64,000 bases of DNA from Ideonella paludis (GTDB lineage: Bacteria; Pseudomonadota; Gammaproteobacteria; Burkholderiales; Burkholderiaceae_C). Positions 1 through 64,000 of the stretch are shown piece after piece. How positions within the stretch are numbered: the first letter of the stretch is position 1; the number at the start of each line of letters is the position of its first letter. The position numbers and the translations under genes are program-made. The stretch covers positions 248,001 to 312,000 of the forward strand of contig NZ_JAGQDG010000007.1 of assembly GCF_018069865.1 (NCBI RefSeq). Direction: 5' to 3'. Below the pieces are notes generated by a model. It was not told where the DNA came from. It made no database searches and saw nothing but the letters and a program-made list of their open reading frames with translations.

Positions 1-42
1 GCGGCTTTGGGTGTCGTCAATGCTGAGGGGGAATGCGGTCAT
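1..42 (-). CDS. possible 5' end of a gene cut by the window edge
   Basis: An ATG on the minus strand (codon at 40-42) opens a stop-free frame of 14 codons (MTAFPLSIDDTQSR) that runs off the left edge. It would be the gene after coxM in the same direction. There is no clear ribosome binding site and a strong hairpin (61-83) separates it from coxM, so it may be chance. No function can be given. Confidence 0.3.
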   Translation of the reverse strand, partial: MTAFPLSIDDTQSR

Positions 43-60
43 GAGCAAGGCAGGAAGAGC

Positions 61-83
61 AGCGCCGCAGAGGCTGCGGCGCT
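61..83 (-). terminator. hairpin downstream of coxM, possible terminator
   Basis: AGCGCCGCAG and CTGCGGCGCT form a perfect 10-bp stem with a 3-nt loop, 25 bp beyond the coxM stop. Reading leftward (the cox direction) the stem is followed only by a mildly T/C-rich stretch, so it is a weak intrinsic terminator or an mRNA 3'-stabilising hairpin. Confidence 0.5.
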
Positions 84-107
84 GTGGGGGCGACGACGTG
101 CCCGGCT

Positions 108-896
108 TCAGCTGGCAGCGACGGCGCGGCCGGCCAGCACGGGGATCAGCGCCGCACGGTACTCGGCCGAGCCGTGCAGGTCGCTGCTCAAGTCGTCCGC
201 CGAGACCTTCAGGCCTTGCACGGCAGACGCGCTCCAGTTGGCGGCCAAGGCTTGCTCCAGCGCGGTGGCGCGGAACACGCAAGCCCCAGCACCTGTGACG
301 GCCACCCGCACCCCTTGCGGCCCTTGGCTCACAAACACGCCCACGATGGAGAAGCGCGAGGCCGGCTGCACGAACTTCTGCCACGCCGCCCGGGTAGGCA
401 CGGGGAAGCTCACCGCAGTGATCAGCTCGCCCTCGCCCAAGGCGGTCTCGTACAGGCCTTTGAAGAAATCATCGGCTGCGATCTGACGCGTGTTGGTGTG
501 GATGGTGGCGCCCAAACCCAAGGCCGCTGCCGGGTAGCAGGCGGCCGGGTCGTTGTTGGCCAGGCTGCCACCGATGGTGCCGCGGTTGCGCACTTGGCGG
601 TCGCCGATCTTGCCGGCCAAGTCGGCCAGCGCCGGGATGGCGGCGGCCACGTCTTTGGAGGCGGCCACTTCGGCATGGGTGGTCATGGCACCGATCTTGA
701 CCACGCCGCCCGAGACGGTGATGCCCTTGAGCTCGGCAATGCCGCTGAGGCTGACCAGGCTTTCCGGGGCGGCCAGGCCCAGCTTCATGGAGGCCAGCAG
801 CGACTGGCCCCCGGCGACGATCTTGGCCTCTGAGGCGGCTGCAGCGCGCGAGGCATCGGCCACGCTTGAAGGGGTGTGATAAGCAAATGTTTGCAT
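108..896 (-). CDS. coxM: molybdenum hydroxylase FAD-binding (medium) subunit, CoxM/CutM-like
   Basis: The 262-aa protein is the FAD subunit of a xanthine-oxidase-family hydroxylase; it passes electrons from the iron-sulfur subunit to an acceptor. Visible family motifs are AGGQSLL near residues 28-34 and the TIGGSLANNDPAACYP stretch near residue 110, which together bind FAD in CO dehydrogenase medium subunits. It is the last gene of a minus-strand coxS-coxL-coxM operon, 101 bp after coxL. AAGGAGTAATCACC precedes the ATG and fixes the start. The length matches the family (260-290 aa). The substrate is not known from sequence. Confidence 0.88.
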   Translation of the reverse strand: MQTFAYHTPSSVADASRAAAASEAKIVAGGQSLLASMKLGLAAPESLVSLSGIAELKGITVSGGVVKIGAMTTHAEVAASKDVAAAIPALADLAGKIGDRQVRNRGTIGGSLANNDPAACYPAAALGLGATIHTNTRQIAADDFFKGLYETALGEGELITAVSFPVPTRAAWQKFVQPASRFSIVGVFVSQGPQGVRVAVTGAGACVFRATALEQALAANWSASAVQGLKVSADDLSSDLHGSAEYRAALIPVLAGRAVAAS

Positions 897-939
897 GGTG
901 ATTACTCCTTAAATGGGCCCCTAGGGCCGGGCCCCGCCC

Positions 940-995
940 AGCCCGCCCCCCGAGGGGGGCAAAAAACTTGGGGCGGCCCGGCGTTTTTTGGGTGG
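940..995 (+). repeat. intergenic repeat R1, left copy (inverted partner at 3360-3418)
   Basis: The block has a CCCCCGAGGGGG palindrome, a short A-run, an AACTTGGGGCGGCCCGGCG core and a T-run. The coxS-coxL gap holds the same block in the opposite orientation. Both copies lie in transcribed spacers of the cox operon and flank coxL. Confidence 0.7.
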
Positions 996-997
996 AT

Positions 998-3349
998 TCA
1001 ACGCTGGGCCTGCAAGGTCTGCCACACGGTGTGGGGTGTGGCTGGCATGGGCATGTCTTTGACGCCCAAGGCATGGCAGATGGCGTTGATCACCGCCGGG
1101 GGAGAGCCGATGGCACCGGCCTCGCCGCAGCCCTTGACCCCCAGGGGGTTGTGGGTGCAAGGCGTGCCCTTGGCCGTCTCGACTTGGAAGTGGCAGAAGT
1201 CGTCGGCGCGCGGCATGGCGTAGTCCATATAGCTGCCGGTGAGCAACTGGCCGGAGTCTTCGTCATAGATGCCGTGCTCCAGCAAGGCCTGGCCAATGCC
1301 TTGGGCCACGCCGCCGTGCACCTGGCCTTCGACGATCATGGGGTTGACCACATTGCCGAAGTCGTCCACCGCCGTGAAGCGGTCGACCCGCACCGCACCC
1401 GTCAGCGGGTCCACCTCGACCTCGCAGATGTAGGTGCCGGCAGGGTAGGTGAAATTGGTCGGGTCGTAGAAGGCGTTCTCGTTCAGGCCCGGCTCCAGCT
1501 TGTCATGCGGGAAGTTGTGCGGCACATAGGCGGTGAGCGAGACGGCCGCAAAGGGCACGGACTTGTCGGTCCCGGCCACCTTGAACACACCGTTCTCGAA
1601 CTCCACATCGCCATCGGCGGCTTCCATCAGGTGGGCGGCGATTTTCTTGCCCTTGGCAATCACTTTGTCCAGCGCCTTGATCATGGCGGTGCCCGCCACC
1701 GAGAGCGAGCGCGAGCCATAGGTGCCCATGCCGAACAGCACCTTGCCGGTGTCGCCGTGCTCAATGGTCACGTCTTCCAGCGGGATGCCCAGCTTGTCGG
1801 CCACCACCTGCGCGAACACGGTTTCATGGCCTTGGCCATGGCTGTGCGCACCGGTGAAGATGGTCACCTTGCCGGTGGGGTGTACGCGCACCTCGCCCGC
1901 ATCAAACAAGCCCGCCCGCGCTCCCAAGGCGCCGGCCACCGAGGACGGCGCAATGCCGCAGGCCTCGATGTAGGCCGAGTAGCCCAAGCCCCGCTTGAGG
2001 CCCTTGGCCGCGCTGGCCGCTTTGCGGGCCTCGAAACCCGCCACATCGGCCAGCTCAATGGCCCGGGTCATGGTGGCGTTGTAGTCGCCCGTGTCGTAGG
2101 TCAGGCCGACTGGTGTGGCATAGGGGAAGCTGGTGATGAAGTTGCGACGGCGCAGCTCGGCCGGGTCGATCTTCATCTCGTGCGCCGCCGTCTCGACAAT
2201 GCGCTCCAGCAAGTAGGTGGCCTCAGGCCGGCCCGCGCCGCGGTAGGCATCCACCGGCGCGGTGTTGGTGAACACGGCGGTCACTTCGCACCAAATTTTG
2301 GGCGTTTTGTACTGGCCAGCCAGCAGCGTGGCGTGCAAGATGGTGGGGATGCTGGACGCAAACGTGGACAGGTAAGCGCCCATATTCGCCGTGGTGGTGG
2401 CCCGCAGCGCCAGGAAGTTGCCGTCTTTGTCGAGGGCCAATTCAGCCAGCGAGTCATGGTCGCGGCCATGGGCGTCGGACAAGAAGGCCTCGCTGCGGTC
2501 GGCCGTCCACTTGATCGGGCGGTTGATTTGCTTGCTGGCCCACACCAGAGCGGTTTCTTCGCCGTACAAGAAGATCTTGGAGCCAAAACCGCCGCCCACA
2601 TCGGGGGCCACCACGCGCATCTTGTGCTCGGGGATGCCCAGCACAAAGGCGCACATCAGCAGGCGCTCCACGTGCGGGTTTTGGTTGCTCACATACAGGG
2701 TGTAGTTGTCGTCGGCGCGGCTGTAGCTGGCGTTGGCGCAGCGCGGCTCCATGGCATTGGGCACCAGGCGGTTGTTCTTGAACTTCAGCGTGGTGATGTG
2801 GGCGGCGCTCTTGAAGGCGGCGTCCACGCCGTCCTTGTCGCCGATGCCCCAGTGGTAGCACTGGTTGTTGGGCGCTTCGTCATGCACGCTCGCCGCAATG
2901 CTGGTGGCCCGGCCCGTGCCGATCACCGGCGTCAGCTCTTCATAGTCCACCTCGATCAGCTCGGCCGCCGCCTTGGCTTGGTCCAGCGTCTCGGCCACCA
3001 CCAAGGCCACGCGGTCGCCCACATAGCGCACCTTGCCATCGGCCAGCACCGGGTGCTTGGGCTCCTTCATGGGCGTGCCGTCCAGGCTGTTGATCAACCA
3101 GCCGCAGGGCAGGCCACCCACGGCCTTGAAGTGCTCGCCGGTGAACACGCCCAGCACGCCGGGTGCGGCGGCCGCAGCCGCAGTGTTGACCGACTTCAGA
3201 CGCGCATGGGCATAAGGGCTGCGCAAAAAGTAGCCATACGTTTGGCCGGGCAGATTGATGTCGTCGGTGTACTGGCCTTTGCCGGTCAAGAAGCGGCCGT
3301 CTTCACGGCGGACCACCGACTTGCCGATGAAACCTTGGGGTGCGTTCAT
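998..3349 (-). CDS. coxL: molybdopterin-binding large subunit of a form II CoxL-type hydroxylase
   Basis: The 783-aa catalytic subunit carries the molybdenum cofactor and belongs to the xanthine oxidase/aerobic CO dehydrogenase family. The active-site loop reads AYRGAGR (residues 368-374). True CO dehydrogenases (form I) have AYRCSFR there, so the copper-binding cysteine is missing and this is the form II group, whose substrate is mostly unknown. The catalytic glutamate lies in [12 protein letters not shown] (E743). It sits between coxS and coxM, and a divergent xdhC-like gene suggests cofactor sulfuration and insertion. Carbon monoxide as substrate is unlikely; an aldehyde or N-heterocycle is more plausible, but this is inference. 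Confidence 0.9.
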
Positions 3350-3359
3350 GTCGAATCCT

Positions 3360-3418
3360 CAAAAAAATGCCGGGCCGTCCCAAGTTTTTTTGCTCCCCCT
3401 CGGGGGGGCGAGACGGGC
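3360..3418 (-). repeat. intergenic repeat R1, right copy (inverted relative to 940-995)
   Basis: Read on the minus strand it shows the same order as the left copy: CCCCCGAGGGGG-like palindrome, A-run, AACTTGGGACGGCCCGGCA core, T-run. Only scattered bases differ. The two copies flank coxL in inverted orientation, so their transcripts could pair. Confidence 0.7.
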
Positions 3419-3442
3419 GTCGCCCGGATCTTGGGGGTTGAG

Positions 3443-3910
3443 TTAGGCCATCTTGGCCGCGCCTTGGCGCACGGCTTTGACAATGTTCTGGTAGCCGGTG
3501 CAGCGGCAGAGGTTGCCTTCCAGGCCCTCGCGCACCGCGGCGTCGCTGTCGCAGCGGTGGTGTTTCACCAGGTCCACCGCGCTCATCACCATGCCCGGTG
3601 TGCAGAAGCCGCATTGCAAGCCATGGCATTGGTTAAAGGCCTCTTGCATGGGGTGCAGCGTGCCGTCAGCCGCGGCCAAGCCTTCGATGGTGGTCACCTC
3701 GGCGCCTTGGGCTTGAACGGCCAGCATATTGCAGCTCTTCACTGCACGGCCGTTAAGGTGGACGGTGCAAGCGCCGCACTGAGCGGTGTCGCAGCCCACA
3801 TGGGTGCCCGTCAATTGCAGGGTCTCGCGGATGAATTGCACCAACAGCGTTTGCGGTGCGACGTCTTTGGTCACTTCGCGGCCGTTGACCTTGAGCGTGA
3901 TCGTGGTCAT
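3443..3910 (-). CDS. coxS: [2Fe-2S] small subunit of the molybdenum hydroxylase, CoxS/CutS-like
   Basis: The 155-aa protein carries two [2Fe-2S] clusters that link the Mo site of CoxL to the FAD of CoxM. The plant-ferredoxin-type cluster ligands appear as CDTAQCGAC plus a later Cys near residue 60. The second, helical-domain cluster uses CGFC and CRC. The frame is open upstream, but the start at 3910 is chosen because GGAGACAACCC lies directly before that ATG and homologues begin [11 protein letters not shown]-like. It is the first gene of the cox operon. Confidence 0.92.
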
Positions 3911-4042
3911 GGGTTGTCTCCTGAGTGCGTTGACGGCAAGCCCAAGCGGGAAGGTGGCTTGACGTTGCGGGGGCCATCCTAGGCACGCGACGCGCACTTG
4001 GCTTGATGACGGAAACGCCTATGAACGCGTTTGCAAATCAGA

Positions 4043-4060
4043 TAAGCAAAGCATTGCATA
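4043..4060. promoter_or_regulatory. TAAGCA-N6-TGCATA, candidate operator (one mismatch to the aor/tup palindrome)
   Basis: Left arm TAAGCA, spacer AAGCAT, right arm TGCATA followed by AGGGG. The arm length, spacing and AAGG flank match the perfect palindrome upstream of tupB, with one arm mismatch. It lies between the divergent coxS and xdhC-like genes, about 130 bp from coxS and 95 bp from the xdhC-like gene. This is a candidate site only. Confidence 0.45.
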
Positions 4061-4155
4061 AGGGGTTTCCAAGACCCCGAAATGCCGCAGGGACGCCGTG
4101 GGGTTCAGGTCTTCCCGCAAGCGCTGGCGCGGCGCGTCCCGCCACAATGCCTCCC

Positions 4156-5157
4156 ATGGACAACGTTGATCTACAAGTGCTGCGCCAAGTGGTGGCGTGG
4201 CGGGCGGCAGGCGCTGGGGTGGTGCTGGGCACCATCACGCGCACCTGGGGCTCGGCACCGCGCCCGGTGGGCTCGGTGGTGGCGGTGCGCGACGATGGGC
4301 AGATTGCCGGCTCTGTCTCGGGCGGCTGCATTGAAGACGATCTGATTGCGCGCATGCGCGAGCAAGCCCTGGCGGCCGACGTGCCCAAGGTGGTGCGCTA
4401 CGGGGTCAGTGGCGACGAAGCGGCCCGCTTTGGCCTGCCCTGCGGCGGCACGCTGGAGCTGGTGCTGGAGCCCATCCAAGCCAACAGCCAGATCGAACTG
4501 CTGCTGGAGCGGCTGAGCCAAGGCCAGCGCGTGCGCCGCGAGCTGACGCTGGCCACCGGTGCCGTTACCCTGGCTGAGGCCACCGGCGCCGACGCGGTGT
4601 TGCTGAATGAGACAACGCTCATCTCCACCCACGGCCCCGACTGGCGCTTGGTGGTGGTGGGCGCGGGGCAAATGACCCTGTACCTGGCTCAAATGGCCCA
4701 GGCCTTGGACTATCAGGTCATCATCATCGACCCGCGCGAGGAGTACGCGGTCGAGCTGCCCGGCGTGGTGCACCGCCGCGATATGCCCGACGACGCCGTG
4801 CTGGCCCTCAAACCAGATGCCCACACCGCGATCATCGCCCTGACCCACGACCCCAAGCTCGACGACTTGGCCCTGATGGAAGCGCTGCGCACACCCGCCT
4901 TCTACGTGGGCGCGATTGGCTCACGCCTCAACCAAAGCAAGCGCAAACAGCGCCTCGCCGAACACTTCGGCCTGAGCGAGACCGAACTGGCCCGCCTCTA
5001 CGGCCCAGTGGGCATCAAAAACGGTGCCCGCACCCCGCCCGAAATCGCCGTTTCCATCTTGGCCGAGCTGACGGCGGTGCGTTACGGCTGGCGCATCCCC
5101 GAGCCGGTGTTTGAAGGCGGCGGCCCGGCACTGTCTGCGCCGGGCTGTGTGGCCTAG
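4156..5157 (+). CDS. XdhC/CoxF-family molybdenum cofactor maturation protein
   Basis: This is a 333-aa XdhC/CoxI-family protein. Family members bind molybdenum cofactor, help sulfurate it and hand it to xanthine-dehydrogenase-type enzymes. The N-terminal XdhC domain shows TWGSAPRPVGS and GSVSGGCIEDD. A C-terminal Rossmann-like domain begins LVVVGAGQMTLYLAQMA and includes the IGSRLNQSKR segment. Divergence from coxSLM fits service to that enzyme. The start could also be the ATG at 4147; neither has a good ribosome binding site. The stop shares the palindrome CTAG with the stop of the convergent ggt gene. Confidence 0.85.
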   Translation: MDNVDLQVLRQVVAWRAAGAGVVLGTITRTWGSAPRPVGSVVAVRDDGQIAGSVSGGCIEDDLIARMREQALAADVPKVVRYGVSGDEAARFGLPCGGTLELVLEPIQANSQIELLLERLSQGQRVRRELTLATGAVTLAEATGADAVLLNETTLISTHGPDWRLVVVGAGQMTLYLAQMAQALDYQVIIIDPREEYAVELPGVVHRRDMPDDAVLALKPDAHTAIIALTHDPKLDDLALMEALRTPAFYVGAIGSRLNQSKRKQRLAEHFGLSETELARLYGPVGIKNGARTPPEIAVSILAELTAVRYGWRIPEPVFEGGGPALSAPGCVA

Positions 5158-7130
5158 CGCACCACATCCCCCAGCACCACCCCTTCACGCCGCGGGTCGG
5201 CGCCGCCGTCCAGCACCCGGTTGCCTGCGCTGTCTTTGCGCCGCACGATGGTGGAGACGCCACTGGAGAGTGCGGCCGTGCTGACGGTGTGGCCCAGGCT
5301 GCGCAGGCCGCTGACCAGCGGGTCGTTGGCGCTGCCGTTGGCCAGGTCCACATTCGGATGTTCGCCGCCGACATTGGTGGTGGGGCTGTTGGCCGCGCCA
5401 AAGTTGATCATTGATGTGGCTTGCTGCGCGTTCAGGCCCCAGTCCAACACGCCCACCAAAGTCTTGGTGGTGTATTGGATGATGGTGGAGCCGCCGGGGG
5501 AGCCGGTGGCCATCACCCAGTCGCCCTTGCTGCCGTCGGCCTGGGCCTCGAACACCAGGGTGGGGGCCATGGAGCTGCGCGGGCGCTTGCCGGGCTGCAG
5601 GCGGTTGGCGATGGGCACGCCTTGGGCGTCTGCTGGTGCGGCTGAAAAATCAGTGAGCTGGTTGTTCAGTAAGAAGCCTCCCTTGGTCATGTGGAAGGAG
5701 CCAAAGCCACTCTCGATGGTGGTGGTCATGCTCACCACATTGCCCTGTCGGTCCACCACGCTGAGGTGGGTGGTGCCGTTGTCGCGGGCGGGTGGGTGCA
5801 CGCCGCCGGCTGCGCCCGGGAAGGTGCCGGGCTGGGCCGTGCCCATGCTGCGCGAGAGGCTGATCAGCGAGGCGCGTTGGCGCAGATAGGTTTTGTCCAG
5901 CATGGCCGCCGGCGAGCCGCCGGGCAGGGGCACGAAGTCGGCGTCGGCCACGTACTTGTCGCGGTCGGCATAGGCCAGGCGCAGGGCTTCAGAGACCAGG
6001 TGGACGCCCGTCACTGCGGGCTTGCCACCGTTGTCGTCCAGCGCGCTGGGTGGGAAGGCCGCGAGGTTGTAGGTCTCCAAAATGCCCAAGGCTTGGGCCA
6101 CGGCCAAGCCGCCGGAAGAGGGCGGCGGCATGCCGCACACCACTTTGCTGCGGTAGGTGATGCACACGGCTTCGCGCTTCTTGGCCTGGTAGGCGGAGAG
6201 GTCAGCCAGCGTGGTCAGGCCTGGGGTGATGCCGCCGGTGGTGTCGGCAATTTCATCCACGATGTCTTGCGCCAGCGCGCCGCTGTAAAAGGCCGCCGCG
6301 CCTTGCGTGGCCAAGGTGTTGAAGGTGGTCGCCAAGGCGGGCGATTTGAGCAGCGTGCCGGCGGGCCAGGCCCGGCCGTTAGCGTCCAAGAAATAGCCCC
6401 GGGCTTCGGGGTCGCGCTGCAAGCTGGCCTCGACGCTGGCGATGGAGCTGGCCATGCGCGGGCTGACCTTGAAGCCATTGGTGGCAATGCTGATGGCCGG
6501 GTTGAAGAGGTCCTTCCAGGGCAGCACACCCGCGTCTTTGTGGGCCAACTCCAGCATGCGCATCACACCGGGCGTGCCAATGGAGCGGCCTGAGGACCGG
6601 GCGTTGGGCAGGGGCGTGGTGGGGTTGCTATCGCTGACCCAGCGCAGGTAGTTCTCTGTGGCGGCGGCGGGGGCCGTTTCGCGGCCGTCATAGGCCACCA
6701 CGCTTTTCTGGGCGGCGTTGTAATGCAGCATGAAGGCGCCACCGCCAATGCCCGAGGATTGGGGCTCCACGATGTTCAGCACCATCTGCGTGGCAATGGC
6801 GGCATCCACCGCGCTGCCACCGGCCTTGAGCACATCACAACCCGCCTTGGTGGCCAGCGGGTTGGCGGCCACGACCATGAAGCTGCGCGCGCTCACGTTC
6901 TTTTTGCTGGCAAAACCGGTGGGGATTTCGGGGGCCCCGCCTTCACCGGGGTTGCCGGGGTTGTAGACGGCGCCGGCGTCGCTCACTTGCAAGCAGGCGT
7001 TTTCTTCCACCGCATCGGGGTCGGAGGACGCACAGGCCGACAAGGCCAAGGCTGAGGCGAGTGCGAGCAGGCGATAGGCGGTGGGGGCTGCACCGGGCAG
7101 GCGCGAGGATGAATGTGGGGAAATGGACAC
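5154..7130 (-). CDS. ggt: gamma-glutamyltransferase (gamma-glutamyl hydrolase/transpeptidase)
   Basis: The 658-aa periplasmic Ntn-hydrolase cleaves or transfers gamma-glutamyl groups, classically from glutathione. The proprotein cuts itself before a catalytic Thr, seen in DNGTTHLSVVD. Other family marks are GSAVDAAIATQ, SSGIGGGAFM, MPPPSSGG and the late GSPGGSTIIQYT. The N-terminus has a lipoprotein-like signal (LALASALALSACASS, Cys near residue 33), so the enzyme may be membrane-anchored. The start is GTG at 7130, preceded by AGGA. It is transcribed convergently with the xdhC-like gene; the two overlap by four bases. Confidence 0.92.
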   Translation of the reverse strand: MSISPHSSSRLPGAAPTAYRLLALASALALSACASSDPDAVEENACLQVSDAGAVYNPGNPGEGGAPEIPTGFASKKNVSARSFMVVAANPLATKAGCDVLKAGGSAVDAAIATQMVLNIVEPQSSGIGGGAFMLHYNAAQKSVVAYDGRETAPAAATENYLRWVSDSNPTTPLPNARSSGRSIGTPGVMRMLELAHKDAGVLPWKDLFNPAISIATNGFKVSPRMASSIASVEASLQRDPEARGYFLDANGRAWPAGTLLKSPALATTFNTLATQGAAAFYSGALAQDIVDEIADTTGGITPGLTTLADLSAYQAKKREAVCITYRSKVVCGMPPPSSGGLAVAQALGILETYNLAAFPPSALDDNGGKPAVTGVHLVSEALRLAYADRDKYVADADFVPLPGGSPAAMLDKTYLRQRASLISLSRSMGTAQPGTFPGAAGGVHPPARDNGTTHLSVVDRQGNVVSMTTTIESGFGSFHMTKGGFLLNNQLTDFSAAPADAQGVPIANRLQPGKRPRSSMAPTLVFEAQADGSKGDWVMATGSPGGSTIIQYTTKTLVGVLDWGLNAQQATSMINFGAANSPTTNVGGEHPNVDLANGSANDPLVSGLRSLGHTVSTAALSSGVSTIVRRKDSAGNRVLDGGADPRREGVVLGDVVR

Positions 7131-7390
7131 GACGGGAGTTCCTGAAGGTTTGTTATAGGGTGTCTACACGGTAGCCCTCTGTGCCAGTGATGCACACCGG
7201 GTTTTCGCTAGGGCAGCGGCTGCCCAGGGGGCCGCCGACTCCGCTGCGTGGAGTGTCACGTTCTGGCGCAGTCACCAGAGGTCTGAGCGGGGTTTGTGCC
7301 ATCTGGCCTGCGGTGCCGTGTAGCGGTCTGATAGAGGCAATTTGGGGCTCATGCAGCCTCGCGCCCAGGACTTTGTCTTCTAGGAAATCC
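7131..7390 (+). other. intergenic region upstream of the TonB-dependent receptor
   Basis: This 260-bp divergent spacer between ggt and the receptor gene must carry both promoters. I looked for a cobalamin or other riboswitch core and found none, and no clear Fur-like palindrome. Short GC-rich hairpins such as GGCAGC/GCTGCC near 7214 are present. Confidence 0.4.
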
Positions 7391-9544
7391 ATGTCTCAAC
7401 GTCCTCTCTTTTCTCCCCACGCGCTGGCGGTGGCTTGCGCGCTGGCTTGCTCGTCGGGGGCGTTCGCGCAGAGCAGCGCGGCTGCCCCCAGCGAAGAGGT
7501 GGTCGTCACCGGCTCGCTGACGCAGCAACGCGTGCAAGACGCGCCTTTTGCCATCACCGTAGTCGACCGCGACGCCCTGCGCCGCGCCGGCCCCATGGTC
7601 AACCTCAGCGAGGCCATGAGCCAAGTGCCGGGCGTGGTGGTCAACAACCGGGGCAACTACGCGCAAGACCTGCAGATCAGCTCACGCGGCTTTGGCGCCC
7701 GTGCCGCCTTTGGCGTGCGCAGCATGCGCCTGGTGGCCGATGGCATTCCGGCCTCGGGCCCCGACGGCCAAGGCCAGGTCGCGCATTTCGACTTAGCCGG
7801 GGCGCAGCGCATAGAGGTGCTGCGCGGGCCGTTTTCGGTGCTGTACGGCAATAGTTCCGGCGGGGTGATTGCCTTGGTGGCGGCCCCCGTCAAGACCAGC
7901 GAGGTCGAGGTCGGCGTGGATGCCGCAAGCTTTGGCCTGCGCCAAGTGCGTGGCTCGGTGGGTTTGGCGCTGGGCCAAGGCTTTGATGCGCGGCTGAGTG
8001 CCAGCCATATGGAGGTCGAGGGCTACAGGCCGCACAGTGCGGCGCAGCGCGACCTGGGCCAAGCCCGCTTGGGCTGGCAAAACGACACCGACCGCGTGGT
8101 GGTGCAAGTGGGCGCTTATGACCAACCCGCCGACGACCCCCTGGGCCTGACCCGCGCTGACTTCAACAGCAACCCCTACCAAACGGCGGCGCAAGCCACC
8201 CAGTTCAACACCCGCAAGGCCGCGCGCCAAACCCAGGCCGGGGCAAGCTGGCGCCACCTCTTTGGCGCAGACGCTCTAGGCGGCCTGCTGCGCGAAAGCC
8301 AAGTGGCGCTCTACAGCGGAGACCGCAGCGTGACGCAGTGGCAGGCTATTCCCGCAGCCACCCAAGCCAATCCGCGCCACGGCGGTGGTGTGGTCGACTT
8401 TGACCGCGCTTACAGCGGTGTCGATGCCCGCTTGCGTTGGGGTTTTGGGCCGGTCGAGCTGGTGACGGGCCTGGCCCAAGAACGCCAGCAAGACGACCGG
8501 CGGGGTTACGAAAACTTCACCGGCACCGGGGCCAGCCAAGTGCTGGGGGTGACAGGCAAGCTGCGGCGCGACGAGCAAAACACCGCCACCAGCCGCGATG
8601 TCTACACCCAAGCTGAGTGGACGCTCAACCCCGACTGGGTGGCCAGCGCCGGTGTGCGCAGCGGCAAGGTCAGCCTGCGCGCCCGGGACGCTTATCTCAG
8701 CAATGGCGACGACTCTGGCGACCTGAGCTTCAGCTACACCAATCCGGTGGCGGGCCTGCGCTGGCAGGCTCTCAAAGAGGGCAGCCGCAGCCTGCACCTG
8801 CACGCCAGCGCCGCGCGTGGCTTTGAGGCGCCGACCCTGGGCGAGCTGGCCTACAAGCCCGATGCCTCGGCAGGCTTCAACACCGCGCTCAAACCCCAAG
8901 TCAGCCGCCAGTTGGAGCTGGGGCTGAAGTACCGCGAGCCCGCCTTTGCCGTGGATGCCGCAGTCTTTGACACCCGCGTCTCGGATGAGCTGGCCACGCT
9001 GAGCAACAGCGGTGGCCGCTCCACCTTCCAAAACGTGGGTGCTACCCAGCGCCGTGGCCTGGAGTTGGCCGGCCGCTGGGAGCCCGCACGTGGCTGGCGC
9101 ACCCAAGCCGCACTGACTTGGCTGGACGCCACCTATCGCGACGCCTTCAAAGCCTGCGCCGGCACGCCCTGCACCACGCCCACGGTGGATGTGCCCGCCG
9201 GCAACCGCATTGCCGGCACGCAAGCCCGCAGCGCTTGGGCCGAGCTGGCTTGGCGCGACAGCGCCTGGGGCGAGTTTGCCCTGGAGGCGCGCGGCGTGGG
9301 CCGCGTGGCGGTGAACGACAGCAACAGCGACTTTGCCGCAGGCTATGGCCTGGCGGCCTTGCGCTGGAGTCAGCAGTGGTCATTGGGCCAAGCCCAGCGC
9401 CTGGAATTGACCGCGCGCATCGACAACTTGGCGGATCGGGTCTACGCTGGCAGCGTCATCGTGGGCGACGGCAACGGCCGCTACTTCGAGGCCGGAGCCC
9501 CTCGCACGGTGTGGGTGGGTGTACGTTGGGTCCATGGGCTCTGA
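7391..9544 (+). CDS. TonB-dependent outer-membrane receptor
   Basis: The 717-aa beta-barrel receptor has a signal peptide (cut near GAFAQ), a TonB-box-like EEVVVTG just after it, a plug domain (ITVVDRDALRRAG, QVPGVVVNNRGNYAQDLQIS, IEVLRGPFSVLYGNSSGG) and a C-terminal strand ending in aromatic-rich GVRWVHGL. Such receptors import metal chelates, vitamins or other scarce ligands using proton-motive energy from TonB. The in-frame ORF extends upstream, but ATG 7391 begins the signal peptide. It is followed 17 bp later by two quinoprotein-associated genes, which suggests a ligand tied to PQQ enzymes (a lanthanide chelate or PQQ); that is inference. Confidence 0.9.
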   Translation: MSQRPLFSPHALAVACALACSSGAFAQSSAAAPSEEVVVTGSLTQQRVQDAPFAITVVDRDALRRAGPMVNLSEAMSQVPGVVVNNRGNYAQDLQISSRGFGARAAFGVRSMRLVADGIPASGPDGQGQVAHFDLAGAQRIEVLRGPFSVLYGNSSGGVIALVAAPVKTSEVEVGVDAASFGLRQVRGSVGLALGQGFDARLSASHMEVEGYRPHSAAQRDLGQARLGWQNDTDRVVVQVGAYDQPADDPLGLTRADFNSNPYQTAAQATQFNTRKAARQTQAGASWRHLFGADALGGLLRESQVALYSGDRSVTQWQAIPAATQANPRHGGGVVDFDRAYSGVDARLRWGFGPVELVTGLAQERQQDDRRGYENFTGTGASQVLGVTGKLRRDEQNTATSRDVYTQAEWTLNPDWVASAGVRSGKVSLRARDAYLSNGDDSGDLSFSYTNPVAGLRWQALKEGSRSLHLHASAARGFEAPTLGELAYKPDASAGFNTALKPQVSRQLELGLKYREPAFAVDAAVFDTRVSDELATLSNSGGRSTFQNVGATQRRGLELAGRWEPARGWRTQAALTWLDATYRDAFKACAGTPCTTPTVDVPAGNRIAGTQARSAWAELAWRDSAWGEFALEARGVGRVAVNDSNSDFAAGYGLAALRWSQQWSLGQAQRLELTARIDNLADRVYAGSVIVGDGNGRYFEAGAPRTVWVGVRWVHGL

Positions 9545-9561
9545 GCCGCAAAGGGGCAGAT

Positions 9562-10395
9562 GTGAAAGCCTTGCAAGTCCTTCCATTCGCAGCCGCCTTG
9601 GCGGTCTTGCTGGCGCTGCCGGCCCCGTCGGCGGCGGCCACGCCTGCCAAGACTGCTGCTGCAGCCGTCCCGGCCGATGAGTTCGAGGGTGACCCCTATC
9701 GCTCGCTGCCCTGGTCAGACATGCGCAAAGAGTTTTTGGGCGGCGGCAAGGCGGTGTTTGACTCGCGCGTGCAGGTTCAAGGCCCGGCTTTTGCAGAAGA
9801 CCCGATGAACGTGCCCATCAGCGTCAAGGTCGACCCGGCCTTAGGCCCTGTGCAGCGCATGGTGCTGCTGGTGGACCGTAACCCCATTCGCAAGGTTTTG
9901 GAGTACCAGCCCGTCACCGCCTTGCCCGCCATCGCCTTTCGATTCAAGCTGGAGCAGGCGTCGCCCGTGAGGGCGGCCGTGCAGACCCAAGACGGCCTGT
10001 GGCATGTGGGCGGCACCTGGGTGGACAGCGCCGGCGGCGGCTGCACCGTCAGCGGCGCCACGCGCAAAGACGGCTCGTGGACCCAAACACTCGGCGAGGT
10101 CAGCGGCCGCTTGTTCACCGCAGCGCCCGGCAACGCCGAGGCCAGCTTTTCGCGCTTGCGTGTGCGCGTCATGCACCCGCAAGACACCGGCCTCGTCGGT
10201 GGCATTCCGGCCTTCTATGTGAACAAGCTCTCCGTGCGCGATGGCAAAGAGCGCGAACTCGCCCGCTTGCTGAGCTTTGAGCCCGTCAGCGAGAACCCGG
10301 TGTTCTCTTTCGACTTTGCCACGCCGCCCGAAGGCGGTGTGTTTGTGGTGGGCAGTGACAACAACGGCAATCGCATTGCCAGCAAGGTGGAGTGA
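9562..10395 (+). CDS. quinoprotein dehydrogenase-associated SoxYZ-like carrier protein
   Basis: The 277-aa secreted protein has a signal peptide (LPFAAALAVLLALPAPSAAA). Its N-terminal half resembles SoxY, with a Cys in GGGCTVSG (C161) like the substrate-carrying Cys of SoxY, and its C-terminal half resembles SoxZ (RVRVMHPQDTG, GGIPAFYVNKLSV, FDFATPP). Fused SoxYZ-like proteins are a recognised companion of PQQ dehydrogenases. The GTG at 9562 is chosen because AAGGGG precedes it and the signal peptide starts there; a longer frame reads into the receptor gene. It is almost certainly co-transcribed with the flanking genes. The exact role of the family is not established. Confidence 0.8.
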   Translation: MKALQVLPFAAALAVLLALPAPSAAATPAKTAAAAVPADEFEGDPYRSLPWSDMRKEFLGGGKAVFDSRVQVQGPAFAEDPMNVPISVKVDPALGPVQRMVLLVDRNPIRKVLEYQPVTALPAIAFRFKLEQASPVRAAVQTQDGLWHVGGTWVDSAGGGCTVSGATRKDGSWTQTLGEVSGRLFTAAPGNAEASFSRLRVRVMHPQDTGLVGGIPAFYVNKLSVRDGKERELARLLSFEPVSENPVFSFDFATPPEGGVFVVGSDNNGNRIASKVE

Positions 10396-10400
10396 GCAAA

Positions 10401-11390
10401 ATGCGCGTGTTCGCTCCTTTGGCCCTGGCAACTGCCTTGGGCATCGGCGGGCTGTGGCCGGCTGCTGCGGTGGCGCAGGCTGCCCCACAAGTCGATGTGG
10501 ACCGCCTGGACTACGGCCTCAAGGCCCGCGCCTTGGCCCCAGGCGTCTGGGTGGTGGAGGGCGCCAATGCCGACTTCACCGTGGCCAACGGCTGCAACAT
10601 CATCAACACCGGCTTCATTGCCACGGGCAAGGGCGTGGTGGTCATCAACACCGGGGTCAGCAAGCGCCAAGGCGAGCAATTGCGCGCCCTGATTGCCCGC
10701 ACCACGTCCGAGCCGGTCATCAAGGTGTTGCAGCTCAACCTGCACCCGGACTATTTTTTGGGCCACCAGGGCTTTGCCGATGTGCCACGCTTGGCCACGC
10801 CCGCCACCCGCGCCGGTGTGGCCCGCGAGGCCAGCGCCTACGAAGACAACCTGTATCGCCTGTGCGGCGACTGGATGAAGGACACCAAGACCTTGCCGCC
10901 CACGGTGGACTTGGAGGTGCCTTCGGGCGGGCAAGCCCGCTCCTGGAAGGTCGGCGAGCGCGAGTTTGAATTGCGCGAGTGGACAGGCCACACCGACTCT
11001 GACGTGGTGCTGATCGACAAGCAAAGCGGCGTCGCCTTTGTGGGTGGCTTGGTGTTCTCGCAGCGCATTCCCACCACGCCGCATGCCAAGGTCGGCCCTT
11101 GGCTAGAGAGCCTCAAGGCCTTGGAAGCCTTGGGCCTGCGCACTGTGGTGCCCAGCCACGGCCCGGTGCACCAGGGCTCAGAAGGCATTGCTCAAACCCG
11201 ACGTTATTTGCAGTGGCTGGACGGCCACTTCAAGAAGGCGGCCGAGCAAGGCCTGGAGATGAACGAGCTGCTGCGCTCTCCAGTGCCCGAAGAGTTCAAA
11301 GGCTGGGCTGCTTTCAGCACCGAGTACACGCGCAATGTGGCGCACCTTTACCCGGTGTATGAGCGTGAGGTGTTGAAGCGGGGGCGGTAG
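10401..11390 (+). CDS. metallo-beta-lactamase-fold 'quinoprotein relay' hydrolase-like protein
   Basis: The 329-aa secreted protein (signal peptide ending AAAVAQA) belongs to the metallo-beta-lactamase fold and follows the SoxYZ-like gene, as in quinoprotein-relay loci. The canonical zinc motif HxHxDH is altered to NLHPDY (residues 113-118): the first His is Asn and the last is Tyr. Later ligand regions remain recognisable (EWTGHTDSDVVLID, VAFVGGLVF, VPSHGPVH). It may therefore bind metal weakly or differently. GGAG at 10388 favours ATG 10401; a GTG at 10392 overlapping the previous stop is an alternative start. Confidence 0.78.
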   Translation: MRVFAPLALATALGIGGLWPAAAVAQAAPQVDVDRLDYGLKARALAPGVWVVEGANADFTVANGCNIINTGFIATGKGVVVINTGVSKRQGEQLRALIARTTSEPVIKVLQLNLHPDYFLGHQGFADVPRLATPATRAGVAREASAYEDNLYRLCGDWMKDTKTLPPTVDLEVPSGGQARSWKVGEREFELREWTGHTDSDVVLIDKQSGVAFVGGLVFSQRIPTTPHAKVGPWLESLKALEALGLRTVVPSHGPVHQGSEGIAQTRRYLQWLDGHFKKAAEQGLEMNELLRSPVPEEFKGWAAFSTEYTRNVAHLYPVYEREVLKRGR

Positions 11391-11407
11391 CCCGTTGAGC
11401 GGCTCGT

Positions 11408-11467
11408 AGGTCTCGACCGTCGCGCGTCACCGTTCGTCCTGAGCTTGTCGAAGGGTCGGGAGACCTG
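11408..11467. repeat. REP-like palindromic intergenic repeat
   Basis: Near-complementary arms AGGTCTCGACC and GGTCGGGAGACCT enclose TTCGTCCTGAGCTTGTCGAA. That inner sequence is very like a widespread proteobacterial intergenic repeat of the form CTTCGACAAGCTCAGGACGAA. Only one copy occurs in this window. Confidence 0.6.
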
Positions 11468-11489
11468 TCAGCCTTGGTGGCCTGTCATG

Positions 11490-11720
11490 CCCTGTCGCGG
11501 GGTAGGCCCCAGGGCTCATGCGAGAGGCGGTCGGCTAAAGCCGACTCCCTTGCGGTGCTCGTGCTGGGCTGGGCGCTGCAGAACTCGCTCCACTCACTGC
11601 GTTCGTTACGCTCAATCATCTGCTGCGAGTCAGAGATTGATGCGCGCTGCGCGCGCCCCAGCCCACCCCTGCGCTCCTCAGCGCCTCTCAAATCGCCCTG
11701 AGGCCCACCCCGCGCCAGGG
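11490..11720 (+). repeat. MITE-like element, copy 3 (231 bp)
   Basis: The ends at 11490-11515 and 11695-11720 are 26-bp terminal inverted repeats matching at 23 of 26 positions. The interior resembles copies 1 and 2: GGCTCATGC, then a (C/T)GGCTAA(A/T)GCC(A/G)AC hairpin, then CGGTGCTCG. It encodes no protein. Size and ends fit a miniature inverted-repeat element mobilised in trans. Confidence 0.65.
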
Positions 11721-11820
11721 CGGGTGGTGGGGTGGTCGAAGGTGCTCCAAGCCACTCGTTCGATGCAGAGGTGGCCATCCTGTGGCGATCTGGCTCAATG
11801 TGTCCGTGTTGCCCGTTCTG

Positions 11821-12858
11821 TTACGCATCATCGTCCTGCAAGCCCAATCGCGCGTATTGCTCGTCTATCTGTCTCAAGGTGAGATGATGAGTAACCCACT
11901 TGTTTGGGCCTCTAAGGTACTGCACATACACCACTGGATTACCGGGTGTACTCTTGGAAGTGCTGAAATCAACGTTCTGAATTCCCTCGCAATAGGGCTC
12001 GCGTCTCACGATTTCGGCCGCTTTTTGCAAGTACTTGGCGTATTGATGCAGGTCCGGCTTCAAGTAGGTGGTGTCGATTGCGCCCGTCACAATAGAGGCC
12101 ACTCTCGATCGGTATGCCGGTGCAGATGCGTATGCGTCCGCGATCTCGACCGCATTTAGAACGTATGAGGGGTACGGGCTACTCACCTGCTTGTACGTGA
12201 CTCCTCGTCCGGCCAACGCCTCCATTACTGCAAGGCGAGTTTCTTCCGGGCAGCGCAGACCGAAGTACACCTCGCGTACTGCACGGAAGTCGTGCTCGTG
12301 CAGTCCGGCTGGCGTCGCCACGATGCGAACTTCTTCCTCGTACCTCCAGGGCAGCGATTTCGACCCAAGAAGCTTGTTCAGAACCATGACCGGCGACGTG
12401 CCTGTCACAAACTCGCCCATTTCGAACGCCGGAGAGGCGTTGCCGTAGGTCACCTCGATGCGATGAAGATGCATTGGCTCGAAAGACACGAGCCTGTCTA
12501 GGTCATATCCGATGCAGTAGCCCTGGTGCGAGCCTCCGTAGTGCGCCCAGATAAGCTCGTTGAGTGGGTTATAGCTCAGAGAGAAGACGCCGGACTTGTC
12601 CACGAAGCCGAGCAGTTCCTCAGTGGCAGCGGATACCCCTTCGAACGATTCTCCGACCCTGCCCATCAGACCTGCGGATATTGTCCTCAGCGCGCGGAAC
12701 TGTGCATCGAGAGGGCTTCGGTCGAAGCGACCTTCGAAAGGGTCGTTTAACGTTTCGCGGGACGCAGCATAGATTTGACTCTCGCGAAGTCCGCGCAAGT
12801 CTCTTTCAAATGATGCTCCGCCCCCGCTCCTGTATTTAAATGCGATGCTGCGTTTCAT
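11821..12858 (-). CDS. DUF2971 domain-containing protein
   Basis: The 345-aa protein carries the DUF2971 signature: FKYRS at the N-terminus, NDPFEGRFD, SLSYNPLNELIWAHYGGSHQGYCIGYD and LPWRYEEEVRI. DUF2971 proteins are found scattered in accessory regions; their biochemical role is not established. Codon use and GC are visibly lower than in the neighbouring operons, suggesting transfer. It is the last of three minus-strand ORFs bracketed by MITE-like copies 3 and 1. A GTG at 12861 is an alternative start to ATG 12858. Confidence 0.8.
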   Translation of the reverse strand: MKRSIAFKYRSGGGASFERDLRGLRESQIYAASRETLNDPFEGRFDRSPLDAQFRALRTISAGLMGRVGESFEGVSAATEELLGFVDKSGVFSLSYNPLNELIWAHYGGSHQGYCIGYDLDRLVSFEPMHLHRIEVTYGNASPAFEMGEFVTGTSPVMVLNKLLGSKSLPWRYEEEVRIVATPAGLHEHDFRAVREVYFGLRCPEETRLAVMEALAGRGVTYKQVSSPYPSYVLNAVEIADAYASAPAYRSRVASIVTGAIDTTYLKPDLHQYAKYLQKAAEIVRREPYCEGIQNVDFSTSKSTPGNPVVYVQYLRGPNKWVTHHLTLRQIDEQYARLGLQDDDA

Positions 12859-12875
12859 CACGTGTAACGTTGGAT

Positions 12876-13163
12876 TTATTTCTCATCGCTCTGCATGCCC
12901 AATTCACAACCCACGGCTACGAAGTCGCCAATTTCGATTTTCAAGTCGGTGATGTTTTCGTATCTGGGCTCTGGACGCCAAGGTGTCCGTTCATGCTCTT
13001 TCAAATACGAGAGCAAGCCTTGAAGAGCCTCTTCCTTCAGCTCTTCCGCACTTCGAGCTCTGGATTCGACGTGACGAATGGACGTTGTACCTTCCTCTCG
13101 AAAGGCACCCTTGTTGCTGCTCATGCCAGAGAGCACCCACTTGCATTCGTAATGCGGCGTCAC
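12876..13163 (-). CDS. hypothetical small protein upstream of the DUF2971 gene
   Basis: A 95-aa frame with a GTG start ends 17 bp before the DUF2971 gene. It is hydrophilic, with a helical charged middle (EELKEEALQGLLSYLKEHE), and has no recognised motif or signal peptide. Position and strand suggest co-transcription with the DUF2971 gene. Absence of a good ribosome binding site keeps confidence low. Confidence 0.4.
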   Translation of the reverse strand: MTPHYECKWVLSGMSSNKGAFREEGTTSIRHVESRARSAEELKEEALQGLLSYLKEHERTPWRPEPRYENITDLKIEIGDFVAVGCELGMQSDEK

Positions 13164-13194
13164 ATGCCAACCCTATGAATAGCAACGTTCAAGT

Positions 13195-13677
13195 TCAGTG
13201 GGAGCCAACGCCGTCCCCTTCAGCGAAGGGTTCAACATCAAGCTCTTGCCCGTGAGCTTGGAAGGTTGGGCAGATGACGGCAGCGCCCGAACAGTACAGG
13301 ACGAGGAGGCAAAGTTCTCTGCGCAGCGCTTCTGTACTGCGCACAACCGGCACAGACATTTGGTCAGTATCGCGCTCTGAACGAAGGCTCCAGGAATCGG
13401 TCCGGCGAAGCAATCCTTCCAGCGCGCTCAGGAACTGCTCTGGCGTTGGCCACGCATAAGGACGACTTATGTCGAGCTTCGGCAGCAGATCCACAAGGAC
13501 ACCGCTAGTGCCAAGCTGTTCAACAGCCATGCCGATCAAAGTTCCTTCGAAGTAGCAGAGTGTTTCGTCCGATAGTCCAAACGGGGTGGCATAGGGCCTC
13601 AACTCAAAACCAACCGGTTGCTGCACCAAGCTGATCCAAAAGGAGTCCGGCGAGCGGCAGAAGAGCGTGGCTTCCAT
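13195..13677 (-). CDS. hypothetical protein (160 aa) of the accessory cluster
   Basis: I do not recognise this protein. It is mixed alpha/beta in appearance, with no signal peptide or membrane segment, and contains WPTPEQFLSALEGLLRR and a Cys-containing hydrophobic stretch (ELCLLVLYCSGAAVICP). It is the first of the three minus-strand ORFs leading to DUF2971, with the same lower-GC composition. Its lack of overlap with any better frame and its length support a real gene. Confidence 0.5.
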   Translation of the reverse strand: MEATLFCRSPDSFWISLVQQPVGFELRPYATPFGLSDETLCYFEGTLIGMAVEQLGTSGVLVDLLPKLDISRPYAWPTPEQFLSALEGLLRRTDSWSLRSERDTDQMSVPVVRSTEALRRELCLLVLYCSGAAVICPTFQAHGQELDVEPFAEGDGVGSH

Positions 13678-13814
13678 TGATGTTGAACTTGTTTGTGTGG
13701 AGAAAATGCCTGTCGCCCGAAACGTCCTGTTGCCAGCAAAGGGCCGATTTCAGCACGCCTAAGTGCTTGTCGATTTTGGCGCACTGCGGATTGATCGGTT
13801 TTCTGAACGGTATC

Positions 13815-14240
13815 GACAAACCGGCATTTTGGCGCAAGGGTGCGCAGCACTACAGCGGTCCAGGGTCCAAGTCTTGACATACTTTGAATGGCGACGTTCT
13901 CTGCTCAGGAACCGTAGTTTGGGTCAAGTCATCGAAGCGTCGCGACCCACACCGCCACGCCGGCATCACGCCAAGCATGCAGTCCACCAACGTCGGACTT
14001 GCGCTGGCACAGGCCGTGGCTCGGGGCGATTTTGAGGTGCCGAGGCGCGCAGGGGAAGGGCGTGGCGCGTGTATTCACGCGCTTCAAGAACATACTCGCC
14101 GTCACTGTTTGACCATAGCGAGCCGAAGGTGAGCGGAGGGAGTTTGACGGCGCACGCCCTGGACCGAGCACCGAGGGAAGTCGGCGCCAGCCGACCACCG
14201 GCACATGAGCCCCGGGCCACGGCCTGTGCCAGCGCACACG
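13815..14240 (+). repeat. about 425-bp inverted duplication, copy 1 (partner 29091-29516)
   Basis: This segment matches the reverse complement of 29091-29516 in the same internal order. Shared blocks include CAAACCGGCATTTTG, GCGCAGCACTA(C/T)AGCGG, GTCTTGAC, the CCAACG(T/C)(C/T)GGAC flank and the whole MITE-like element at the end. Similarity is strongest in the element and patchier in the part before it. Confidence 0.7.
14001..14235 (-). repeat. MITE-like element, copy 1 (235 bp)
   Basis: Terminal inverted repeats at 14001-14027 and 14209-14235 agree at 26 of 27 positions and match those of copy 2. The interior matches the reverse complement of copy 2 closely, including CGCCGTCACTGTTTGACCA and GCGAGCCGAAGGTGAGCGG. 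No coding capacity and no obvious target-site duplication. Confidence 0.75.
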
Positions 14241-14256
14241 CCCACCTTCGCAAGCC

Positions 14257-14373
14257 AAGCCCCAAGCCCCAAGCCCCAAGCCCCAAGCCCCAAGCCCCAA
14301 GCCCCAAGCCCCAAGCCCCAAGCCCCAAGCCCCAAGCCCCAAGCCCCAAGCCCAAAGCCCAAAGCCCAAAGCC
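14257..14373. repeat. heptanucleotide tandem array (AAGCCCC)13 with degenerate AAAGCCC units
   Basis: Thirteen perfect AAGCCCC units run from 14257 to 14347, followed by a truncated unit and AAAGCCC-type variants to 14373, all in 7-bp phase. The complementary strand is (GGGGCTT)n, with thirteen G4 runs spaced by three bases. It ends 68 bp before the antitoxin start codon. All frames through it read as repeat peptides, which I take as non-coding. Confidence 0.95.
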
Positions 14374-14441
14374 TCCCACACACTTGCTGATCGGTCCCAT
14401 TTGAGGCTAAACTCCGTCTCAAACTGGACGAAAGACGCGCC

Positions 14442-15077
14442 ATGGCTTCGACCCCCGCTCGTGCCCTCAAAACCGCAGCCCGCACCGTGCCCGCCCGCAG
14501 CCGCAGCAAAGCGGCAGCCGCTGCGGCGCCCCAGGCCACGCATGCGCCCATGGCGGCGCGCGAGCCCCTGCCGCGCTTCTCGCTGGACGACCGCTCGGTG
14601 GCCGGCACGCAGATTTTGGTCTACCACCCTACCAAAGGCGTGGACGACTTTGTGCAGCAACTGGCGGTGGCCACTCCGCTGCAACTGGTGGCCACGGAGC
14701 GCCATGGCGTGGCGGGGGGCTTGCTCAAAGATCTCTCGCGGCGCATGGAGATACCGGCGGCGCGCATGTTCACCATCTTGGGTGTGCCCAAGGCCACGGC
14801 CGAAAAAAAGTCTGCGGCGGGCGATGTAGTCAGCGGCAGCGGCGGGCAGGCGGCTTTGGGCATGGCGCGGCTGCTGGGCATGGCGCAAGAAATGTTGGCG
14901 CAATCCACCGCGCCCGAGGCCGAAGGCTTTGACTCGGCCAAATGGCTGGGCCAGTGGCTGGAGCGGCCGCAGCCCGCCTTGGGTGGGCGCAAGCCGGCCG
15001 ACCTGCTGGACACGCCCACGGGCTTGAAGGTGGTCACCCGCCTGCTTGGGGCCATCCACAGCGGGGCTTACCAGTGA
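14442..15077 (+). CDS. Xre/MbcA/ParS-type (DUF2384) antitoxin
   Basis: The 211-aa protein precedes and overlaps a RES-domain gene, the usual order of RES-Xre toxin-antitoxin systems. The N-terminus (about 50 aa) is low-complexity Ala/Arg/Pro. A central helical segment (GLLKDLSRRMEIPAARMFTI) looks like the Xre-like region, and the C-terminal DUF2384 toxin-binding part contains a helical region, DSAKWLGQWLERPQPALGGR and the family ending KPADLLDTPTGLKVV. It should neutralise the toxin and repress its own promoter. The heptamer array lies just upstream of its promoter region. Confidence 0.85.
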   Translation: MASTPARALKTAARTVPARSRSKAAAAAAPQATHAPMAAREPLPRFSLDDRSVAGTQILVYHPTKGVDDFVQQLAVATPLQLVATERHGVAGGLLKDLSRRMEIPAARMFTILGVPKATAEKKSAAGDVVSGSGGQAALGMARLLGMAQEMLAQSTAPEAEGFDSAKWLGQWLERPQPALGGRKPADLLDTPTGLKVVTRLLGAIHSGAYQ

Positions 15078-15550
15078 AGCTCTGGCGCATTGCCGCCGAA
15101 ACCCGCCAATACCCCGCACACGACCTCTCCGGCAAGGGCGCGGCCATCAGCCCGGGCCGCTGGAACGAAGAGCAGCAAGCCGTGGTGTATGCGGCGCCCA
15201 CCATCGCCATGGCGGTGCTGGAAACGGCTGCTCACCTGGACCCAGGCGGCTGGCCGTTGAACCGATTCTTGGTGTGTATCAAAGTGCCTGACGAGGTGTG
15301 GGAGCGGCGCGAAGAGCTGCCCGCCGAACACCTGCCGCCCGCCTGGGCGGCCATCCCGGCGGGCTTGTCCAGCGTGACGGTGGGGGCGCAATGGCTGGCC
15401 TCCCGCAGCAGCGCGATTTTGCTGGTGCCCTCGGTCATCGTGCCCGAGGAATGGGTGGCCTTGATCAACCCCGCGCATGCGGATGCAGCCCGCATCAAGG
15501 CCAGCGTGCAACGGCCCGTCACTTACCAGCAGTTGTTCCGCGCTATTTAG
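15074..15550 (+). CDS. RES-domain toxin
   Basis: The 158-aa protein is a RES-domain toxin; characterised relatives degrade or modify NAD+ when free of antitoxin. Family marks are the start KLWRIA, GRWNEEQQAVVYAA (the R-x-N near residue 35 is the typical RES motif), ETAAHLD and the late WVALINPAHADAARI. The start is a GTG overlapping the antitoxin stop (GTGA), which implies translational coupling. It converges on the regulator gene and overlaps its end by 8 bp. Confidence 0.88.
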   Translation: MKLWRIAAETRQYPAHDLSGKGAAISPGRWNEEQQAVVYAAPTIAMAVLETAAHLDPGGWPLNRFLVCIKVPDEVWERREELPAEHLPPAWAAIPAGLSSVTVGAQWLASRSSAILLVPSVIVPEEWVALINPAHADAARIKASVQRPVTYQQLFRAI

Positions 15551-16715
15551 CGGGGGCAGACGGGCTGCGCTTCTTTGGCGCGCCCTTGGCCGCAGGCTTA
15601 CCGGGCGCTTTGAAATCCCACCAGGGCAGCGCGCGGGTCAGCGAGAGCACGTCGCCGCTGTCAGCCCGCTCATAGCCGGGCAGTTCTTCGAGCACATGGG
15701 CCCAGGTGGGCGCGTGCAAGACCTCGCAGAGCTTTTGCACAGCTGGGTGTTCTAACGCATCTTTGAGGCAGACCAAGAAATAGTCTTCCTCCATCAGCGG
15801 CACAAAGTCCAGGCCAAAGGCCTTGGCAGCGGCTTCCAGGCCCAAGCCCACGTCGCCCACGCCGGCGGCGAGTGCGGCGGCCACGGCCATGTGGCTGTCT
15901 TCGGTGGGGCCGAAGTAGTTGTTGATCAGGTGTGGCGCCACATTGGCTTGGGCCAGCAGGTGGTCGGTCAGCAGCCGCGTGCCCGAGCCGGGCTGGCGGT
16001 TGATGAAGCGGGCGTCGTGGTGGGCCAAGTCAGGCAGGTTGCGCAGCTTCAGCGGGTTGCCTTTGGCCACCATCAGGCCTTGGGTGCGGCGGGTGCAGCC
16101 GATGAGCTTGTGCTTGCCGGGTTGCAGCAGGGGCTTCAGGCCTTGGGCAAAAACATTGCTGCTGTTCTCCAGCGGCGGCACATGAAAGCCGGCCACCACG
16201 CAGCGGCCTTCGGCCAGCGCCCGCAGGGCGTCCATGCTGCCCGCAAACTTCAGGTCGATGTGCAGGCGGTGCTCGGTGCTGGCACGCTCGCGCAGGCCGG
16301 GCAGGGCCAGGTCGTGGCTGGCGTAAATGGTCAAAACCTGCTGGCTGCCGTCCAGGGCTTCGGCCAGCACGCGCTCTAGCTCGGCGCGCAGGGCTTCAAT
16401 GTGCGGGGTCAGCCGCGCCCGGGCGCGGGTTTCGGCCCACAGCAGGCGCTCGGCAAAAGGCGTTAAGCGGGCGGGCTGGCCTTGGGTCCAGGTCACCAGC
16501 GGCTGGCCCATTACCTCTTGCCAATGCTTTAGCGCGCCCCAGACATGGCGGTAAGACGCGCCCAGCGCCACGGCGGCATGCTGGATGGAGCCATGCTGGC
16601 GCACGGCCGAGAGCAAGTCGAACAAGGGGTTTTGGACGTCGGCGCCCCGCTGACCTTCGGGCTGGAAGGTGTATTGCAGATGAACGCCGCGAGAGGGTGA
16701 GCCGGGAGCAGACAT
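15543..16715 (-). CDS. ModE-like HTH regulator fused to a periplasmic-binding-like domain
   Basis: The 390-aa protein has an N-terminal winged helix like ModE/LysR (residues 28-90: NPLFDLLSAVRQHGSIQHAA, SYRHVWGALKHWQEVMG). Its C-terminal half resembles a molybdate/anion-binding protein used as a sensor (SGSMDALRALAEGRCVVAGFH-like segment, RQPGSGTRLLTDHLL, VAAALAAGVGDVGLG). Such fusions are predicted Mo/W- or formate-dehydrogenase-related regulators. It is divergent from selD. It is the best candidate in this window for a protein binding the TATGCA-N6-TGCATA sites, but that link is inference. A Lys/Pro-rich tail closes it. Confidence 0.82.
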   Translation of the reverse strand: MSAPGSPSRGVHLQYTFQPEGQRGADVQNPLFDLLSAVRQHGSIQHAAVALGASYRHVWGALKHWQEVMGQPLVTWTQGQPARLTPFAERLLWAETRARARLTPHIEALRAELERVLAEALDGSQQVLTIYASHDLALPGLRERASTEHRLHIDLKFAGSMDALRALAEGRCVVAGFHVPPLENSSNVFAQGLKPLLQPGKHKLIGCTRRTQGLMVAKGNPLKLRNLPDLAHHDARFINRQPGSGTRLLTDHLLAQANVAPHLINNYFGPTEDSHMAVAAALAAGVGDVGLGLEAAAKAFGLDFVPLMEEDYFLVCLKDALEHPAVQKLCEVLHAPTWAHVLEELPGYERADSGDVLSLTRALPWWDFKAPGKPAAKGAPKKRSPSAPAK

Positions 16716-16807
16716 GCCGTGATTGTGCCCGCAGCAAGGCCTGTGCTGGCAGCGGGTATGCTCCCGCCTTCATTCGTGGCCCCTCCTTTCATCGCAAGCT
16801 GTTTCCC

Positions 16808-17857
16808 ATGAGCACTCCCGAACCCAAACTCACCTCGCTCTCCCATGGTGGCGGCTGCGGCTGCAAGATTGCGCCGGGCGTGCTCAGCGACATCTTGCGG
16901 GGCACCGCAGGCATGGCCTTGCCGCCCGAGTTGCTGGTGGGCATAGAAACTGCGGACGATGCGGCGGTCTACAAGCTCAACGACGAGCAGGCGTTGATCG
17001 CCACCACCGACTTCTTCATGCCCATCGTCGACGATGCCTTCGACTTTGGCCGCATCGCCGCCACCAATGCCATCAGCGATGTTTACGCCATGGGCGGCAC
17101 GCCCATCATGGCCTTGGCGCTGGTGGGCATGCCCATCAACGTGCTGTCCACCGCCACCATTGGCCGCATCTTGGACGGCGGCGCATCGGTCTGCAAGGCG
17201 GCGGGTATTCCCATTGCCGGCGGCCACACCATCGACTCGGTCGAGCCCATTTATGGCCTGGTGGCCTTGGGGCTGGTGCACCCCAGCCGCATCAAGCGCA
17301 ATGCCGACGCCCAGGTGGGTGATGTGCTGGTGCTGGGCAAGGCGCTGGGCGTGGGCGTCCTGTCGGCCGCGCTCAAGAAGGGCAAGCTGGACGACGCCGG
17401 CTATGCCCAGATGATCGCCACCACCACGCGGCTCAACACCCCTGGCCCGGCCCTGGCCGCCTTGCCTGGTGTGCATGCACTGACGGACGTGACCGGCTTT
17501 GGCCTGGCAGGCCATGCGCTGGAGATGGCGCGTGGCAGCGGCCACACCGTGCGTCTGGATTGGGCCCAAGTGCCCTTGCTAGCGGGTGTGCGGGCTTTGG
17601 CGGAGCAAGGTTGCGTGACCGGGGCCTCGGGCCGCAACTGGGCTGGCTATGGCCCTGACGTGGCCTTGGGTGCTGACTTCACCGACCTGGACCGCGCTTT
17701 GCTGACCGACCCGCAAACCAGCGGCGGCCTGCTGGTGGCTTGTGCGCCCGACGCGGTGGACACCGTGCTGGCCACCTTCAAGGCCCAAGGCTTTGACGCA
17801 GCGGCGGTGGTGGGTGAGGTGGTGGCCAAGGGCTCCCACGCGCTCCAAGTGGTCTGA
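16808..17857 (+). CDS. selD: selenide, water dikinase
   Basis: The 349-aa enzyme makes selenophosphate from selenide and ATP for selenocysteine or 2-selenouridine synthesis. The active site is SHGGGCGCKI with Cys17 and Lys20 at the positions of the E. coli enzyme, so this is the Cys, not the Sec, form. Further family marks are TTDFFMPIVDDAFDFGRIAA-like and LTDVTGFGLAGH. The upstream open frame is ignored because the conserved N-terminus begins at 16808. No selA, selB, tRNA-Sec or selU lies in the window; the divergent Mo/W-type regulator hints at a selenium-dependent formate dehydrogenase elsewhere. Confidence 0.95.
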   Translation: MSTPEPKLTSLSHGGGCGCKIAPGVLSDILRGTAGMALPPELLVGIETADDAAVYKLNDEQALIATTDFFMPIVDDAFDFGRIAATNAISDVYAMGGTPIMALALVGMPINVLSTATIGRILDGGASVCKAAGIPIAGGHTIDSVEPIYGLVALGLVHPSRIKRNADAQVGDVLVLGKALGVGVLSAALKKGKLDDAGYAQMIATTTRLNTPGPALAALPGVHALTDVTGFGLAGHALEMARGSGHTVRLDWAQVPLLAGVRALAEQGCVTGASGRNWAGYGPDVALGADFTDLDRALLTDPQTSGGLLVACAPDAVDTVLATFKAQGFDAAAVVGEVVAKGSHALQVV

Positions 17858-17870
17858 GGGCGTGAGGCCC

Positions 17871-18389
17871 ATGCGCTTTAGCCGCCGACACAGTCTGCTC
17901 GCTCTGGCGGGCGTGTTGGCAAGCCCCAGTTGGGCCACACCCACCCGTCAGGCGTGGCCGCGTGGTCAGGCCACCCCCCCGCTGCGTTTGCCCGGCCTGG
18001 ACGGCCAGATGCTGGACCTCACCAGCCTGAAGGGCCGCCCCGTGCTGCTGAACTTCTGGGCCACCTGGTGTGATGCCTGCCGCGCCGAGATGCCTTCGCT
18101 GCAATTGTTGGACACCCAGCATGAACGCGACGGGCTGGTGACCTGGGCGGTGAATTTCAAAGAGTCTGTGGGCGTGATCCAGCGCTTTCAGGCGCAGACA
18201 GATTTCGACCTGACCGTGCTGCGCGATGCCAGCGGGCAGGCCAGCAAGAGTTGGGGTGTGCGCGCCTTTCCGACCAGCATCCTCATTGGGCGAGACGGGC
18301 AAGCCCGCTGGCGCATCGAGGGCGAGGTGGATTGGCAGCAGCCGCCCGCACGACAATGGATACAAGAGTTGATTAAGGACACCCGATGA
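17871..18389 (+). CDS. TlpA-like periplasmic thioredoxin
   Basis: The 172-aa protein has an N-terminal signal with paired Arg (SRRHSLLALAGVLAS) and a thioredoxin-fold domain with active site WATWCDACRAEMP. TlpA/ResA-type proteins reduce disulfides in the periplasm, often during cytochrome c or copper-site assembly. It lies 13 bp after selD, and its stop overlaps the start of the next gene (ATGA), so the three genes are probably one transcript. The cis-Pro region (RAFPTSILIGRDGQ) is intact. Confidence 0.9.
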   Translation: MRFSRRHSLLALAGVLASPSWATPTRQAWPRGQATPPLRLPGLDGQMLDLTSLKGRPVLLNFWATWCDACRAEMPSLQLLDTQHERDGLVTWAVNFKESVGVIQRFQAQTDFDLTVLRDASGQASKSWGVRAFPTSILIGRDGQARWRIEGEVDWQQPPARQWIQELIKDTR

Positions 18390-19504
18390 CCCACCCCACC
18401 CTGACCCGCCGCCACACTTTGCAAGCCCTGGCCGCCGCCACCGCCGTGGGCCTGCAGCCCAGTTGGGCCCAGGCGCCCCAGCGCCGCTTTGAACCAACCC
18501 CTGGGGCATGGCGTCGTTTTGAGCTGAGCACCGAGGTGCAAGTGCCCGAGGTGCGTGGTCACACGCGGCTGTGGCTGCCCATCCCCGATGTCGAGTCCGA
18601 CTATCAACGCGTTGAAGGCCACCGCTGGAGTGGCAATGCCCAGCGCGTGCAGGTGGTGGCCGATGCGCCGCGTGGCGTGCGCATGCTGATGGCCGAGTTC
18701 ACGCCCGAGGCTGGGCTACCGCGCCTGACGCTGACCAGCACGCTGCAAACCCGCAGTCGCGCCGTGAACTGGCAGGAGAAGCGCCGGGTGAGCGAAGACC
18801 CCGCCCTGCTGCGGGCGGCACTCCAGCCCACCGCATTGCTGCCGCTGGACGGCATCGTCCGCAAGACGGCGCAGGAAGCCACCCGGGGTGCCCGCACCGA
18901 CTTGGACAAGGTTCGTGGCATCTACCAATGGGTGGTCACCCATGCTCACCGCGAGCCCAAGACCCGAGGCTGCGGCACCGGCGACATCAAAGCCATGCTG
19001 GAGACCGGAAACCTGGGCGGCAAGTGTGCCGACCTGAACGCGGTGTTTGTGGGCCTGTGCCGCGCTGTGGGCGTGCCGGCGCGCGACGTCTACGGCCTGC
19101 GCTTGGCACCGTCTGCCTTCGGCTACAAAGAGCTGGGGGCCGGCTCGGCCAAGCTGCAAGGGGCGCAGCACTGCCGTGCTGAAGTCTTCTTGGCTCAGTA
19201 CGGCTGGGTGGCGATGGACCCGGCCGATGTGCTCAAGGTGATGCGCCAAGAAACTCCCGAGTGGATCAAGGACCCGGCCCACCCGGTGGTGGCCCCCGTC
19301 ATGGCCGGCTTGTTTGGCGGCTGGGAGGGCAACTGGGTGGCCTGGAACACGGCTCATGATGTGCGCTTGCCCGGCTCTAAAGAAGACACCCCGCTGGGCT
19401 TCCTGATGTACCCCAATGGCGAGAACGACCTGGGGCGCTTTGATGAGCTGTCGCCAGACAGCTTCCGATATGCAATCCAGGCCCGAGAGTTGAGCGCGGC
19501 CTGA
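18386..19504 (+). CDS. transglutaminase-like domain protein, exported
   Basis: The 372-aa protein has an RR-containing signal (LTRRHTLQALAAATAVG) and a transglutaminase-like core. The Cys-His-Asp triad is seen as GGKCADLNAVFVGLCRAVGVPAR, AQHCRAEVF and VAMDPADV. In bacteria such proteins are usually thiol peptidases or transamidases acting in the envelope. It is translationally coupled to the TlpA-like gene, which may keep its active Cys reduced; that is inference. The C-terminal 80 residues have no motif I recognise. Confidence 0.85.
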   Translation: MTHPTLTRRHTLQALAAATAVGLQPSWAQAPQRRFEPTPGAWRRFELSTEVQVPEVRGHTRLWLPIPDVESDYQRVEGHRWSGNAQRVQVVADAPRGVRMLMAEFTPEAGLPRLTLTSTLQTRSRAVNWQEKRRVSEDPALLRAALQPTALLPLDGIVRKTAQEATRGARTDLDKVRGIYQWVVTHAHREPKTRGCGTGDIKAMLETGNLGGKCADLNAVFVGLCRAVGVPARDVYGLRLAPSAFGYKELGAGSAKLQGAQHCRAEVFLAQYGWVAMDPADVLKVMRQETPEWIKDPAHPVVAPVMAGLFGGWEGNWVAWNTAHDVRLPGSKEDTPLGFLMYPNGENDLGRFDELSPDSFRYAIQARELSAA

Positions 19505-19517
19505 AGAGCCTGGGCAC

Positions 19518-19536
19518 CGGCCCGCTTCACGGGCCG
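19518..19536 (+). terminator. hairpin after the selD-tlpA-transglutaminase operon
   Basis: CGGCCCG and CGGGCCG pair around a 5-nt loop, 14 bp after the transglutaminase stop. There is no T-tract, so it is a weak or Rho-assisted terminator at best. Confidence 0.4.
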
Positions 19537-19689
19537 CAATTGACGTGGATCCGCGGCACTTATCCACGCATTGCCCTTCCAGGAGGCAGCGCACCATCCC
19601 GTCGTGAAAGCTTGCTACGTCAGCCCGCAGGGGTATGGCTTGGCAAGCTGGCACAGCTAGGCTGCCTCAACTCACTGGAAGGGATTCTC

Positions 19690-20148
19690 ATGAACCGCAT
19701 CATCTCGCTGCTGGCTGGTGCCAGCCTGATCGCCCTGGGCTCGCTGGCTACGGCCGCTGATGGCGGTGCAACGCCAGAGCAGGCCACCGACATGGTCAAG
19801 AAGGGCGTGGCCTTCATCAAGGCCAATGGCAAAGAAAAGGGCTATGCCGAGATCACCAGCAAGACCAGCCAGTTCAAGTTCCAAGACCTGTACCTCGTGG
19901 TCTATGGCCTGGACGGCACCGTGCATGCTCATGGCGCCAACGAAAAAATGGTCGGCCGCAACCTGATCGATCTGAAGGATGTGGACGGCAAGGCCTTTGT
20001 GCGCGAGCGCGTTGAAATGGCCAAGTCCAAGAACACCTTCTGGCAGGACTACAAGTTCACCAACCCCGAGAACAAAAAGATCGAGCCCAAGACCATGTAC
20101 TGCGAAAAGCTGGACGACACCGTGGTGTGTGGTGGCATCTACAAATGA
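19690..20148 (+). CDS. secreted single-Cache (sCache_2-like) domain protein
   Basis: The 152-aa protein has a clean signal peptide (IISLLAGASLIALGSLATAA) and one Cache domain: AFIKANGKEKGYAEI, DLYLVVYGLDGTVHAHGAN, MVGRNLIDLKDVDGKAFVRE and a closing Cys pair (MYCEKLDDTVVCGG). The domain binds small ligands in the periplasm. The next gene, 75 bp on, is a chemoreceptor, so it may present a ligand to it. The GGAAGGG before ATG 19690 decides the start. Confidence 0.85.
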   Translation: MNRIISLLAGASLIALGSLATAADGGATPEQATDMVKKGVAFIKANGKEKGYAEITSKTSQFKFQDLYLVVYGLDGTVHAHGANEKMVGRNLIDLKDVDGKAFVRERVEMAKSKNTFWQDYKFTNPENKKIEPKTMYCEKLDDTVVCGGIYK

Positions 20149-20223
20149 TCGACAGGTTGAAGGCTTGAACTCACTGCCGTGCAAATTCGCCCGTTTCGCC
20201 GGGCGTACTGAGGGATCAACCCG

Positions 20224-21759
20224 ATGAAACTCGCCACCAAGCTCTTGCTGGCGCCCATGATGGCCGTGGGTGTGGTGCTGCTTGCAGCCAGTATCAATAC
20301 CGTTCTGATGACTCGTCAGGCCGACCATGCTCAGGCCGAATTCAAAGGCCATATTGGCATCTTCAAGGCATTGACGGCACAGCAGGAGGAATTGGGCGAG
20401 GTCCATGCGCGCAATTACCGTACGGTGGCCTTGGTGGCGTCGCTGGATGAAGCGCAGGTCAAGGCAGCCCGTGAGGCGCTGGCCAAGCAGATGCAGACGC
20501 TCAAGGACGCATTGGCCGTGCTGTCTAAAGATGAACAAGCCACTGACGAGTTGCGCAAGCTCTTGGCCTCGGCCACGCCAGTGATTGATCTCTATCGCAA
20601 GCAGGCCGACGACGCGATTGACATGGCGTCTGTAGACCCCAACACCGGCGTCGCCGCTATGCAGAGCGCTGACGCGAGCTTTGCACGCCTGGCCAAAGGG
20701 GTCGAGGCCGCCGTGACCCAGATCGAAAGGGACTCCGCCGCAGAAGCAGCGGCCATGACGGCGCAAAGCCACCGCACCACGGCCATCGTCGCGGCGCTGG
20801 CCTTGATGGCCACCGCCGCAGCCGTGGCGTTTGCCGTGGTGTCTCAGCGCCGCAGCATTGCGGAGCTGCACAGGGCGCGCCAGCTCGCCTCTGCGGTGGC
20901 CGACGGCGACTTGACCCAGCGCATCGAGACCCAGTCTAACGATGAGATTGGGGAGCTGATCACCACCCTGGCTCAGATGCAAGACAAGCTGCGCGCCTTG
21001 GTCACCGAGATCCGTGTCAGTGCCGACAGCATTCAGACAGCCAGCGCTGAAGTGGCCACGGGTAACCAAGATTTGAGCGGACGCACTGAGGTCACCGCCA
21101 GCAGCTTGCAGCAAACGGCGTCCAGCATGGAGCAGCTCACGGGCACCGTGGCGCAAAGCGCGGATGCGGCCTCGCAGGCCAACCAGTTGGCGTCCAGTGC
21201 CTCAGATGTGGCCGTGCGTGGCAACGATGTGGTGGGCCAAGTGGTCCACACCATGAACGATATTCACAGCGCCAGTGCCAAGATCGCGGACATCATTGGC
21301 GTGATCGACGGCATCGCCTTCCAAACCAATATCCTCGCGCTGAATGCAGCGGTGGAGGCCGCCCGTGCGGGCGAGCAAGGCCGAGGCTTTGCGGTGGTGG
21401 CGGGTGAGGTGCGCAGCCTCGCGCAGCGCAGCGCTGAGGCCGCCAAAGAGATCAAGGGCCTGATTGGCGCCAGCGTTGAGAGGGTGCAGTCCGGCAGCCA
21501 GTTGGTCAGTGATGCCGGTGACACCATGCAGGAAGTCGTGACCAGCGTGAAGCGTGTCAGCGACATCATTGGCGAGATCAGCCTGGCCACGCGAGAGCAA
21601 CGCCAGGGCATCAGTCAGGTCAATCAAACCGTGACCCAGCTCGACCAAATGACGCAGCAGAACGCGGCGTTGGTGGAGCAAAGCGCGGCGGCGGCCGAGT
21701 CCCTCAAAGACCAGGCGCAGCGCTTGGCGACGGTGGTGGGGACCTTCCGCTTGCAGTAA
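20224..21759 (+). CDS. methyl-accepting chemotaxis protein
   Basis: The 511-aa receptor has an N-terminal membrane anchor ([17 protein letters not shown]), a helical periplasmic domain (residues about 35-185), a second membrane segment ([20 protein letters not shown]), a HAMP domain and the signalling hairpin with the conserved tip EIKGLIGAS preceded by [20 protein letters not shown] and [19 protein letters not shown]. It controls CheA and flagellar bias. The periplasmic part looks like a four-helix-bundle sensor. Its end overlaps the convergent RnfD-like gene by 56 bp. Confidence 0.95.
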
Positions 21760-22567
21760 GCCACTGCGGCCGCTCACCCGGCCGCCAGCGGTTGAGCAGC
21801 GGCACCAAGGGGCTGGCCAGCAGCAGCATCACGATCAGCCCGTGCGGCTTGTAGAGCACGAACTGCCACACGAAGGCCGCCAGTGCGACCAGCACCGCAT
21901 AGGCCACGCGCAGGCTGCGCGTGCGCGGCGTGGTCATCGGGTCAGAGATCATGAAAAAGGCAAACAACAGCAAGCTGCCCGTGCTGAACTGATGCCACCA
22001 AATCGAGAGTGCCAAGCTGGCCTCGGTCTCCAGCCACACGAGCCGTGCGGCCAGCAGGCCCCCCCAGGCCAGTAAAAAGCTCACAGAGATATCGAGCCGC
22101 CCGACGCAGCGGGTGACCCAAGCACCCAGCGCGACAAACCACAGCGCGAGCAGCGTCTCTGAGCCCCATTGCCCCGGAGACAACCATGCACCCGGCACGA
22201 CGGCCCAGGCCAAAAAGGCCGCCAGGTTGGCGGGGTTGAAGACATGGCTGCGCTGCTCGCCCGTGCCCGCCCGCACCACAAATTTGCTGCTGCAGGCCAC
22301 GCAGGCCAGCAGCGGGTGGACCCAGACCGACTCCGCCCGCACCAAGACGCTGATGCCAATGGCCGTGATGACCGCGCTGAGATAAGGCCCCACGCCACGC
22401 GCTGGCAGGCCCAAGCGCCGCAGCCAGAAGGCCTGCGTCAAGAGGCTGGCGCTGAGCGCACCCAGCACCTGCAAGCCGGTGAGCGCAAAGTCTTTGGCCA
22501 GGGCACCGAAGGCTAAAAAGCAGCCCACAAAGGCGATCTGGAACCAGCGCGGGTCTAGGCGCGTCAT
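21704..22567 (-). CDS. RnfD/NqrB-family integral membrane protein
   Basis: The 287-aa protein has about eight hydrophobic segments and the RnfD/NqrB signatures: [15 protein letters not shown] near the middle and [17 protein letters not shown], the stretch that includes the covalent FMN attachment Thr in RnfD/NqrB. No other Rnf/Nqr subunits are nearby, so this is a stand-alone member. It follows the DUF2330 gene by 7 bp in the same direction and is likely co-transcribed with it. The last 25 residues are Pro/Ser-rich and overlap the chemoreceptor gene. Function is unknown. Confidence 0.8.
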
Positions 22568-22574
22568 GGCAGCT

Positions 22575-24305
22575 TCAGCCCGGAGTTTGGCCGTTGGTCA
22601 CCACTGCTGTTGCGGCTGACGGGCGGGGCGCAAAGAGGCGCTCCCACCAGGTGGCGGCCACTGGCTTACCGGAGCCGCTGCTGTTGGCAGTGGGCGGCTT
22701 GCCTTCACCCCGTCCGAGCTTGTCAATGTCGGCCAGCGACCAGCCGGTCAGCTTGGCCAGGGTCAGGCTTTCTTGCTTGATGCGGGCCGGCACTTGTTCT
22801 TCGTAGTAGCGGCGGGCCGACTCCAAGGTGCTGCGCTTGCTGGCGTTGCAAGACTCGGCACACTCCTGGGCCAGTTGCGCTTCAGACTTGCCCGCATAGG
22901 CCTGCGGGTTGCCTTCCCAGCGCGGGTTGCGCGCGGGCTTGGCCAAGGTGGCCGGGTCCAGCGCCTTCAGGCGGTCCAACACCCGCTCGACCTTGGGCTT
23001 GCACAGGGCCTCGCACTCTTGCTTGCCCATCTCCGCCGCGCATTGGGCTTGTGAGCCGGCATAGGGGTTGTGCACCACGTAGCGGGTTTGGAAGTTCTGG
23101 CGGTCCTTGGTCTGGGTAAAGGCCAGGTCGTCGGGGAAGGTGGCGGGCGTGTAGCGCACATGCAGGCGGGTCAGCATCACCGGCTGGGCACCGCCACCGG
23201 GCGGCAGCACCATGGGTGGCAAGCGGCTGGGGGCGGGCACTTGCAAGCGCTTGAAGGCCTCATCGGCCTGGCCGTCGAGCCAGAACACGCCGGCTTGGCG
23301 CAGCTCTTCCGGCGACAGCGGGTTGGCCGCGCAAGGGTCGCACCAAGACATGTCCCAGAAGTACTCGGTGAAGGCCACGCGGTAGTCCTCGCGCTGGGCC
23401 GAGGTGTCGAACAAGGCCTTGTAAAAGTCCTTGAAATGCGGCTTGATGAAGTGCGGCAGGTTCTCGTTGGCCGCCAGCTTGACGGTGCGGTAATTGCTGC
23501 TCTCGACCCGGCCTTCGCGCGTCAGCGCATAGACGATCAGGTCTTGCGGCTTGTTCGGTGAGGCGTTCAGCATCCCCAAACGCATGGGCAGCATGAACTT
23601 CTCGCTCTCGAAGGCGAACTGCAGCGGCCGCAAGTGGCTGTAACCCAGCTTGGCCTGCTCCTTCAGGTTGACCTTGGCCACAAAAAACTTCATGCCTTGG
23701 TTGATGTAGGGCTTGAGCGCCGCCGACGCGCCCCGAGGAATGCGGTAGCCGTTCTCGCGCAGCCAAATCTCCAGCCCGTCCGACTGCTTGGCTGAGAGGC
23801 TCACGATGTCGTATTCCTCCAGGGTGTACTTGGCTTCGACCGTCACACCCAGGGCTTTGTTGCGGGCCAAGGTGCCTGCCCGGTCGGCCATCATCGGGGC
23901 TGCGGCCATGGCCACCGGCACGGGCGGGCGTGGGTAGAGGTCCTCGCTCCAGTCCATGCGGAACTGGCAGGGGTTCTGGTCGTGGTATTCGGCGAGGCGG
24001 GGGCTGGAGTAGGCATCCAGGCGCTCGAACATCACCTTCTCAGCCACCCGCACCTGGCCTTGTTTGAGGGTGACCGGCGTGGGGACGATCAGCGCAAACT
24101 CTTTGAGCGGGCCGGAGTAGTCGTTGAGCATGGACAGCACGGTGCGCTGGCCGTCCCGCACCAACACGACTTGGCTGGCTTCGTTGAACAAACTGGCATC
24201 GGCCTTGCCGGCGTAAAAGCCGCAAAAGGCATGGGCAGGTGCGGCGGCCACGCTGCACAAAGCGGCAGCCAAAGCGCCGAGCGCGGCGCGGGGCAGAGCA
24301 AGCAT
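22575..24305 (-). CDS. DUF2330 domain-containing secreted protein
   Basis: The 576-aa protein has a signal peptide ending AAAPAHA and opens with the DUF2330 pattern FCGFYAGKADASLFNEASQV, continuing VLVRDGQRTVLSMLNDYSG. The C-terminal half contains several Cys (QCAAEMGKQECEALCKP, CAESCNASK), plausibly disulfides. Near the C-terminus is a Ser/Gly/Pro-rich tail. GGAGGAGAACCC directly before ATG 24305 fixes the start. It heads a two-gene operon with the RnfD/NqrB-like gene; a membrane or electron-transfer role is only a guess from that partner. Confidence 0.8.
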   Translation of the reverse strand: MLALPRAALGALAAALCSVAAAPAHAFCGFYAGKADASLFNEASQVVLVRDGQRTVLSMLNDYSGPLKEFALIVPTPVTLKQGQVRVAEKVMFERLDAYSSPRLAEYHDQNPCQFRMDWSEDLYPRPPVPVAMAAAPMMADRAGTLARNKALGVTVEAKYTLEEYDIVSLSAKQSDGLEIWLRENGYRIPRGASAALKPYINQGMKFFVAKVNLKEQAKLGYSHLRPLQFAFESEKFMLPMRLGMLNASPNKPQDLIVYALTREGRVESSNYRTVKLAANENLPHFIKPHFKDFYKALFDTSAQREDYRVAFTEYFWDMSWCDPCAANPLSPEELRQAGVFWLDGQADEAFKRLQVPAPSRLPPMVLPPGGGAQPVMLTRLHVRYTPATFPDDLAFTQTKDRQNFQTRYVVHNPYAGSQAQCAAEMGKQECEALCKPKVERVLDRLKALDPATLAKPARNPRWEGNPQAYAGKSEAQLAQECAESCNASKRSTLESARRYYEEQVPARIKQESLTLAKLTGWSLADIDKLGRGEGKPPTANSSGSGKPVAATWWERLFAPRPSAATAVVTNGQTPG

Positions 24306-24405
24306 GGGTTCTCCTCCATCGGTCGGGGTTCTGTGTCGAACGTCTGGAGTGTGCATCAGGTGCACGGCGCTTTGTTGACGCTGTGTAAAGCGTCTGCCGA
24401 AGCAC

Positions 24406-24714
24406 CTAACCGCCACCTCGCTGCATATACAAGTCGAAGTAGCGCATAAAGGCTTGGCGCTCGGCCTCGTTCACGCCGTCAAACCGATAGCTCACCATCA
24501 GGTGCGGAAAGCGCGCCAAGCCCAGGGCGCGTGGGGGCAGAACCTCCCACTGCAGGTGGAGATGGCCTTGGCCGATGCTGACGGTGGCGCTGTGCTCGGT
24601 GGGCAGGCAGAGCGCATGGTCGCGGCAGGCGCCGGGCAGCCAGCGCAGCCAGTCGGCGGGGGTGCCGCCGGTGTCGCGGCTGAAGGATTCAGGGACGGAG
24701 GACAAGCGCCTCAT
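24406..24714 (-). CDS. small conserved-looking protein ending the aor operon
   Basis: The 102-aa protein is translationally coupled to the MoaD-like gene (ATGA overlap), so it belongs to the aor operon. It has no signal peptide or metal motif; the middle is beta-rich (ATVSIGQGHLHLQWEVLPP) and the end helical (NEAERQAFMRYFDLYMQRGGG). I do not recognise the family. A role in AOR assembly or tungsten cofactor handling is possible from position alone. Confidence 0.65.
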   Translation of the reverse strand: MRRLSSVPESFSRDTGGTPADWLRWLPGACRDHALCLPTEHSATVSIGQGHLHLQWEVLPPRALGLARFPHLMVSYRFDGVNEAERQAFMRYFDLYMQRGGG

Positions 24715-24965
24715 CCACCCGCAATGGGCGGCCAGACGGCCAGTGCATCGCCTTCTTTCAGCGTGCGGCTGGCACGCTCTTCCGGGGGCACGTAGCTGCC
24801 ATTGACGAGCACCAAATGCACCAGCTTGGGCGGAATGCTGAAAGACTCGATGATGCTGAGGACGGTGGCCTCGGGGGCCACCTCCAGTGCCATCTGGTTG
24901 CTGTTGCGTTTATCGACCGGCAGGTACTCGGTCAGCGTGGCAAAGAGCTTGAAGGTGATGTGCAT
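24711..24965 (-). CDS. MoaD/ThiS-like sulfur carrier of the aor operon
   Basis: The 84-aa ubiquitin-fold protein ends in IAGG, the C-terminal Gly-Gly that is activated and thiocarboxylated in MoaD-family sulfur carriers. The family pattern FKLFATLTEYLP, LVLVNGSYVPPEE and LKEGDALAVWPPIAGG is clear. It lies 19 bp after aorC. MoaD-like genes are standard companions of tungsten aldehyde oxidoreductases, supplying the dithiolene sulfur of the pterin cofactor or a dedicated variant. Confidence 0.9.
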   Translation of the reverse strand: MHITFKLFATLTEYLPVDKRNSNQMALEVAPEATVLSIIESFSIPPKLVHLVLVNGSYVPPEERASRTLKEGDALAVWPPIAGG

Positions 24966-24984
24966 GAGCGAATGCTATGTGCAA

Positions 24985-26382
24985 TCACCGAGGCTTGATG
25001 TGCGCATGGGCACTTTGGGCCTGGGCCGTGGCCAGGTAAGCGCTCATCAACAGGGTCGGGTCGGCCATGAGCTTCTCGCGCCATTCGCCGAGTTTGACTT
25101 CGCCTTCCACCAAGCCGCGCATCACGCCCACATGCTCGGTCCAGCCGATGGAGTTGCAGCCCACCAGTTTCTCGTGGTCGAACTGCAGGCTCAGCAGCTT
25201 GCCGTTGGCCTCGTCGGTCAGCTCGACATGCTGGCCGCCTTCCACACCGTCCCATTTGCCAAAGCTGGCGGAGATCATGCCCAGGGTGTCCAGCACGTTG
25301 ATCTGGGTCACGCCCTTCAGGCTGGTGCTTTGGCCGGCCATATTGAGCGCCGCCACACGGGCTTGCTCGGCCGCATTGGGCTGAATGGCGCTGACGATGG
25401 TTTTGCCACTGACCTTGTCGAAGGCCTCAGCGCAATCGCCCGCCGCATAGATGCCGGGCACATTGGTTTGCAGGTGCTCGTCGGTCAAGATGCCCACCAA
25501 GCAGGTGATGCCGCTGTCCTGCAAGAAGCCGATGTTCGGGCGCACGCCGGTGGCAGAGATCACCAAATCAGCCTCCAGCACTTGGCCGGTCGAGAGCTTG
25601 ACCTGCATGGCGCCGCTGGCGCTGGCGGCTGCCGCGGCTGGGGCGGGTGCCGGGGCCGGCGCGCCGCCCAAGCCAATGGCCGAGGCCAGCTTGCTGAGCA
25701 AGCCGGGCTCTGCGGGGGCCGGTGCGGGCGCAGCGGCGGCGCTGCCGGGGCGCTCAATCGCATCGACGCGCGCGCCGGTGTAGACCTTGACGCCCTTGGC
25801 TTCGCACCACTGCTTGATCATGCGGCCGGCGGTGGGGCCCATCATGCGGGGCACCATGCGGTCGCCCATTTCCACCACGCTGAGCTGCACGCCGCGCATG
25901 GCCAGCGCTTCCATGATGATGCAGCCGATGAAGCCTGCGCCCATTTGCAGCACGCGGGCACCCGGCTTGGCCAGGGCCATGATGGCGCGGGCATCTTCCA
26001 GCGTCCAGCAGGTGTGCACGCCAGGGCCGGTGATGCCAGGCACCGGGGGCTGCACCGGGGATGAGCCGGTGGCGATCAGCAGCTTGTCAAAGGATTCGCG
26101 GCTGCCGTCTTCCAGCACCACGGCGCGGGCGGCGGTGTCCACCGTCTTCGCGCGGCCCCGGCGCAGCTCCACGCGCAGAGCGGCGAAGTGGCCGGGCGTG
26201 TGGCGCAGGTGCGTGCCTTCTTCGCCGACCTTGCCAATCAGCAGATAGGGGATGGCCATGCGCGAGTAGGGCGCTTCGGGTTCGTCGCCGATGACCACGA
26301 TCTGGTCGTTGGGGGCGTGCTTGCGGAGGGTCTCGGCCGCAATAACACCGGCCGGGCCGGCACCGAGGATGACGTGCTTCAT
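24985..26382 (-). CDS. aorC: FAD/NAD(H)-dependent oxidoreductase subunit of tungsten AOR (AorC-like)
   Basis: The 465-aa flavoprotein is the pyridine-nucleotide subunit that exchanges electrons between the AorA iron-sulfur chain and NAD+. The FAD site is VILGAGPAGVIAAETL (residues 4-19), the NAD site VLQMGAGFIGCIIMEA (144-159) and the second FAD motif GIYAAGDCAEA (310-320). An Ala/Pro-rich insert spans about residues 212-258, between NAD-domain strands, with repeated APAP runs; that is unusual for the family. ATG 26382 is 16 bp downstream, in the operon direction, of a strong terminator hairpin. Confidence 0.88.
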   Translation of the reverse strand: MKHVILGAGPAGVIAAETLRKHAPNDQIVVIGDEPEAPYSRMAIPYLLIGKVGEEGTHLRHTPGHFAALRVELRRGRAKTVDTAARAVVLEDGSRESFDKLLIATGSSPVQPPVPGITGPGVHTCWTLEDARAIMALAKPGARVLQMGAGFIGCIIMEALAMRGVQLSVVEMGDRMVPRMMGPTAGRMIKQWCEAKGVKVYTGARVDAIERPGSAAAAPAPAPAEPGLLSKLASAIGLGGAPAPAPAPAAAAASASGAMQVKLSTGQVLEADLVISATGVRPNIGFLQDSGITCLVGILTDEHLQTNVPGIYAAGDCAEAFDKVSGKTIVSAIQPNAAEQARVAALNMAGQSTSLKGVTQINVLDTLGMISASFGKWDGVEGGQHVELTDEANGKLLSLQFDHEKLVGCNSIGWTEHVGVMRGLVEGEVKLGEWREKLMADPTLLMSAYLATAQAQSAHAHIKPR

Positions 26383-26392
26383 GGTGTGATCA

Positions 26393-26421
26393 GAAAAAAG
26401 GCGGTGCCGGGGCACCGCCTT
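26393..26421 (-). terminator. rho-independent terminator between aorB and aorC
   Basis: In the operon direction AAGGCGGTGCC and GGCACCGCCTT form a perfect 11-bp stem with a 2-base loop followed by TTTTTT. It ends about 10 bp before the aorC start codon. It is an internal, presumably leaky, terminator inside the aor operon. Confidence 0.85.
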
Positions 26422-26460
26422 GTGAACAAGTGGGAGCGGCCGCTGAAGGACGCTCCGGGT

Positions 26461-26488
26461 GCGCTCAAGGGCAGAAAACCTTGAGCGC
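26461..26488 (-). other. second hairpin directly after aorB
   Basis: GCGCTCAAGG and CCTTGAGCGC form a perfect 10-bp stem around an 8-nt loop, 5 bp beyond the aorB stop codon. With no T-tract it is more likely an mRNA-stabilising 3' hairpin for the aorAB message than a terminator. Confidence 0.7.
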
Positions 26489-26493
26489 GGCCA

Positions 26494-28350
26494 TCAGAGA
26501 CCCAGACGGCTGCGGGTCTCGGGCTTGAGCTGGCCGTCGGCGTCCCAACCACGGATGTCGTAGTAGATCGGCAGCATCTCGCCCAGCTTGTTGACCATGC
26601 CCTTGGCAGGGCCGGTCTTGGCGGGCTCGGTCAGCAGGCGCTTGGGCAGGGTGTCGTCTTTGGAGCTGAAGCCGGCGCGGTTGTTGAAGTCGCGCTCCAT
26701 GTTCCAGATGCGCTCGCCGATGGTGTTCAAGTTCTCCAGGGTGAACTCGTCGCCGCAGGCGGCGGCCACTTGCGGCTGCACATCGGCCAGGCCCCAGGCA
26801 AAGCTGGTGAAGATGCACACGCCGGCAGCGTCAAACGCGGCGGTGGCGTCTTGGAAGGCCTTGACCAGCTCAGGCTTGCCGTTAGATTCGAGCGGGTCGG
26901 TCTTGACGGGAATGCCCAGCACTTCAGAGGCGATGGTGTAGCCGCGCAGGTGGCAAGCACCGCGGTTGGACGTGGCATAAGCCAAGCCAATGCCTTGAAT
27001 GCCGCGGCCGTCGTAGGCCGGGAACTCTTGGCCCTTGACCGACATGGACAGATCCGGGTGGCCGTACTTGGCGGTCAGGCGCTTGGAGCCTTGGCCGATC
27101 TCTTTGCCAAAGCCTTCGCCCTTGGCGGTGATCTCCGCAAAATAGGCCAGCGCCTGGGCCGAGCCGAACTTGGCGTCGATGCCGATCTGCTCTTTGGTCA
27201 GCACGCCCATTTCGTACAGCTCCATCACCGCGCCGATGGTGGCGCCGAAGGTGATGGGGTCCATGCCGTGCTCGTTGCACAGCACGTTGGCGTACTGCAG
27301 GGTGTCCAGGTCGTTCACACCGTTGGCAGCGCCCAAGGCCCAAGCCGCTTCATACTCCAGGCCGCCCGAAGCGCCCCAGTATTGCGGCTTGTTCTCAACG
27401 GTGAAGTGGTTCTGGTCGATCTTTTGGATACGGCCGCAGGCAATGGTGCAACCAAAGCAAGCTTGGTTGGTGACCAGAGGCTTTTTGCCGTCGCTGCCCG
27501 GCGCAGTGCGGGGGCGGCCCATGGCTTCTGCGCCAATGTCGCCGGCGCCTTCAAACTGCACATCGCGGTGGTTGCGGGTGGGCAGGGCGCCGACTTCGTT
27601 GATCACGCTCATCAGCACCTGGGTGCCCATCGCGGGCAGGCCCACGCCGGTGACGCCGTTCTCGGCCAGGATCTTTTTCTTCTCGGCCGTGACGCGCATG
27701 AACTCCTTGGGGTTGACCAAGTTGCCCACGCCCTTTGTGCCTCGCACCACCACGGCCTTCAGGTTCTTGCTGCCCATCACTGCGCCCACGCCAGAGCGGC
27801 CAGCGGCACGGTGCAGGTCGTTCACCACGGCGGCGAACAGCACCAGGTTCTCACCGGCAGCGCCGATGCTGGAGACGCGGACCAGCGGGTCTTGGTGGCT
27901 GGCCTTGATGGTCTTCTCGGTGTCCCAGACTGACTTGCCCCAGAGGTGAGACGCATCCTTCAGCTCGGCCACATCGTTCTCGATGGACAGGTACACCGGC
28001 TTGGGCGACTTGCCTTCAAAAATGACCATGTCCCAGCCAGCCATCTTCAGCTCGGCACCCCAGTAGCCGCCCGAGTTGGAGCAGGCGATGGCGCCGGTCA
28101 GCGGGCCTTTGGTGACCACGGTGTAGCGGCCGCCGGTGGAGGCCATGGTGCCGGTCAGCGGGCCGGTGGACCAAATGATTTTGTTGTCGGGCGACAGCGG
28201 GTCGACCTTGGGGTCGATTTCTTCGACCAAGTACTTGGAAGCCAGGCCACGCGAGCCCAGGTATTGCTTGGCCCAATCCATGCGCAGCGGCTCAGAGGCC
28301 ACCGTGCCGTTGGTCAGGTTGACGCGGAGAAGTTTTCCAGCCCAAGACAT
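26494..28350 (-). CDS. aorB: tungsten-dependent aldehyde:ferredoxin oxidoreductase large subunit
   Basis: The 618-aa enzyme oxidises aldehydes to acids at a tungsten bis-pterin site. It starts with the family pattern SWAGKLLRVNLTNGTV, and has GAVMGSKNLKAVVVRG for pterin contacts. The [4Fe-4S] ligands are CFGCTIAC plus a later Cys (AAGVCIFTSFAWG). The length is normal for AOR-family proteins. AAGGAGCGAACAC precedes the ATG. The set aorA-aorB-aorC plus a MoaD-like gene matches the three-subunit AorABC enzyme of Aromatoleum. The nearby tungstate transporter supports W over Mo. Confidence 0.94.
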   Translation of the reverse strand: MSWAGKLLRVNLTNGTVASEPLRMDWAKQYLGSRGLASKYLVEEIDPKVDPLSPDNKIIWSTGPLTGTMASTGGRYTVVTKGPLTGAIACSNSGGYWGAELKMAGWDMVIFEGKSPKPVYLSIENDVAELKDASHLWGKSVWDTEKTIKASHQDPLVRVSSIGAAGENLVLFAAVVNDLHRAAGRSGVGAVMGSKNLKAVVVRGTKGVGNLVNPKEFMRVTAEKKKILAENGVTGVGLPAMGTQVLMSVINEVGALPTRNHRDVQFEGAGDIGAEAMGRPRTAPGSDGKKPLVTNQACFGCTIACGRIQKIDQNHFTVENKPQYWGASGGLEYEAAWALGAANGVNDLDTLQYANVLCNEHGMDPITFGATIGAVMELYEMGVLTKEQIGIDAKFGSAQALAYFAEITAKGEGFGKEIGQGSKRLTAKYGHPDLSMSVKGQEFPAYDGRGIQGIGLAYATSNRGACHLRGYTIASEVLGIPVKTDPLESNGKPELVKAFQDATAAFDAAGVCIFTSFAWGLADVQPQVAAACGDEFTLENLNTIGERIWNMERDFNNRAGFSSKDDTLPKRLLTEPAKTGPAKGMVNKLGEMLPIYYDIRGWDADGQLKPETRSRLGL

Positions 28351-28361
28351 GTGTTCGCTCC

Positions 28362-28841
28362 TTAAGCTGCAGAAGAAGGTTGGTTGCCGAGCTTGTCAGC
28401 CCAGGCGGCCATCTTGTTGAGGCCCGTCCAGTTGGCGTCCACATAGGTGATAGCGCCGGTGGGGCAAGCGGTGGCGCAAGCGGGGTCGCCGCCGCAGAGG
28501 TCGCACTTCTGGACCTTGCCGGTCTCTTGCACGTAGTTAACCGTGCCGAAGGGGCAGGAGATGGTGCAGACCTTGCAGCCCACGCAGGTGCTCTCGGCCA
28601 CGACCTTGGCGCCGGTGGCTTTGTCCACCGTGATGGCCTCGACCGGGCAAGCATGCAAGCACCATGCTTCGTCGCACTGGGTGCAGGTGTAGGGCACTTT
28701 GCGGCCCGTTTCGTGGAAGTCGAACACCTTGATGCGTGACTTGGCCGGCGCAAACACGCCGTAATTTTCATAGCTGCAGGCCATTTCGCACTGCAGGCAC
28801 CCGGTGCACTTCTCCGGGTTGATATGAAGGCTCTTCTGCAT
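28362..28841 (-). CDS. aorA: polyferredoxin-type small subunit of tungsten AOR (AorA-like)
   Basis: The 159-aa protein has Cys motifs for four [4Fe-4S] clusters: CTGCLQCEMAC, CTQCDEAWCLHAC, CVGCKVCTISC and CDLCGGDPACATAC. It is the electron conduit between AorB and AorC. The frame stays open far upstream through a repeat, but ATG 28841 begins the conserved MQKSLHINPEKCTGC. It is the first gene of the operon, 11 bp before aorB. The operator-like palindrome lies 88 bp upstream. Confidence 0.92.
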   Translation of the reverse strand: MQKSLHINPEKCTGCLQCEMACSYENYGVFAPAKSRIKVFDFHETGRKVPYTCTQCDEAWCLHACPVEAITVDKATGAKVVAESTCVGCKVCTISCPFGTVNYVQETGKVQKCDLCGGDPACATACPTGAITYVDANWTGLNKMAAWADKLGNQPSSAA

Positions 28842-28928
28842 GGTCGTCTCTTTCGCAGTCGGTCCAGGATGTGGGGCCAGCCTCGAAGGGCAGGGCGCCA
28901 CACGGGCACCGTCCTCCTGGGTTGGGGT

Positions 28929-28946
28929 TATGCAATGATCTGCATA
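28929..28946. promoter_or_regulatory. perfect palindrome TATGCA-N6-TGCATA upstream of aorA
   Basis: TATGCA, spacer ATGATC, TGCATA. Arms and spacing are identical to the palindrome upstream of tupB. It lies 88 bp before the aorA start, a normal position for an activator or repressor site. The binding protein is not known. Confidence 0.65.
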
Positions 28947-29090
28947 GCGCTCCACTTTCGAAAGGCCGTGCAAACCCTGATTAAGCCTGTTCGGTGCAGG
29001 GTTGCTGTACCAGCGTGGGACGAAACACGTGTTTTTGCGCAAATGGGCTAGGTGGGGGGGCTTTCGGCGGGCGTGCTTGCCGGGGTTGGT

Positions 29091-29516
29091 GCGTGCGCTG
29101 CCACAGGCCGTGGCCCGGGGCTCATGCATCGGCGGTTGGCTAATGCCAACTGCCCTCGGTGCTCGGCCAAGCGCGTGCGCCGTCAAACTCCAGCCGCTCA
29201 CCTTCGGCTCGCTGTGGTCAAACAGTGACGGCGAATATGTTGTTGAAGCGCGCGAGTACGCGCGCCACGCCCTTGTCCTGCGCGCCTCGGCGCCGAAGAA
29301 ATCGCCCCGGGCCACGGCCTGTGGCAGCGCTGGTCCAGCGTTGGAGGCCTGCACGATTGGCTTGCCTGACGTTGCGCAGCCATGGCAGAAAGTGGGTAAG
29401 TGACCGGTGCCTTCGGAGGATTTGCGAGCCGGCAACGCCCCCCTTGCAATCACGTCAAGACGCGGCCTCTGGGCCGCTATAGTGCTGCGCAGCGTTACGA
29501 CAAAATGCCGGTTTGT
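29091..29516 (-). repeat. about 425-bp inverted duplication, copy 2 (partner 13815-14240)
   Basis: The reverse complement of this segment parallels 13815-14240: CAAACCGGCATTTTG, GCGCAGCACTATAGCGG, GTCTTGAC, then a less conserved stretch, then the MITE-like element. The two copies face each other across about 14.9 kb holding the toxin-antitoxin, selD and aor loci. Confidence 0.7.
29095..29330 (+). repeat. MITE-like element, copy 2 (236 bp)
   Basis: The ends 29095-29121 and 29304-29330 are perfect 27-bp terminal inverted repeats, each itself partly palindromic (CCACAGGCCGTGG). The interior holds a GTTGGCTAATGCCAAC hairpin and the blocks shared with copies 1 and 3. No coding capacity. It sits about 250 bp upstream of aorA. 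Confidence 0.8.
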
Positions 29517-29643
29517 AATTGCTGAACAGAAGTCGGATCGGTAGCAAATGTGCTAGTAGCCATAGATACTTAGATTAGCTGATGCTTGTGTTTTCTGGCG
29601 AGGGGCTTTTCTAGCGAGAGGCGCTTTACCCGCCCATAAAGTT

Positions 29644-29922
29644 ATGCAGCTTGAAGAGGTTACCGAAGGTTGGGACTCAGTCCATGTGGGACAGGAGGGT
29701 GCCGCTCTGTCGATTGAGGGCATCAATCCCTGGTTGCATGCAGCGCTGTGGCAGCGAGCACAGGCTGATCACACTGTTGTGCCCCACCTTACCTACCGGC
29801 ATCAGCGACATCGGGCATGGGTCTATGAGGTCTCGCAGAATGGCAAGACTGCTCGATTTGCCGCGGCGGAACTCTCGAACGGCATATGGGGCTTCTATGT
29901 GCCACGCGAATCCGCTGTTTGA
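29644..29922 (+). CDS. hypothetical protein (92 aa)
   Basis: I do not recognise this small protein. It is Trp-rich (WDSVHVG, PWLHAALWQRAQ, AWVYEV, GIWGFYVP) and soluble, with no signal peptide. The regular mix of hydrophobic and charged residues and the ordinary ending argue for a real product, although no strong ribosome binding site precedes the ATG. It is bracketed, with the next gene, by MITE-like copy 2 and the isolated element end at 30882. Confidence 0.5.
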   Translation: MQLEEVTEGWDSVHVGQEGAALSIEGINPWLHAALWQRAQADHTVVPHLTYRHQRHRAWVYEVSQNGKTARFAAAELSNGIWGFYVPRESAV

Positions 29923-30039
29923 ACGGCTGCTCGATGAGACCACCTTCGGCAGGCAGCGCTGCGATTGGCAACTGACCTTTGCTTAGCCCGGCAGGCTGAT
30001 GGCGACAACTTACCACCAACGTTTTGCTTTGAGGCACCC

Positions 30040-30690
30040 ATGAGTGACGTCACTGCCCAGGGATCGCAGTTTGAAAGTGCAGCATCCATCTTCCGGCTGA
30101 TTTCTACTTCCCTATTCATTTGCGGCTTCTTCCCTGCTGTTGTTGCTGCCACGGTGCCCAATGGCCAGGACAAATCAGTCGCCATCGAGCGAGAGGTCGA
30201 GCGTCTCGAGGCGGAGCAGTACCGGCTTCTGGAGCAAGTCAGGAACGAGTTGGCCGCGCTGCCAGCCATCGCTCCGTCCTCGCCTCAGGCAGCTCGGCGA
30301 GCGAAGCTTGAGTTGTTGCTTGCAGAGATTGAGCGCCGGATCAATGCGGAGTCATCTGGTCGCACATACTACGTCTCCGCCATGACTCCGGATACCGAGA
30401 TCCGTTCATACTACGAGCGTGTTCAGCGTCGGATTGAGGAGCAAGGCAACATCAACTTCCCCAAGACCGACACCACCTCGTTGTACGGGCGCGTTGTCGT
30501 TACCTTTGCGCTGAATGCTGACGGGAAGATCGATCGTATCGACATCGCAAAATCCACGTCGAAAGTCTTGTCAGAGCACGCGATCAACCTGCTGAGGATG
30601 CTAGAGCCGTTTGAAAGCTTTCCTCCCGAAGTGGCGAAGAGGATCGATCAAATGGTGATCACGGCTCCGTTCAATTACAAGCGAAAGTAG
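30040..30690 (+). CDS. exported protein with a TonB-like C-terminal domain
   Basis: The 216-aa protein has an N-terminal hydrophobic segment (FRLISTSLFICGFFPAVVAAT), a coiled-coil-like charged stretch (residues about 47-105: IEREVERLEAEQYRLLEQVR) and a C-terminal TonB-like domain: YYERVQRRIEEQGNINFP, GRVVVTFALNADGKIDRIDI, FESFPPEVAKRI. It lacks the Pro-rich spacer of true TonB, so contact with outer-membrane receptors is uncertain. GAGGCACCC before ATG 30040 is a weak start signal. Composition is lower in GC than in the core genes, fitting an accessory origin. Confidence 0.7.
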   Translation: MSDVTAQGSQFESAASIFRLISTSLFICGFFPAVVAATVPNGQDKSVAIEREVERLEAEQYRLLEQVRNELAALPAIAPSSPQAARRAKLELLLAEIERRINAESSGRTYYVSAMTPDTEIRSYYERVQRRIEEQGNINFPKTDTTSLYGRVVVTFALNADGKIDRIDIAKSTSKVLSEHAINLLRMLEPFESFPPEVAKRIDQMVITAPFNYKRK

Positions 30691-30881
30691 AGCAGTGGGA
30701 GTGGGGCATAACCACCCCATCTAGCGAGCAAGTGTCGGCAAGCCCCAACCGCCTCTCTTTTCGAACGTTGAGCGGTATCGGTACTTGATCGCCACATCTT
30801 CAGCGCAGGACAAGTTTGAGATTTGGTCTCTACGCACTTTGCTCCTGCCGCCATAAGTCGCACCGTTCCACTACTTCACCC

Positions 30882-30907
30882 GCCCTGGGGCCTACCCCTC
30901 GACAGGG
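30882..30907. repeat. isolated MITE-like element end
   Basis: These 26 bp match the reverse complement of the left end of MITE-like copy 3 (11490-11515) at 25 of 26 positions. No partner end is found within 250 bp on either side. It looks like a remnant of a deleted or rearranged element. Confidence 0.65.
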
Positions 30908-30980
30908 CCACTTAAGCTACAAACCGTAGCCCGAACCATCACATAACCCGGCAACAAGCGAGGGAGCACCTGCCCCGCGC

Positions 30981-32849
30981 TCAAGGCGCCGTACACAAAC
31001 AATGCACCGCCGCCGCATAGGGCTGGCGGCCTTCGATCAGTTTGCGGGCCAGGGCCAGCTCGCCCTGGTCTTGGCGGGTGGCCCACGCGGCGGCGTTGCG
31101 CAGCGGGTTGCTGTGGCTGCCCATCAAGCTTTGGAACAGGGGTGCGATGCTCACGGCCGCTTGGTCGCCCAGGCTGGCCAGCAGGCGGTCGAAGCGGCTG
31201 CGTTCGGGCTCGACGTAGACCACGGCGGGTTTATCCAGCTTGGCCAGGCTGGTGGCGGCGGTGATGGCGTCTTGCAGGCCGCCCAACTCATCCACCAAGC
31301 CGCGCTCTTTGGCTTGCTGGCCGGTCCAGACGCGGCCTTGGGCCACGGCGTCCAGCGCTTCGGGCTTCATCTTGCGGGCGGCGGCGGCCTGGCCGATGAA
31401 GCGGGTGTAGATGTCGTTGATGCCAGATTGCACCACCTCGGCCATGCGCGGGTCCAGGGCACGGCGCGGGTCATAGCCGCCAGCCAGCCAAGTGGTGCTG
31501 TAGCCGCCGGTGCGGATGGAGAGCTTGTCCATCAAGCCCTCAGCCGTGGGCAGCATGCCGAACACGCCGATGGAGCCGGTGATGGTGCCTTTGTCGGCCA
31601 ACACGCGGTCGCTGGACATGGAGATCCAATAGCCGCCCGAAGCGGCCACATCGCCCATGGAGATGACCACGGGCTTGCCGGCCGTGCGGGTCACTTCCAA
31701 CTCGCGGCGCACGATCTCGGAGGCCAAGGCGCTGCCGCCGGGGGAGTTGACGCGCACGACCACGGCCTTGATGCGTTCGTCCTCTCGGACCTGGCGGATC
31801 AGGCGGGCGGTGGAGTCGCCGCCGATGGTGCCGGGGCTGGCGAAGCCGTCGATGATCTCGCCTTCAGCCACCACCACACCCACGGCGGGGCCGATGGCGG
31901 AGGGCTGGGGGGCTTGACGGGCGTAGTCGGCCAAGCTGACTTGGCGGATGGTTTTGTCGTCCAGCGCGCCGCCCTTGATGATCTTCTCGCGGAACAGGTC
32001 GCGGGTGATCACGGCGTCCACCAGCTTGGCGTTCAGGGCCAGCTTGGCACCGTCGCCGCCGGTGGCCTTCAGGGCTTCGGGCAGGGTGTTGATCAGTTGG
32101 GTGATGCTGCCGGCGGGCAGCTTTCGCTGGGCTTCGACGCTGCTCATGTAGTCGGCCCAGAGGGCGTCGTACAGATACGCATCGGCCTCTAGCGCGGCCT
32201 TGGAGGGTGCGTTGGCAATGTAGGGCTCACCAAAGCTCTTGAAGGTGCCCACGCGCAGCAGGTGCACGGTGATGCCCAGGCGGTCCAGCGCGTCTTTGTA
32301 GTAATTGCGCTGGCGGCCAAAGCCCGACAACTCCACCATGCCCATGGGGTGCAGGTTGACCTCATTGGCATGGCTGGCCAGATAGTAGCCGGCTTGGCTG
32401 AAGTGTTCGCCATAGCTCAGCAGCGGCTTGTTGCAGGCCTTGAACTGCGTCAGCGCGGTGCCCACTTCGCGCAGTTGGGCCATGCCTGCGCCTTCAAACT
32501 CGCTGACATCCAGCACGGCTTGGCTGATGTTGGGGTCTTTGCAGGCTTCTTTGAGTGCGGTCAGCACGTCGCGCAGGCGGGTCTGGTGGACCATCTCGCC
32601 CTGGGCGCCGGCCAGCAGGTGTTCACGCGGCGAGCCCGCCACCTCTTCCACCAGCTTGCCTTGCAGGTTGAGCACCAGCGTGGTTTTGTCCTTGGGCTTG
32701 TCGGGCTTGCTGGTGAAGAGGGCGACCGCAATGGCGATCAGCACCAAGAGGATGATGAGGTTGAAGAAGGCGCGGCGGCAGAGGTCTAGAAACCACCAAA
32801 TACCCTTAAAGACTGCCACAAAAGGCGACGCGATGGAGCTGAACGACAT
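30981..32849 (-). CDS. sppA: signal peptide peptidase SppA, 67-kDa type
   Basis: The 622-aa membrane-bound serine protease degrades cleaved signal peptides. One N-terminal membrane segment is visible (FFNLIILLVLIAIAVALF), with two tandem domains. The Ser-Lys dyad is Lys204 in GTFKSFGEPY (N-domain) and Ser404 in GDVAASGGYW (C-domain), matching the spacing of the E. coli enzyme (K209/S409). ATG 32849 is chosen over an in-frame ATG five codons upstream. It lies after the tup operon on the same strand but is separated from it by a hairpin. Confidence 0.95.
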   Translation of the reverse strand: MSFSSIASPFVAVFKGIWWFLDLCRRAFFNLIILLVLIAIAVALFTSKPDKPKDKTTLVLNLQGKLVEEVAGSPREHLLAGAQGEMVHQTRLRDVLTALKEACKDPNISQAVLDVSEFEGAGMAQLREVGTALTQFKACNKPLLSYGEHFSQAGYYLASHANEVNLHPMGMVELSGFGRQRNYYKDALDRLGITVHLLRVGTFKSFGEPYIANAPSKAALEADAYLYDALWADYMSSVEAQRKLPAGSITQLINTLPEALKATGGDGAKLALNAKLVDAVITRDLFREKIIKGGALDDKTIRQVSLADYARQAPQPSAIGPAVGVVVAEGEIIDGFASPGTIGGDSTARLIRQVREDERIKAVVVRVNSPGGSALASEIVRRELEVTRTAGKPVVISMGDVAASGGYWISMSSDRVLADKGTITGSIGVFGMLPTAEGLMDKLSIRTGGYSTTWLAGGYDPRRALDPRMAEVVQSGINDIYTRFIGQAAAARKMKPEALDAVAQGRVWTGQQAKERGLVDELGGLQDAITAATSLAKLDKPAVVYVEPERSRFDRLLASLGDQAAVSIAPLFQSLMGSHSNPLRNAAAWATRQDQGELALARKLIEGRQPYAAAVHCLCTAP

Positions 32850-32869
32850 GACACACCTGCCCATGAAAG

Positions 32870-32895
32870 AAGGCCACCCAGGTGTGGGTGGCCTT
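32870..32895 (-). terminator. terminator hairpin after tupA
   Basis: AAGGCCACCC and GGGTGGCCTT form a perfect 10-bp stem around a 6-nt loop, followed in the tup direction by TTCTTTC. It closes the tupBCA transcript before sppA. Confidence 0.75.
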
Positions 32896-32965
32896 GCAGA
32901 TGTTAAGCGGCGCCGCCTTGCAGTGCGCGCTTCAAGCTGGGGGCTTGCTCAGCGTTTGCTCAAGA

Positions 32966-33802
32966 TCACCGTGCAGCGTTGGGGAAAAACAATTGTTCGC
33001 CGTTGATTTTGTAGGCGGCGATGCTGGATTGGCCGGCCGGTGAGGTGACCCAATCGGCAAACTGCTGGGCCAGAGCGGCTTTGACATGCGGGTGCTTGGC
33101 CGGGTTGACCACCATCACGCCATATTGGTTGAACAGCACCTTGTCGCGTTCGACCAGCACGGTCAACTCGCCCCGGTTTTTGAAGGACAGCCAGGTGCCA
33201 CGGTCGGTCAGCACATAGCCGTTGGTCGACGAGCCCATGTTCAGCGCCGGGCCCATGCCGCAGCCGCACTCTTTGTAGCCCGCAGGCTTGGCCGCGGCCA
33301 TGTCCACACCGGCGGCCTTCCACAGGCGCAGCTCGGCGGCGTGGGTGCCGCTCTTGTCGCCGCGCGAGATGAAGGGCGCGCCGCTGCTGCCGATTTTGCC
33401 CAGGGCGGCGGCCACGGTGTGGCCCTTGACCTTGGCCGGGTCACTGGCCGGGCCGACGATGACGAAGTCGTTGTACATGACCGCTTTGCGCTGAGTCGAG
33501 AAACCATCGGCGACAAACTTTTCTTCGGCCACCGTGTCGTGCACAAAGACCACATCGGCGTCACCACGCCGGCCCATGTCCAGCGCTTGGCCGGTGCCCA
33601 CGGCCACCACTTTGACGTCAATGCCGGTGGCGGCTTTGAAGGCTGGCAACAGGTGGGCAAACAGGCCCGACTGCTCGGTGGAGGTGGTCGAGGCCATCAA
33701 GATGGCCTTGTCTTGGGCCTGCAGCAGCGGAGCGGCCAACAGCAGGGCCATGGCCGCGGCCAGGGCACGCAGGGCGGGACGGCGGGAAGAGATCAAGTCC
33801 AT
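32966..33802 (-). CDS. tupA: tungstate ABC transporter substrate-binding protein
   Basis: The 278-aa periplasmic protein binds tungstate. After the signal peptide (ALAAAMALLLAAPLLQAQ) comes the TupA anion-binding signature in ASTTSTEQSGLF, followed by VGTGQALDMGRRGDADVVFVHD. ISRGDKSGTHAAELRLW is also typical of TupA. TupA is highly selective for tungstate over molybdate in characterised systems. It is the last gene of tupB-tupC-tupA; its start overlaps the tupC end by 10 bp. The W-dependent AOR operon 5 kb away is the obvious customer. Confidence 0.93.
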   Translation of the reverse strand: MDLISSRRPALRALAAAMALLLAAPLLQAQDKAILMASTTSTEQSGLFAHLLPAFKAATGIDVKVVAVGTGQALDMGRRGDADVVFVHDTVAEEKFVADGFSTQRKAVMYNDFVIVGPASDPAKVKGHTVAAALGKIGSSGAPFISRGDKSGTHAAELRLWKAAGVDMAAAKPAGYKECGCGMGPALNMGSSTNGYVLTDRGTWLSFKNRGELTVLVERDKVLFNQYGVMVVNPAKHPHVKAALAQQFADWVTSPAGQSSIAAYKINGEQLFFPNAAR

Positions 33803-34518
33803 GGCAATTCTCCTTTGAGGAACTGGGCTGCGGCCTCGGGCAGCGTGTCATTGAAAAAGGCATCAACGGGGCGCTGCACCACAAGCTGCCCCGCTTCCAG
33901 ATACGCCACCTGGGTGGCCAGGCGCTTGGCCTGCCCCAAGTTGTGCGTGCTCATCACCACGCTGACGCCGTCTTGGCCAAACTCGGCGATCAGGCTTTCG
34001 ACCTCGCGCTTGGCCGACGGGTCCAAGCTGGCGGTGGGCTCGTCCAAGAACAAGATGTCGGGCTGCAAGGCCCAGGCCCGCGCCAGGGCCAGGCGCTGCT
34101 GCTGGCCGCCCGAGAGCGCGTGGGCGGGGCGCTGGGCCAACTCCCGCAGGCCCACGCGGCGCAGGGCTTCGTCGGCCCGCTGGGCGCGCTGGTCTGCGGG
34201 CACGCCGCGCAGCCACAGCCCCAGGCGCAGGTTGCGCTGCACGCTGAAGCTCAAGAAGAATGGCTTTTGGAACAGCATGGCCGAGACCGGCGGCTGCTGC
34301 GTGGCGGGCAAGGCATGCACCAGGCGCTGGCCTTGGCTCAGGGCTTGCAGGCCGTTGAGGGCGCGCAGCAAAGTGCTCTTGCCCGAGCCATTGGCGCCCA
34401 GCAGGGCCAGGCGCTCACCTTGGTGAAGCGTCAAGTTGATGTGGGAGAGTGCGCGCACCTGGCCAGCGGCATAGACCACGCTGGCGTCTTGCAGGCTGAT
34501 CAAGGGCGTATTGCTCAC
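33793..34518 (-). CDS. tupC: tungstate ABC transporter ATP-binding protein
   Basis: The 241-aa ATPase has Walker A GANGSGKST, signature LSGGQQQRLALARA, Walker B ILFLDEPTASLD and the H-loop STHNLGQAKR. The ORF is open upstream through tupB in another frame, but the GTG at 34518 overlaps the tupB stop (GTGA) and starts the conserved region (SNTPLISLQDASVVY). It powers tungstate import with TupB and TupA. Confidence 0.92.
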   Translation of the reverse strand: MSNTPLISLQDASVVYAAGQVRALSHINLTLHQGERLALLGANGSGKSTLLRALNGLQALSQGQRLVHALPATQQPPVSAMLFQKPFFLSFSVQRNLRLGLWLRGVPADQRAQRADEALRRVGLRELAQRPAHALSGGQQQRLALARAWALQPDILFLDEPTASLDPSAKREVESLIAEFGQDGVSVVMSTHNLGQAKRLATQVAYLEAGQLVVQRPVDAFFNDTLPEAAAQFLKGELPWT

Positions 34519-35225
34519 AGCGCCTCCGCCGGCAAGTGGCTGCCGCGCTGCACCAGCGCAATCAGCCCATTGACCAAGCCCACCACGCCCAGCAGCACCG
34601 CGCCCAAGGCCAAGGCCAGCGGCAGGTCGCCTTTGCTGGTTTCCAGCGCAATGGCGGTGGTCATCACCCGGGTGTTGCCCAGAATATTGCCGCCCACAAT
34701 CATCACCGCGCCCACCTCGGCCACGGCGCGGCCAAAGGCGGTGAGCATCACCGTCAGCACGCCCAGGCGCTGGTGGGCCAGCATCAACAAGGCGCGCAGC
34801 AAGGGGCCGGCACCCAAGGCGGCCAGTTGATCCCCGCCCTCGGCCAGCGCGTCCATCACCAAGCGGCGCGAGAGCGCGGCAATCAAAGGCACCACCAGAA
34901 TGGTCTGCGCGATGACCATGGCGGTGGGGGTGAAGAGCAAGCCCCACGATCCCAGCGGCCCAGAGCGCGACAGCATCAAATACACCAGCAGGCCCACCAC
35001 CACCGAGGGCAGGGCCAGCAAGGTGTTGAGCAGCCACACCAAGCCCCCATGGCCCGGAAAGCGCGCCACCGCCAACCACGCGCCCAGGGCCAAGCCCAGC
35101 ACCGCGCCCAGGGCACAAGCACTGAGGCTGACCTTGAGAGAGAGGCCGACGATGGCCAGCAGCTCGCTGTCAAAGCGAGTGATCATCTGCAGGGCGAGGG
35201 AGAGGCTGTCGGCAAGCGTGTTCAT
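34515..35225 (-). CDS. tupB: tungstate ABC transporter permease
   Basis: The 236-aa inner-membrane permease has about five membrane segments and the binding-protein-dependent transport loop GRAVAEVGAVMIVGGNILGN, typical of TupB. ATG 35225 is preferred to the upstream ATG at 35282 because the upstream codon lies inside the palindromic operator and the added 19 residues are hydrophilic. It is the first gene of tupBCA and divergent from moeA. Confidence 0.92.
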   Translation of the reverse strand: MNTLADSLSLALQMITRFDSELLAIVGLSLKVSLSACALGAVLGLALGAWLAVARFPGHGGLVWLLNTLLALPSVVVGLLVYLMLSRSGPLGSWGLLFTPTAMVIAQTILVVPLIAALSRRLVMDALAEGGDQLAALGAGPLLRALLMLAHQRLGVLTVMLTAFGRAVAEVGAVMIVGGNILGNTRVMTTAIALETSKGDLPLALALGAVLLGVVGLVNGLIALVQRGSHLPAEAL

Positions 35226-35265
35226 GAACCGGCGCGATTCTGGCGTGGCCTTTGGGCTTGAGCGA

Positions 35266-35283
35266 TATGCACGTTCGTGCATA
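35266..35283. promoter_or_regulatory. perfect palindrome TATGCA-N6-TGCATA between tupB and moeA
   Basis: TATGCA, spacer CGTTCG, TGCATA; the spacer extends the dyad (GCACGTTCGTGC). It lies 41 bp upstream of the tupB start and 148 bp upstream of moeA. The arms and spacing are the same as at the aor operon, so a common regulator is likely. Confidence 0.7.
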
Positions 35284-35430
35284 AGGGATGGCGCGGACTT
35301 GGCATGATGGTGGGCGCAGCGCTGGCCCGCGCTGGGGTGTCTCGGCTTGGATCAACGCCACAATGGCGCCCTGTTGTCTGAGTCGCGACTGCGCGATTGA
35401 GGCTTTATTGAAATTTGGAAAGCACGCTTC

Positions 35431-36711
35431 ATGCTTGGACCTTCTCCCCTGATGGCTGGTGACGAACTCCCGGTGGCTGAGGCGCGCGCGCGCATTCATG
35501 CGGCGCTGCGTCCCATCACCGACGTACAGACGCTGCCGCTGCGCCAAGCGCTGGGCCGTATCTTGGCGGCCGATGTCATCAGCCCGATCGCCGTGCCAGC
35601 CCACGACAACTCGGCCATGGACGGCTACGCCCTGCACGGCGCCGACCTGCTGGCCGATGCGCCCACTGCCTTGCGAGCCCTGGCTGGCGTGACCGTGTTT
35701 GCCGGCACCCCGCTGGCCCAGCCCGTGGGGCGTGGGCAGTGCGTTCGCATCATGACGGGGGCCGTCATGCCTGAAGGCCTGGACACGGTGGTGCCCATCG
35801 AGCTGTGCCAGGTCGCGGCCGACGCCGCCGGCGATGTGGTCACCCTGAAGCCGGGGGTGTTGAAGCCGGGTGAGAACCGCCGCAAGCGCGGTGAAGATCT
35901 GGCCTTGGGTCAGCCCGCTTTGCGGGCAGGGCACTTGCTGCGGCCGGCAGACTTAGGGCTGCTGGCCTCGCTGGGCGTGGCCGAGTTGCAAGTCTTCAGG
36001 CGTCTCAAGGTGGCGCTGTTCTCCACCGGCAATGAGCTTCGCACCCTGGGCCAGCCGCTGGAGGAAGGCTGCATCTATGACAGCAACCGATTCAGCCTGA
36101 TGGGGGCCTTGGAGCGCCTGGGGGTGGAGGTGCTGGACCTAGGGCTGGTGGCCGACGACCCCGTGGCGCTCAATGCCACGCTCGACCAGGCCCTTGCCCA
36201 CGCCGATGTGGTGCTGACCAGTGGCGGCGTGAGCATGGGCGATGCCGACTACACCCGCGACCTGCTGGCGGCGCGCGGCGAGGTGGGTTTTTGGAAGGTG
36301 GCGATGCGGCCCGGCCGGCCCTTTGCCTTTGGCCCGCTGCACGCGGCGGCCGGGCGCACCGCGTGGCTGTTTGCACTGCCAGGCAACCCGGTGGCGGCCT
36401 TGGTGACCTTTTATGCCTTTGCCCGTGAAGCCTTGCTGGTGCTGGCGGGGGCCACGCCGCGGCCGCTGCCCGTGCTGAAGGCACGCAGTGTCGCGGCCAT
36501 CCGCAAGCGGCCAGGGCGCACCGAGTACCAGCGCGGCATCGTCAGCCTGGGCGATGACGGCCGCTGGGAGGTGCGCCTGACCGGCGCCCAGGGCGCCGGC
36601 ATTTTGCGCAGCATGACCGAGGCCAATGCCTTGGTGGTGCTGGGGCATGAGCAAGGCGCGGTGGCGGCCGGGGACGAGGTGGCCGTGTGGCTGTTCGACG
36701 GCTTGGTCTGA
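35431..36711 (+). CDS. moeA: molybdopterin molybdenumtransferase MoeA (Mo or W insertion)
   Basis: The 426-aa cytosolic enzyme inserts molybdate, or tungstate in W-specific variants, into adenylylated molybdopterin. Family marks are PAHDNSAMDGYA, GECVRIMTGAVMP-like GQCVRIMTGAVMPEG, NRRKRGEDLALG, LFSTGNEL, TSGGVSMGDADY and ALPGNPVAALVTF. Its position divergent from the tungstate transporter suggests a role for the W-AOR; whether it also serves the Mo hydroxylase cannot be told from sequence. Pairs of moeA paralogues, one for each metal, are common. Confidence 0.95.
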   Translation: MLGPSPLMAGDELPVAEARARIHAALRPITDVQTLPLRQALGRILAADVISPIAVPAHDNSAMDGYALHGADLLADAPTALRALAGVTVFAGTPLAQPVGRGQCVRIMTGAVMPEGLDTVVPIELCQVAADAAGDVVTLKPGVLKPGENRRKRGEDLALGQPALRAGHLLRPADLGLLASLGVAELQVFRRLKVALFSTGNELRTLGQPLEEGCIYDSNRFSLMGALERLGVEVLDLGLVADDPVALNATLDQALAHADVVLTSGGVSMGDADYTRDLLAARGEVGFWKVAMRPGRPFAFGPLHAAAGRTAWLFALPGNPVAALVTFYAFAREALLVLAGATPRPLPVLKARSVAAIRKRPGRTEYQRGIVSLGDDGRWEVRLTGAQGAGILRSMTEANALVVLGHEQGAVAAGDEVAVWLFDGLV

Positions 36712-36732
36712 TCAGCACTGCGCCACATCGCT

Positions 36733-36770
36733 CGGCCGGGTGTTTGTGCAAAGGTGGCACAGCCCGGCCG
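36733..36770. promoter_or_regulatory. long inverted repeat between moeA and the PQQ dehydrogenase gene
   Basis: CGGCCGGG and CCCGGCCG are perfect 8-bp outer arms; TGTGC and GCACA form inner arms. The dyad lies 21 bp after moeA and about 85 bp upstream of a sigma-54 promoter. It may be the moeA terminator (no T-tract) or an enhancer site for a sigma-54 activator. Confidence 0.5.
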
Positions 36771-36854
36771 TAGCAGGCCGCGTTTACCCTAGCTCATCTC
36801 ATGGCTTTTGGGGCCGCCGGGGCTGGAAAAGCCGCTTGGCAGCCTTTTGAAAGG

Positions 36855-36870
36855 TTGGCACGATTGTTGC
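36855..36870 (+). promoter_or_regulatory. sigma-54 (RpoN) promoter of the PQQ alcohol dehydrogenase
   Basis: TTGGCACG-ATTG-TTGC matches the -24/-12 consensus, with GG and GC separated by exactly 10 bases. It lies 77 bp upstream of the start codon. Just after it a dyad CCGGGAA-AAC-TTCCCGG (36870-36886) could be an operator or 5' hairpin. Confidence 0.85.
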
Positions 36871-36946
36871 CGGGAAAACTTCCCGGAACGCTGGAAAACC
36901 CACCCGGCGTGACACAGCTGCACACCTCTTCAGAAGGAGACATTCC

Positions 36947-38686
36947 ATGCGTTTGAAATTGCTGCCCTTGCTGCTCACCGTCGGCCTGGCCTCTATGGCG
37001 GCTCAAGCCGCTGTCACCGATCAGATGATCGCGGACGATGCCAAGACCACAGGTGACGTGCTGTCCTGGGGCATGGGCACCCAAGGCCAACGTTACTCCC
37101 CGCTCAAGCAAGTCAACCCCAAGACCATCGACAAGCTGGTCCCGGCTTGGTCTTTCTCCTTCGGGGGTGAAAAGCAGCGCGGTCAAGAATCTCAGCCGGT
37201 GATCCACAACGGCAAGATGTTTGTGACGGGCTCCTACTCGCGTATCTACGCGCTGGACGCCGCCACCGGCAAAAAGCTCTGGAAGTACGAGCATCGCCTG
37301 CCCGACGGCATCATGCCCTGCTGCGACGTGATCAACCGCGGCGCTGCGCTGTATGACAACCTGGTCATCTTCATGACCCTGGATGCCCAAATCGTGGCCC
37401 TGGACCAAAACACCGGCGACGTGGTGTGGAAGGAAAAGATCGACAACTACGCGGACGGCTACTCGGCTTCTGCGGCACCGCTGATCGCGGGCGGCTTGCT
37501 GCTGACCGGCGTGTCGGGCGGTGAGTTCGGTGTGGTGGGCCGCGTTGAAGCGCGCAACCCCAAGACCGGCCAAATGGTCTGGTCGCGCCCCACTGTTGAA
37601 GGCCACATGGGCTACAAGTGGGACGACAAGGGCAACAAGACCGAAAACGGCATCTCCGGCACCACCAACAAGACTTGGCCGGGTGACCTCTGGAAGACCG
37701 GCGGCGCAGCCACTTGGTTGGGCGGCACCTACGACAGCAAGACGGGCCTGGCCTACTTCGGCGCTGGCAACCCGGCACCATGGAACAGCCACCTGCGCAA
37801 GGGTGACAACCTGTTCTCCTGCTCGACCATCGCCATCGACATCAAGACTGGCCAGATCAAGTGGCACTACCAGAACACCCCCAACGACGGTTGGGACTTC
37901 GACGGTGTCAACGAGTTCATCACCTATGACCAAGACGGTCGTCGTCTGGGCGGCAAGGCTGACCGTAACGGCTTCTTCTATGTGAATGACGCCACCACCG
38001 GCCAACTGGTCAACGCCTTCCCCTTCGTCAAGAAGGTGACCTGGGCTACCGGCATCGACCTGAAGACCGGCCGTCCGAACTTCGTGCCTGAGAACCGCCC
38101 TGGCGACCCCACGGCCGGCTCTGATGGCAAGAAGGGCCAGAGCGTCTTTGCTGCCCCGTCCTTCCTGGGTGGCAAGAACCAGATGCCCATGGCCTACAGC
38201 CCGGACACCGGCCTGTTCTATGTGCCTGCCAATGAGTGGGGCATGGAAATCTGGAATGAGCCCATCACCTACAAGAAGGGTGCGGCTTATCTGGGCGCGG
38301 GCTTCACCATCAAGACCATCAACGACGAGTACATCGGTGCCATGCGCGCCGTGGACCCGAAGACCGGCAAGATCGTCTGGGAAGCCAAGAACAACGCGCC
38401 GCTGTGGGGTGGTGTGTTGACCACGGGCGGCAACTTGGTGTTCTGGGGCACGCCTGAAGGCTATCTGCAAGCCGCTGATGCCAAGACCGGCAAGATCGTC
38501 TGGAAGTTCCAGACGGGCTCTGGCGTGGTCGCTCCTCCGGTGACGTGGGAGCAAAACGGCCAGCAATATGTGGCCGTGGTGTCCGGCTGGGGTGGCGCAG
38601 TGCCGCTGTGGGGTGGTGATGTGGCCAAGAAGGTCAACTACCTGGAGCAGGGCGGCTCGGTCTGGGTCTTCAAGCTCTTGAAGTAA
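36947..38686 (+). CDS. PQQ-dependent alcohol dehydrogenase with lanthanide-type active site
   Basis: The 579-aa periplasmic quinoprotein has a signal peptide ([17 protein letters not shown]), the eight-bladed propeller with recurring tryptophan-docking repeats ([28 protein letters not shown]) and the vicinal disulfide Cys125-Cys126 that touches PQQ. Metal ligands are Glu193, Asn275 and the catalytic Asp317 in WDFDGVNE. Asp319, two residues on, is the extra ligand found in lanthanide-dependent enzymes (XoxF, ExaF/PedH) and absent (Ala) in calcium MxaF. No cytochrome partner is adjacent. A sigma-54 promoter and GAAGGAGA ribosome binding site precede it. The substrate may be a short or aromatic alcohol. 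Confidence 0.93.
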
Positions 38687-38730
38687 GCCCGTTCAGGGCG
38701 GGCCTTGAGCCCGCCTTGCTGCCTCAAGAC

Positions 38731-38754
38731 AGCCCCGCCTCGGCGGGGCTTTTT
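38731..38754 (+). terminator. rho-independent terminator after the PQQ dehydrogenase gene
   Basis: AGCCCCGCC and GGCGGGGCT form a 9-bp stem with a 2-base loop and are followed by TTTTTG. It ends the quinoprotein transcript before the convergent esterase gene. Confidence 0.92.
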
Positions 38755-38765
38755 GTGGGTGCTCC

Positions 38766-39461
38766 TCAGCGCAACAGGCCCACCAGCGCCGACCAGACGT
38801 TTTCCATCATCTGGGCCTGTGCCTTGGCCGTGGGGTGGATGCGGTCGGCTTGGAAGAAGCTCATCGCATCGGGCCGCTCGGCAATGCCCTGCAGCAAGAA
38901 GGGCAGCAGGGCCGTCTTCTCGGCCTCGGCCACCGTCTTGAAGAGCTGGGCGAAATCGTTGGCATAACGTTGGCCGTAATTGGGTGGCATCTGCATGCCC
39001 ACCAGCAGCACCTGGGCACCGGCTTGGCGGGCGAGCCGCGCCATGGTGGCCAAGTTGTCGCGGGTGCTGTCCAGGGGCAGGCCGCGCAGCGCATCATTGC
39101 CGCCCAGCTCAATGATGACCCAGCGAGGCTGATGCTGTTTCAACAGCGCGGGCAAGCGGCTGCGGCCGCCTGAGGTGGTGTCGCCACTGATGCTGGCGTT
39201 CACCACAGTCACGCCGGGTGCTTGTTGCGCCAAGCGCTGCGCCATCAAGGCCACCCAGCCCTCGCCGCGCTGCAGGCCATACTCGGCTGAGAGGCTGTCG
39301 CCCACCACCAAGAGCTTGCCGCTGGCTTTGGCGTTCACGCGTCCTGCGGCCTGCAAACCGACTGGGGCCATCAGCGCAGCGCCGGGCAAACCCAGAGCCA
39401 ACACGCTACAGTGGCCCTTCCACAGCGATGCCAAAAACGCTCGGCGAGCACACACACTCAT
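38766..39461 (-). CDS. tesA: TesA-like SGNH arylesterase/thioesterase
   Basis: The 231-aa SGNH-family hydrolase shows block I VVGDSLSAEYG (catalytic Ser), block III ELGGNDALRGLP and block V ADRIHPTAKAQ (Asp, His). It has an N-terminal hydrophobic export segment (SVLALGLPGAALMAP). It acts on short acyl esters or thioesters in the periplasm. It is divergent from the ABC ATPase gene; their start codons overlap in CATG, the tesA/ybbA arrangement seen in many proteobacteria. Confidence 0.9.
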   Translation of the reverse strand: MSVCARRAFLASLWKGHCSVLALGLPGAALMAPVGLQAAGRVNAKASGKLLVVGDSLSAEYGLQRGEGWVALMAQRLAQQAPGVTVVNASISGDTTSGGRSRLPALLKQHQPRWVIIELGGNDALRGLPLDSTRDNLATMARLARQAGAQVLLVGMQMPPNYGQRYANDFAQLFKTVAEAEKTALLPFLLQGIAERPDAMSFFQADRIHPTAKAQAQMMENVWSALVGLLR

Positions 39462-40140
39462 GTCGGACCCCATTATTTCCGTTGAACACCTGACCCAGCG
39501 CGTGAGCGATGCCACTGGGACGCTCACCATTCTCCACGACATCAACACCCAGATTTTGCCCAGGGAGACTGTGGCCATTGTGGGTGCGTCGGGCTCGGGC
39601 AAAAGCACGCTGCTGTCGCTGATGGCGGGCCTGGATGTGCCCAGCGAGGGCCGCGTGGTGCTGGACGGGGTAGACCTGTTTGCCCTGGGCGAGGACGAGC
39701 GCGCCGCAGTGCGGGCGCAGAAGCTGGGCTTTGTCTTCCAGAGCTTTCAGCTCTTAGGCAACCGCACAGCGCTTGAGAACGTGATGCTGCCGCTGGAGCT
39801 GGCCGGCGAGCGCAACGCCCGCGCTTTGGCCACCGCCATGTTGCATCGGGTCGGTTTGGGCGAGCGCCTCAACCACTATCCCAAGGTGCTGTCGGGTGGC
39901 GAGCAGCAGCGGGTGGCGCTGGCGCGAGCCTTTGTGGTGCGGCCCAAAGTGCTGTTGGCGGACGAGCCCACTGGCAGCCTGGACTTCGCCACCGGCGAGA
40001 CGGTCATGGCCTTGATGCTGGAGCTGAACCAGGAACTGGGCACCACCCTGGTCTTGGTGACCCACGACCGTGCCCTGGCGGCCCGCTGCGACCGCGCCTT
40101 GCAGATTGAAGCCGGGCGCTTGGTGCAGCCGCAGGCCTGA
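39460..40140 (+). CDS. ybbA: ABC transporter ATP-binding protein, YbbA/LolD-type
   Basis: The 226-aa ATPase has Walker A GASGSGKST, a Q-loop in FVFQSFQLLGNRTALENVMLP-like sequence, signature LSGGEQQRVALARA and Walker B VLLADEPTGSLD. It belongs to the MacB/LolD/YbbA group. The usual YbbP-like permease is not adjacent; in this window it stands alone with tesA. Its start codon overlaps that of tesA on the other strand. Confidence 0.9.
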   Translation: MSDPIISVEHLTQRVSDATGTLTILHDINTQILPRETVAIVGASGSGKSTLLSLMAGLDVPSEGRVVLDGVDLFALGEDERAAVRAQKLGFVFQSFQLLGNRTALENVMLPLELAGERNARALATAMLHRVGLGERLNHYPKVLSGGEQQRVALARAFVVRPKVLLADEPTGSLDFATGETVMALMLELNQELGTTLVLVTHDRALAARCDRALQIEAGRLVQPQA

Positions 40141-40149
40141 GCGCCCATG

Positions 40150-40174
40150 AAAAAGGCACCCACGAGGGGTGCCT
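40150..40174 (-). terminator. terminator between ybbA and the ppi gene
   Basis: AGGCACCC and GGGTGCCT pair around a 5-nt loop; in the leftward direction the stem is followed by TTTTT. It ends the selO-to-ppi operon and may serve ybbA too. Confidence 0.85.
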
Positions 40175-40217
40175 GATGTGTGTGTCAGCCGTCTGAGTGA
40201 CGGCCGCTGCCAGAGGT

Positions 40218-41021
40218 TTACTGGCCGCCTTGCGAGAACTTGTAGTCCGTCTTGGCGGCTTTGCGCAGCTGGTCTTGATACTCTTGCAGCTTGGCTTGGC
40301 CCATGCGCTGCTTGAGTTGAGCCTTGACTTCCTCGAAGGCCGGGAATTGGGCTTCGCGGGTGTCTTCCAGCTTGATGATGTGATAGCCGAACTGGGTCTT
40401 GACCGGGGTCTCGGTCATCTCGCCCTTCTTCAGCTTGGCCATGGCTTGGCCGAACTCGGGCACATAGGTGTCGGGCTTGGCAAAGTCCAGGTCGCCGCCG
40501 TTCTCTGCAGAGCCGGGGTCCTTGGAGTTCTTCTTGGCCAAGTCTTCAAACTTGCCACCCGCCTTGATCTCGGCGATCAGGCGCTTGGCGTCTTCTTCCT
40601 TCTCGACCAGGATGTGACGAGCACGGTACTCTTGGCCGCTGTTTTGGGCCTTGACCTTGTTGTACTCGGCCTGGGCTTCAGCGTCGGTGGGCTCGTTCTT
40701 CTTGGCGTAATCGGCGAACAACTCGCGGATCAGCACGGTCTGGCGCAGCAGCTCAAATTGAGCCTTGTACTCAGCCGAGGCCGGGATGCCCTTGCGCTCC
40801 GCTTCCTGGGCAAAGATTTCGCGCATCACGACTTCGTCTTTGGCACGCTGCTGCATCTCGGGCGTCACTTGCTGGCCGGCGCGGCTGGCTTGCTGCAGCA
40901 AGGTGTCCACGCGGCTCTTGGGAACGGCCTTGCCGTTCACGGTGGTGACGTTTTGGGCGTGTGCAGCCAGAGGCATCAACACCGCCAGTGCGGCGACCAG
41001 GGTCGTAGACTTCAAATTCAT
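40218..41021 (-). CDS. periplasmic parvulin-type peptidyl-prolyl isomerase
   Basis: The 267-aa protein has a signal peptide (ALAVLMPLAAHAQ), an N-terminal SurA/PrsA-like helical chaperone part and a parvulin domain (EYRARHILVEKEEDAKRLIA, GDLDFAKPDTYVPEFGQAM, VKTQFGYHIIKLED). It helps fold outer-membrane and secreted proteins. It is the last gene of the selO-msrB-yciB-bolA-ppi operon and ends at a clear terminator. Confidence 0.92.
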   Translation of the reverse strand: MNLKSTTLVAALAVLMPLAAHAQNVTTVNGKAVPKSRVDTLLQQASRAGQQVTPEMQQRAKDEVVMREIFAQEAERKGIPASAEYKAQFELLRQTVLIRELFADYAKKNEPTDAEAQAEYNKVKAQNSGQEYRARHILVEKEEDAKRLIAEIKAGGKFEDLAKKNSKDPGSAENGGDLDFAKPDTYVPEFGQAMAKLKKGEMTETPVKTQFGYHIIKLEDTREAQFPAFEEVKAQLKQRMGQAKLQEYQDQLRKAAKTDYKFSQGGQ

Positions 41022-41059
41022 TCGTGTCGCCTTTCGGGGGACTCGGGGGAAGATCAAAT

Positions 41060-41341
41060 TCAATGGCCTAGCTCGCTGGGCGCGCGGGCCTGGATGGCCA
41101 ACGCATGGATGCCCTGAGGCACCAGCAAGCGCAGGGCATCATACACGAGGCGATGTCGCTCTAAGAGGCGCTTTCCCTCGAACAAGGGGCTCACTACCAC
41201 GACTGAAAAATGGCTGCCCTCACGAGCGCCAGCATGGCCTGCGTGGGCCGCGCTGTCGTCGCTGACTTCCAGCCGAACAGGTGCTAGGGCAGCGTTCAGC
41301 GCGGCCTCCACCGCGCTGGCCTGGACACGGGGCGCGCTCAT
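41060..41341 (-). CDS. bolA: BolA family protein
   Basis: The 93-aa protein has the BolA fold: LEVSDDSAAHAGHAGAREG with the invariant His region, HFSVVVVSPLFEGKRLLERHR and VYDALRLLVPQGIHALAI. BolA proteins act with monothiol glutaredoxins in iron-sulfur handling and envelope stress. The start overlaps the yciB stop by 4 bp, so translation is coupled. Confidence 0.93.
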   Translation of the reverse strand: MSAPRVQASAVEAALNAALAPVRLEVSDDSAAHAGHAGAREGSHFSVVVVSPLFEGKRLLERHRLVYDALRLLVPQGIHALAIQARAPSELGH

Positions 41342-41985
41342 GGCTTGGGCGTGCCGGTGTCAGCCGACTCATCGGGCGGCAAGTGCTTGGCAATGACCAG
41401 CCCTTGCGCGATCGTGAAGGCAAAAATCAGTGCCGTGGCGCCAAAGACCTTGAAGTTGACCCAGGTGGACAGCTCAAAGGTGTAGGCCACCCACAAATTG
41501 AGCAAGCCCATCAGGCCAAAGAACAGCACCCAAGCCGAGTTGAGTTGGCGCCAGACTTTGGCGGGCAGGTCCAGCTCCGCCGAGAGCATGCTCTTGAGCA
41601 GGTTCTTGCCCAGCACCGCTTGGCTGAACCACAGCACCAGACCAAAGGCCCAATAGAGGCCACTGGGCTTCCACTTGATGAAGGTCTCATTGTGGAACCA
41701 CACGGTCAGGCCCCCCAAGACCACCACCAAGCCGAGGCTGACCCACAGCATCAAGTCGACCTTGCGGCCCTTGAGCTTGAGGAAGGCGACCTGAGCCAGC
41801 GTGGCGATGATCACCACGATGGTGGCCAGCAACACCGGCGCTTCTTTCGGGCCGACCACACCGCCGGACACCAGCACGCCAAAGTGCTCGGTGGCCCATT
41901 GGCTGGCGATCTCGCTATTGTTTTCAGCCCCCTTGAAGGTGGCAAAAAAAAGAATCAGCGGCAGGAAATCAAGCAACAACTTCAT
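41338..41985 (-). CDS. yciB: inner-membrane septation protein A (YciB/IspZ)
   Basis: The 215-aa protein has five to six membrane helices and the family start [38 protein letters not shown] and [20 protein letters not shown] are characteristic. YciB is linked to envelope integrity and septation. ATG 41985 overlaps the msrB stop (ATGA). The order msrB-yciB-bolA-ppi is common in betaproteobacteria. Confidence 0.94.
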
Positions 41986-42449
41986 GGAGAACCCGTGGGG
42001 TCGGAGTCGGGGGAGTGCGGCGCGAAGTGTATCGCCGCTGAGTTGATGCAAAAGCGCTCGCCAGTGGGCTCGGGGCCGTCCTCAAACACATGGCCCAGGT
42101 GTGAGCCGCACTGTGCGCAGCGCACTTCCACGCGCACCATGCCGTGGGATTCATCGACCACCCGCTCAATGCGACCTTCATCGATGGCCTGCCAGTAGCT
42201 GGGCCAGCCACAGCCGGCGTCAAACTTGGTGCCCGACTCAAACAGCGCGGTGCCACAGCCCACGCAGTGATACTGCCCATCGCGCCAATGGTCCCACCAG
42301 GCGCCGGTAAACGGCCGCTCGGTGGCGGCTTGGCGTGTCACCGCATATTGCATCGGGTCCAGCTCGGCCCGCCATTGGGCCTCGTCTTTGCGCACCGGGT
42401 AGCGGGCATCGTCGTGCGAGTGGGGTTCGGGGCGGCGGCGGAAGATCAT
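41982..42449 (-). CDS. msrB: peptide-methionine (R)-S-oxide reductase
   Basis: The 155-aa enzyme reduces methionine-R-sulfoxide in proteins. Zinc-binding CVGC and CAQC pairs and the catalytic [11 protein letters not shown] are present, the Cys form rather than Sec. [11 protein letters not shown] marks the substrate site. It overlaps selO upstream and yciB downstream by 4 bp each; SelO is itself tied to redox protection, so the pair makes sense together. Confidence 0.95.
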
Positions 42450-43963
42450 GAGGAGCAGCTCACTTCAAGGTGTCGGGCCCAGTCGGGCGGAAAGGCCGCA
42501 TCGGCCTCGGCGTCTGGCTGTTCGTCGTAGGGGCGGGACAAAACTTTCAGCAAGCGTTGCACCTCACCCATTTCGCCCCGTTCAGCCTGCTCAATGGCTT
42601 GCTGTGCCAAGTGATTGCGCAGCACATATTTAGGCACCACCGTGCACATGCGCGCCTGGCGCTCGGCATCCACACTGTCTTCTTGCTGCAGTCGCGCGGC
42701 ATAGCGTGCGCCCCAGGCGTCAAAAGCGTCTCGATCAATGAACAGGTCTCTGAGCGGGCTCAGGTCCGCCCCGGGGGCGGTGCTGAAGTGGCAGAGGCGG
42801 CGCGAGGCAATGGGGTAGTCGGTATGGTGGCGAGCCAGCAGGCGCAGCCATTCATCCACCAACGCCTTGTCGTCGTCTTGGGCTGTGGCCAAGCCCAATC
42901 GGGCCCGCATCAGCCGCAAGAACTCGGCCTCAAACTCAGCAGCGAAGGGCGCCAGTTCAGCTTGAATGGCTTCAACATCCGCCTCATCGCCCAGGCCGGC
43001 GCCGATCACCGGCACCAGCGCTTGCGCCAGCGCATGCAAGTTCCACCAGGCGACATGTGGTTGCCGCTCGAAGGCATATCGACCACGTTCGTCCGAGTGA
43101 TTGCAGATGTGATGTGGATCGAAGCCATCCAAAAAGCCAAAGGGCCCGTAGTCGATGGTCAGGCCCAGGATGGACATGTTGTCGGTGTTCATCACGCCGT
43201 GGCAAAAGCCCAGGGCTTGCCAATGCGCCATCAGCCGCGCCGTGCGCCGGGTCACCTCGCCCAGCAGCGCCAAGGCGGGCTGGGGGGCCGACTGACAAGC
43301 CGGGAAGTGCTGCGCCAGCACAAAGTCCAGCAATTGCCGCAACTCGGCGTGCAGGCCGTGGTGAGCAAAGTGTTCAAAGTGACCAAAGCGGATGAAGCTG
43401 GGCGCCACGCGGGTCACCACGGCCGCGCGCTCGGCGCGTTCGCGCCGCACTGGCAAGGGCGAATGGGTGGCGCACAGCGCCCGGGTGGTGGGCACGCCCA
43501 GGTGGTGCAGGGCCTCGGAGCACAGCAGCTCGCGAATGGTCGATCGCAGCACGGCCCGGCCATCGCCCATGCGGGAGTAAGGGGTCTGCCCGGCACCTTT
43601 GAGTTGAATCTCCATGGGCCCATTGGGGGTGTTCAGCTCGCCGAGCAGCAGCGCTCGGCCGTCGCCCAACTGCCCCGCCCAGACGCCAAACTGGTGGCCG
43701 CTGTACACACTGGCCAAAGGGCGCATGCCCGGCCACAGAGCATTGCCACTCAAGACCTCCAGCGCCGGAGGGTTGCTCACCCACCAATCCTCGGGCCAGC
43801 CCAGCGTTTGAGCGCAGGCGGGGCTGTGGGCCAGCCAGGCGGGGCTCGGCACTCCAGAGGCCTGCATTTCAGTGAAGAAGGCCGGGCCCAACTGAGCAAA
43901 GCGGTTGACCCAGGACGACGCAGCGGGCGCGAATGGGAGCGACGAGGCAGGCGGTGAAGACAT
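42446..43963 (-). CDS. selO: SelO (YdiU) protein adenylyltransferase
   Basis: The 505-aa pseudokinase-fold enzyme transfers AMP to protein hydroxyls, mainly on redox proteins. Family marks are [33 protein letters not shown]-like [46 protein letters not shown] and [13 protein letters not shown]. The C-terminus EVSCSS corresponds to the site of Sec in animal SELENOO, here Cys. The upstream frame is open, but ATG 43963 starts the conserved region. It is first in a five-gene coupled operon. Confidence 0.94.
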
Positions 43964-44160
43964 GGTCAGAGTGTAGAGAAGCCCTGTCGGGCGTGCCGCA
44001 CGGCAGCGCGGTGCCCCTCTCTGCCGCATTGCCTATGGCGGTGTGTGGGCGGCTTGTCTCAAGCGCGACAGGGCATTCCCTGAACCCCAAGAACTCTGGC
44101 TTGGGCTACCGTAAGCTTCTGTCAGCCTTCAGCGCTGTAACCCCTTGCAGGAGACTCTTG

Positions 44161-45405
44161 ATGAACGTGACGCACAAGCTTTTCGGTGTGACCATGGCGG
44201 CCTCTATGACCCTGATGTGCGGGGTGGCTTTCGCCCAAAAGGGTGAGACCGTCAAGATCGCCTGGATCGACCCGCTGACAGGCCTGATGGGCCCTGTGGG
44301 CAACAACCAGGTCAAGAGCTTCCAGTTTGTGGCTGAGCGCTTCAACAAGAACAACTCAGCTGGCGTGAAGTTCGAGATCATCCCCATCGATAACAAGCTG
44401 AGCCCGGCCGAAACGCTGAACGCCTTGAAGTCGGCCATCGACCAAGGCGTGCGCTATGTGACCCAGGGCAATGGTTCGGGCGCCGCTGCGGCGCTGGTTG
44501 AAGCCGTGGCCAAACACAACGAGCGTAACCCTGGCAAAGAGGTGCTCTACATCAACCACTCGGCGGTGGACCCTGACCTGACCAACAGCAAGTGCAACTA
44601 CTGGCACTTCCGCCTGGACGCCGACACCTCCATGAAGATGGAAGCGCTGACGACCTTCATGAAAGATCGCCCGGAGGTCAAGAAGGTCTATCTGCTGAAC
44701 CAGAACTATGCCCACGGCCACCAAGTGGCCAAGTACGCCAAGGACATCCTGCCGCGCAAGCGCCCCGATGTGCAGTTCGTGGGTGAAGACCTGCATCCCT
44801 TGGCCTCGGTGCGCGACTTCGCGCCTTATGTGGCTAAGATCAAGGCCTCGGGCGCCGACACCGTGATCACTGGCAACTGGGGCTCTGACCTGTCGCTGCT
44901 GGTCAAGGCGGCCAATGATGCTGGCTTGAACGTCAACTTCTACACCTATTACGCGGGCGTCACCGGCACCCCGACGGCCTTGGGCCCGGCGGCCGCCGGC
45001 AAGGTCTTCCAAGTCTCTTACATGCACTCCAATATGGACGGCGTGGCAGGTGAGATCATCTCGGGCTTCAAGGCCAAGTACCCCGATGCCGACTGGTACA
45101 CCGGCTCGACCTATCACATCTATGCGCTGCTGAGTGACGCGATGGCCAAGGCCAAGTCGACCGACCCCGTCAAGGTGGCCGCCGCCTTGGAAGGCCTGAA
45201 GACCAAGAGCTTCAACGGCGAGGTCGAGATGCGAAAGACCGACCACCAGTTGCAGCAAACGCTCTACATCTCGACATGGCAGAAGGTCGATGCCAAGAAC
45301 AAGTACAGCGTGGAGAACACCGGCTACACCTTTGCGCCGGTCAAGACCTTTGAGCCTTATGTCTCCAGCACGCCCACGTCTTGCCAGATGAAGCGTCCGG
45401 GCTGA
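44161..45405 (+). CDS. livK: ABC transporter substrate-binding protein, branched-chain amino acid type
   Basis: The 414-aa type I periplasmic binding protein has a signal peptide (ASMTLMCGVAFAQ) and the Leu/Ile/Val-binding fold (VKIAWIDPLTGLMGPVGNN, ADTVITGNWGSDLSLLVKAA). It heads livKHMGF. GCAGGAGACTCTTG precedes the ATG. The adjoining fatty-acid or branched-chain degradation cluster suggests it feeds carbon into beta-oxidation, but the ligand (amino acid, amide or short-chain compound) cannot be told. Confidence 0.88.
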   Translation: MNVTHKLFGVTMAASMTLMCGVAFAQKGETVKIAWIDPLTGLMGPVGNNQVKSFQFVAERFNKNNSAGVKFEIIPIDNKLSPAETLNALKSAIDQGVRYVTQGNGSGAAAALVEAVAKHNERNPGKEVLYINHSAVDPDLTNSKCNYWHFRLDADTSMKMEALTTFMKDRPEVKKVYLLNQNYAHGHQVAKYAKDILPRKRPDVQFVGEDLHPLASVRDFAPYVAKIKASGADTVITGNWGSDLSLLVKAANDAGLNVNFYTYYAGVTGTPTALGPAAAGKVFQVSYMHSNMDGVAGEIISGFKAKYPDADWYTGSTYHIYALLSDAMAKAKSTDPVKVAAALEGLKTKSFNGEVEMRKTDHQLQQTLYISTWQKVDAKNKYSVENTGYTFAPVKTFEPYVSSTPTSCQMKRPG

Positions 45406-45438
45406 GCCCCGCTTCAAGACAAGTAAGCTGTGGCGACC

Positions 45439-45467
45439 AGGGCCTGTCGGTGACGGGCCCTTTTTTT
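45439..45467 (+). terminator. terminator between livK and livH
   Basis: AGGGCC-T-GTC pairs with GAC-GGGCCCT around GGT and is followed by a run of seven T. It sits just before livH, so it likely acts as a partial terminator that keeps the binding protein in excess over the membrane components. Confidence 0.88.
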
Positions 45468-45478
45468 CGCGGGCACCC

Positions 45479-46513
45479 ATGCAAATTGACCAAATCCTGA
45501 TCAACCTGCTCAACGGCCTCAGCTCCGGCCTGCTGCTGTTCATGCTCAGCTCCGGACTGACGCTGATCTTCAGCATGATGGGCGTGCTGAACTTTGCCCA
45601 TGCCAGCTTCTACATGCTGGGCGCTTTCGTCGCCTATACGGTGACGGGCTGGCTTAACTTCACGGCCGCCTTGATCCTGGCCCCGCTGATCGTTGGGGCC
45701 TTGGGCGCCTTGTTCGAGCGCGGTGTGCTGCGCAAGGTGCACAAGTATGGCCATGTGCCCGAGCTGCTGGTGACCTTCGGCCTGTCCTATGTCGCGCTCG
45801 AAGTGGTGCAGCTCATCTGGGGTCGCATTCCCTTGAACTTTGAGCCCCCCACCTGGCTGCAAGGCCCCGCCTTCACGCTGATCCAACGCACGGGCCAAGG
45901 CCTGAGCGTGGTGGCGGGTTTGGCCAGCCCTGAGATGTGCCAAAGCGTGGGCGACATGGTGGTGCAGTGCACGCGCTTCCCGATGACGCGGGCCTTCATG
46001 ATGATGGTGGCCGTGGGCATGTTGGTGGCCTTGTGGTTGTTCATCACCCGCACCCGCATTGGTTTGGTGATTCAAGCCGCGCTGACCCACCCCGAGATGG
46101 TGGAGTCCTTGGGGCACAACGTGCCGCGGGTTTTCATGCTGGTCTTTGGCGCGGGCTGCGCACTGGCCGGTTTGGCGGGGGTGATTGGGGGCGTGACCTT
46201 CGTGACCGAGCCCAATATGTCTCACATCGGCCCCATCATTTTTGCGGTCATCGTCATTGGGGGCATGGGCTCGCTCAGCGGGGCTTTTGTGGGCTCGCTG
46301 GTGGTGGGCATGTTGCAGACCCTGCCGCTGACGGTGGACTCCTCTTTGGCCGATGCCTTGCGCAGCATGGGGGCTGTGGTCACACCGGACACCGTGGGTT
46401 ATCCGATTTTGCGGATCACCCTGTCTCAGGTCGCCCCGATCCTGCCTTACCTCTTGTTGGTCTTGATCTTGATCTTCCGCCCCAAGGGCTTGTTGGGCAC
46501 GCGGGAGGAATGA
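45479..46513 (+). CDS. livH: branched-chain amino acid ABC permease LivH
   Basis: The 344-aa permease has about eight membrane segments and opens with the LivH pattern INLLNGLSSGLLLFMLSSGL followed by GVLNFAHASFYMLGAF. The ATPase-contact stretch around AALTHPEMVESLGHNVPRVF is conserved. It is longer than a typical LivH (about 300 aa) because of an insertion near residues 125-170 with polar residues. It lies 12 bp after the terminator and 4 bp before livM. Confidence 0.92.
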   Translation: MQIDQILINLLNGLSSGLLLFMLSSGLTLIFSMMGVLNFAHASFYMLGAFVAYTVTGWLNFTAALILAPLIVGALGALFERGVLRKVHKYGHVPELLVTFGLSYVALEVVQLIWGRIPLNFEPPTWLQGPAFTLIQRTGQGLSVVAGLASPEMCQSVGDMVVQCTRFPMTRAFMMMVAVGMLVALWLFITRTRIGLVIQAALTHPEMVESLGHNVPRVFMLVFGAGCALAGLAGVIGGVTFVTEPNMSHIGPIIFAVIVIGGMGSLSGAFVGSLVVGMLQTLPLTVDSSLADALRSMGAVVTPDTVGYPILRITLSQVAPILPYLLLVLILIFRPKGLLGTREE

Positions 46514-46517
46514 CACC

Positions 46518-47828
46518 ATGAGCCGAAATACTCTGGCCGAGAACCGGCCCGCCTATCACTTCAAGCCCTGGAATGTGGGGCGCTGGATCATCTGGGGCGG
46601 CTTTGCGCTGGTGCTGCTCTTTGCGCCGCTGCTGTGGACCAGCAGCCTCGCCCAGACCATGCTGAGCCAGATGGGCATCGCCATCATCGTCTGCCTGGCC
46701 TACAACATGCTGTTGGGGCAGGGCGGCATGCTGAGCTTTGGCCATGCCGTTTACAGCGGCTTGGGCGCCTATCTCGCCATCCATGCGCTGAACAAAATTG
46801 GCGGCGGCTGGTGGCTGCCGGTCAGCTTGGTGCCGGTGGTCGGCGGCCTGGCCGGCATGGGCTTTGCCATCTTGCTGGGCTATGTGTCCACCAAGAAGGC
46901 CGGCACCACCTTTGCGATGATCACCTTGGGCCTGGGCGAGTTGGTGTTCTCCATGTCGCTGATGCTGCCGGAGTTCTTTGGCGGTGAGGGCGGCATCTCC
47001 AGCAACCGGGTGGTGGGCGAGAAGGTCTGGGGCATCAGCTTTGGGCCGCAGATCCAGGTCTACTACCTGATTGCCGTGTATTGCTTCATCTGCACAGCGG
47101 CCATGTTTGCACTGACCCGCACGCCGCTGGGCCGCATGCTGAACGCTGTGCGCGACAACCCCGAGCGCGTGGAGTTCATTGGCTACTCCACCCGGCATGT
47201 GCGCTACATCGCCTTCATTCTCTCGGGCTTTTTTGCCGGCATCAGCGGCGGCCTGTCGGCCATCAACACCGAGATCGTGAACGCTGAGGTGGTGGGCGCG
47301 GCGCGTTCCGGGGCTTACCTGCTCTTCGTGTTCTTGGGCGGCGCCACCTTCTTCTTCGGCCCCATCATTGGTGCCGTGTTGATGGTGTTTGCGCTGGTCT
47401 TGCTCTCGGAGTGGACACAAGCCTGGCAGCTCTACCTGGGCCTGACCTTTGTGCTGATGGTCATGTACGCGCCGGGTGGCTTTGCGGGGCTCATCATGAT
47501 GAACCTGCGGGTGGCGTCGTTTGGCAAGCTGGGTAAGCTTTGGACCGCTTACTTGGCGCTTGGGGGCGCTGGCCTGGCGGTGTTGGTGGGCTTCTCGGCC
47601 ATGATCGAAATGGTCTTTCACCTGCAGCTCAACGCGGCTCTGGGGGCGGAAGTCCCCTTCATGGGCGCCACGCTGAATGCCTTGGGCAAAGACGCTTGGG
47701 TGGGCTCTGTCTTTGTGGTGCTGACGGGCTTAGGCCTGTTTGAGGTGGCACGGCGCCAGTTCAATCTGCAGTGGGGCGAGATCCAAGAGGAGATCGAGAA
47801 AGAAATCAAACGTCGGGAGACCCTGTGA
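46518..47828 (+). CDS. livM: branched-chain amino acid ABC permease LivM
   Basis: The 436-aa permease has the LivM core: YNMLLGQGGMLSFGHAVYSG, TLGLGELVFSMSLMLPEFFGG, GRMLNAVRDNPERVEFIGYS. After the core a C-terminal extension of about 95 residues adds two membrane segments (LGGAGLAVLVGFSAMIEMV and VGSVFVVLTGLGLFEVA) and a charged helix (EIQEEIEKEIKRRE). That tail is not standard for LivM. Its stop shares one base with the livG start. Confidence 0.9.
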   Translation: MSRNTLAENRPAYHFKPWNVGRWIIWGGFALVLLFAPLLWTSSLAQTMLSQMGIAIIVCLAYNMLLGQGGMLSFGHAVYSGLGAYLAIHALNKIGGGWWLPVSLVPVVGGLAGMGFAILLGYVSTKKAGTTFAMITLGLGELVFSMSLMLPEFFGGEGGISSNRVVGEKVWGISFGPQIQVYYLIAVYCFICTAAMFALTRTPLGRMLNAVRDNPERVEFIGYSTRHVRYIAFILSGFFAGISGGLSAINTEIVNAEVVGAARSGAYLLFVFLGGATFFFGPIIGAVLMVFALVLLSEWTQAWQLYLGLTFVLMVMYAPGGFAGLIMMNLRVASFGKLGKLWTAYLALGGAGLAVLVGFSAMIEMVFHLQLNAALGAEVPFMGATLNALGKDAWVGSVFVVLTGLGLFEVARRQFNLQWGEIQEEIEKEIKRRETL

Positions 47829-48628
47829 TGCGTGCCCCATCCTCCACCCCTGGCAGCTTTGCGCTGGAGCTGCGCGATGTGCGCAAGAGCTTTGGCCGCA
47901 CCGAGATCATTCGCGGCGCAAGTTTGCAGGTCAAGCCCGGCGAGCGCGTGGCCATCATCGGCCCCAACGGCGCGGGCAAGTCCACCTTGTTCAACCTGAT
48001 GAGCGGGCGCTTCGACATCAGCAGCGGGGAGATCCTGCTGCATGGCCGGCGCATTGATGGCAAAAAGCCCTTTGAGATCGCTCGCATGGGCCTGGCCCGC
48101 AGCTTTCAGGTCAGCAACCTGTTCACGCGCTTGTCGGTGTTCGAGAACATCCGCTGCGCGCTGCTGTGGTCCATGGGTCAGCGCTATGCGTTTTGGCGCT
48201 TTTTGGCCGACCTGAAAGAGGTGAACGAGCGGGCCGATGAAGTGCTGGAGATGATCCGCCTGGACAAGCGCCGCGATCAGATGGCCATGAACCTGACCTA
48301 TGCCGAGCAACGCGCACTGGAGATCGGCATCACCATTGCCGGTGGCTCAGACGTGATCTTGCTGGACGAGCCGACAGCGGGCATGAGCAAGAGCGAGACC
48401 AAGCGCTTTGTGCAGCTCATCCGTGAGGTGACCGAAGGCAAAACCCTGCTGACCGTGGAGCACGACATGGGCGTGGTCTTTGGCTTGGCCGATCGCATTG
48501 CCGTGCTGGTTTATGGCGAAGTGATCGCCTTTGACACCCCGGAAGCCGTGCGCGCCAATCCGCGCGTGCAAGAGGCCTATCTGGGCTCGGTCTTGGCAGA
48601 AACCCAAGCGGCGGAGGCGCAGGCATGA
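47828..48628 (+). CDS. livG: branched-chain amino acid ABC ATPase LivG
   Basis: The 266-aa ATPase has Walker A GPNGAGKST, the signature-like LTYAEQRALEIGITI, Walker B VILLDEPTAGMS and the LivG-type tail VFGLADRIAVLVYGEVIAFDTPE. The ORF is open upstream, but ATG 47828 overlaps the livM stop. Its stop overlaps livF (ATGA). Confidence 0.93.
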   Translation: MRAPSSTPGSFALELRDVRKSFGRTEIIRGASLQVKPGERVAIIGPNGAGKSTLFNLMSGRFDISSGEILLHGRRIDGKKPFEIARMGLARSFQVSNLFTRLSVFENIRCALLWSMGQRYAFWRFLADLKEVNERADEVLEMIRLDKRRDQMAMNLTYAEQRALEIGITIAGGSDVILLDEPTAGMSKSETKRFVQLIREVTEGKTLLTVEHDMGVVFGLADRIAVLVYGEVIAFDTPEAVRANPRVQEAYLGSVLAETQAAEAQA

Positions 48629-49323
48629 CACTCAAGCTTGAGAACGTACACGCTTATTACGGCAAGAGCCATGTGCTGCATGGTGTGGGTTTGACGGTGG
48701 GCGAGGGCGAGATCGTCAGCCTCTTGGGCCGCAATGGCTCGGGCCGCTCCACCACCGTGAAGGCCATCATGGGCTTGGTCGATGCGACCGGCTCCATCCA
48801 GTTCAAGGGCCAAGAGCTGGTCGGCCAAAAGGCCTTTGAGATTGCCCATCGCGGCGTGGGCTATGTGCCGGAGAACCGCGACATCTTTCCCAAGCTGACC
48901 GTGCACCAAAACCTGTTGCTGGGCAAAAAGGGCGGCCAAAAGCAGGGCCGTTGGGACTTTGATGACATGTACCAGCTCTTCCCCCGCCTCAAAGAGCGCC
49001 AGCACACCGAGGCGGGCGTGCTCTCGGGTGGCGAGCAGCAAATGCTCACGCTCTGCCGCACCCTGATGGGCGACCCAGACCTGATCATGATCGACGAGCC
49101 CACAGAAGGCTTGGCGCCCAAGATCGTGGAGTTGGTGGCCGAATACCTGCGGGAGTTGAAGCGGCGCGGCATCAGCGTGCTGCTGGTGGAGCAAAAGCTC
49201 ACCATCGCGCTGGAGGTTTCCGAGCGCTGTTTGGTGATGGGCCACGGCCGCATCGTCTTTGAAGGCACGCCCACGGCGCTGAAGGCTGACAGCTATGTGC
49301 GCAAGGAATGGCTGGAGGTGTGA
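48625..49323 (+). CDS. livF: branched-chain amino acid ABC ATPase LivF with Walker A Lys replaced by Arg
   Basis: The 232-aa protein is a LivF by overall pattern: KLENVHAYYGKSHVLHGV, YVPENRDIFPKLTV, LSGGEQQMLTLCRTLMGDP and LIMIDEPTEGLAP. The Walker A loop reads GRNGSGRSTT, so the invariant Lys is Arg41 (codon CGC). Walker B, signature and H-loop are intact, so this may be a lineage variant rather than a dead site; LivG keeps a normal Lys. It is the last gene of livKHMGF. Confidence 0.9.
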   Translation: MTLKLENVHAYYGKSHVLHGVGLTVGEGEIVSLLGRNGSGRSTTVKAIMGLVDATGSIQFKGQELVGQKAFEIAHRGVGYVPENRDIFPKLTVHQNLLLGKKGGQKQGRWDFDDMYQLFPRLKERQHTEAGVLSGGEQQMLTLCRTLMGDPDLIMIDEPTEGLAPKIVELVAEYLRELKRRGISVLLVEQKLTIALEVSERCLVMGHGRIVFEGTPTALKADSYVRKEWLEV

Positions 49324-49372
49324 GGCCTGTGGCGTCGCGTGTTGCAGCCTCACCTGGATGCGCACCCTGCCT

Positions 49373-49398
49373 TAGTGTTAACAGGCCCTAGTGTTAAC
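49373..49398. promoter_or_regulatory. direct repeat of TAGTGTTAAC
   Basis: TAGTGTTAAC occurs at 49373-49382 and 49389-49398, 16 bp apart, in the spacer between livF and the fadB-like gene. Each unit contains the palindrome GTTAAC. It may be a regulator site. Confidence 0.4.
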
Positions 49399-49448
49399 CC
49401 TAGATGGCGGCTGTCCCCCCAGAGACAGCAGCCCTGCTCAAGCGATCC

Positions 49449-49469
49449 TAGAATCGCACGATCGTTCTA
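49449..49469. promoter_or_regulatory. dyad upstream of the beta-oxidation cluster, TetR-type operator candidate
   Basis: TAGAA and TTCTA flank an 11-base centre containing the palindrome ACGATCGT. It lies 32 bp upstream of the fadB-like start. TetR-family regulators of fatty-acid genes use ACGATCGT-like dyads, which makes a FadR/FadP-type repressor plausible. Confidence 0.45.
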
Positions 49470-49500
49470 TTTTTGTCGACACCTCATCAAGGGACTCCTC

Positions 49501-51594
49501 ATGAGCGCGAGCTACGAGATTCAGGACGGCGTGGCCGTCATCACCCTGAGCAACCCGCCGGTCAACGGCCTGGGGTATGAAACCCGCAAGGCCGTGGCAG
49601 AAGGCCTCGCCCGCGCGCAAGCCGACGCGAGCGTGAAGGCCATCGTGCTGACCGGCGCGGGCAAGGCTTTTTCTGGCGGCGCGGACATCAAAGAGTTCGG
49701 CTCACCCAAGGCCCTGGCCGAGCCCAATCTGCTCTCACTCATCCGTGCGGCAGAGTTGTGCACCAAGCCCATCGTGGCAGCCGTGCACAGTGTGTGCATG
49801 GGCGGTGGGCTGGAGCTGGCCCTGGGCTGCCACTACCGCGTGACCTCCCCGGGAGCGAATGTGGCCTTGCCCGAGGTCAAGCTGGGCCTGATCCCGGGTG
49901 CCGGTGGCACACAGCGCCTGCCCCGTGTGCTGGGGGTGGAGACGGCGCTGAACATGATCGTCAGCGGTGAGCCGGTCAAGAGCGAGGTGCTGGCGGGTAT
50001 CCCCGGCCAGAAACTGTTTGACAAGCTGATCGACGGCGACCTGATGGCCGGGGCCTTGGCCTTTGCCCGCGAGGTGGCCGATGTGCGGCCGCTGCCGCTG
50101 GTGCGCGACATGAAGGTCAAGCACCCGAACGCCCATGCCTATTTTCAGTTCGCCCGCAACACCGTGGGCGCGATGGCCAAGAACTACCCCGCCCCGCGCA
50201 AGTGCGTGGACGCGGTGCAGGCTTCGGTGGACAAGGCCTTTGACGCCGGCATGGCTTTTGAGCGCGAGACCTTCATCAACCTGATGTGGACGCCCGAGTG
50301 CAAGGCCTTGCGCCATGCCTTTTTTGCCGAGCGCGCCACCAGCAAGATCCCGGATGTGCCGGAGGACACGCCCACCCGCGCCGTCAACAAGCTGGCGGTC
50401 ATTGGGGCCGGCACCATGGGCGGCGGCATTGCGATGAACTTCTTGAACGCCGGCATCCCCGTGGTGATGCTGGAGCAAAAGCAAGAGGCGCTGGACCGCG
50501 GTGTGGCCACCATCCGCAAGAACTATGAGTCTCAGGTCAAGAAGGGCAAGCTCAAACAAGATAAGTACGAGCAGCGCATGGCCCTGCTCAGCACCACGCT
50601 GAGCTACGCCGACCTGGCCGATGCCGACATGGTGATCGAGGCGGTGTTTGAAGACATGGCCGTCAAGAAGGCGGTGTTCGAGCAACTCGACGCGGTGATG
50701 AAGCCGGGCGCGATCTTGGCCTCCAACACCTCCACCCTGGATGTGAACCAGATCGCCAACTTCACCAAGCGCCCGCAAGACGTGATTGGCACCCACTTCT
50801 TCAGCCCCGCCAATGTGATGAAGCTGCTGGAAGTGGTGCGCGGTGCGGCCACCGCCAAAGACGTGCTGGCCACCGTGATGCAGTTGGGTAAGAAGATCCG
50901 CAAGACCTGCGTGGTCTCCGGCGTGTGCGATGGCTTTATTGGCAACCGCATGATCGAGCAGTACAGCCGCCAAGCCGGCTTCTTGCTGGAAGAGGGCTGC
51001 ACCCCGGCCCAGGTGGACCGCGCGGCCGAGAAATTCGGCTTTGCCATGGGCCCCTTCCGCATGGGCGACTTGGCCGGTAACGATGTGGGCTGGTACATCC
51101 GTAAGCGCCGCTATGTGGAAAAGCCCAACCTGCGCTACAGCAAGACCGCTGACCTCCTGTGCGAGAAGGGCCGCTTTGGCCAGAAGACGGGCGCTGGCTG
51201 GTACGACTATCAAGCCGGCAAGCGCGACGCCATCCCGAGCGCCGAGGTCGAGCAAATGATTGCCGACCACCGGGCTTCACTGGGCATCACCCCTCGCAAG
51301 ATCAGCGACGACGAGATCGTGCACCGCCTGGTGTTCTCGCTGGTCAACGAGGCCGCGCGTTTGCTGGAAGAGGGCATCGCGCTTCGGGCCTCGGATGTGG
51401 ACATGGTCTACCTCACCGGTTATGGCTTCCCCATCTTCCGCGGCGGCCCCATGTGCTATGCCGACACCTATGGCCTGTTCAACGTGGTGCAGATGATGAA
51501 GACCTATGCCGCCAACCCCCTGGACGATGGCGAGTTCTGGCAACCCGCGCCGCTGCTGCTGAAGCTGTTGGCCGAAGGCAAGAGCCTCGTCTAA
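49501..51594 (+). CDS. fadB: bifunctional enoyl-CoA hydratase / 3-hydroxyacyl-CoA dehydrogenase
   Basis: The 697-aa protein carries out two beta-oxidation steps. The N-terminal crotonase domain has the oxyanion-hole segments GGADIKEF and [14 protein letters not shown], with Glu in [20 protein letters not shown]. The middle NAD domain starts [19 protein letters not shown], followed by the 3HCDH helical domains ([24 protein letters not shown]). It is the monofunctional-chain (FadJ/peroxisomal-like) type. The ORF is open upstream, but AAGGGACTCCTC precedes ATG 49501. It is followed directly by the thiolase. Confidence 0.93.
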
Positions 51595-51605
51595 GGAGAA
51601 GATTC

Positions 51606-52781
51606 ATGACCCAAGCTCTGATTGTTTCTACTGCTCGCACTCCTCTGGCCAAGAGCTGGAAGGGCGCCTTCAACATGACCCACGGTGCCACCCTGGGCGG
51701 CCATGCCGTCAAGGCGGCTGTCGAGCGCGCAGGCATTGCGCCGGACGCCATCGAAGATGTGCTGATGGGCTGCGCCAACCCGGAAGGAGCCACCGGCGCC
51801 AACATCGCGCGCCAGATCGCGCTGGCGGCCGGCCTGCCCGTCACAGTGAGTGGCGTCACTGTCAACCGGTTTTGCTCCAGCGGCTTGCAGACCATTGCCA
51901 TGGCCTCGCAGCGCATCATCGCGGGCGAGGGCGACGCCTATGTGGCCGGCGGGGTGGAGAGCATCTCGTGCGTGCAGCAAGAGATGAACCAGCACATGCT
52001 GGCCGACCCGGCGCTGATGAAGCTCAAGCCCGAGATCTACTGGAACATGCTGCAAACCGCCGAGAACGTGGCCAAGCGTTACGGCATGCCCAAAGAGCGT
52101 ATGGACGAGTACGGTGCCCGCAGCCAGCAGCTGGCCTGTGCCGCGCAAGAGGCCGGCAAGTTCAACGATGAAATCGCCCCCATCACCGTGACGGCCGGTG
52201 TGGCCGACAAAGTGCTGGGCCTGCGCAGCCAGCAGGTCACCGTCAGCGTCGACGAAGGCCTGCGTGCTGGCACCACGCTGGAGGCGGTGCGTGGCATCCG
52301 CACGGCGCTGCCCGGTGGTGTGGTCTCGGCCGGCAATGCCAGCCAGTTCAGCGACGGGGCCGGCGCCTGCGTGGTGGTCAGCGAGGCCTTTGCCAGCCAG
52401 CATGGACTCAAGCCCTTGGGCCGCTTCCTGGGCTTTGCGGTGGCGGGCTGCGAGCCCGATGAAATGGGCATCGGCCCGGTGTTCGCGGTGCCCAAGGTGC
52501 TGAAGCGCCTGGGGCTGACGGTGGCCGACATCGACCTCTGGGAGCTGAACGAAGCCTTTGCGGTGCAGGTGCTGTATTGCGCCGACAAACTCGGCATTCC
52601 CATGGACAAGCTCAACGTTAACGGCGGCGCCATCGCGCTGGGCCACCCCTACGGTGTCTCGGGCCAACGTCTGACCGGCCATGCGCTGATCGAGGGCAAG
52701 CGCCGGGGCGCCAAGCGGGTCTGCGTGACCATGTGCATTGGCGGCGGCATGGGCGCGGCTGGGGTGTTTGAAGTCCTCTAA
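51606..52781 (+). CDS. fadA: acetyl-CoA acyltransferase (3-ketoacyl-CoA thiolase)
   Basis: The 391-aa thiolase cleaves 3-ketoacyl-CoA to acetyl-CoA. Active-site Cys is in [12 protein letters not shown]; His and second Cys are in [17 protein letters not shown] and [26 protein letters not shown] before ATG 51606 decides the start; the frame is open far upstream through fadB. Fatty-acid rather than biosynthetic use is suggested by pairing with the fadB-like gene. Confidence 0.93.
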
Positions 52782-52790
52782 AGCGGCCCC

Positions 52791-53234
52791 ATGAACACGC
52801 TGGAGCGCTTTCGGCACTTCCTGGCCCAGGCCCCGTTCATGCGGGACTTGGGCGTGGAGGCGCTGGCCCTGAGCCCGGGCCGGGTGACGACAGCGCTGAC
52901 ACTGCAGCCCCGCTTTTTGCAGCACACGGGCCAAGCGCATGCCGGGGTGCTGGCCACGCTGGCTGACCACAGCATGGGCTCAGCCGCGCAGACGCTGGCG
53001 CCTGACGATCATTGGGTTGTCACCGCCGAGCTGAAGACCAGCGTGCTGCGCCCCGCCAAAGGCGAGCGCTTGGTCTGCGAGGCCTGGGTGCTCAAACCCG
53101 GCCGCATGCTCAGCTTCACCGAGGCCGAAGTCTTTGCCGAAGACGCCCAGGGTGCGCGCACCTTGGTGATGAAGGCTTCGGCCACCATGGCGGTCACTGC
53201 CGCTGCACGCTACTCCACCCCACCGCAGGCTTGA
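52791..53234 (+). CDS. hotdog-fold thioesterase (PaaI/YigI-like)
   Basis: The 147-aa protein has the hotdog thioesterase pattern: HTGQAHAGVLATLADHSMGSAA around the central helix and VTAELKTSVLRPAKGERLVCEAW on the following strand. It probably releases CoA from intermediates that stall in beta-oxidation. It lies 9 bp after the thiolase, and its TGA overlaps the next start (TGATG). Confidence 0.88.
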   Translation: MNTLERFRHFLAQAPFMRDLGVEALALSPGRVTTALTLQPRFLQHTGQAHAGVLATLADHSMGSAAQTLAPDDHWVVTAELKTSVLRPAKGERLVCEAWVLKPGRMLSFTEAEVFAEDAQGARTLVMKASATMAVTAAARYSTPPQA

Positions 53235-55048
53235 TGACGATGCGCGCTTGGCTAGACTTTTTGCTTTACGACTGGCTGAAGGCCGAGCAGCTTTGCAGCC
53301 GCCCGCGCTTTGAAGACCATGGGCGCGAGACCTTCAGCCAGGTGCTGGACACCTGCGAGCGCATTGCACGCGAGAAGTACGCACCCTTCAATCGCTTGGT
53401 CGATACCCAGGAGCCTCACTTTGATGGCGAGCGGGTCACGCTGCCGCAGGCCACGCACGAGGCCTGGGCGGCTTATGCGGGCTCGGGCATGTTGGCGGCG
53501 GCCCAAGACTACGAGCTGGGCGGGATGCAGCTGCCCTACACGGTCGAGGCGGCCGCCAACGCGTTCTTTGCTAAAGCCTCGGTCAGCATCAATGCCGGCT
53601 TGCTGACGGTGGGCAATGCCAACTTGCTGATGGCCCATGGCACCCCGCTGCAGCAGCAGGTGTTTGCGCACCGAGAGTTCAAGGGCGAGTGGGCGGGCAC
53701 CATGTGCCTCTCCGAGCCGCAGGCGGGCTCAGGCCTGGCCGATGTGGCCACCCGGGCCGTGCCGGATGGCGAAGGCTCTGCGGACGATCCCTTAGGCCCG
53801 CGTTATCGCCTGTTTGGCAACAAGATGTGGATCTCGGCCGGTGAGCATGAGCTGACCGAGAACATCGTGCACCTGGTGCTGGCCAAGATCCCCGGCCCCG
53901 ACGGCAAGCTGGTGCCGGGCACCCGTGGCATCTCCCTCTTCATTTGCCCTAAGCATTTGGTGCGGCCGGATGGCCAACTGAGTGGTGAGCGCAACGATGT
54001 GGCCCTGGCTGGGCTGAACCACAAATGCGGTTGGCGCGGCACCACCAACACCTTGCTGAACTTTGGTGAAGGCCGCTGGCAGCCCCAGGGCGCGCCAGGG
54101 GCCGTGGCCTATTTGGTGGGCCAGCCGGGCCAAGGCCTGGCCTGCATGTTCCACATGATGAATGAGGCCCGCATTGCCATTGGCATGGCGGCCACGATGC
54201 TGGGTATGGCCGGTTACGAGGCCTCACTCGCCTACGCCAAAGACCGCAAGCAGGGCAGGGCGCTCAGTCAAAAGGATCCAAGTAGTCCGCCCGTGGCGCT
54301 GATCGAGCATGCCGACGTCAAGCGCATGCTGTTGGCCCAAAAGGCCTACAGCGAAGGGGCGCTGGCGCTGATGCTTTACTGCGCCCGTTTGGTGGACGAG
54401 CAGCACACGGGCACCCCCGAGGCCGCCGCCGAAGCGGCTTTGTTGCTGGAGGTGCTCACCCCCATTGCCAAGAGCTGGCCCAGCGAATGGTGCTTGGAGG
54501 CCAACAGCCTGGCCATTCAGGTGCATGGGGGCTATGGCTACACCCGCGACTTCCCCGTCGAGCAGTACTGGCGCGACAACCGCTTGAACATGATCCACGA
54601 AGGCACGCACGGCATCCAGGCCTTGGACTTGCTGGGCCGCAAGGTGGTGATGCAGGGCGGCGCTGGTCTGAAGCTGCTGGCCACCCGCATCAACCAGACC
54701 ATCGAGGCGGCATTGCAGCAGCCGGCATTGGCCCTGTACGCCAACAGCCTGGCGCAAGCGGTGCAACGTTTGGGCGCCGCCACCAAGGCGGCCTGGGCCA
54801 CAGGCCAGCCTGAAGATGCCCTGGCCAATACGACGCCTTACTTGCAGGCGGCGGGCCATGTGGTGCTGGCCTGGATGTGGCTGGATGTGGCCTGCTCTGC
54901 TGGGCAAGCACCGGCGGACAGGCAGGCCGGCATTCTGGCGGCGACGCGTTATTTCCACCTCTATGAGCTGCCCAAGGTCGGGCCCTGGCTGGAGGTGGTG
55001 GCCAGCCGTGAAGCGGTCTGCCGTGACATGCAGCCCGAATGGTTTTAA
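53234..55048 (+). CDS. acyl-CoA dehydrogenase, 600-aa class
   Basis: The 604-aa FAD enzyme introduces the first double bond in acyl-CoA. Family marks are GTMCLSEPQAGSGLADVATRA-like stretch, GNKMWISAGEHEL, MNEARIAIGMAATMLGMAGYE, QVHGGYGYTRDFPVEQYWRDN and the catalytic-Glu helix HEGTHGIQALDLLGRK. The length and extra C-terminal domain place it with the long ACAD enzymes. ATG 53234 overlaps the thioesterase stop; ATG 53240 is an alternative. Confidence 0.93.
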   Translation: MTMRAWLDFLLYDWLKAEQLCSRPRFEDHGRETFSQVLDTCERIAREKYAPFNRLVDTQEPHFDGERVTLPQATHEAWAAYAGSGMLAAAQDYELGGMQLPYTVEAAANAFFAKASVSINAGLLTVGNANLLMAHGTPLQQQVFAHREFKGEWAGTMCLSEPQAGSGLADVATRAVPDGEGSADDPLGPRYRLFGNKMWISAGEHELTENIVHLVLAKIPGPDGKLVPGTRGISLFICPKHLVRPDGQLSGERNDVALAGLNHKCGWRGTTNTLLNFGEGRWQPQGAPGAVAYLVGQPGQGLACMFHMMNEARIAIGMAATMLGMAGYEASLAYAKDRKQGRALSQKDPSSPPVALIEHADVKRMLLAQKAYSEGALALMLYCARLVDEQHTGTPEAAAEAALLLEVLTPIAKSWPSEWCLEANSLAIQVHGGYGYTRDFPVEQYWRDNRLNMIHEGTHGIQALDLLGRKVVMQGGAGLKLLATRINQTIEAALQQPALALYANSLAQAVQRLGAATKAAWATGQPEDALANTTPYLQAAGHVVLAWMWLDVACSAGQAPADRQAGILAATRYFHLYELPKVGPWLEVVASREAVCRDMQPEWF

Positions 55049-55062
55049 TGCAAGGAAGCCTC

Positions 55063-55854
55063 ATGACGACTTCGGTATTCAAGCTGATGGATTTAACGGG
55101 CCGCACGGCCCTGGTCACGGGCGGCTCGCGCGGCCTGGGCCTGCAGATGGCCCATGCGCTGGGTGAGGCCGGCGCCAAGGTCCTGCTCAGCTCGCGCAAG
55201 GCCGAAGACCTGGAGCAGGCTGCGGCCGAGCTGCAGGCCGCCGGCATCGATGCCCGCTGGATCGCGGCCGACGCCAGCCGGCCCGAAGACGCGCAGCGCC
55301 TAGTGGCCGAGACCATGGAGCGCTTGGGCCGGATCGACGTGCTGGTCAATAACGCCGGCGCCACCTGGGGCGCGCCGGCAGAGCAGCATCCGCTGGAAGC
55401 CTGGGACAAGGTGATGAACCTGAACATCCGCAGCCTCTTCGTCATCAGCCAAGCAGTGGCCAAGGCGTGGATGATTCCGCAAAAGAAAGGCCGCATCATC
55501 AATGTCGCCTCCATTGCGGGCCTGGCCGGCAACCCCTCCGAGATGACCACCTTGGCCTACAACACCAGCAAGGGTGCGGTGGTCAACTTCACCCGTGCGC
55601 TGGCCGGGGAATGGGGCCAGCATGGCATCACCGTCAATGCGCTGGCGCCAGGATTCTTCCCCAGCAAGATGACGCGCGGCACCTTGGAGCGGCTGGGGGC
55701 CGAGGCCTTGTCGGCCCGTGCACCGCTGCGCCGGCTGGGGGATGACGAGGACTTGAAGGGCGCGACCTTGTTGTTCGCGTCGGATGCGGGCAAGCACATC
55801 ACCGGCCAAATCTTGGCCATCGATGGTGGTGTCTCGGCCATCATTGCGGGGTGA
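55063..55854 (+). CDS. short-chain dehydrogenase/reductase (263 aa)
   Basis: The cofactor site is VTGGSRGLGLQMAHALGEAG, then NNAGATWGAPAEQ; the catalytic Tyr and Lys are in YNTSKGAVVNFTRALA. AAGGAAGCCTC precedes ATG 55063. The arrangement resembles 3-ketoacyl-CoA or gluconate-type reductases; in this cluster it likely interconverts hydroxy and keto acyl intermediates. Exact substrate not known. Confidence 0.9.
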   Translation: MTTSVFKLMDLTGRTALVTGGSRGLGLQMAHALGEAGAKVLLSSRKAEDLEQAAAELQAAGIDARWIAADASRPEDAQRLVAETMERLGRIDVLVNNAGATWGAPAEQHPLEAWDKVMNLNIRSLFVISQAVAKAWMIPQKKGRIINVASIAGLAGNPSEMTTLAYNTSKGAVVNFTRALAGEWGQHGITVNALAPGFFPSKMTRGTLERLGAEALSARAPLRRLGDDEDLKGATLLFASDAGKHITGQILAIDGGVSAIIAG

Positions 55855-55861
55855 GCGCGCT

Positions 55862-56299
55862 TTGAGCTCCAAACTGAAGTTTCCTGTCCATGTGCCCTTT
55901 GTCGAGCGACTGGGTCTGGAGCTGCATGGCTGTGCGAATGGCCAGTCGGAGCTGCGGGTGGACCTGCAAGAGAGCCACCTCAACTCTTGGGAAGTGGCGC
56001 ATGGCGGCGTGATGATGACCATGTTGGATGTGGCCATGGCCATGGCCGCTCGCAGCGACCACCTGGACGGCCCGGGCGTGGCCACCGTCGAGATGAAGAC
56101 CAGCTTTATGCGGCCGGGCGAGGGCGAACTGCGCGCCTTGGGCCACCTGCTGCACCGCACCGCCACCATGGCGTTTTGTGAAGCACGGGTGCTGAACAGC
56201 GAGGGCGAGTTGTGTGCCCACGCCACCGGCACCTTTAAGTACCTGCGTGCCCTGCCTGGCAAGGGCCGCAGCCTGAAACCTCTGCAACGATCGGAATGA
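55862..56299 (+). CDS. hotdog-fold thioesterase (PaaI-like)
   Basis: The 145-aa protein has the hotdog core NSWEVAHGGVMMTMLDVAMAM and TVEMKTSFMRPGEGELRALG, and ends with KYLRALPGKGRS. A second thioesterase in the same cluster. The frame begins without an ATG near the conserved start; TTG 55862 (MSSKLKFPVHVPF) with GGGGTGAG upstream is the best choice. Its stop overlaps the next start (ATGA). Confidence 0.85.
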   Translation: MSSKLKFPVHVPFVERLGLELHGCANGQSELRVDLQESHLNSWEVAHGGVMMTMLDVAMAMAARSDHLDGPGVATVEMKTSFMRPGEGELRALGHLLHRTATMAFCEARVLNSEGELCAHATGTFKYLRALPGKGRSLKPLQRSE

Positions 56300-57321
56300 G
56301 CATGAGCACTGTGAACCGTCAAATCGTCTTGGCCTCTCGCCCCACGGGTGAGCCGACTGTCGACAACTTCAAGCTGGTGGAGGCCGCACTGGCGCCTTTG
56401 GCTGAGGGTGAGGTCTTGGTGCGTAACCATTACTTGAGCCTCGACCCCTATATGCGCGGCCGCATGAACGAGGGCAAGAGCTATGCCCAACCTCAGCCCC
56501 TGGGCGAGGTGATGATTGGCGGCACGGTGGGCGAGGTGGTGGAGTCGCGCAACGCGCACTTCAAGCCCGGTGATGCCGTGGTGGGCATGGGCGGCTGGCA
56601 AGAGTATCTGCGGGTCAATGCCGACCAACGTGGCGTGCTGCAAAAGGTGGACACCACCCACATTCCGCTCTCGGCCTATTTGGGGGCCGTGGGCATGCCC
56701 GGCGTGACGGGCTGGTATGGCCTGACCCAGATCATCAACCCCAAGGCCGGTGAAACCGTGGTGGTCAGCGCCGCCAGCGGTGCGGTGGGCGGTGCGGTGG
56801 GCCAGTTGGCCAAAGCGCGCGGCTGCCGCGCCGTGGGCCTGGCCGGTGGCCCCGATAAATGTGCCTACGTGGTCAATGAGCTGGGCTTTGATGCCTGCAT
56901 CGATTACAAGCAGCACCCCGATGTGAAGTCGCTCTCTAAAGCGCTGAAGGAAGCCTGCCCAGACGGCATTGACGGCTACTTTGAAAACGTGGGCGGCATG
57001 ATTTTGGACGCCGTGATGCTGCGGGCCAATGCCTTTGCGCGCGTGGCCATGTGCGGCATGATCTCCGGCTACAACGGCGAGCCCATCCCGATGAGTGCGC
57101 CTCAGCTGATTCTGGTGAACCGCATGCGTGTGGAAGGCTTCATCGTCAGCGAGCACATGGAGCTTTGGCCTCAGGCTTTGAAGGAGTTGGGCATGCTGGT
57201 CGCGACAGGCAAGCTCAAGTACCGCGAAACGGTGGCGGACGGCATTGCCGCCGCGCCGCAAGCCTTCTTGGGCCTGCTCAAGGGCAAGAACTTTGGCAAG
57301 CAGTTGGTCAAGTTGGTTTGA
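56296..57321 (+). CDS. NADP-dependent medium-chain oxidoreductase (zinc-free)
   Basis: The 341-aa protein belongs to the leukotriene B4 dehydrogenase/curcumin-reductase-like group. It has no catalytic zinc ligands and shows SLDPYMRGRMNE, GMPGVTGWYGLTQI and the NADP Rossmann site VVVSAASGAVGGAVGQLAKARG, then DGYFENVGGMILDAV. These enzymes reduce the double bond of enals or enones with NADPH. Its stop overlaps the GNAT gene start by one base. Confidence 0.92.
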   Translation: MSMSTVNRQIVLASRPTGEPTVDNFKLVEAALAPLAEGEVLVRNHYLSLDPYMRGRMNEGKSYAQPQPLGEVMIGGTVGEVVESRNAHFKPGDAVVGMGGWQEYLRVNADQRGVLQKVDTTHIPLSAYLGAVGMPGVTGWYGLTQIINPKAGETVVVSAASGAVGGAVGQLAKARGCRAVGLAGGPDKCAYVVNELGFDACIDYKQHPDVKSLSKALKEACPDGIDGYFENVGGMILDAVMLRANAFARVAMCGMISGYNGEPIPMSAPQLILVNRMRVEGFIVSEHMELWPQALKELGMLVATGKLKYRETVADGIAAAPQAFLGLLKGKNFGKQLVKLV

Positions 57322-57803
57322 TGCTGCAGCCCTCTGACATCCAATGGCAGCATGCCCGCTTTGAGGCGCTGAGCCTGCAGCAGTTGTATGCGCTGCTGCA
57401 ATTGCGGGCTGAGGTCTTCATCTTGGAGCAAGGGCCTTATCAAGACCTGGACGGGCTGGACCAGCACAGCGTCCACTTGATGGGCTGCGCGCCAGACGGA
57501 CGGATGCTGGCCTATTTGCGCATCGTGGAGGCGGGGCACAAATACGAGGAGCCGTCCATCGGCCGCGTGGTGTGTGCCCTGGCCACACGGGGTACGGGCC
57601 TGGGGCGCGAGCTGGTGCGGCGGGGCGTGGCCCTGTGCGATGCGCTCTACCCAGGTCAGGCCAACCGCATCAGCGCGCAAGCCCATTTGCAGGCGTTTTA
57701 CCGCGGCTTTGGCTATGAGCCTTGTTCAGAGATTTACAGCGAAGACAACATCCCCCACATCAAGATGTTGAGGCCGGCTGGCCCCTCCATCCCTTCACCC
57801 TGA
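57321..57803 (+). CDS. GNAT-family N-acetyltransferase, ElaA-like
   Basis: The 160-aa protein is an ElaA-type GNAT: LYALLQLRAEVFILEQGPYQDLDGLDQHSVHL at the front (in parts LRAEVFILEQGPYQDLDG) and the acetyl-CoA loop VVCALATRGTGLGRELVRRG. The substrate is unknown. It begins at ATG 57321, overlapping the previous stop, and is followed 12 bp later by the SDR. Confidence 0.88.
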   Translation: MLQPSDIQWQHARFEALSLQQLYALLQLRAEVFILEQGPYQDLDGLDQHSVHLMGCAPDGRMLAYLRIVEAGHKYEEPSIGRVVCALATRGTGLGRELVRRGVALCDALYPGQANRISAQAHLQAFYRGFGYEPCSEIYSEDNIPHIKMLRPAGPSIPSP

Positions 57804-57814
57804 GGAATCGTCGC

Positions 57815-58720
57815 ATGAAGACATTTACTGGTCGTGTGGCCGTCATCACTGGTGCGGGCTCCGGCTTTGGCCTGGAGTTTGCGCGCAAGGCGGCGAGCCT
57901 AGGCATGAGGCTGGTGATGGCCGATGTGCAAGCCGACGCCTTGGAGGCGGCGGTGGCTGAGATGCGCGCGCTGGGGGTGGAGGTCATGCCCTACCGGCTC
58001 GATGTCTCCAAGGGCGAGCAGGTCGAGGCCATGGGCCGCGAGGTGTTTGCGGCCTGGGGCGCACCGCACCTGGTCTTCAACAATGCTGGCGTGGGGGCCG
58101 GCGGCTTGATCTGGGAGCACACCGCCAAGGACTGGGACTGGGTGGTGGGCGTCAACCTGATGGGCGTGGCGCACGGGGTGCGCGTCTTCACGCCCATGAT
58201 GCTGGAGGCTGCCGCGCGAGATGCGGCGTATGAAGGGCACATCATCAATACCGCGTCCATGGCGGGCCTGCTGAATGCGCCGAACATGGGCGTCTACAAC
58301 GTCACCAAGCATGCCGTGGTGTCGCTGAGCGAAACCCTCTACCAAGACCTCGCCTTGGTGACGGATCAGGTCACCGCCAGTGTTCTGTGCCCTTACTTTG
58401 TGCCGACAGGCATTCACCAAAGCCACCGCAATCGGCCGGCTGAGATGCGGGAGTCCGGCCAGCGCCCGACCAAGAGCCAACTCATTGCCCAAGCGATGAG
58501 CGACAAGGCGGTGACCAGCGGCAAGGTCTCGGCCCAACAGGTCATCGGCTTTGTGTTTGAGGCGGTGGCGGAGCGACGCTTCTACATCTACAGCCACCCA
58601 CAGGCCTTGGGTGGTGTGCAGACTCGCTTGGAAGACATCATGGGCCCCCGCAACCCGACTGACCCGTTCAGAGAGAGGCCGGAATTGGGTGAGCGACTGA
58701 AAGCGCAATTGCGGGAATAG
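57815..58720 (+). CDS. short-chain dehydrogenase/reductase (301 aa)
   Basis: The NAD(P) site is VITGAGSGFGLEFARKAASLG and NNAGVGAGG; catalytic Tyr and Lys are in YNVTKHAVVSLSE. The long C-terminal part (QSHRNRPAEMRESGQRPTKS, YIYSHPQALGGVQTRLEDIM) is that of the 300-aa classical SDRs often found with acyl-CoA genes. GAGGAATCGTCGC precedes ATG 57815. Substrate unknown. Confidence 0.9.
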   Translation: MKTFTGRVAVITGAGSGFGLEFARKAASLGMRLVMADVQADALEAAVAEMRALGVEVMPYRLDVSKGEQVEAMGREVFAAWGAPHLVFNNAGVGAGGLIWEHTAKDWDWVVGVNLMGVAHGVRVFTPMMLEAAARDAAYEGHIINTASMAGLLNAPNMGVYNVTKHAVVSLSETLYQDLALVTDQVTASVLCPYFVPTGIHQSHRNRPAEMRESGQRPTKSQLIAQAMSDKAVTSGKVSAQQVIGFVFEAVAERRFYIYSHPQALGGVQTRLEDIMGPRNPTDPFRERPELGERLKAQLRE

Positions 58721-58932
58721 TCGACAAAGCCACGCGAAAGTGTGGGGCCGCAGATGAAAGTCATTGGCTTGACGCGGTGGGACTGCACAGCCTTGAACTG
58801 ACCTTGAGGTGGTGCTGGCGGCCGGACGCTACAGTGAAGTCTGGCACGATGTCGTCTGATCCTTTGGCTCAGGCGTTGGACGAGGCAAGCTGCTCGCTCA
58901 AGCGGGACGGCGGCCTTTCTGGAGGAACCCCC

Positions 58933-59937
58933 ATGCGCACTTCTTTGACCGCCCCTTGGGCACGCACGGCTCTGCTGGGCATGACGGCTCTTGCGGCTGT
59001 GGCCCAGGCCCAAGCCGCAGGCTGGAACGACGATCGCAATGCACCAGTGGTGGTGTATGAACACGCTGGCGGCGCGGGCCGCGCTCTGAATGTGACGGGC
59101 AATATGCCCAACTTGGATGCGGTGGGCTTCAACGACGAGATTTCTTCGATCGAGGTTCGTCGGGGCCAGTGGCTGTTTTGCGAACATGCGGACTTTCGCG
59201 GTAAGTGCATCACCTTGGGGCCAGGGCGCCACAGCATTGAAACGTATTTCAATGATGCGATCTCCTCCATCCGCATGGCCGATGGCGGCAACAGCGGCTG
59301 GAACAACAATGGCGGCTGGAGCACAGGCAATGTGATGGGAGCCGTCACCATCTACGAGCACATTGACTCGGGCGGACGCTCTTTAGCGGTCAATGGGCCG
59401 ATGACGGATTTGTCTCGCAATGGCTTCAATGACAGCGTCTCATCCGTCGATATTCGGCAAGGCTCTTGGCAGTTTTGCTCTGATGCCGATTTTGGTGGTC
59501 GGTGCATCACCTTGGGCCCGGGCCGACACAACATTGACGCATTGATGAACGACGAGATCTCCTCCATCCGCCAGGTCGCCGGCAACGGCGGGTATGGCCA
59601 AGGTGGTAGCTATGGCGGTTCCGCCGCGGTCACGCTGTACCAGCACATCGACTTCCGGGGCAGCTCAGCCCAGATCAACGGCGCGGCTGTCGATCTCTCT
59701 CAGCAAGGTTTCAATGACCAGGCGTCTTCCATTGAAGTTCGCTCGGGACGCTGGGAGTTTTGTATGGATGCTAACTTTGCCGGCCAGTGCTTTGTGCTGG
59801 GCGTCGGCCGCCATGCGGTGCCCTCGCAATTCAACGACAAAATATCATCCGTGCGCCCTGTCGGAGTGGCGATGGACAACCGCACGCCTACCCCCGCCGG
59901 CAATCGCCGCAACGAGACTTTTGACATCAAGTTCTAA
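58933..59937 (+). CDS. secreted beta/gamma-crystallin-family calcium-binding protein
   Basis: The 334-aa protein has a signal peptide ending AQAQAA and three beta/gamma-crystallin domains, each of two Greek-key motifs. Six calcium motifs of the form (N/D)(N/D)xx(S/T)S are intact: FNDEISS, FNDAISS, FNDSVSS, MNDEISS, FNDQASS and FNDKISS. Gly/Asn-rich linkers (GGNSGWNNNGGWSTG, GNGGYGQGGSYGGS) join the domains. Such proteins bind calcium and stabilise in the envelope or outside the cell. GGAGGAACCCCC decides the start at 58933. Its neighbours do not explain a role. Confidence 0.88.
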   Translation: MRTSLTAPWARTALLGMTALAAVAQAQAAGWNDDRNAPVVVYEHAGGAGRALNVTGNMPNLDAVGFNDEISSIEVRRGQWLFCEHADFRGKCITLGPGRHSIETYFNDAISSIRMADGGNSGWNNNGGWSTGNVMGAVTIYEHIDSGGRSLAVNGPMTDLSRNGFNDSVSSVDIRQGSWQFCSDADFGGRCITLGPGRHNIDALMNDEISSIRQVAGNGGYGQGGSYGGSAAVTLYQHIDFRGSSAQINGAAVDLSQQGFNDQASSIEVRSGRWEFCMDANFAGQCFVLGVGRHAVPSQFNDKISSVRPVGVAMDNRTPTPAGNRRNETFDIKF

Positions 59938-59962
59938 TCACACCCACCTTCGCAAGCGCCAA

Positions 59963-60040
59963 GCTTTGAAGCCTCCTTGATGGAGGCTCAGCACCTTTGC
60001 AAACGAGATGCTTTGAAGCCTCCTGGACGGAGGCTTCAGC
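59963..60040. repeat. tandem duplicated hairpin between the crystallin and tex genes
   Basis: Two units (59963-59992 and 60010-60040) start GCTTTGAAGCCTCC and end GGAGGCT(T)CAGC, about 47 bp apart. Each folds into a hairpin; the second is a perfect 10-bp stem, TGAAGCCTCC/GGAGGCTTCA. There is no T-tract. They could be a Rho-dependent terminator, an mRNA leader structure for tex or a small repeat family. Confidence 0.65.
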
Positions 60041-60085
60041 GCTTCTGGCACACTCCCGCGCTTCGCGACTCTTTCAGACCTGCCT

Positions 60086-62437
60086 GTGTTGGACAAGATT
60101 CTGTTGCAGATTGCGGCCGAGCTTAAGGTTCGTCCCGCCCAAGTCAATGCCGCTGTCACGTTGCTGGATGGCGGGGCTACGGTGCCCTTTATCGCGCGCT
60201 ACCGTAAAGAGGCCACTGATGGCCTGGATGACATTCAGCTGCGTGAGCTAGAGGCCCGCCTGGGCTATTTGCGCGAGCTGGAAGAGCGCCGTGAGGCGGT
60301 GCTCAAGAGCATTGACGAGCAAGGCAAGCTGACACCCGAACTGCGCGCCGCCATTGAGCAAGCCCCCACCAAGCAAGAGCTGGAAGACCTCTATCTGCCC
60401 TTCAAGCCCAAGCGGCGAACCAAGGGCATGATTGCCCGTGAGGCGGGCTTGGAGCCTTTGGCTGACAAGCTGTTTGCAGACCCCAGCCTCGACCCTCACA
60501 CCGAGGCCGCGGCCTTTGTGAATGCCGACGCCGGCTTTGCCGACGCCTTCGCGGTGCTGGATGGTGTGCGAGACCTGCTCTCCGAGCGCTGGGCTGAAGA
60601 TGCGGCCTTGGTGGGCAAACTGCGTGAATGGCTGTGGGACGAGGGTTTGCTGAAGTCCAAGCTGGCCGAGGGCAAGGACGAGAACAACCCCGATGTGGCC
60701 AAGTTTCGCGACTACTTTGACTACGACGAGCCCATCCGCACCGTGCCTTCCCACCGGGCTTTGGCCGTCTTCCGGGGCCGCACGCAAGAGCTGCTGGATG
60801 TGAAGCTGGTGCTGGACGAGGAGCTCGTGCTCGGCCAGCCCGGCTTGGCCGAGGGGCGCATTGCCCGACATTTGGGCTGGGCCCATGCCAAGCGCCCTTC
60901 AGATGAATTGATTCGCAAGTCGGTGGCTTGGGCCTGGAAGGTCAAGCTCAGCATGAGCTTGGAGCGCGACCTCTTCAGCCGCTTGCGCGAAGAGGCTGAG
61001 AAAGTGGCCATCAAGGTGTTTGCCGAGAATCTGCGCGACCTGCTGCTGGCCGCGCCGGCGGGCAAGCGCGTGGTGATGGGCTTGGACCCTGGCATCCGCA
61101 CGGGCGTGAAGGTGGCCGTGGTGAGCGACACCGGCAAGGTGCTGGACACCCACACCGTCTACCCGCATGAGCCGCGCAAGGATTGGGAAGGCTCTATCCA
61201 CACGCTGGGGCGCCTGTGCGCCACACATGGTGTCAACTTGATCGCCATTGGCAATGGCACCGCTAGCCGCGAGACCGACAAGCTGGCGGGCGACCTGATC
61301 AAGCGCATTCAACAGTTGGCGCCCGGCACTCACATTGAAAAGGTGGTGGTCTCAGAGGCGGGGGCGTCGGTGTATTCGGCCTCTGAGTTTGCGTCCAAAG
61401 AGTTGCCCGATCTGGATGTGAGCCTGCGCGGCGCGGTGTCCATTGCAAGGCGCCTGCAAGACCCGCTGGCGGAGTTGGTGAAGATCGACCCCAAGAGCAT
61501 TGGCGTGGGCCAATATCAGCATGATGTGAACCAGAGTGAGCTGGCGCGAACCCTGGATGCGGTGGTCGAAGATTGCGTGAACTCGGTGGGCGTGGACTTG
61601 AACACCGCCTCGGCGCCGTTGCTGGCGCAGGTCTCGGGCCTCTCGAACGCCGTGGCAGGCAGCATCGTGCGCTGGCGTGAGGCCAATGGCCGCTTCAAAA
61701 ACCGCCAGCAGTTGTTGGACGTGGCCGGCCTGGGTGCCAAGACCTTCGAGCAGGCTGCAGGCTTCTTGCGCATTCGCGATGGCGACAACCCGCTGGACCT
61801 CTCTGGCGTGCACCCCGAGACCTACCCGGTGATTGCCAAGATCAGCGCGGCGGCGAGGCGGCCGGTGGCCGAGTTGATCGGCAACAGCGATGTCATCCGC
61901 AAGCTCAAGCCTGAAGCCTTTGCCGACGACAAGTTCGGTGCGATCACGGTCAAGGACATCTTGGCCGAGTTGGAGAAGCCGGGACGCGACCCGCGCCCCG
62001 ACTTCAAAGTGGCGCGCTTTAACGACGGTGTTGAGGACATCAAGGACTTGACCGAAGGCATGGTCTTGGAAGGCACGGTCAGCAATGTGGCCCAGTTTGG
62101 CGCCTTTGTGGACCTGGGCGTGCATCAAGACGGGCTGGTGCATGTCAGCCAGTTGGCCAATAAGTTCGTCAACGATGCGCGTGAGGTGGTCAAGACCGGG
62201 GACATCGTCAAGGTCCGCGTCTTGGAGGTGGACTTGGCGCGCAAGCGCATCTCGCTGACCATGAAGCTGGATGCTGCACCGGCCCCCAAAGGCGGCGCAG
62301 GTGCGCGCGGCGACAACAACTACCGGCCAGCGGCGCGCCACGAGCGCCAGGAACGAGGACACGGTGGCGCACGTCGCGACGAGGCTGCCGCGCCCAGCGC
62401 GATGGCGGCGGCCTTTGCCAAGCTGCAAAAGCGCTGA
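60086..62437 (+). CDS. tex: Tex-family RNA-binding transcription accessory protein
   Basis: The 783-aa protein has the Tex order: N-terminal helical domain ([19 protein letters not shown]), YqgF-like nuclease-fold domain ([17 protein letters not shown]), helix-hairpin-helix domains ([37 protein letters not shown]) and a C-terminal S1 RNA-binding domain ([29 protein letters not shown]). The last 50 residues are an Arg/Gly/Ala-rich tail. The start is GTG at 60086. Tex acts in transcription and stress survival. Confidence 0.95.
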
Positions 62438-62440
62438 GGC

Positions 62441-63535
62441 ATGACAGGGGCCGTGCGTGCGCTGAGGGTGTTGGCCGGGCCTGCGGCCCTGCAGCACTTG
62501 CGCGAGCACGGCCTGCGCCCGGCGGACGTCGGGGTGATCCCGGCGGCGGCCGGTGGGCCCAAGGGGCTCATCTTGAACCCGCTGGATCGCTTCATCTTTG
62601 GGCATTGGTTGCCAAAGTCCCGCCAGGTTGTTCACCTCTTGGGCGCCTCGATCGGCTCGTGGCGCATGGCGGCGGCCACCTGTCCTGATGCGGATGCCGC
62701 ATTGGCGCGCATGGCGGCAGACTACATCGCCCAAGACTACCCGCATTCACCGGGCAAGCCCCCCACGGCCGCGGTGGTCAGCGAAATTTTTGGCGCCAAA
62801 TTGAGTGAGCATTTCCAATCCTTGGCGCCGCAGATGTTGACTCACCCTCGTCTGCGCCTGCATGTGTTCACCAGCCGGGGCCGCCATCTGCTGCGCCGCG
62901 AGGGCAAGCTGCGCACGCCTCTGGGCTATGGCGGTGCCTTTGTCAGTAATCTGCTGGGGCGGCGCGGCCTGGGGCATTGGCTGGAGCGGGTGGTGTTTTC
63001 GGACCCGCGTGACCCGTTGCCGCTGCCGCTCAACGACTTCCGCACACGCGAACTCGCACTGACCGAAGACAACCTCTGCCCCGCGGTGTTGGCCAGTTGC
63101 TCCATACCGTTTTGGCTCAAGGCCGTGCAGGACATCCCAGGCGCACCGGCGGGGGCGTATTGGGATGGTGGCATCACCGATTACCACCTGCATCTGCCGT
63201 ACCGGCGCATGCTGAACAGCCAAGCGCCCTTGGTGCTCTACCCGCACTTTCAGCCCAGCCTGGTGCCCGGTTGGTTGGACAAAATGCTGCCGCGCCGCCA
63301 TGCCGCGACTGCGGCGCTGGACAACGTCATTGTGCTGGCGCCTCGGCCTGAGTGGATTGCCGGCTTGCCAGGCGCGAAGCTGCCGGACCGCGAGGACTTC
63401 AAAGCCTTGGGCGATGAGGTAGCGACGCGCATGCAGCGCTGGCGGGCAGCGGTGGCCCAAAGCCAGCAATTGGCGGACGAGTTTGCCCAGTGGGTGGATG
63501 GCGGCCCTTCGCCTGAGATAGAGCCGCTGCGTTAA
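62441..63535 (+). CDS. patatin-like phospholipase/lipase
   Basis: The 364-aa protein has the patatin dyad: nucleophile Ser in GASIGSW (near residue 71) and Asp in WDGGITDYH. The oxyanion-hole glycines appear as PAAAGGPKGLI near residue 35. No signal peptide. The start is 3 bp after the tex stop, so it is probably co-transcribed. Substrates are likely membrane lipids or acyl esters. Confidence 0.85.
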   Translation: MTGAVRALRVLAGPAALQHLREHGLRPADVGVIPAAAGGPKGLILNPLDRFIFGHWLPKSRQVVHLLGASIGSWRMAAATCPDADAALARMAADYIAQDYPHSPGKPPTAAVVSEIFGAKLSEHFQSLAPQMLTHPRLRLHVFTSRGRHLLRREGKLRTPLGYGGAFVSNLLGRRGLGHWLERVVFSDPRDPLPLPLNDFRTRELALTEDNLCPAVLASCSIPFWLKAVQDIPGAPAGAYWDGGITDYHLHLPYRRMLNSQAPLVLYPHFQPSLVPGWLDKMLPRRHAATAALDNVIVLAPRPEWIAGLPGAKLPDREDFKALGDEVATRMQRWRAAVAQSQQLADEFAQWVDGGPSPEIEPLR

Positions 63536-63639
63536 GGCGCGTAAAGCTGGGTCGCGGCGTCGGCTTGGCCCTCCCGCGAGACGTTCTTTCTTGCAAGGCC
63601 AGCCTTTTGTGCTGGCGCTTTGTCGAGAGGAATTTCCCC

Positions 63640-64000
63640 ATGCGCTCTTCCGCCACCGTCATTGTTGCGTCCGTGCTCTTGCTGTCTTTGCTGGGCGGAT
63701 GCGCGCACCGGCGTGCGCCGTCGTATGAAGAGTCGCCGACGTGGTCAGGCTCTCGTGTTGAGGGCAGCAGCTACGGCGTGATCAGCAGTATCGAGACCGT
63801 CGACGCGCGCCAGAGCACTACGGGGGCGGGGGCGGTCATTGGCGGTGTGGCCGGTGCGGTCTTGGGGCGCCAGGTCGGCTCGGGCAACGGGCGCACAGCA
63901 GGCACGGTGTTGGGGGCCGTCGGTGGAGCCCTGATCGGCAATGAGATTGAAAAGCAGCAGGCGAACACGCAAGACCGCTATCGTTTGGTCATCCGCCTGG
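63640..64000 (+). CDS. glycine-zipper 2TM lipoprotein (SlyB/PcpY-like), cut by the window edge
   Basis: At least 120 codons are visible; the 3' end is outside the window. The lipoprotein signal has lipobox LLGGC (Cys near residue 21), and a glycine-zipper segment follows (GAGAVIGGVAGAVLGRQVGSG and TAGTVLGAVGGALIGNEIEK). Such small outer-membrane lipoproteins support envelope integrity. GAGAGGAATTTCCCC precedes the ATG. Confidence 0.88.
   Translation, partial: MRSSATVIVASVLLLSLLGGCAHRRAPSYEESPTWSGSRVEGSSYGVISSIETVDARQSTTGAGAVIGGVAGAVLGRQVGSGNGRTAGTVLGAVGGALIGNEIEKQQANTQDRYRLVIRL

Follow-up and report, generated by a model that had tools for sequence, protein, structure and literature searches.

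The palindrome TATGCA-N6-TGCATA, which stands upstream of both the tungsten aldehyde oxidoreductase operon (aor) and the tungstate importer operon (tup), behaves as a real operator, as far as can be judged in silico. We consider it very probable that a tungsten regulator encoded at 15543-16715 uses this dyad as its operator and so links tup, aor and formate dehydrogenase. The term "window" is used for the whole stretch of 64 kb that was analyzed.

Position and rarity of the palindrome

The predicted operators and their neighboring genes are:

28929..28946, no strand assigned: operator TATGCA-N6-TGCATA 5' of aorABC; pattern search of window and genome, equivalents in 12 of 30 other aor loci
35266..35283, no strand assigned: operator TATGCA-N6-TGCATA 5' of tupBCA, moeA divergent; pattern search, equivalents in 34 of 71 other tup loci
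34515..35225, minus strand: tupB, tungstate ABC permease (NF041773 below cut-off, NF038017 above)
33793..34518, minus strand: tupC, ATPase, start chosen by eye (ABC_tran; beside tupA and tupB in relatives)
32966..33802, minus strand: tupA, tungstate-binding protein (PF12849; NF041772 below cut-off)
28362..28841, minus strand: aorA, Fe-S subunit (4Fe-4S families)
26494..28350, minus strand: aorB, large subunit of the tungsten aldehyde oxidoreductase (AFOR_N and AFOR_C)
24985..26379, minus strand: aorC, FAD/NAD subunit (Pyr_redox_2)
35431..36711, plus strand: moeA, on the other side of the operator from tup and divergent from it (MoeA_N, MoCF_biosynth, MoeA_C)

The gap to the start codon is 87 bp for aorA (28841) and 40 bp for tupB (35225). 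The tup copy is a palindrome with 8-bp arms, TATGCACG-TT-CGTGCATA, and the palindromic arms of the aor copy are 6 bp long. A search of the 64 kb returned these two perfect dyads and no third one, just as the earlier note had reported. Random scatter of the motif over the genome is not what was found: the whole 4.80 Mb hold two perfect copies, solely those at aor and tup, where an i.i.d. estimate (window GC 64.1%) predicts 0.05 per genome; the pattern read backwards as a control had 0 matches in the genome, and 100 dinucleotide shuffles of the window contained 0 perfect copies.

If up to three mismatches were allowed, the window was not enriched (12 found versus 14.8 expected), so that any meaning is restricted to near-perfect copies. 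This missing enrichment is what would be expected of a chance pair of palindromes, an explanation we regard as practically negligible given the rarity in the genome, the empty shuffles and the retention of its core before the corresponding genes of relatives. One-mismatch dyads were found at three further places in the whole genome, among them a position 37 bp 5' of the first small gene of a formate dehydrogenase operon. The second of the three, at G000:C11:417102, was rejected as an operator, as it lies within a succinyl-CoA-ligase-type gene and is presumably due to chance. The third, in the window, is listed as a lead only:

4043..4060, no strand assigned: possible weak site with 1 mismatch, flanked by a molybdenum-hydroxylase operon and an xdhC-like gene

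The conserved core and its candidate regulator

Upstream of tup the dyad TATG-N10-CATA ranked first among 5376 dyads scanned (34/71 loci versus 0.14 expected), and a separate scan 5' of aorA again placed it first of 5376 (12/30 loci versus 0.07 expected). The motif is kept at the aor and tup promoters of relatives as far as its core is concerned, and not at all of them. We regard TATG-N10-CATA as the conserved core of the predicted operator and TATGHA-N6-TDCATA (H, not G) as its fuller form; both Diaphorobacter sites match the TATG/CATA core and not the full TATGHA half-site. The second dyad in the tup scan, ATAT-N12-ATAT (11/71), occurs in none of the zones that lack TATG-N10-CATA, which indicates that it represents, at least partly, the same sites read one base outward. 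The Fisher tests assume independence between loci, which does not hold for relatives.

Counting the pattern over the order was discarded as a test. TATGHA-N6-TDCATA is present in 155 of 399 genomes, and the backwards control is frequent per genome, too; since the control is matched so often, presence in a genome is not diagnostic and only the place of a site is. Three additional strict-pattern sites (G204:C1:194256, G017:C2:1434 and G355:C44:104754) have no recognized tungsten or molybdenum gene in their surroundings.

Beyond aor and tup, formate dehydrogenase is the third predicted target; some porins would be controlled as well, and so would, in many relatives, the gene of the regulator itself. 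In the formate dehydrogenase set TCGA dyads outrank TATG-N10-CATA, and this set is partly circular, with three of its five exact loci (G294, G204, G325) found via the pattern; the loci in G017, G215 and Diaphorobacter were found independently of it.

The protein that is likely to bind the dyad is the one already named in the earlier note:

15543..16715, minus strand: candidate regulator, 390 aa, ModE/LysR-type HTH and PBP_like sensor (Pfam HTH_1 and PF12727)

Its HTH_1 match scores 32.2 bits (cut-off 26.6) and its PF12727 (PBP_like) match 187.9 bits, and the AlphaFold model has a mean pLDDT of 90.8. The N-terminus resembles the ModE repressor domain TIGR00637 below its cut-off (38.7 bits, E 7.9e-10, cut-off 98.5). 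Pfam gave no HTH_17 match, and at E 0.01 no TOBE (molbindin), LysR_substrate (PF03466) or recombinase-type domain was matched.

The choice of this candidate is supported by its homologues, which are encoded divergently to tup and separated from it by the core. In 34 of 60 loci a regulator combining a ModE/LysR-type HTH with PBP_like is divergent from tup; the core lies in between in 27 of these 34 and is missing in 7. HTH_17 plus PBP_like proteins, the make-up of TaoR, occur in 6 of 71 tup loci, and the core in 0 of these 6. Both the conservation and the genome-wide scarcity support the earlier idea of one shared regulator at aor and tup. On the negative side, the window regulator is encoded 18.5 kb away from tup, and neither its gene nor those of the ten other regulators in its immediate group have a core.

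The association has exceptions. Close regulators without an exact tup core are present in G002 and G137, locus L131 possesses tup and a 69% regulator without a core, and in Methylobacterium bullatum tup and a divergent homologue occur together with no core. Seven of 17 regulator-bearing aor loci lack the core, and G338 has an aor core and no such regulator. In three loci (L128, L129, L130) exact cores were observed close to where the regulator gene ends (3' side). In Ideonella sp. MAG2 (L136) the regulator looks as if split by a 3-kb insertion; this was discarded as an assembly chimera, because what we take to be a Nextera-type mosaic-end sequence occurs inside the stretch, once right at its far border.

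Two other binders were considered. The paralogue G000:C21:69143-70180 (42% identical) carries a ModE-type HTH (SYRHAW) and PBP_like as well and is encoded approximately 9 kb from the one-mismatch formate dehydrogenase site; it falls, however, outside the supported group of 28 (SH-aLRT 99) that holds the 15543-16715 protein together with tup-linked regulators, and 6 of the 12 named loci of the 15543-16715 type have tup or aor nearby, which makes the paralogue an improbable binder of the two sites. That aor, fdh and tup are linked by coincidence through an unrelated regulator, e.g. an aldehyde- or redox-sensing one, seems very improbable. The sequence TATGCAACCAGTTGCATA, a match to the 12-base pattern, is met repeatedly in genomes of families f8 and f32 and resembles the site of another regulator; yet core and regulator co-occur across loci, the core is missing with the other HTH type, and outside the order it precedes the regulator gene itself.

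Placement of the sites and proposed direction of control

Two promoter-related elements were noted:

35237..35242, minus strand: -10-like hexamer CAGAAT (inferred promoter), 23 bp 3' of the tup operator
28972..28977, minus strand: GGGTTT box that begins 31 bp 5' of the aor operator

A distance of 22-24 bp to a downstream -10-like hexamer is observed for 28 of 42 tup-side sites versus 0 of 20 enzyme-side sites, a spacing first spotted by eye in the same set as was counted. Outside that set it recurs in 1/1 Diaphorobacter site, 0/1 L224 site and 5/11 sites of porins or metal-free FDH. GGGTTT-like boxes at 42-47 bp accompany 7 of 12 other aor operators. A sigma-70 consensus scan gave no promoter at the tup or aor site, and near tup, aor and moeA (24000-37500) 0 Rfam families, Moco/Tuco riboswitches included, reached the gathering score.

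We propose that a dimer of the ModE/LysR-type HTH would read two TATGHA half-sites, and that the PBP_like domain would read the intracellular level of tungstate (or molybdate). One regulator could in this way couple the importer (tup) to the tungsten enzymes (aor and formate dehydrogenase) and, in many relatives, to the gene that encodes it, the sign of control probably being set by the position of the site. Relative to the inferred transcription start of tup the site would lie about 45 bp upstream, an activator place, and at aor and fdh it would immediately precede the first gene's start codon, a repressor place. Tungsten-free protein, when bound, would activate uptake and shut off the enzymes; both effects would be reversed by tungstate. 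Since the placements on the tup side and the enzyme side differ, the tungsten-free regulator may be an activator of uptake and a repressor of the enzymes, a polarity to which we give about an even chance.

The opposite polarity, of the TaoR/ModE kind, is a possibility of clearly less than even probability: the tungstate-bound form would act at the same sites, repress tup and activate aor when tungsten is replete. TaoR of Desulfovibrio vulgaris reportedly behaves in this manner (work attributed to Rajeev et al. 2019), and LysR-type proteins commonly occupy their DNA sites whether or not ligand is present, which fits such a scheme. A positive role at aor or tup would also fit the phenotype given in PMC10102598, where disruption of tupR (DVU3193) leads to chlorate resistance like loss of aor or tupABC. 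Against this polarity stand the activator place of the tup sites (28/42) and the aor and fdh sites adjoining the start codon.

Relation to known systems and meaning

The predicted system is a variant of known tungsten regulation (TaoR, ModE) with its own domain pairing and operator. For Campylobacter jejuni, distinct transporters for molybdate and tungstate are reported to be under a ModE-like regulator (attributed to Taveirne et al. 2009), which resembles the control proposed here in that a ModE-like protein acts on a tungstate importer. TunR of sulfate reducers is said to join a recombinase-type (XerC/XerD-type) DNA-binding domain to a ModE-type sensor (attributed to Kazakov et al. 2013); both systems would be tungstate-responsive controls of oxyanion uptake, ours as proposed here, whereas the domain make-up is opposite. 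FdsR of Ralstonia eutropha, reportedly a regulator of a formate dehydrogenase operon (attributed to Oh and Bowien 1999), is comparable by role; in locus L231 genes resembling fdsG and fdsB have a homologue of the window protein encoded divergently to them.

LysR-type CbnR, BenM and OxyR, among the Foldseek matches listed, share the HTH, long helix and PBP fold predicted by the window model, whereas the sensor part matches PF12727 instead of LysR_substrate. TaoR likewise has a PBP-like sensor and controls a tungsten aldehyde oxidoreductase and tungstate uptake; its DNA-binding domain is HTH_17 according to PMC11980592, whereas the window protein has a ModE/LysR-type HTH and its own operator. 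With sites at both the aor and tup promoters the window agrees with the TaoR family in targets. PMC10102598 cites Rajeev et al. 2019 for tupR DVU3193; TaoR and tupR DVU3193 are presumably one protein.

ModE of Escherichia coli likewise has an oxyanion-linked regulon, and its repressor domain may be related to the N-terminal HTH of the window protein, given the match below the cut-off; a difference is that no TOBE domain was hit in the window protein. The ModE consensus is printed as ATCGCTATATANNNNNNTATATAACGAT in PMC2700814. With regard to the earlier suggestion of a new operator class unlike ModE, the ModE-like character of the DNA-binding part means that its half-site could be related to that of ModE and not wholly foreign. 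Within the accessible portions of the open-licence literature no description of a regulator with ModE-type HTH and PBP_like, or of its site, was found; Rajeev et al. 2019 may mention one.

We tentatively suggest, at slightly below an even chance, a second, separately built tungsten regulator with a PBP_like sensor on a ModE-type HTH, its own operator and a position-set sign. Its tungsten-free form would activate tup, anion porins and possibly a substitute metal-free formate dehydrogenase and block the tungsten enzymes, tungstate would reverse all of this, and in genomes without AOR it would mark those formate dehydrogenases expected to use tungsten. At the same set of genes, one kind of sensor is found on two DNA-binding domains that are unrelated to each other. 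Tungsten and molybdenum use are hard to distinguish by sequence, and the operator would offer a searchable genomic mark of the former as against the latter in Burkholderiales and some other Gammaproteobacteria. Formate dehydrogenases under a TATG-N10-CATA operator are predicted to be tungsten enzymes, which bears on CO2-reducing enzymes.

The perfect dyad and its core at tup and aor promoters

The dyad TATGCA-N6-TGCATA is perfect at the two places where the earlier note had located it, and the window holds no further perfect copy.

28929-28946, perfect dyad before aorABC (tungsten aldehyde oxidoreductase genes)
35266-35283, perfect dyad before tupBCA (tungstate importer genes), moeA divergent
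15543-16715, minus strand, candidate regulator with ModE/LysR-type HTH and PBP_like sensor

Random scattering, which the note had considered fatal to its proposal, was checked over the whole 4.80-Mb genome: the aor and tup copies are the only two, approximately 0.05 being expected, and a backwards control of the dyad gave 0 matches. If up to three mismatches were allowed, the window showed no enrichment. At 4020-4060 there are two imperfect copies, one with 2 mismatches and one with 1, flanked by a molybdenum-hydroxylase operon on one side and an xdhC-like gene on the other. A PQQ-dependent alcohol dehydrogenase (36947-38686) adjoins moeA. A dispersed repeat (13996-14229) has a 93% copy at L136 9595-9828, and similar text was noticed by eye near 29190-29400. 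L136 (Ideonella sp. MAG2, public MAG contig) contains Nextera-type mosaic-end sequences at 8854-11663, the sign of a chimeric assembly.

Conservation at the promoters of relatives, on which the proposal also depended, was found for both operons. TupA is present in 113 of 399 Burkholderiales genomes (117 places listed, own included). Sixty other places were retrieved, mostly the best-scoring ones and with some at contig ends omitted, and 28 of them carry the exact core TATG-N10-CATA in the 400 bp that precede the first tup gene; with 11 loci added later (regulator present, or origin in the search of named genomes) the count becomes 34/71. These 517 kb of tup loci contain 39 exact cores, 34 of them no more than 420 bp ahead of the first tup gene. 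The remaining five lie in the regulator-tup gap (L068), before aorA (L035), before a distant regulator homologue (L083) and, with no evident role, in L031 and L082. AorB was found in 36 of the 399 genomes, and the exact core stands directly before aorA in 11/29 loci (own excluded), or 12/30 if L128 from the named genomes is included; three more aor loci have a one-mismatch core. At no other place in the 29 loci (up to 4.8 kb each) did an exact core occur. The window (28972-28977) and seven other aor loci have a GGGTTT-like box that lies 31-47 bp (in most cases 42-44 bp) upstream of the aor operator and is possibly the site of a second regulator.

Palindromic tetramer dyads with spacer lengths of 0-20 were ranked, 5376 in total, and TATG-N10-CATA came first for tup (34/71 observed, 0.14 expected) and, scanned separately, for aor (12/30 observed, 0.07 expected); kinship among the loci inflates the p values more strongly than it does the rank. 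Base composition at positions outside the selection widened the half-site to TATGHA, giving the strict pattern TATGHA-N6-TDCATA (H = not G). Another sequence, TATGCAACCAGTTGCATA, is repeated exactly in G158, G314, G239 and G209 (families f8 and f32) and is probably the palindrome of another regulator.

Association with the regulator type

In 34/60 loci the first tup gene is divergent from a gene for a ModE-type homologue of the regulator at 15543-16715, and in 27 of these 34 the core separates them; seven divergent regulators lack an adjoining core. Over the larger set the core occurs at tup in 31/48 loci with a ModE-type regulator versus 3/23 where no regulator was found or where its DNA-binding domain is of another type. 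Six tup loci have HTH_17 in place of the ModE-type domain, joined to the same kind of sensor, and the core is absent from all six. PMC11980592 gives HTH_17 and this kind of sensor as the make-up of TaoR, the tungsten regulator of Desulfovibrio vulgaris. At aor the core was counted in 10/17 loci with the regulator versus 1/12 without, and in the host's family at least one strict-pattern site occurs in 7/7 genomes with the regulator versus 0/5 without. Exceptions are G002 and G137, which have a close regulator and no exact tup core, and G338, which has an aor core, yet only an HTH_17-type protein at its tup locus.

The regulator search of the named genomes gave 12 loci, all from MAGs save Azohydromonas sediminis. 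In Burkholderiales bacterium PBB6 (L126) moeA, core, tupBCA, aorABC and regulator are consecutive. The core is at aor in L128 and at tup in L133 and L134; L131 has regulator and tupBCA without it, a contig end cuts off aor in L125, and the other six loci have neither operon within the stretch examined. Exact cores without explanation lie close to the 3' end of the regulator gene in L128 (9124), L129 (9187) and L130 (9131).

Formate dehydrogenase and other neighbours

The strict pattern also occurs outside tup and aor, and at three such sites (G204, G294, G325) it precedes a formate dehydrogenase alpha gene, assigned by a TIGR01591 match below cut-off to a partial protein. With this protein 40 chosen genomes were searched (31 positive), and 5 of 30 loci scanned have an exact core, beginning 264-288 bp before the alpha-gene match; two of the five, G017 and G215, had not been found earlier. 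In G294, 25 bp separate the site from a small gene downstream, which is followed by fdhA. The small gene resembles the 'formate dehydrogenase region TAT target' (TIGR02811, 42.4 bits, cut-off 48.45), and in the own genome, read by eye, a one-mismatch site ends 37 bp before its equivalent.

Among 312 genomes of the class Gammaproteobacteria searched beyond the order, 13 further genomes gave a regulator match, eight with the core directly upstream of the regulator; L219, L222 and L223 have no core, and there the regulator follows tupA on the same strand. In L220, L221, L226 and L228 the core separates the regulator homologue from a divergent OprO/P-type porin (PF07396), which possibly lets tungstate or molybdate through the outer membrane. 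L230 has an Alginate_exp protein in the divergent position, L224 has tup and L231 has fds-like genes. In L225 two cores (2571-2669) lie between the homologue and a divergent NAD-dependent formate dehydrogenase of the metal-free kind (NF005750), and this homologue may control a tungsten-free substitute enzyme. Such paired cores between regulator and target are 65-71 bp apart in L038, L067, L078, L086, L087, L221, L226 and L228, 85 bp in L230 and 81 bp in L225. L184 (3808-5553) has another PQQ-dependent alcohol dehydrogenase, divergent from a distant regulator homologue.

Four plasmid records have regulator homologues. In 15.1 kb of that of Diaphorobacter sp. HDW4B there are exactly two cores, one 65 bp ahead of tupA and the other 43 bp ahead of the formate dehydrogenase operon; those of Aquabacterium olei and Halomonas sp. 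PA16-9 each contain a single core, directly upstream of the regulator, and that of Methylobacterium bullatum none.

Site geometry and potential polarity

A −10-like hexamer (at least 4/6 matches, A at 2, T at 6) begins 22-24 bp after 28/42 tup-side sites, 5/11 porin or metal-free formate dehydrogenase sites, 0/13 aor sites and 0/7 fdh/fds sites, compared to 8% in shuffles. The spacing differs between tup and the enzymes (p = 2e-7) but was spotted by eye before counting, the fair test being the porin, Diaphorobacter and L224 sites with 6/13 together. With this spacing the tup site would sit near −45. At aor the distance from the end of the site to the start codon is 27-87 bp (median 44, n = 13), and at fdh, where read, the distance to the small gene is 25-43 bp.

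We infer that one DNA-binding form activates tup and blocks the enzymes; as physiology demands, this would be the tungsten-free regulator. The main rival to a tungsten-free activator of tup and blocker of the enzymes is the polarity reported for TaoR. The task is already known from TaoR and ModE; for this domain make-up and operator we found no description in the open-licence literature searched.
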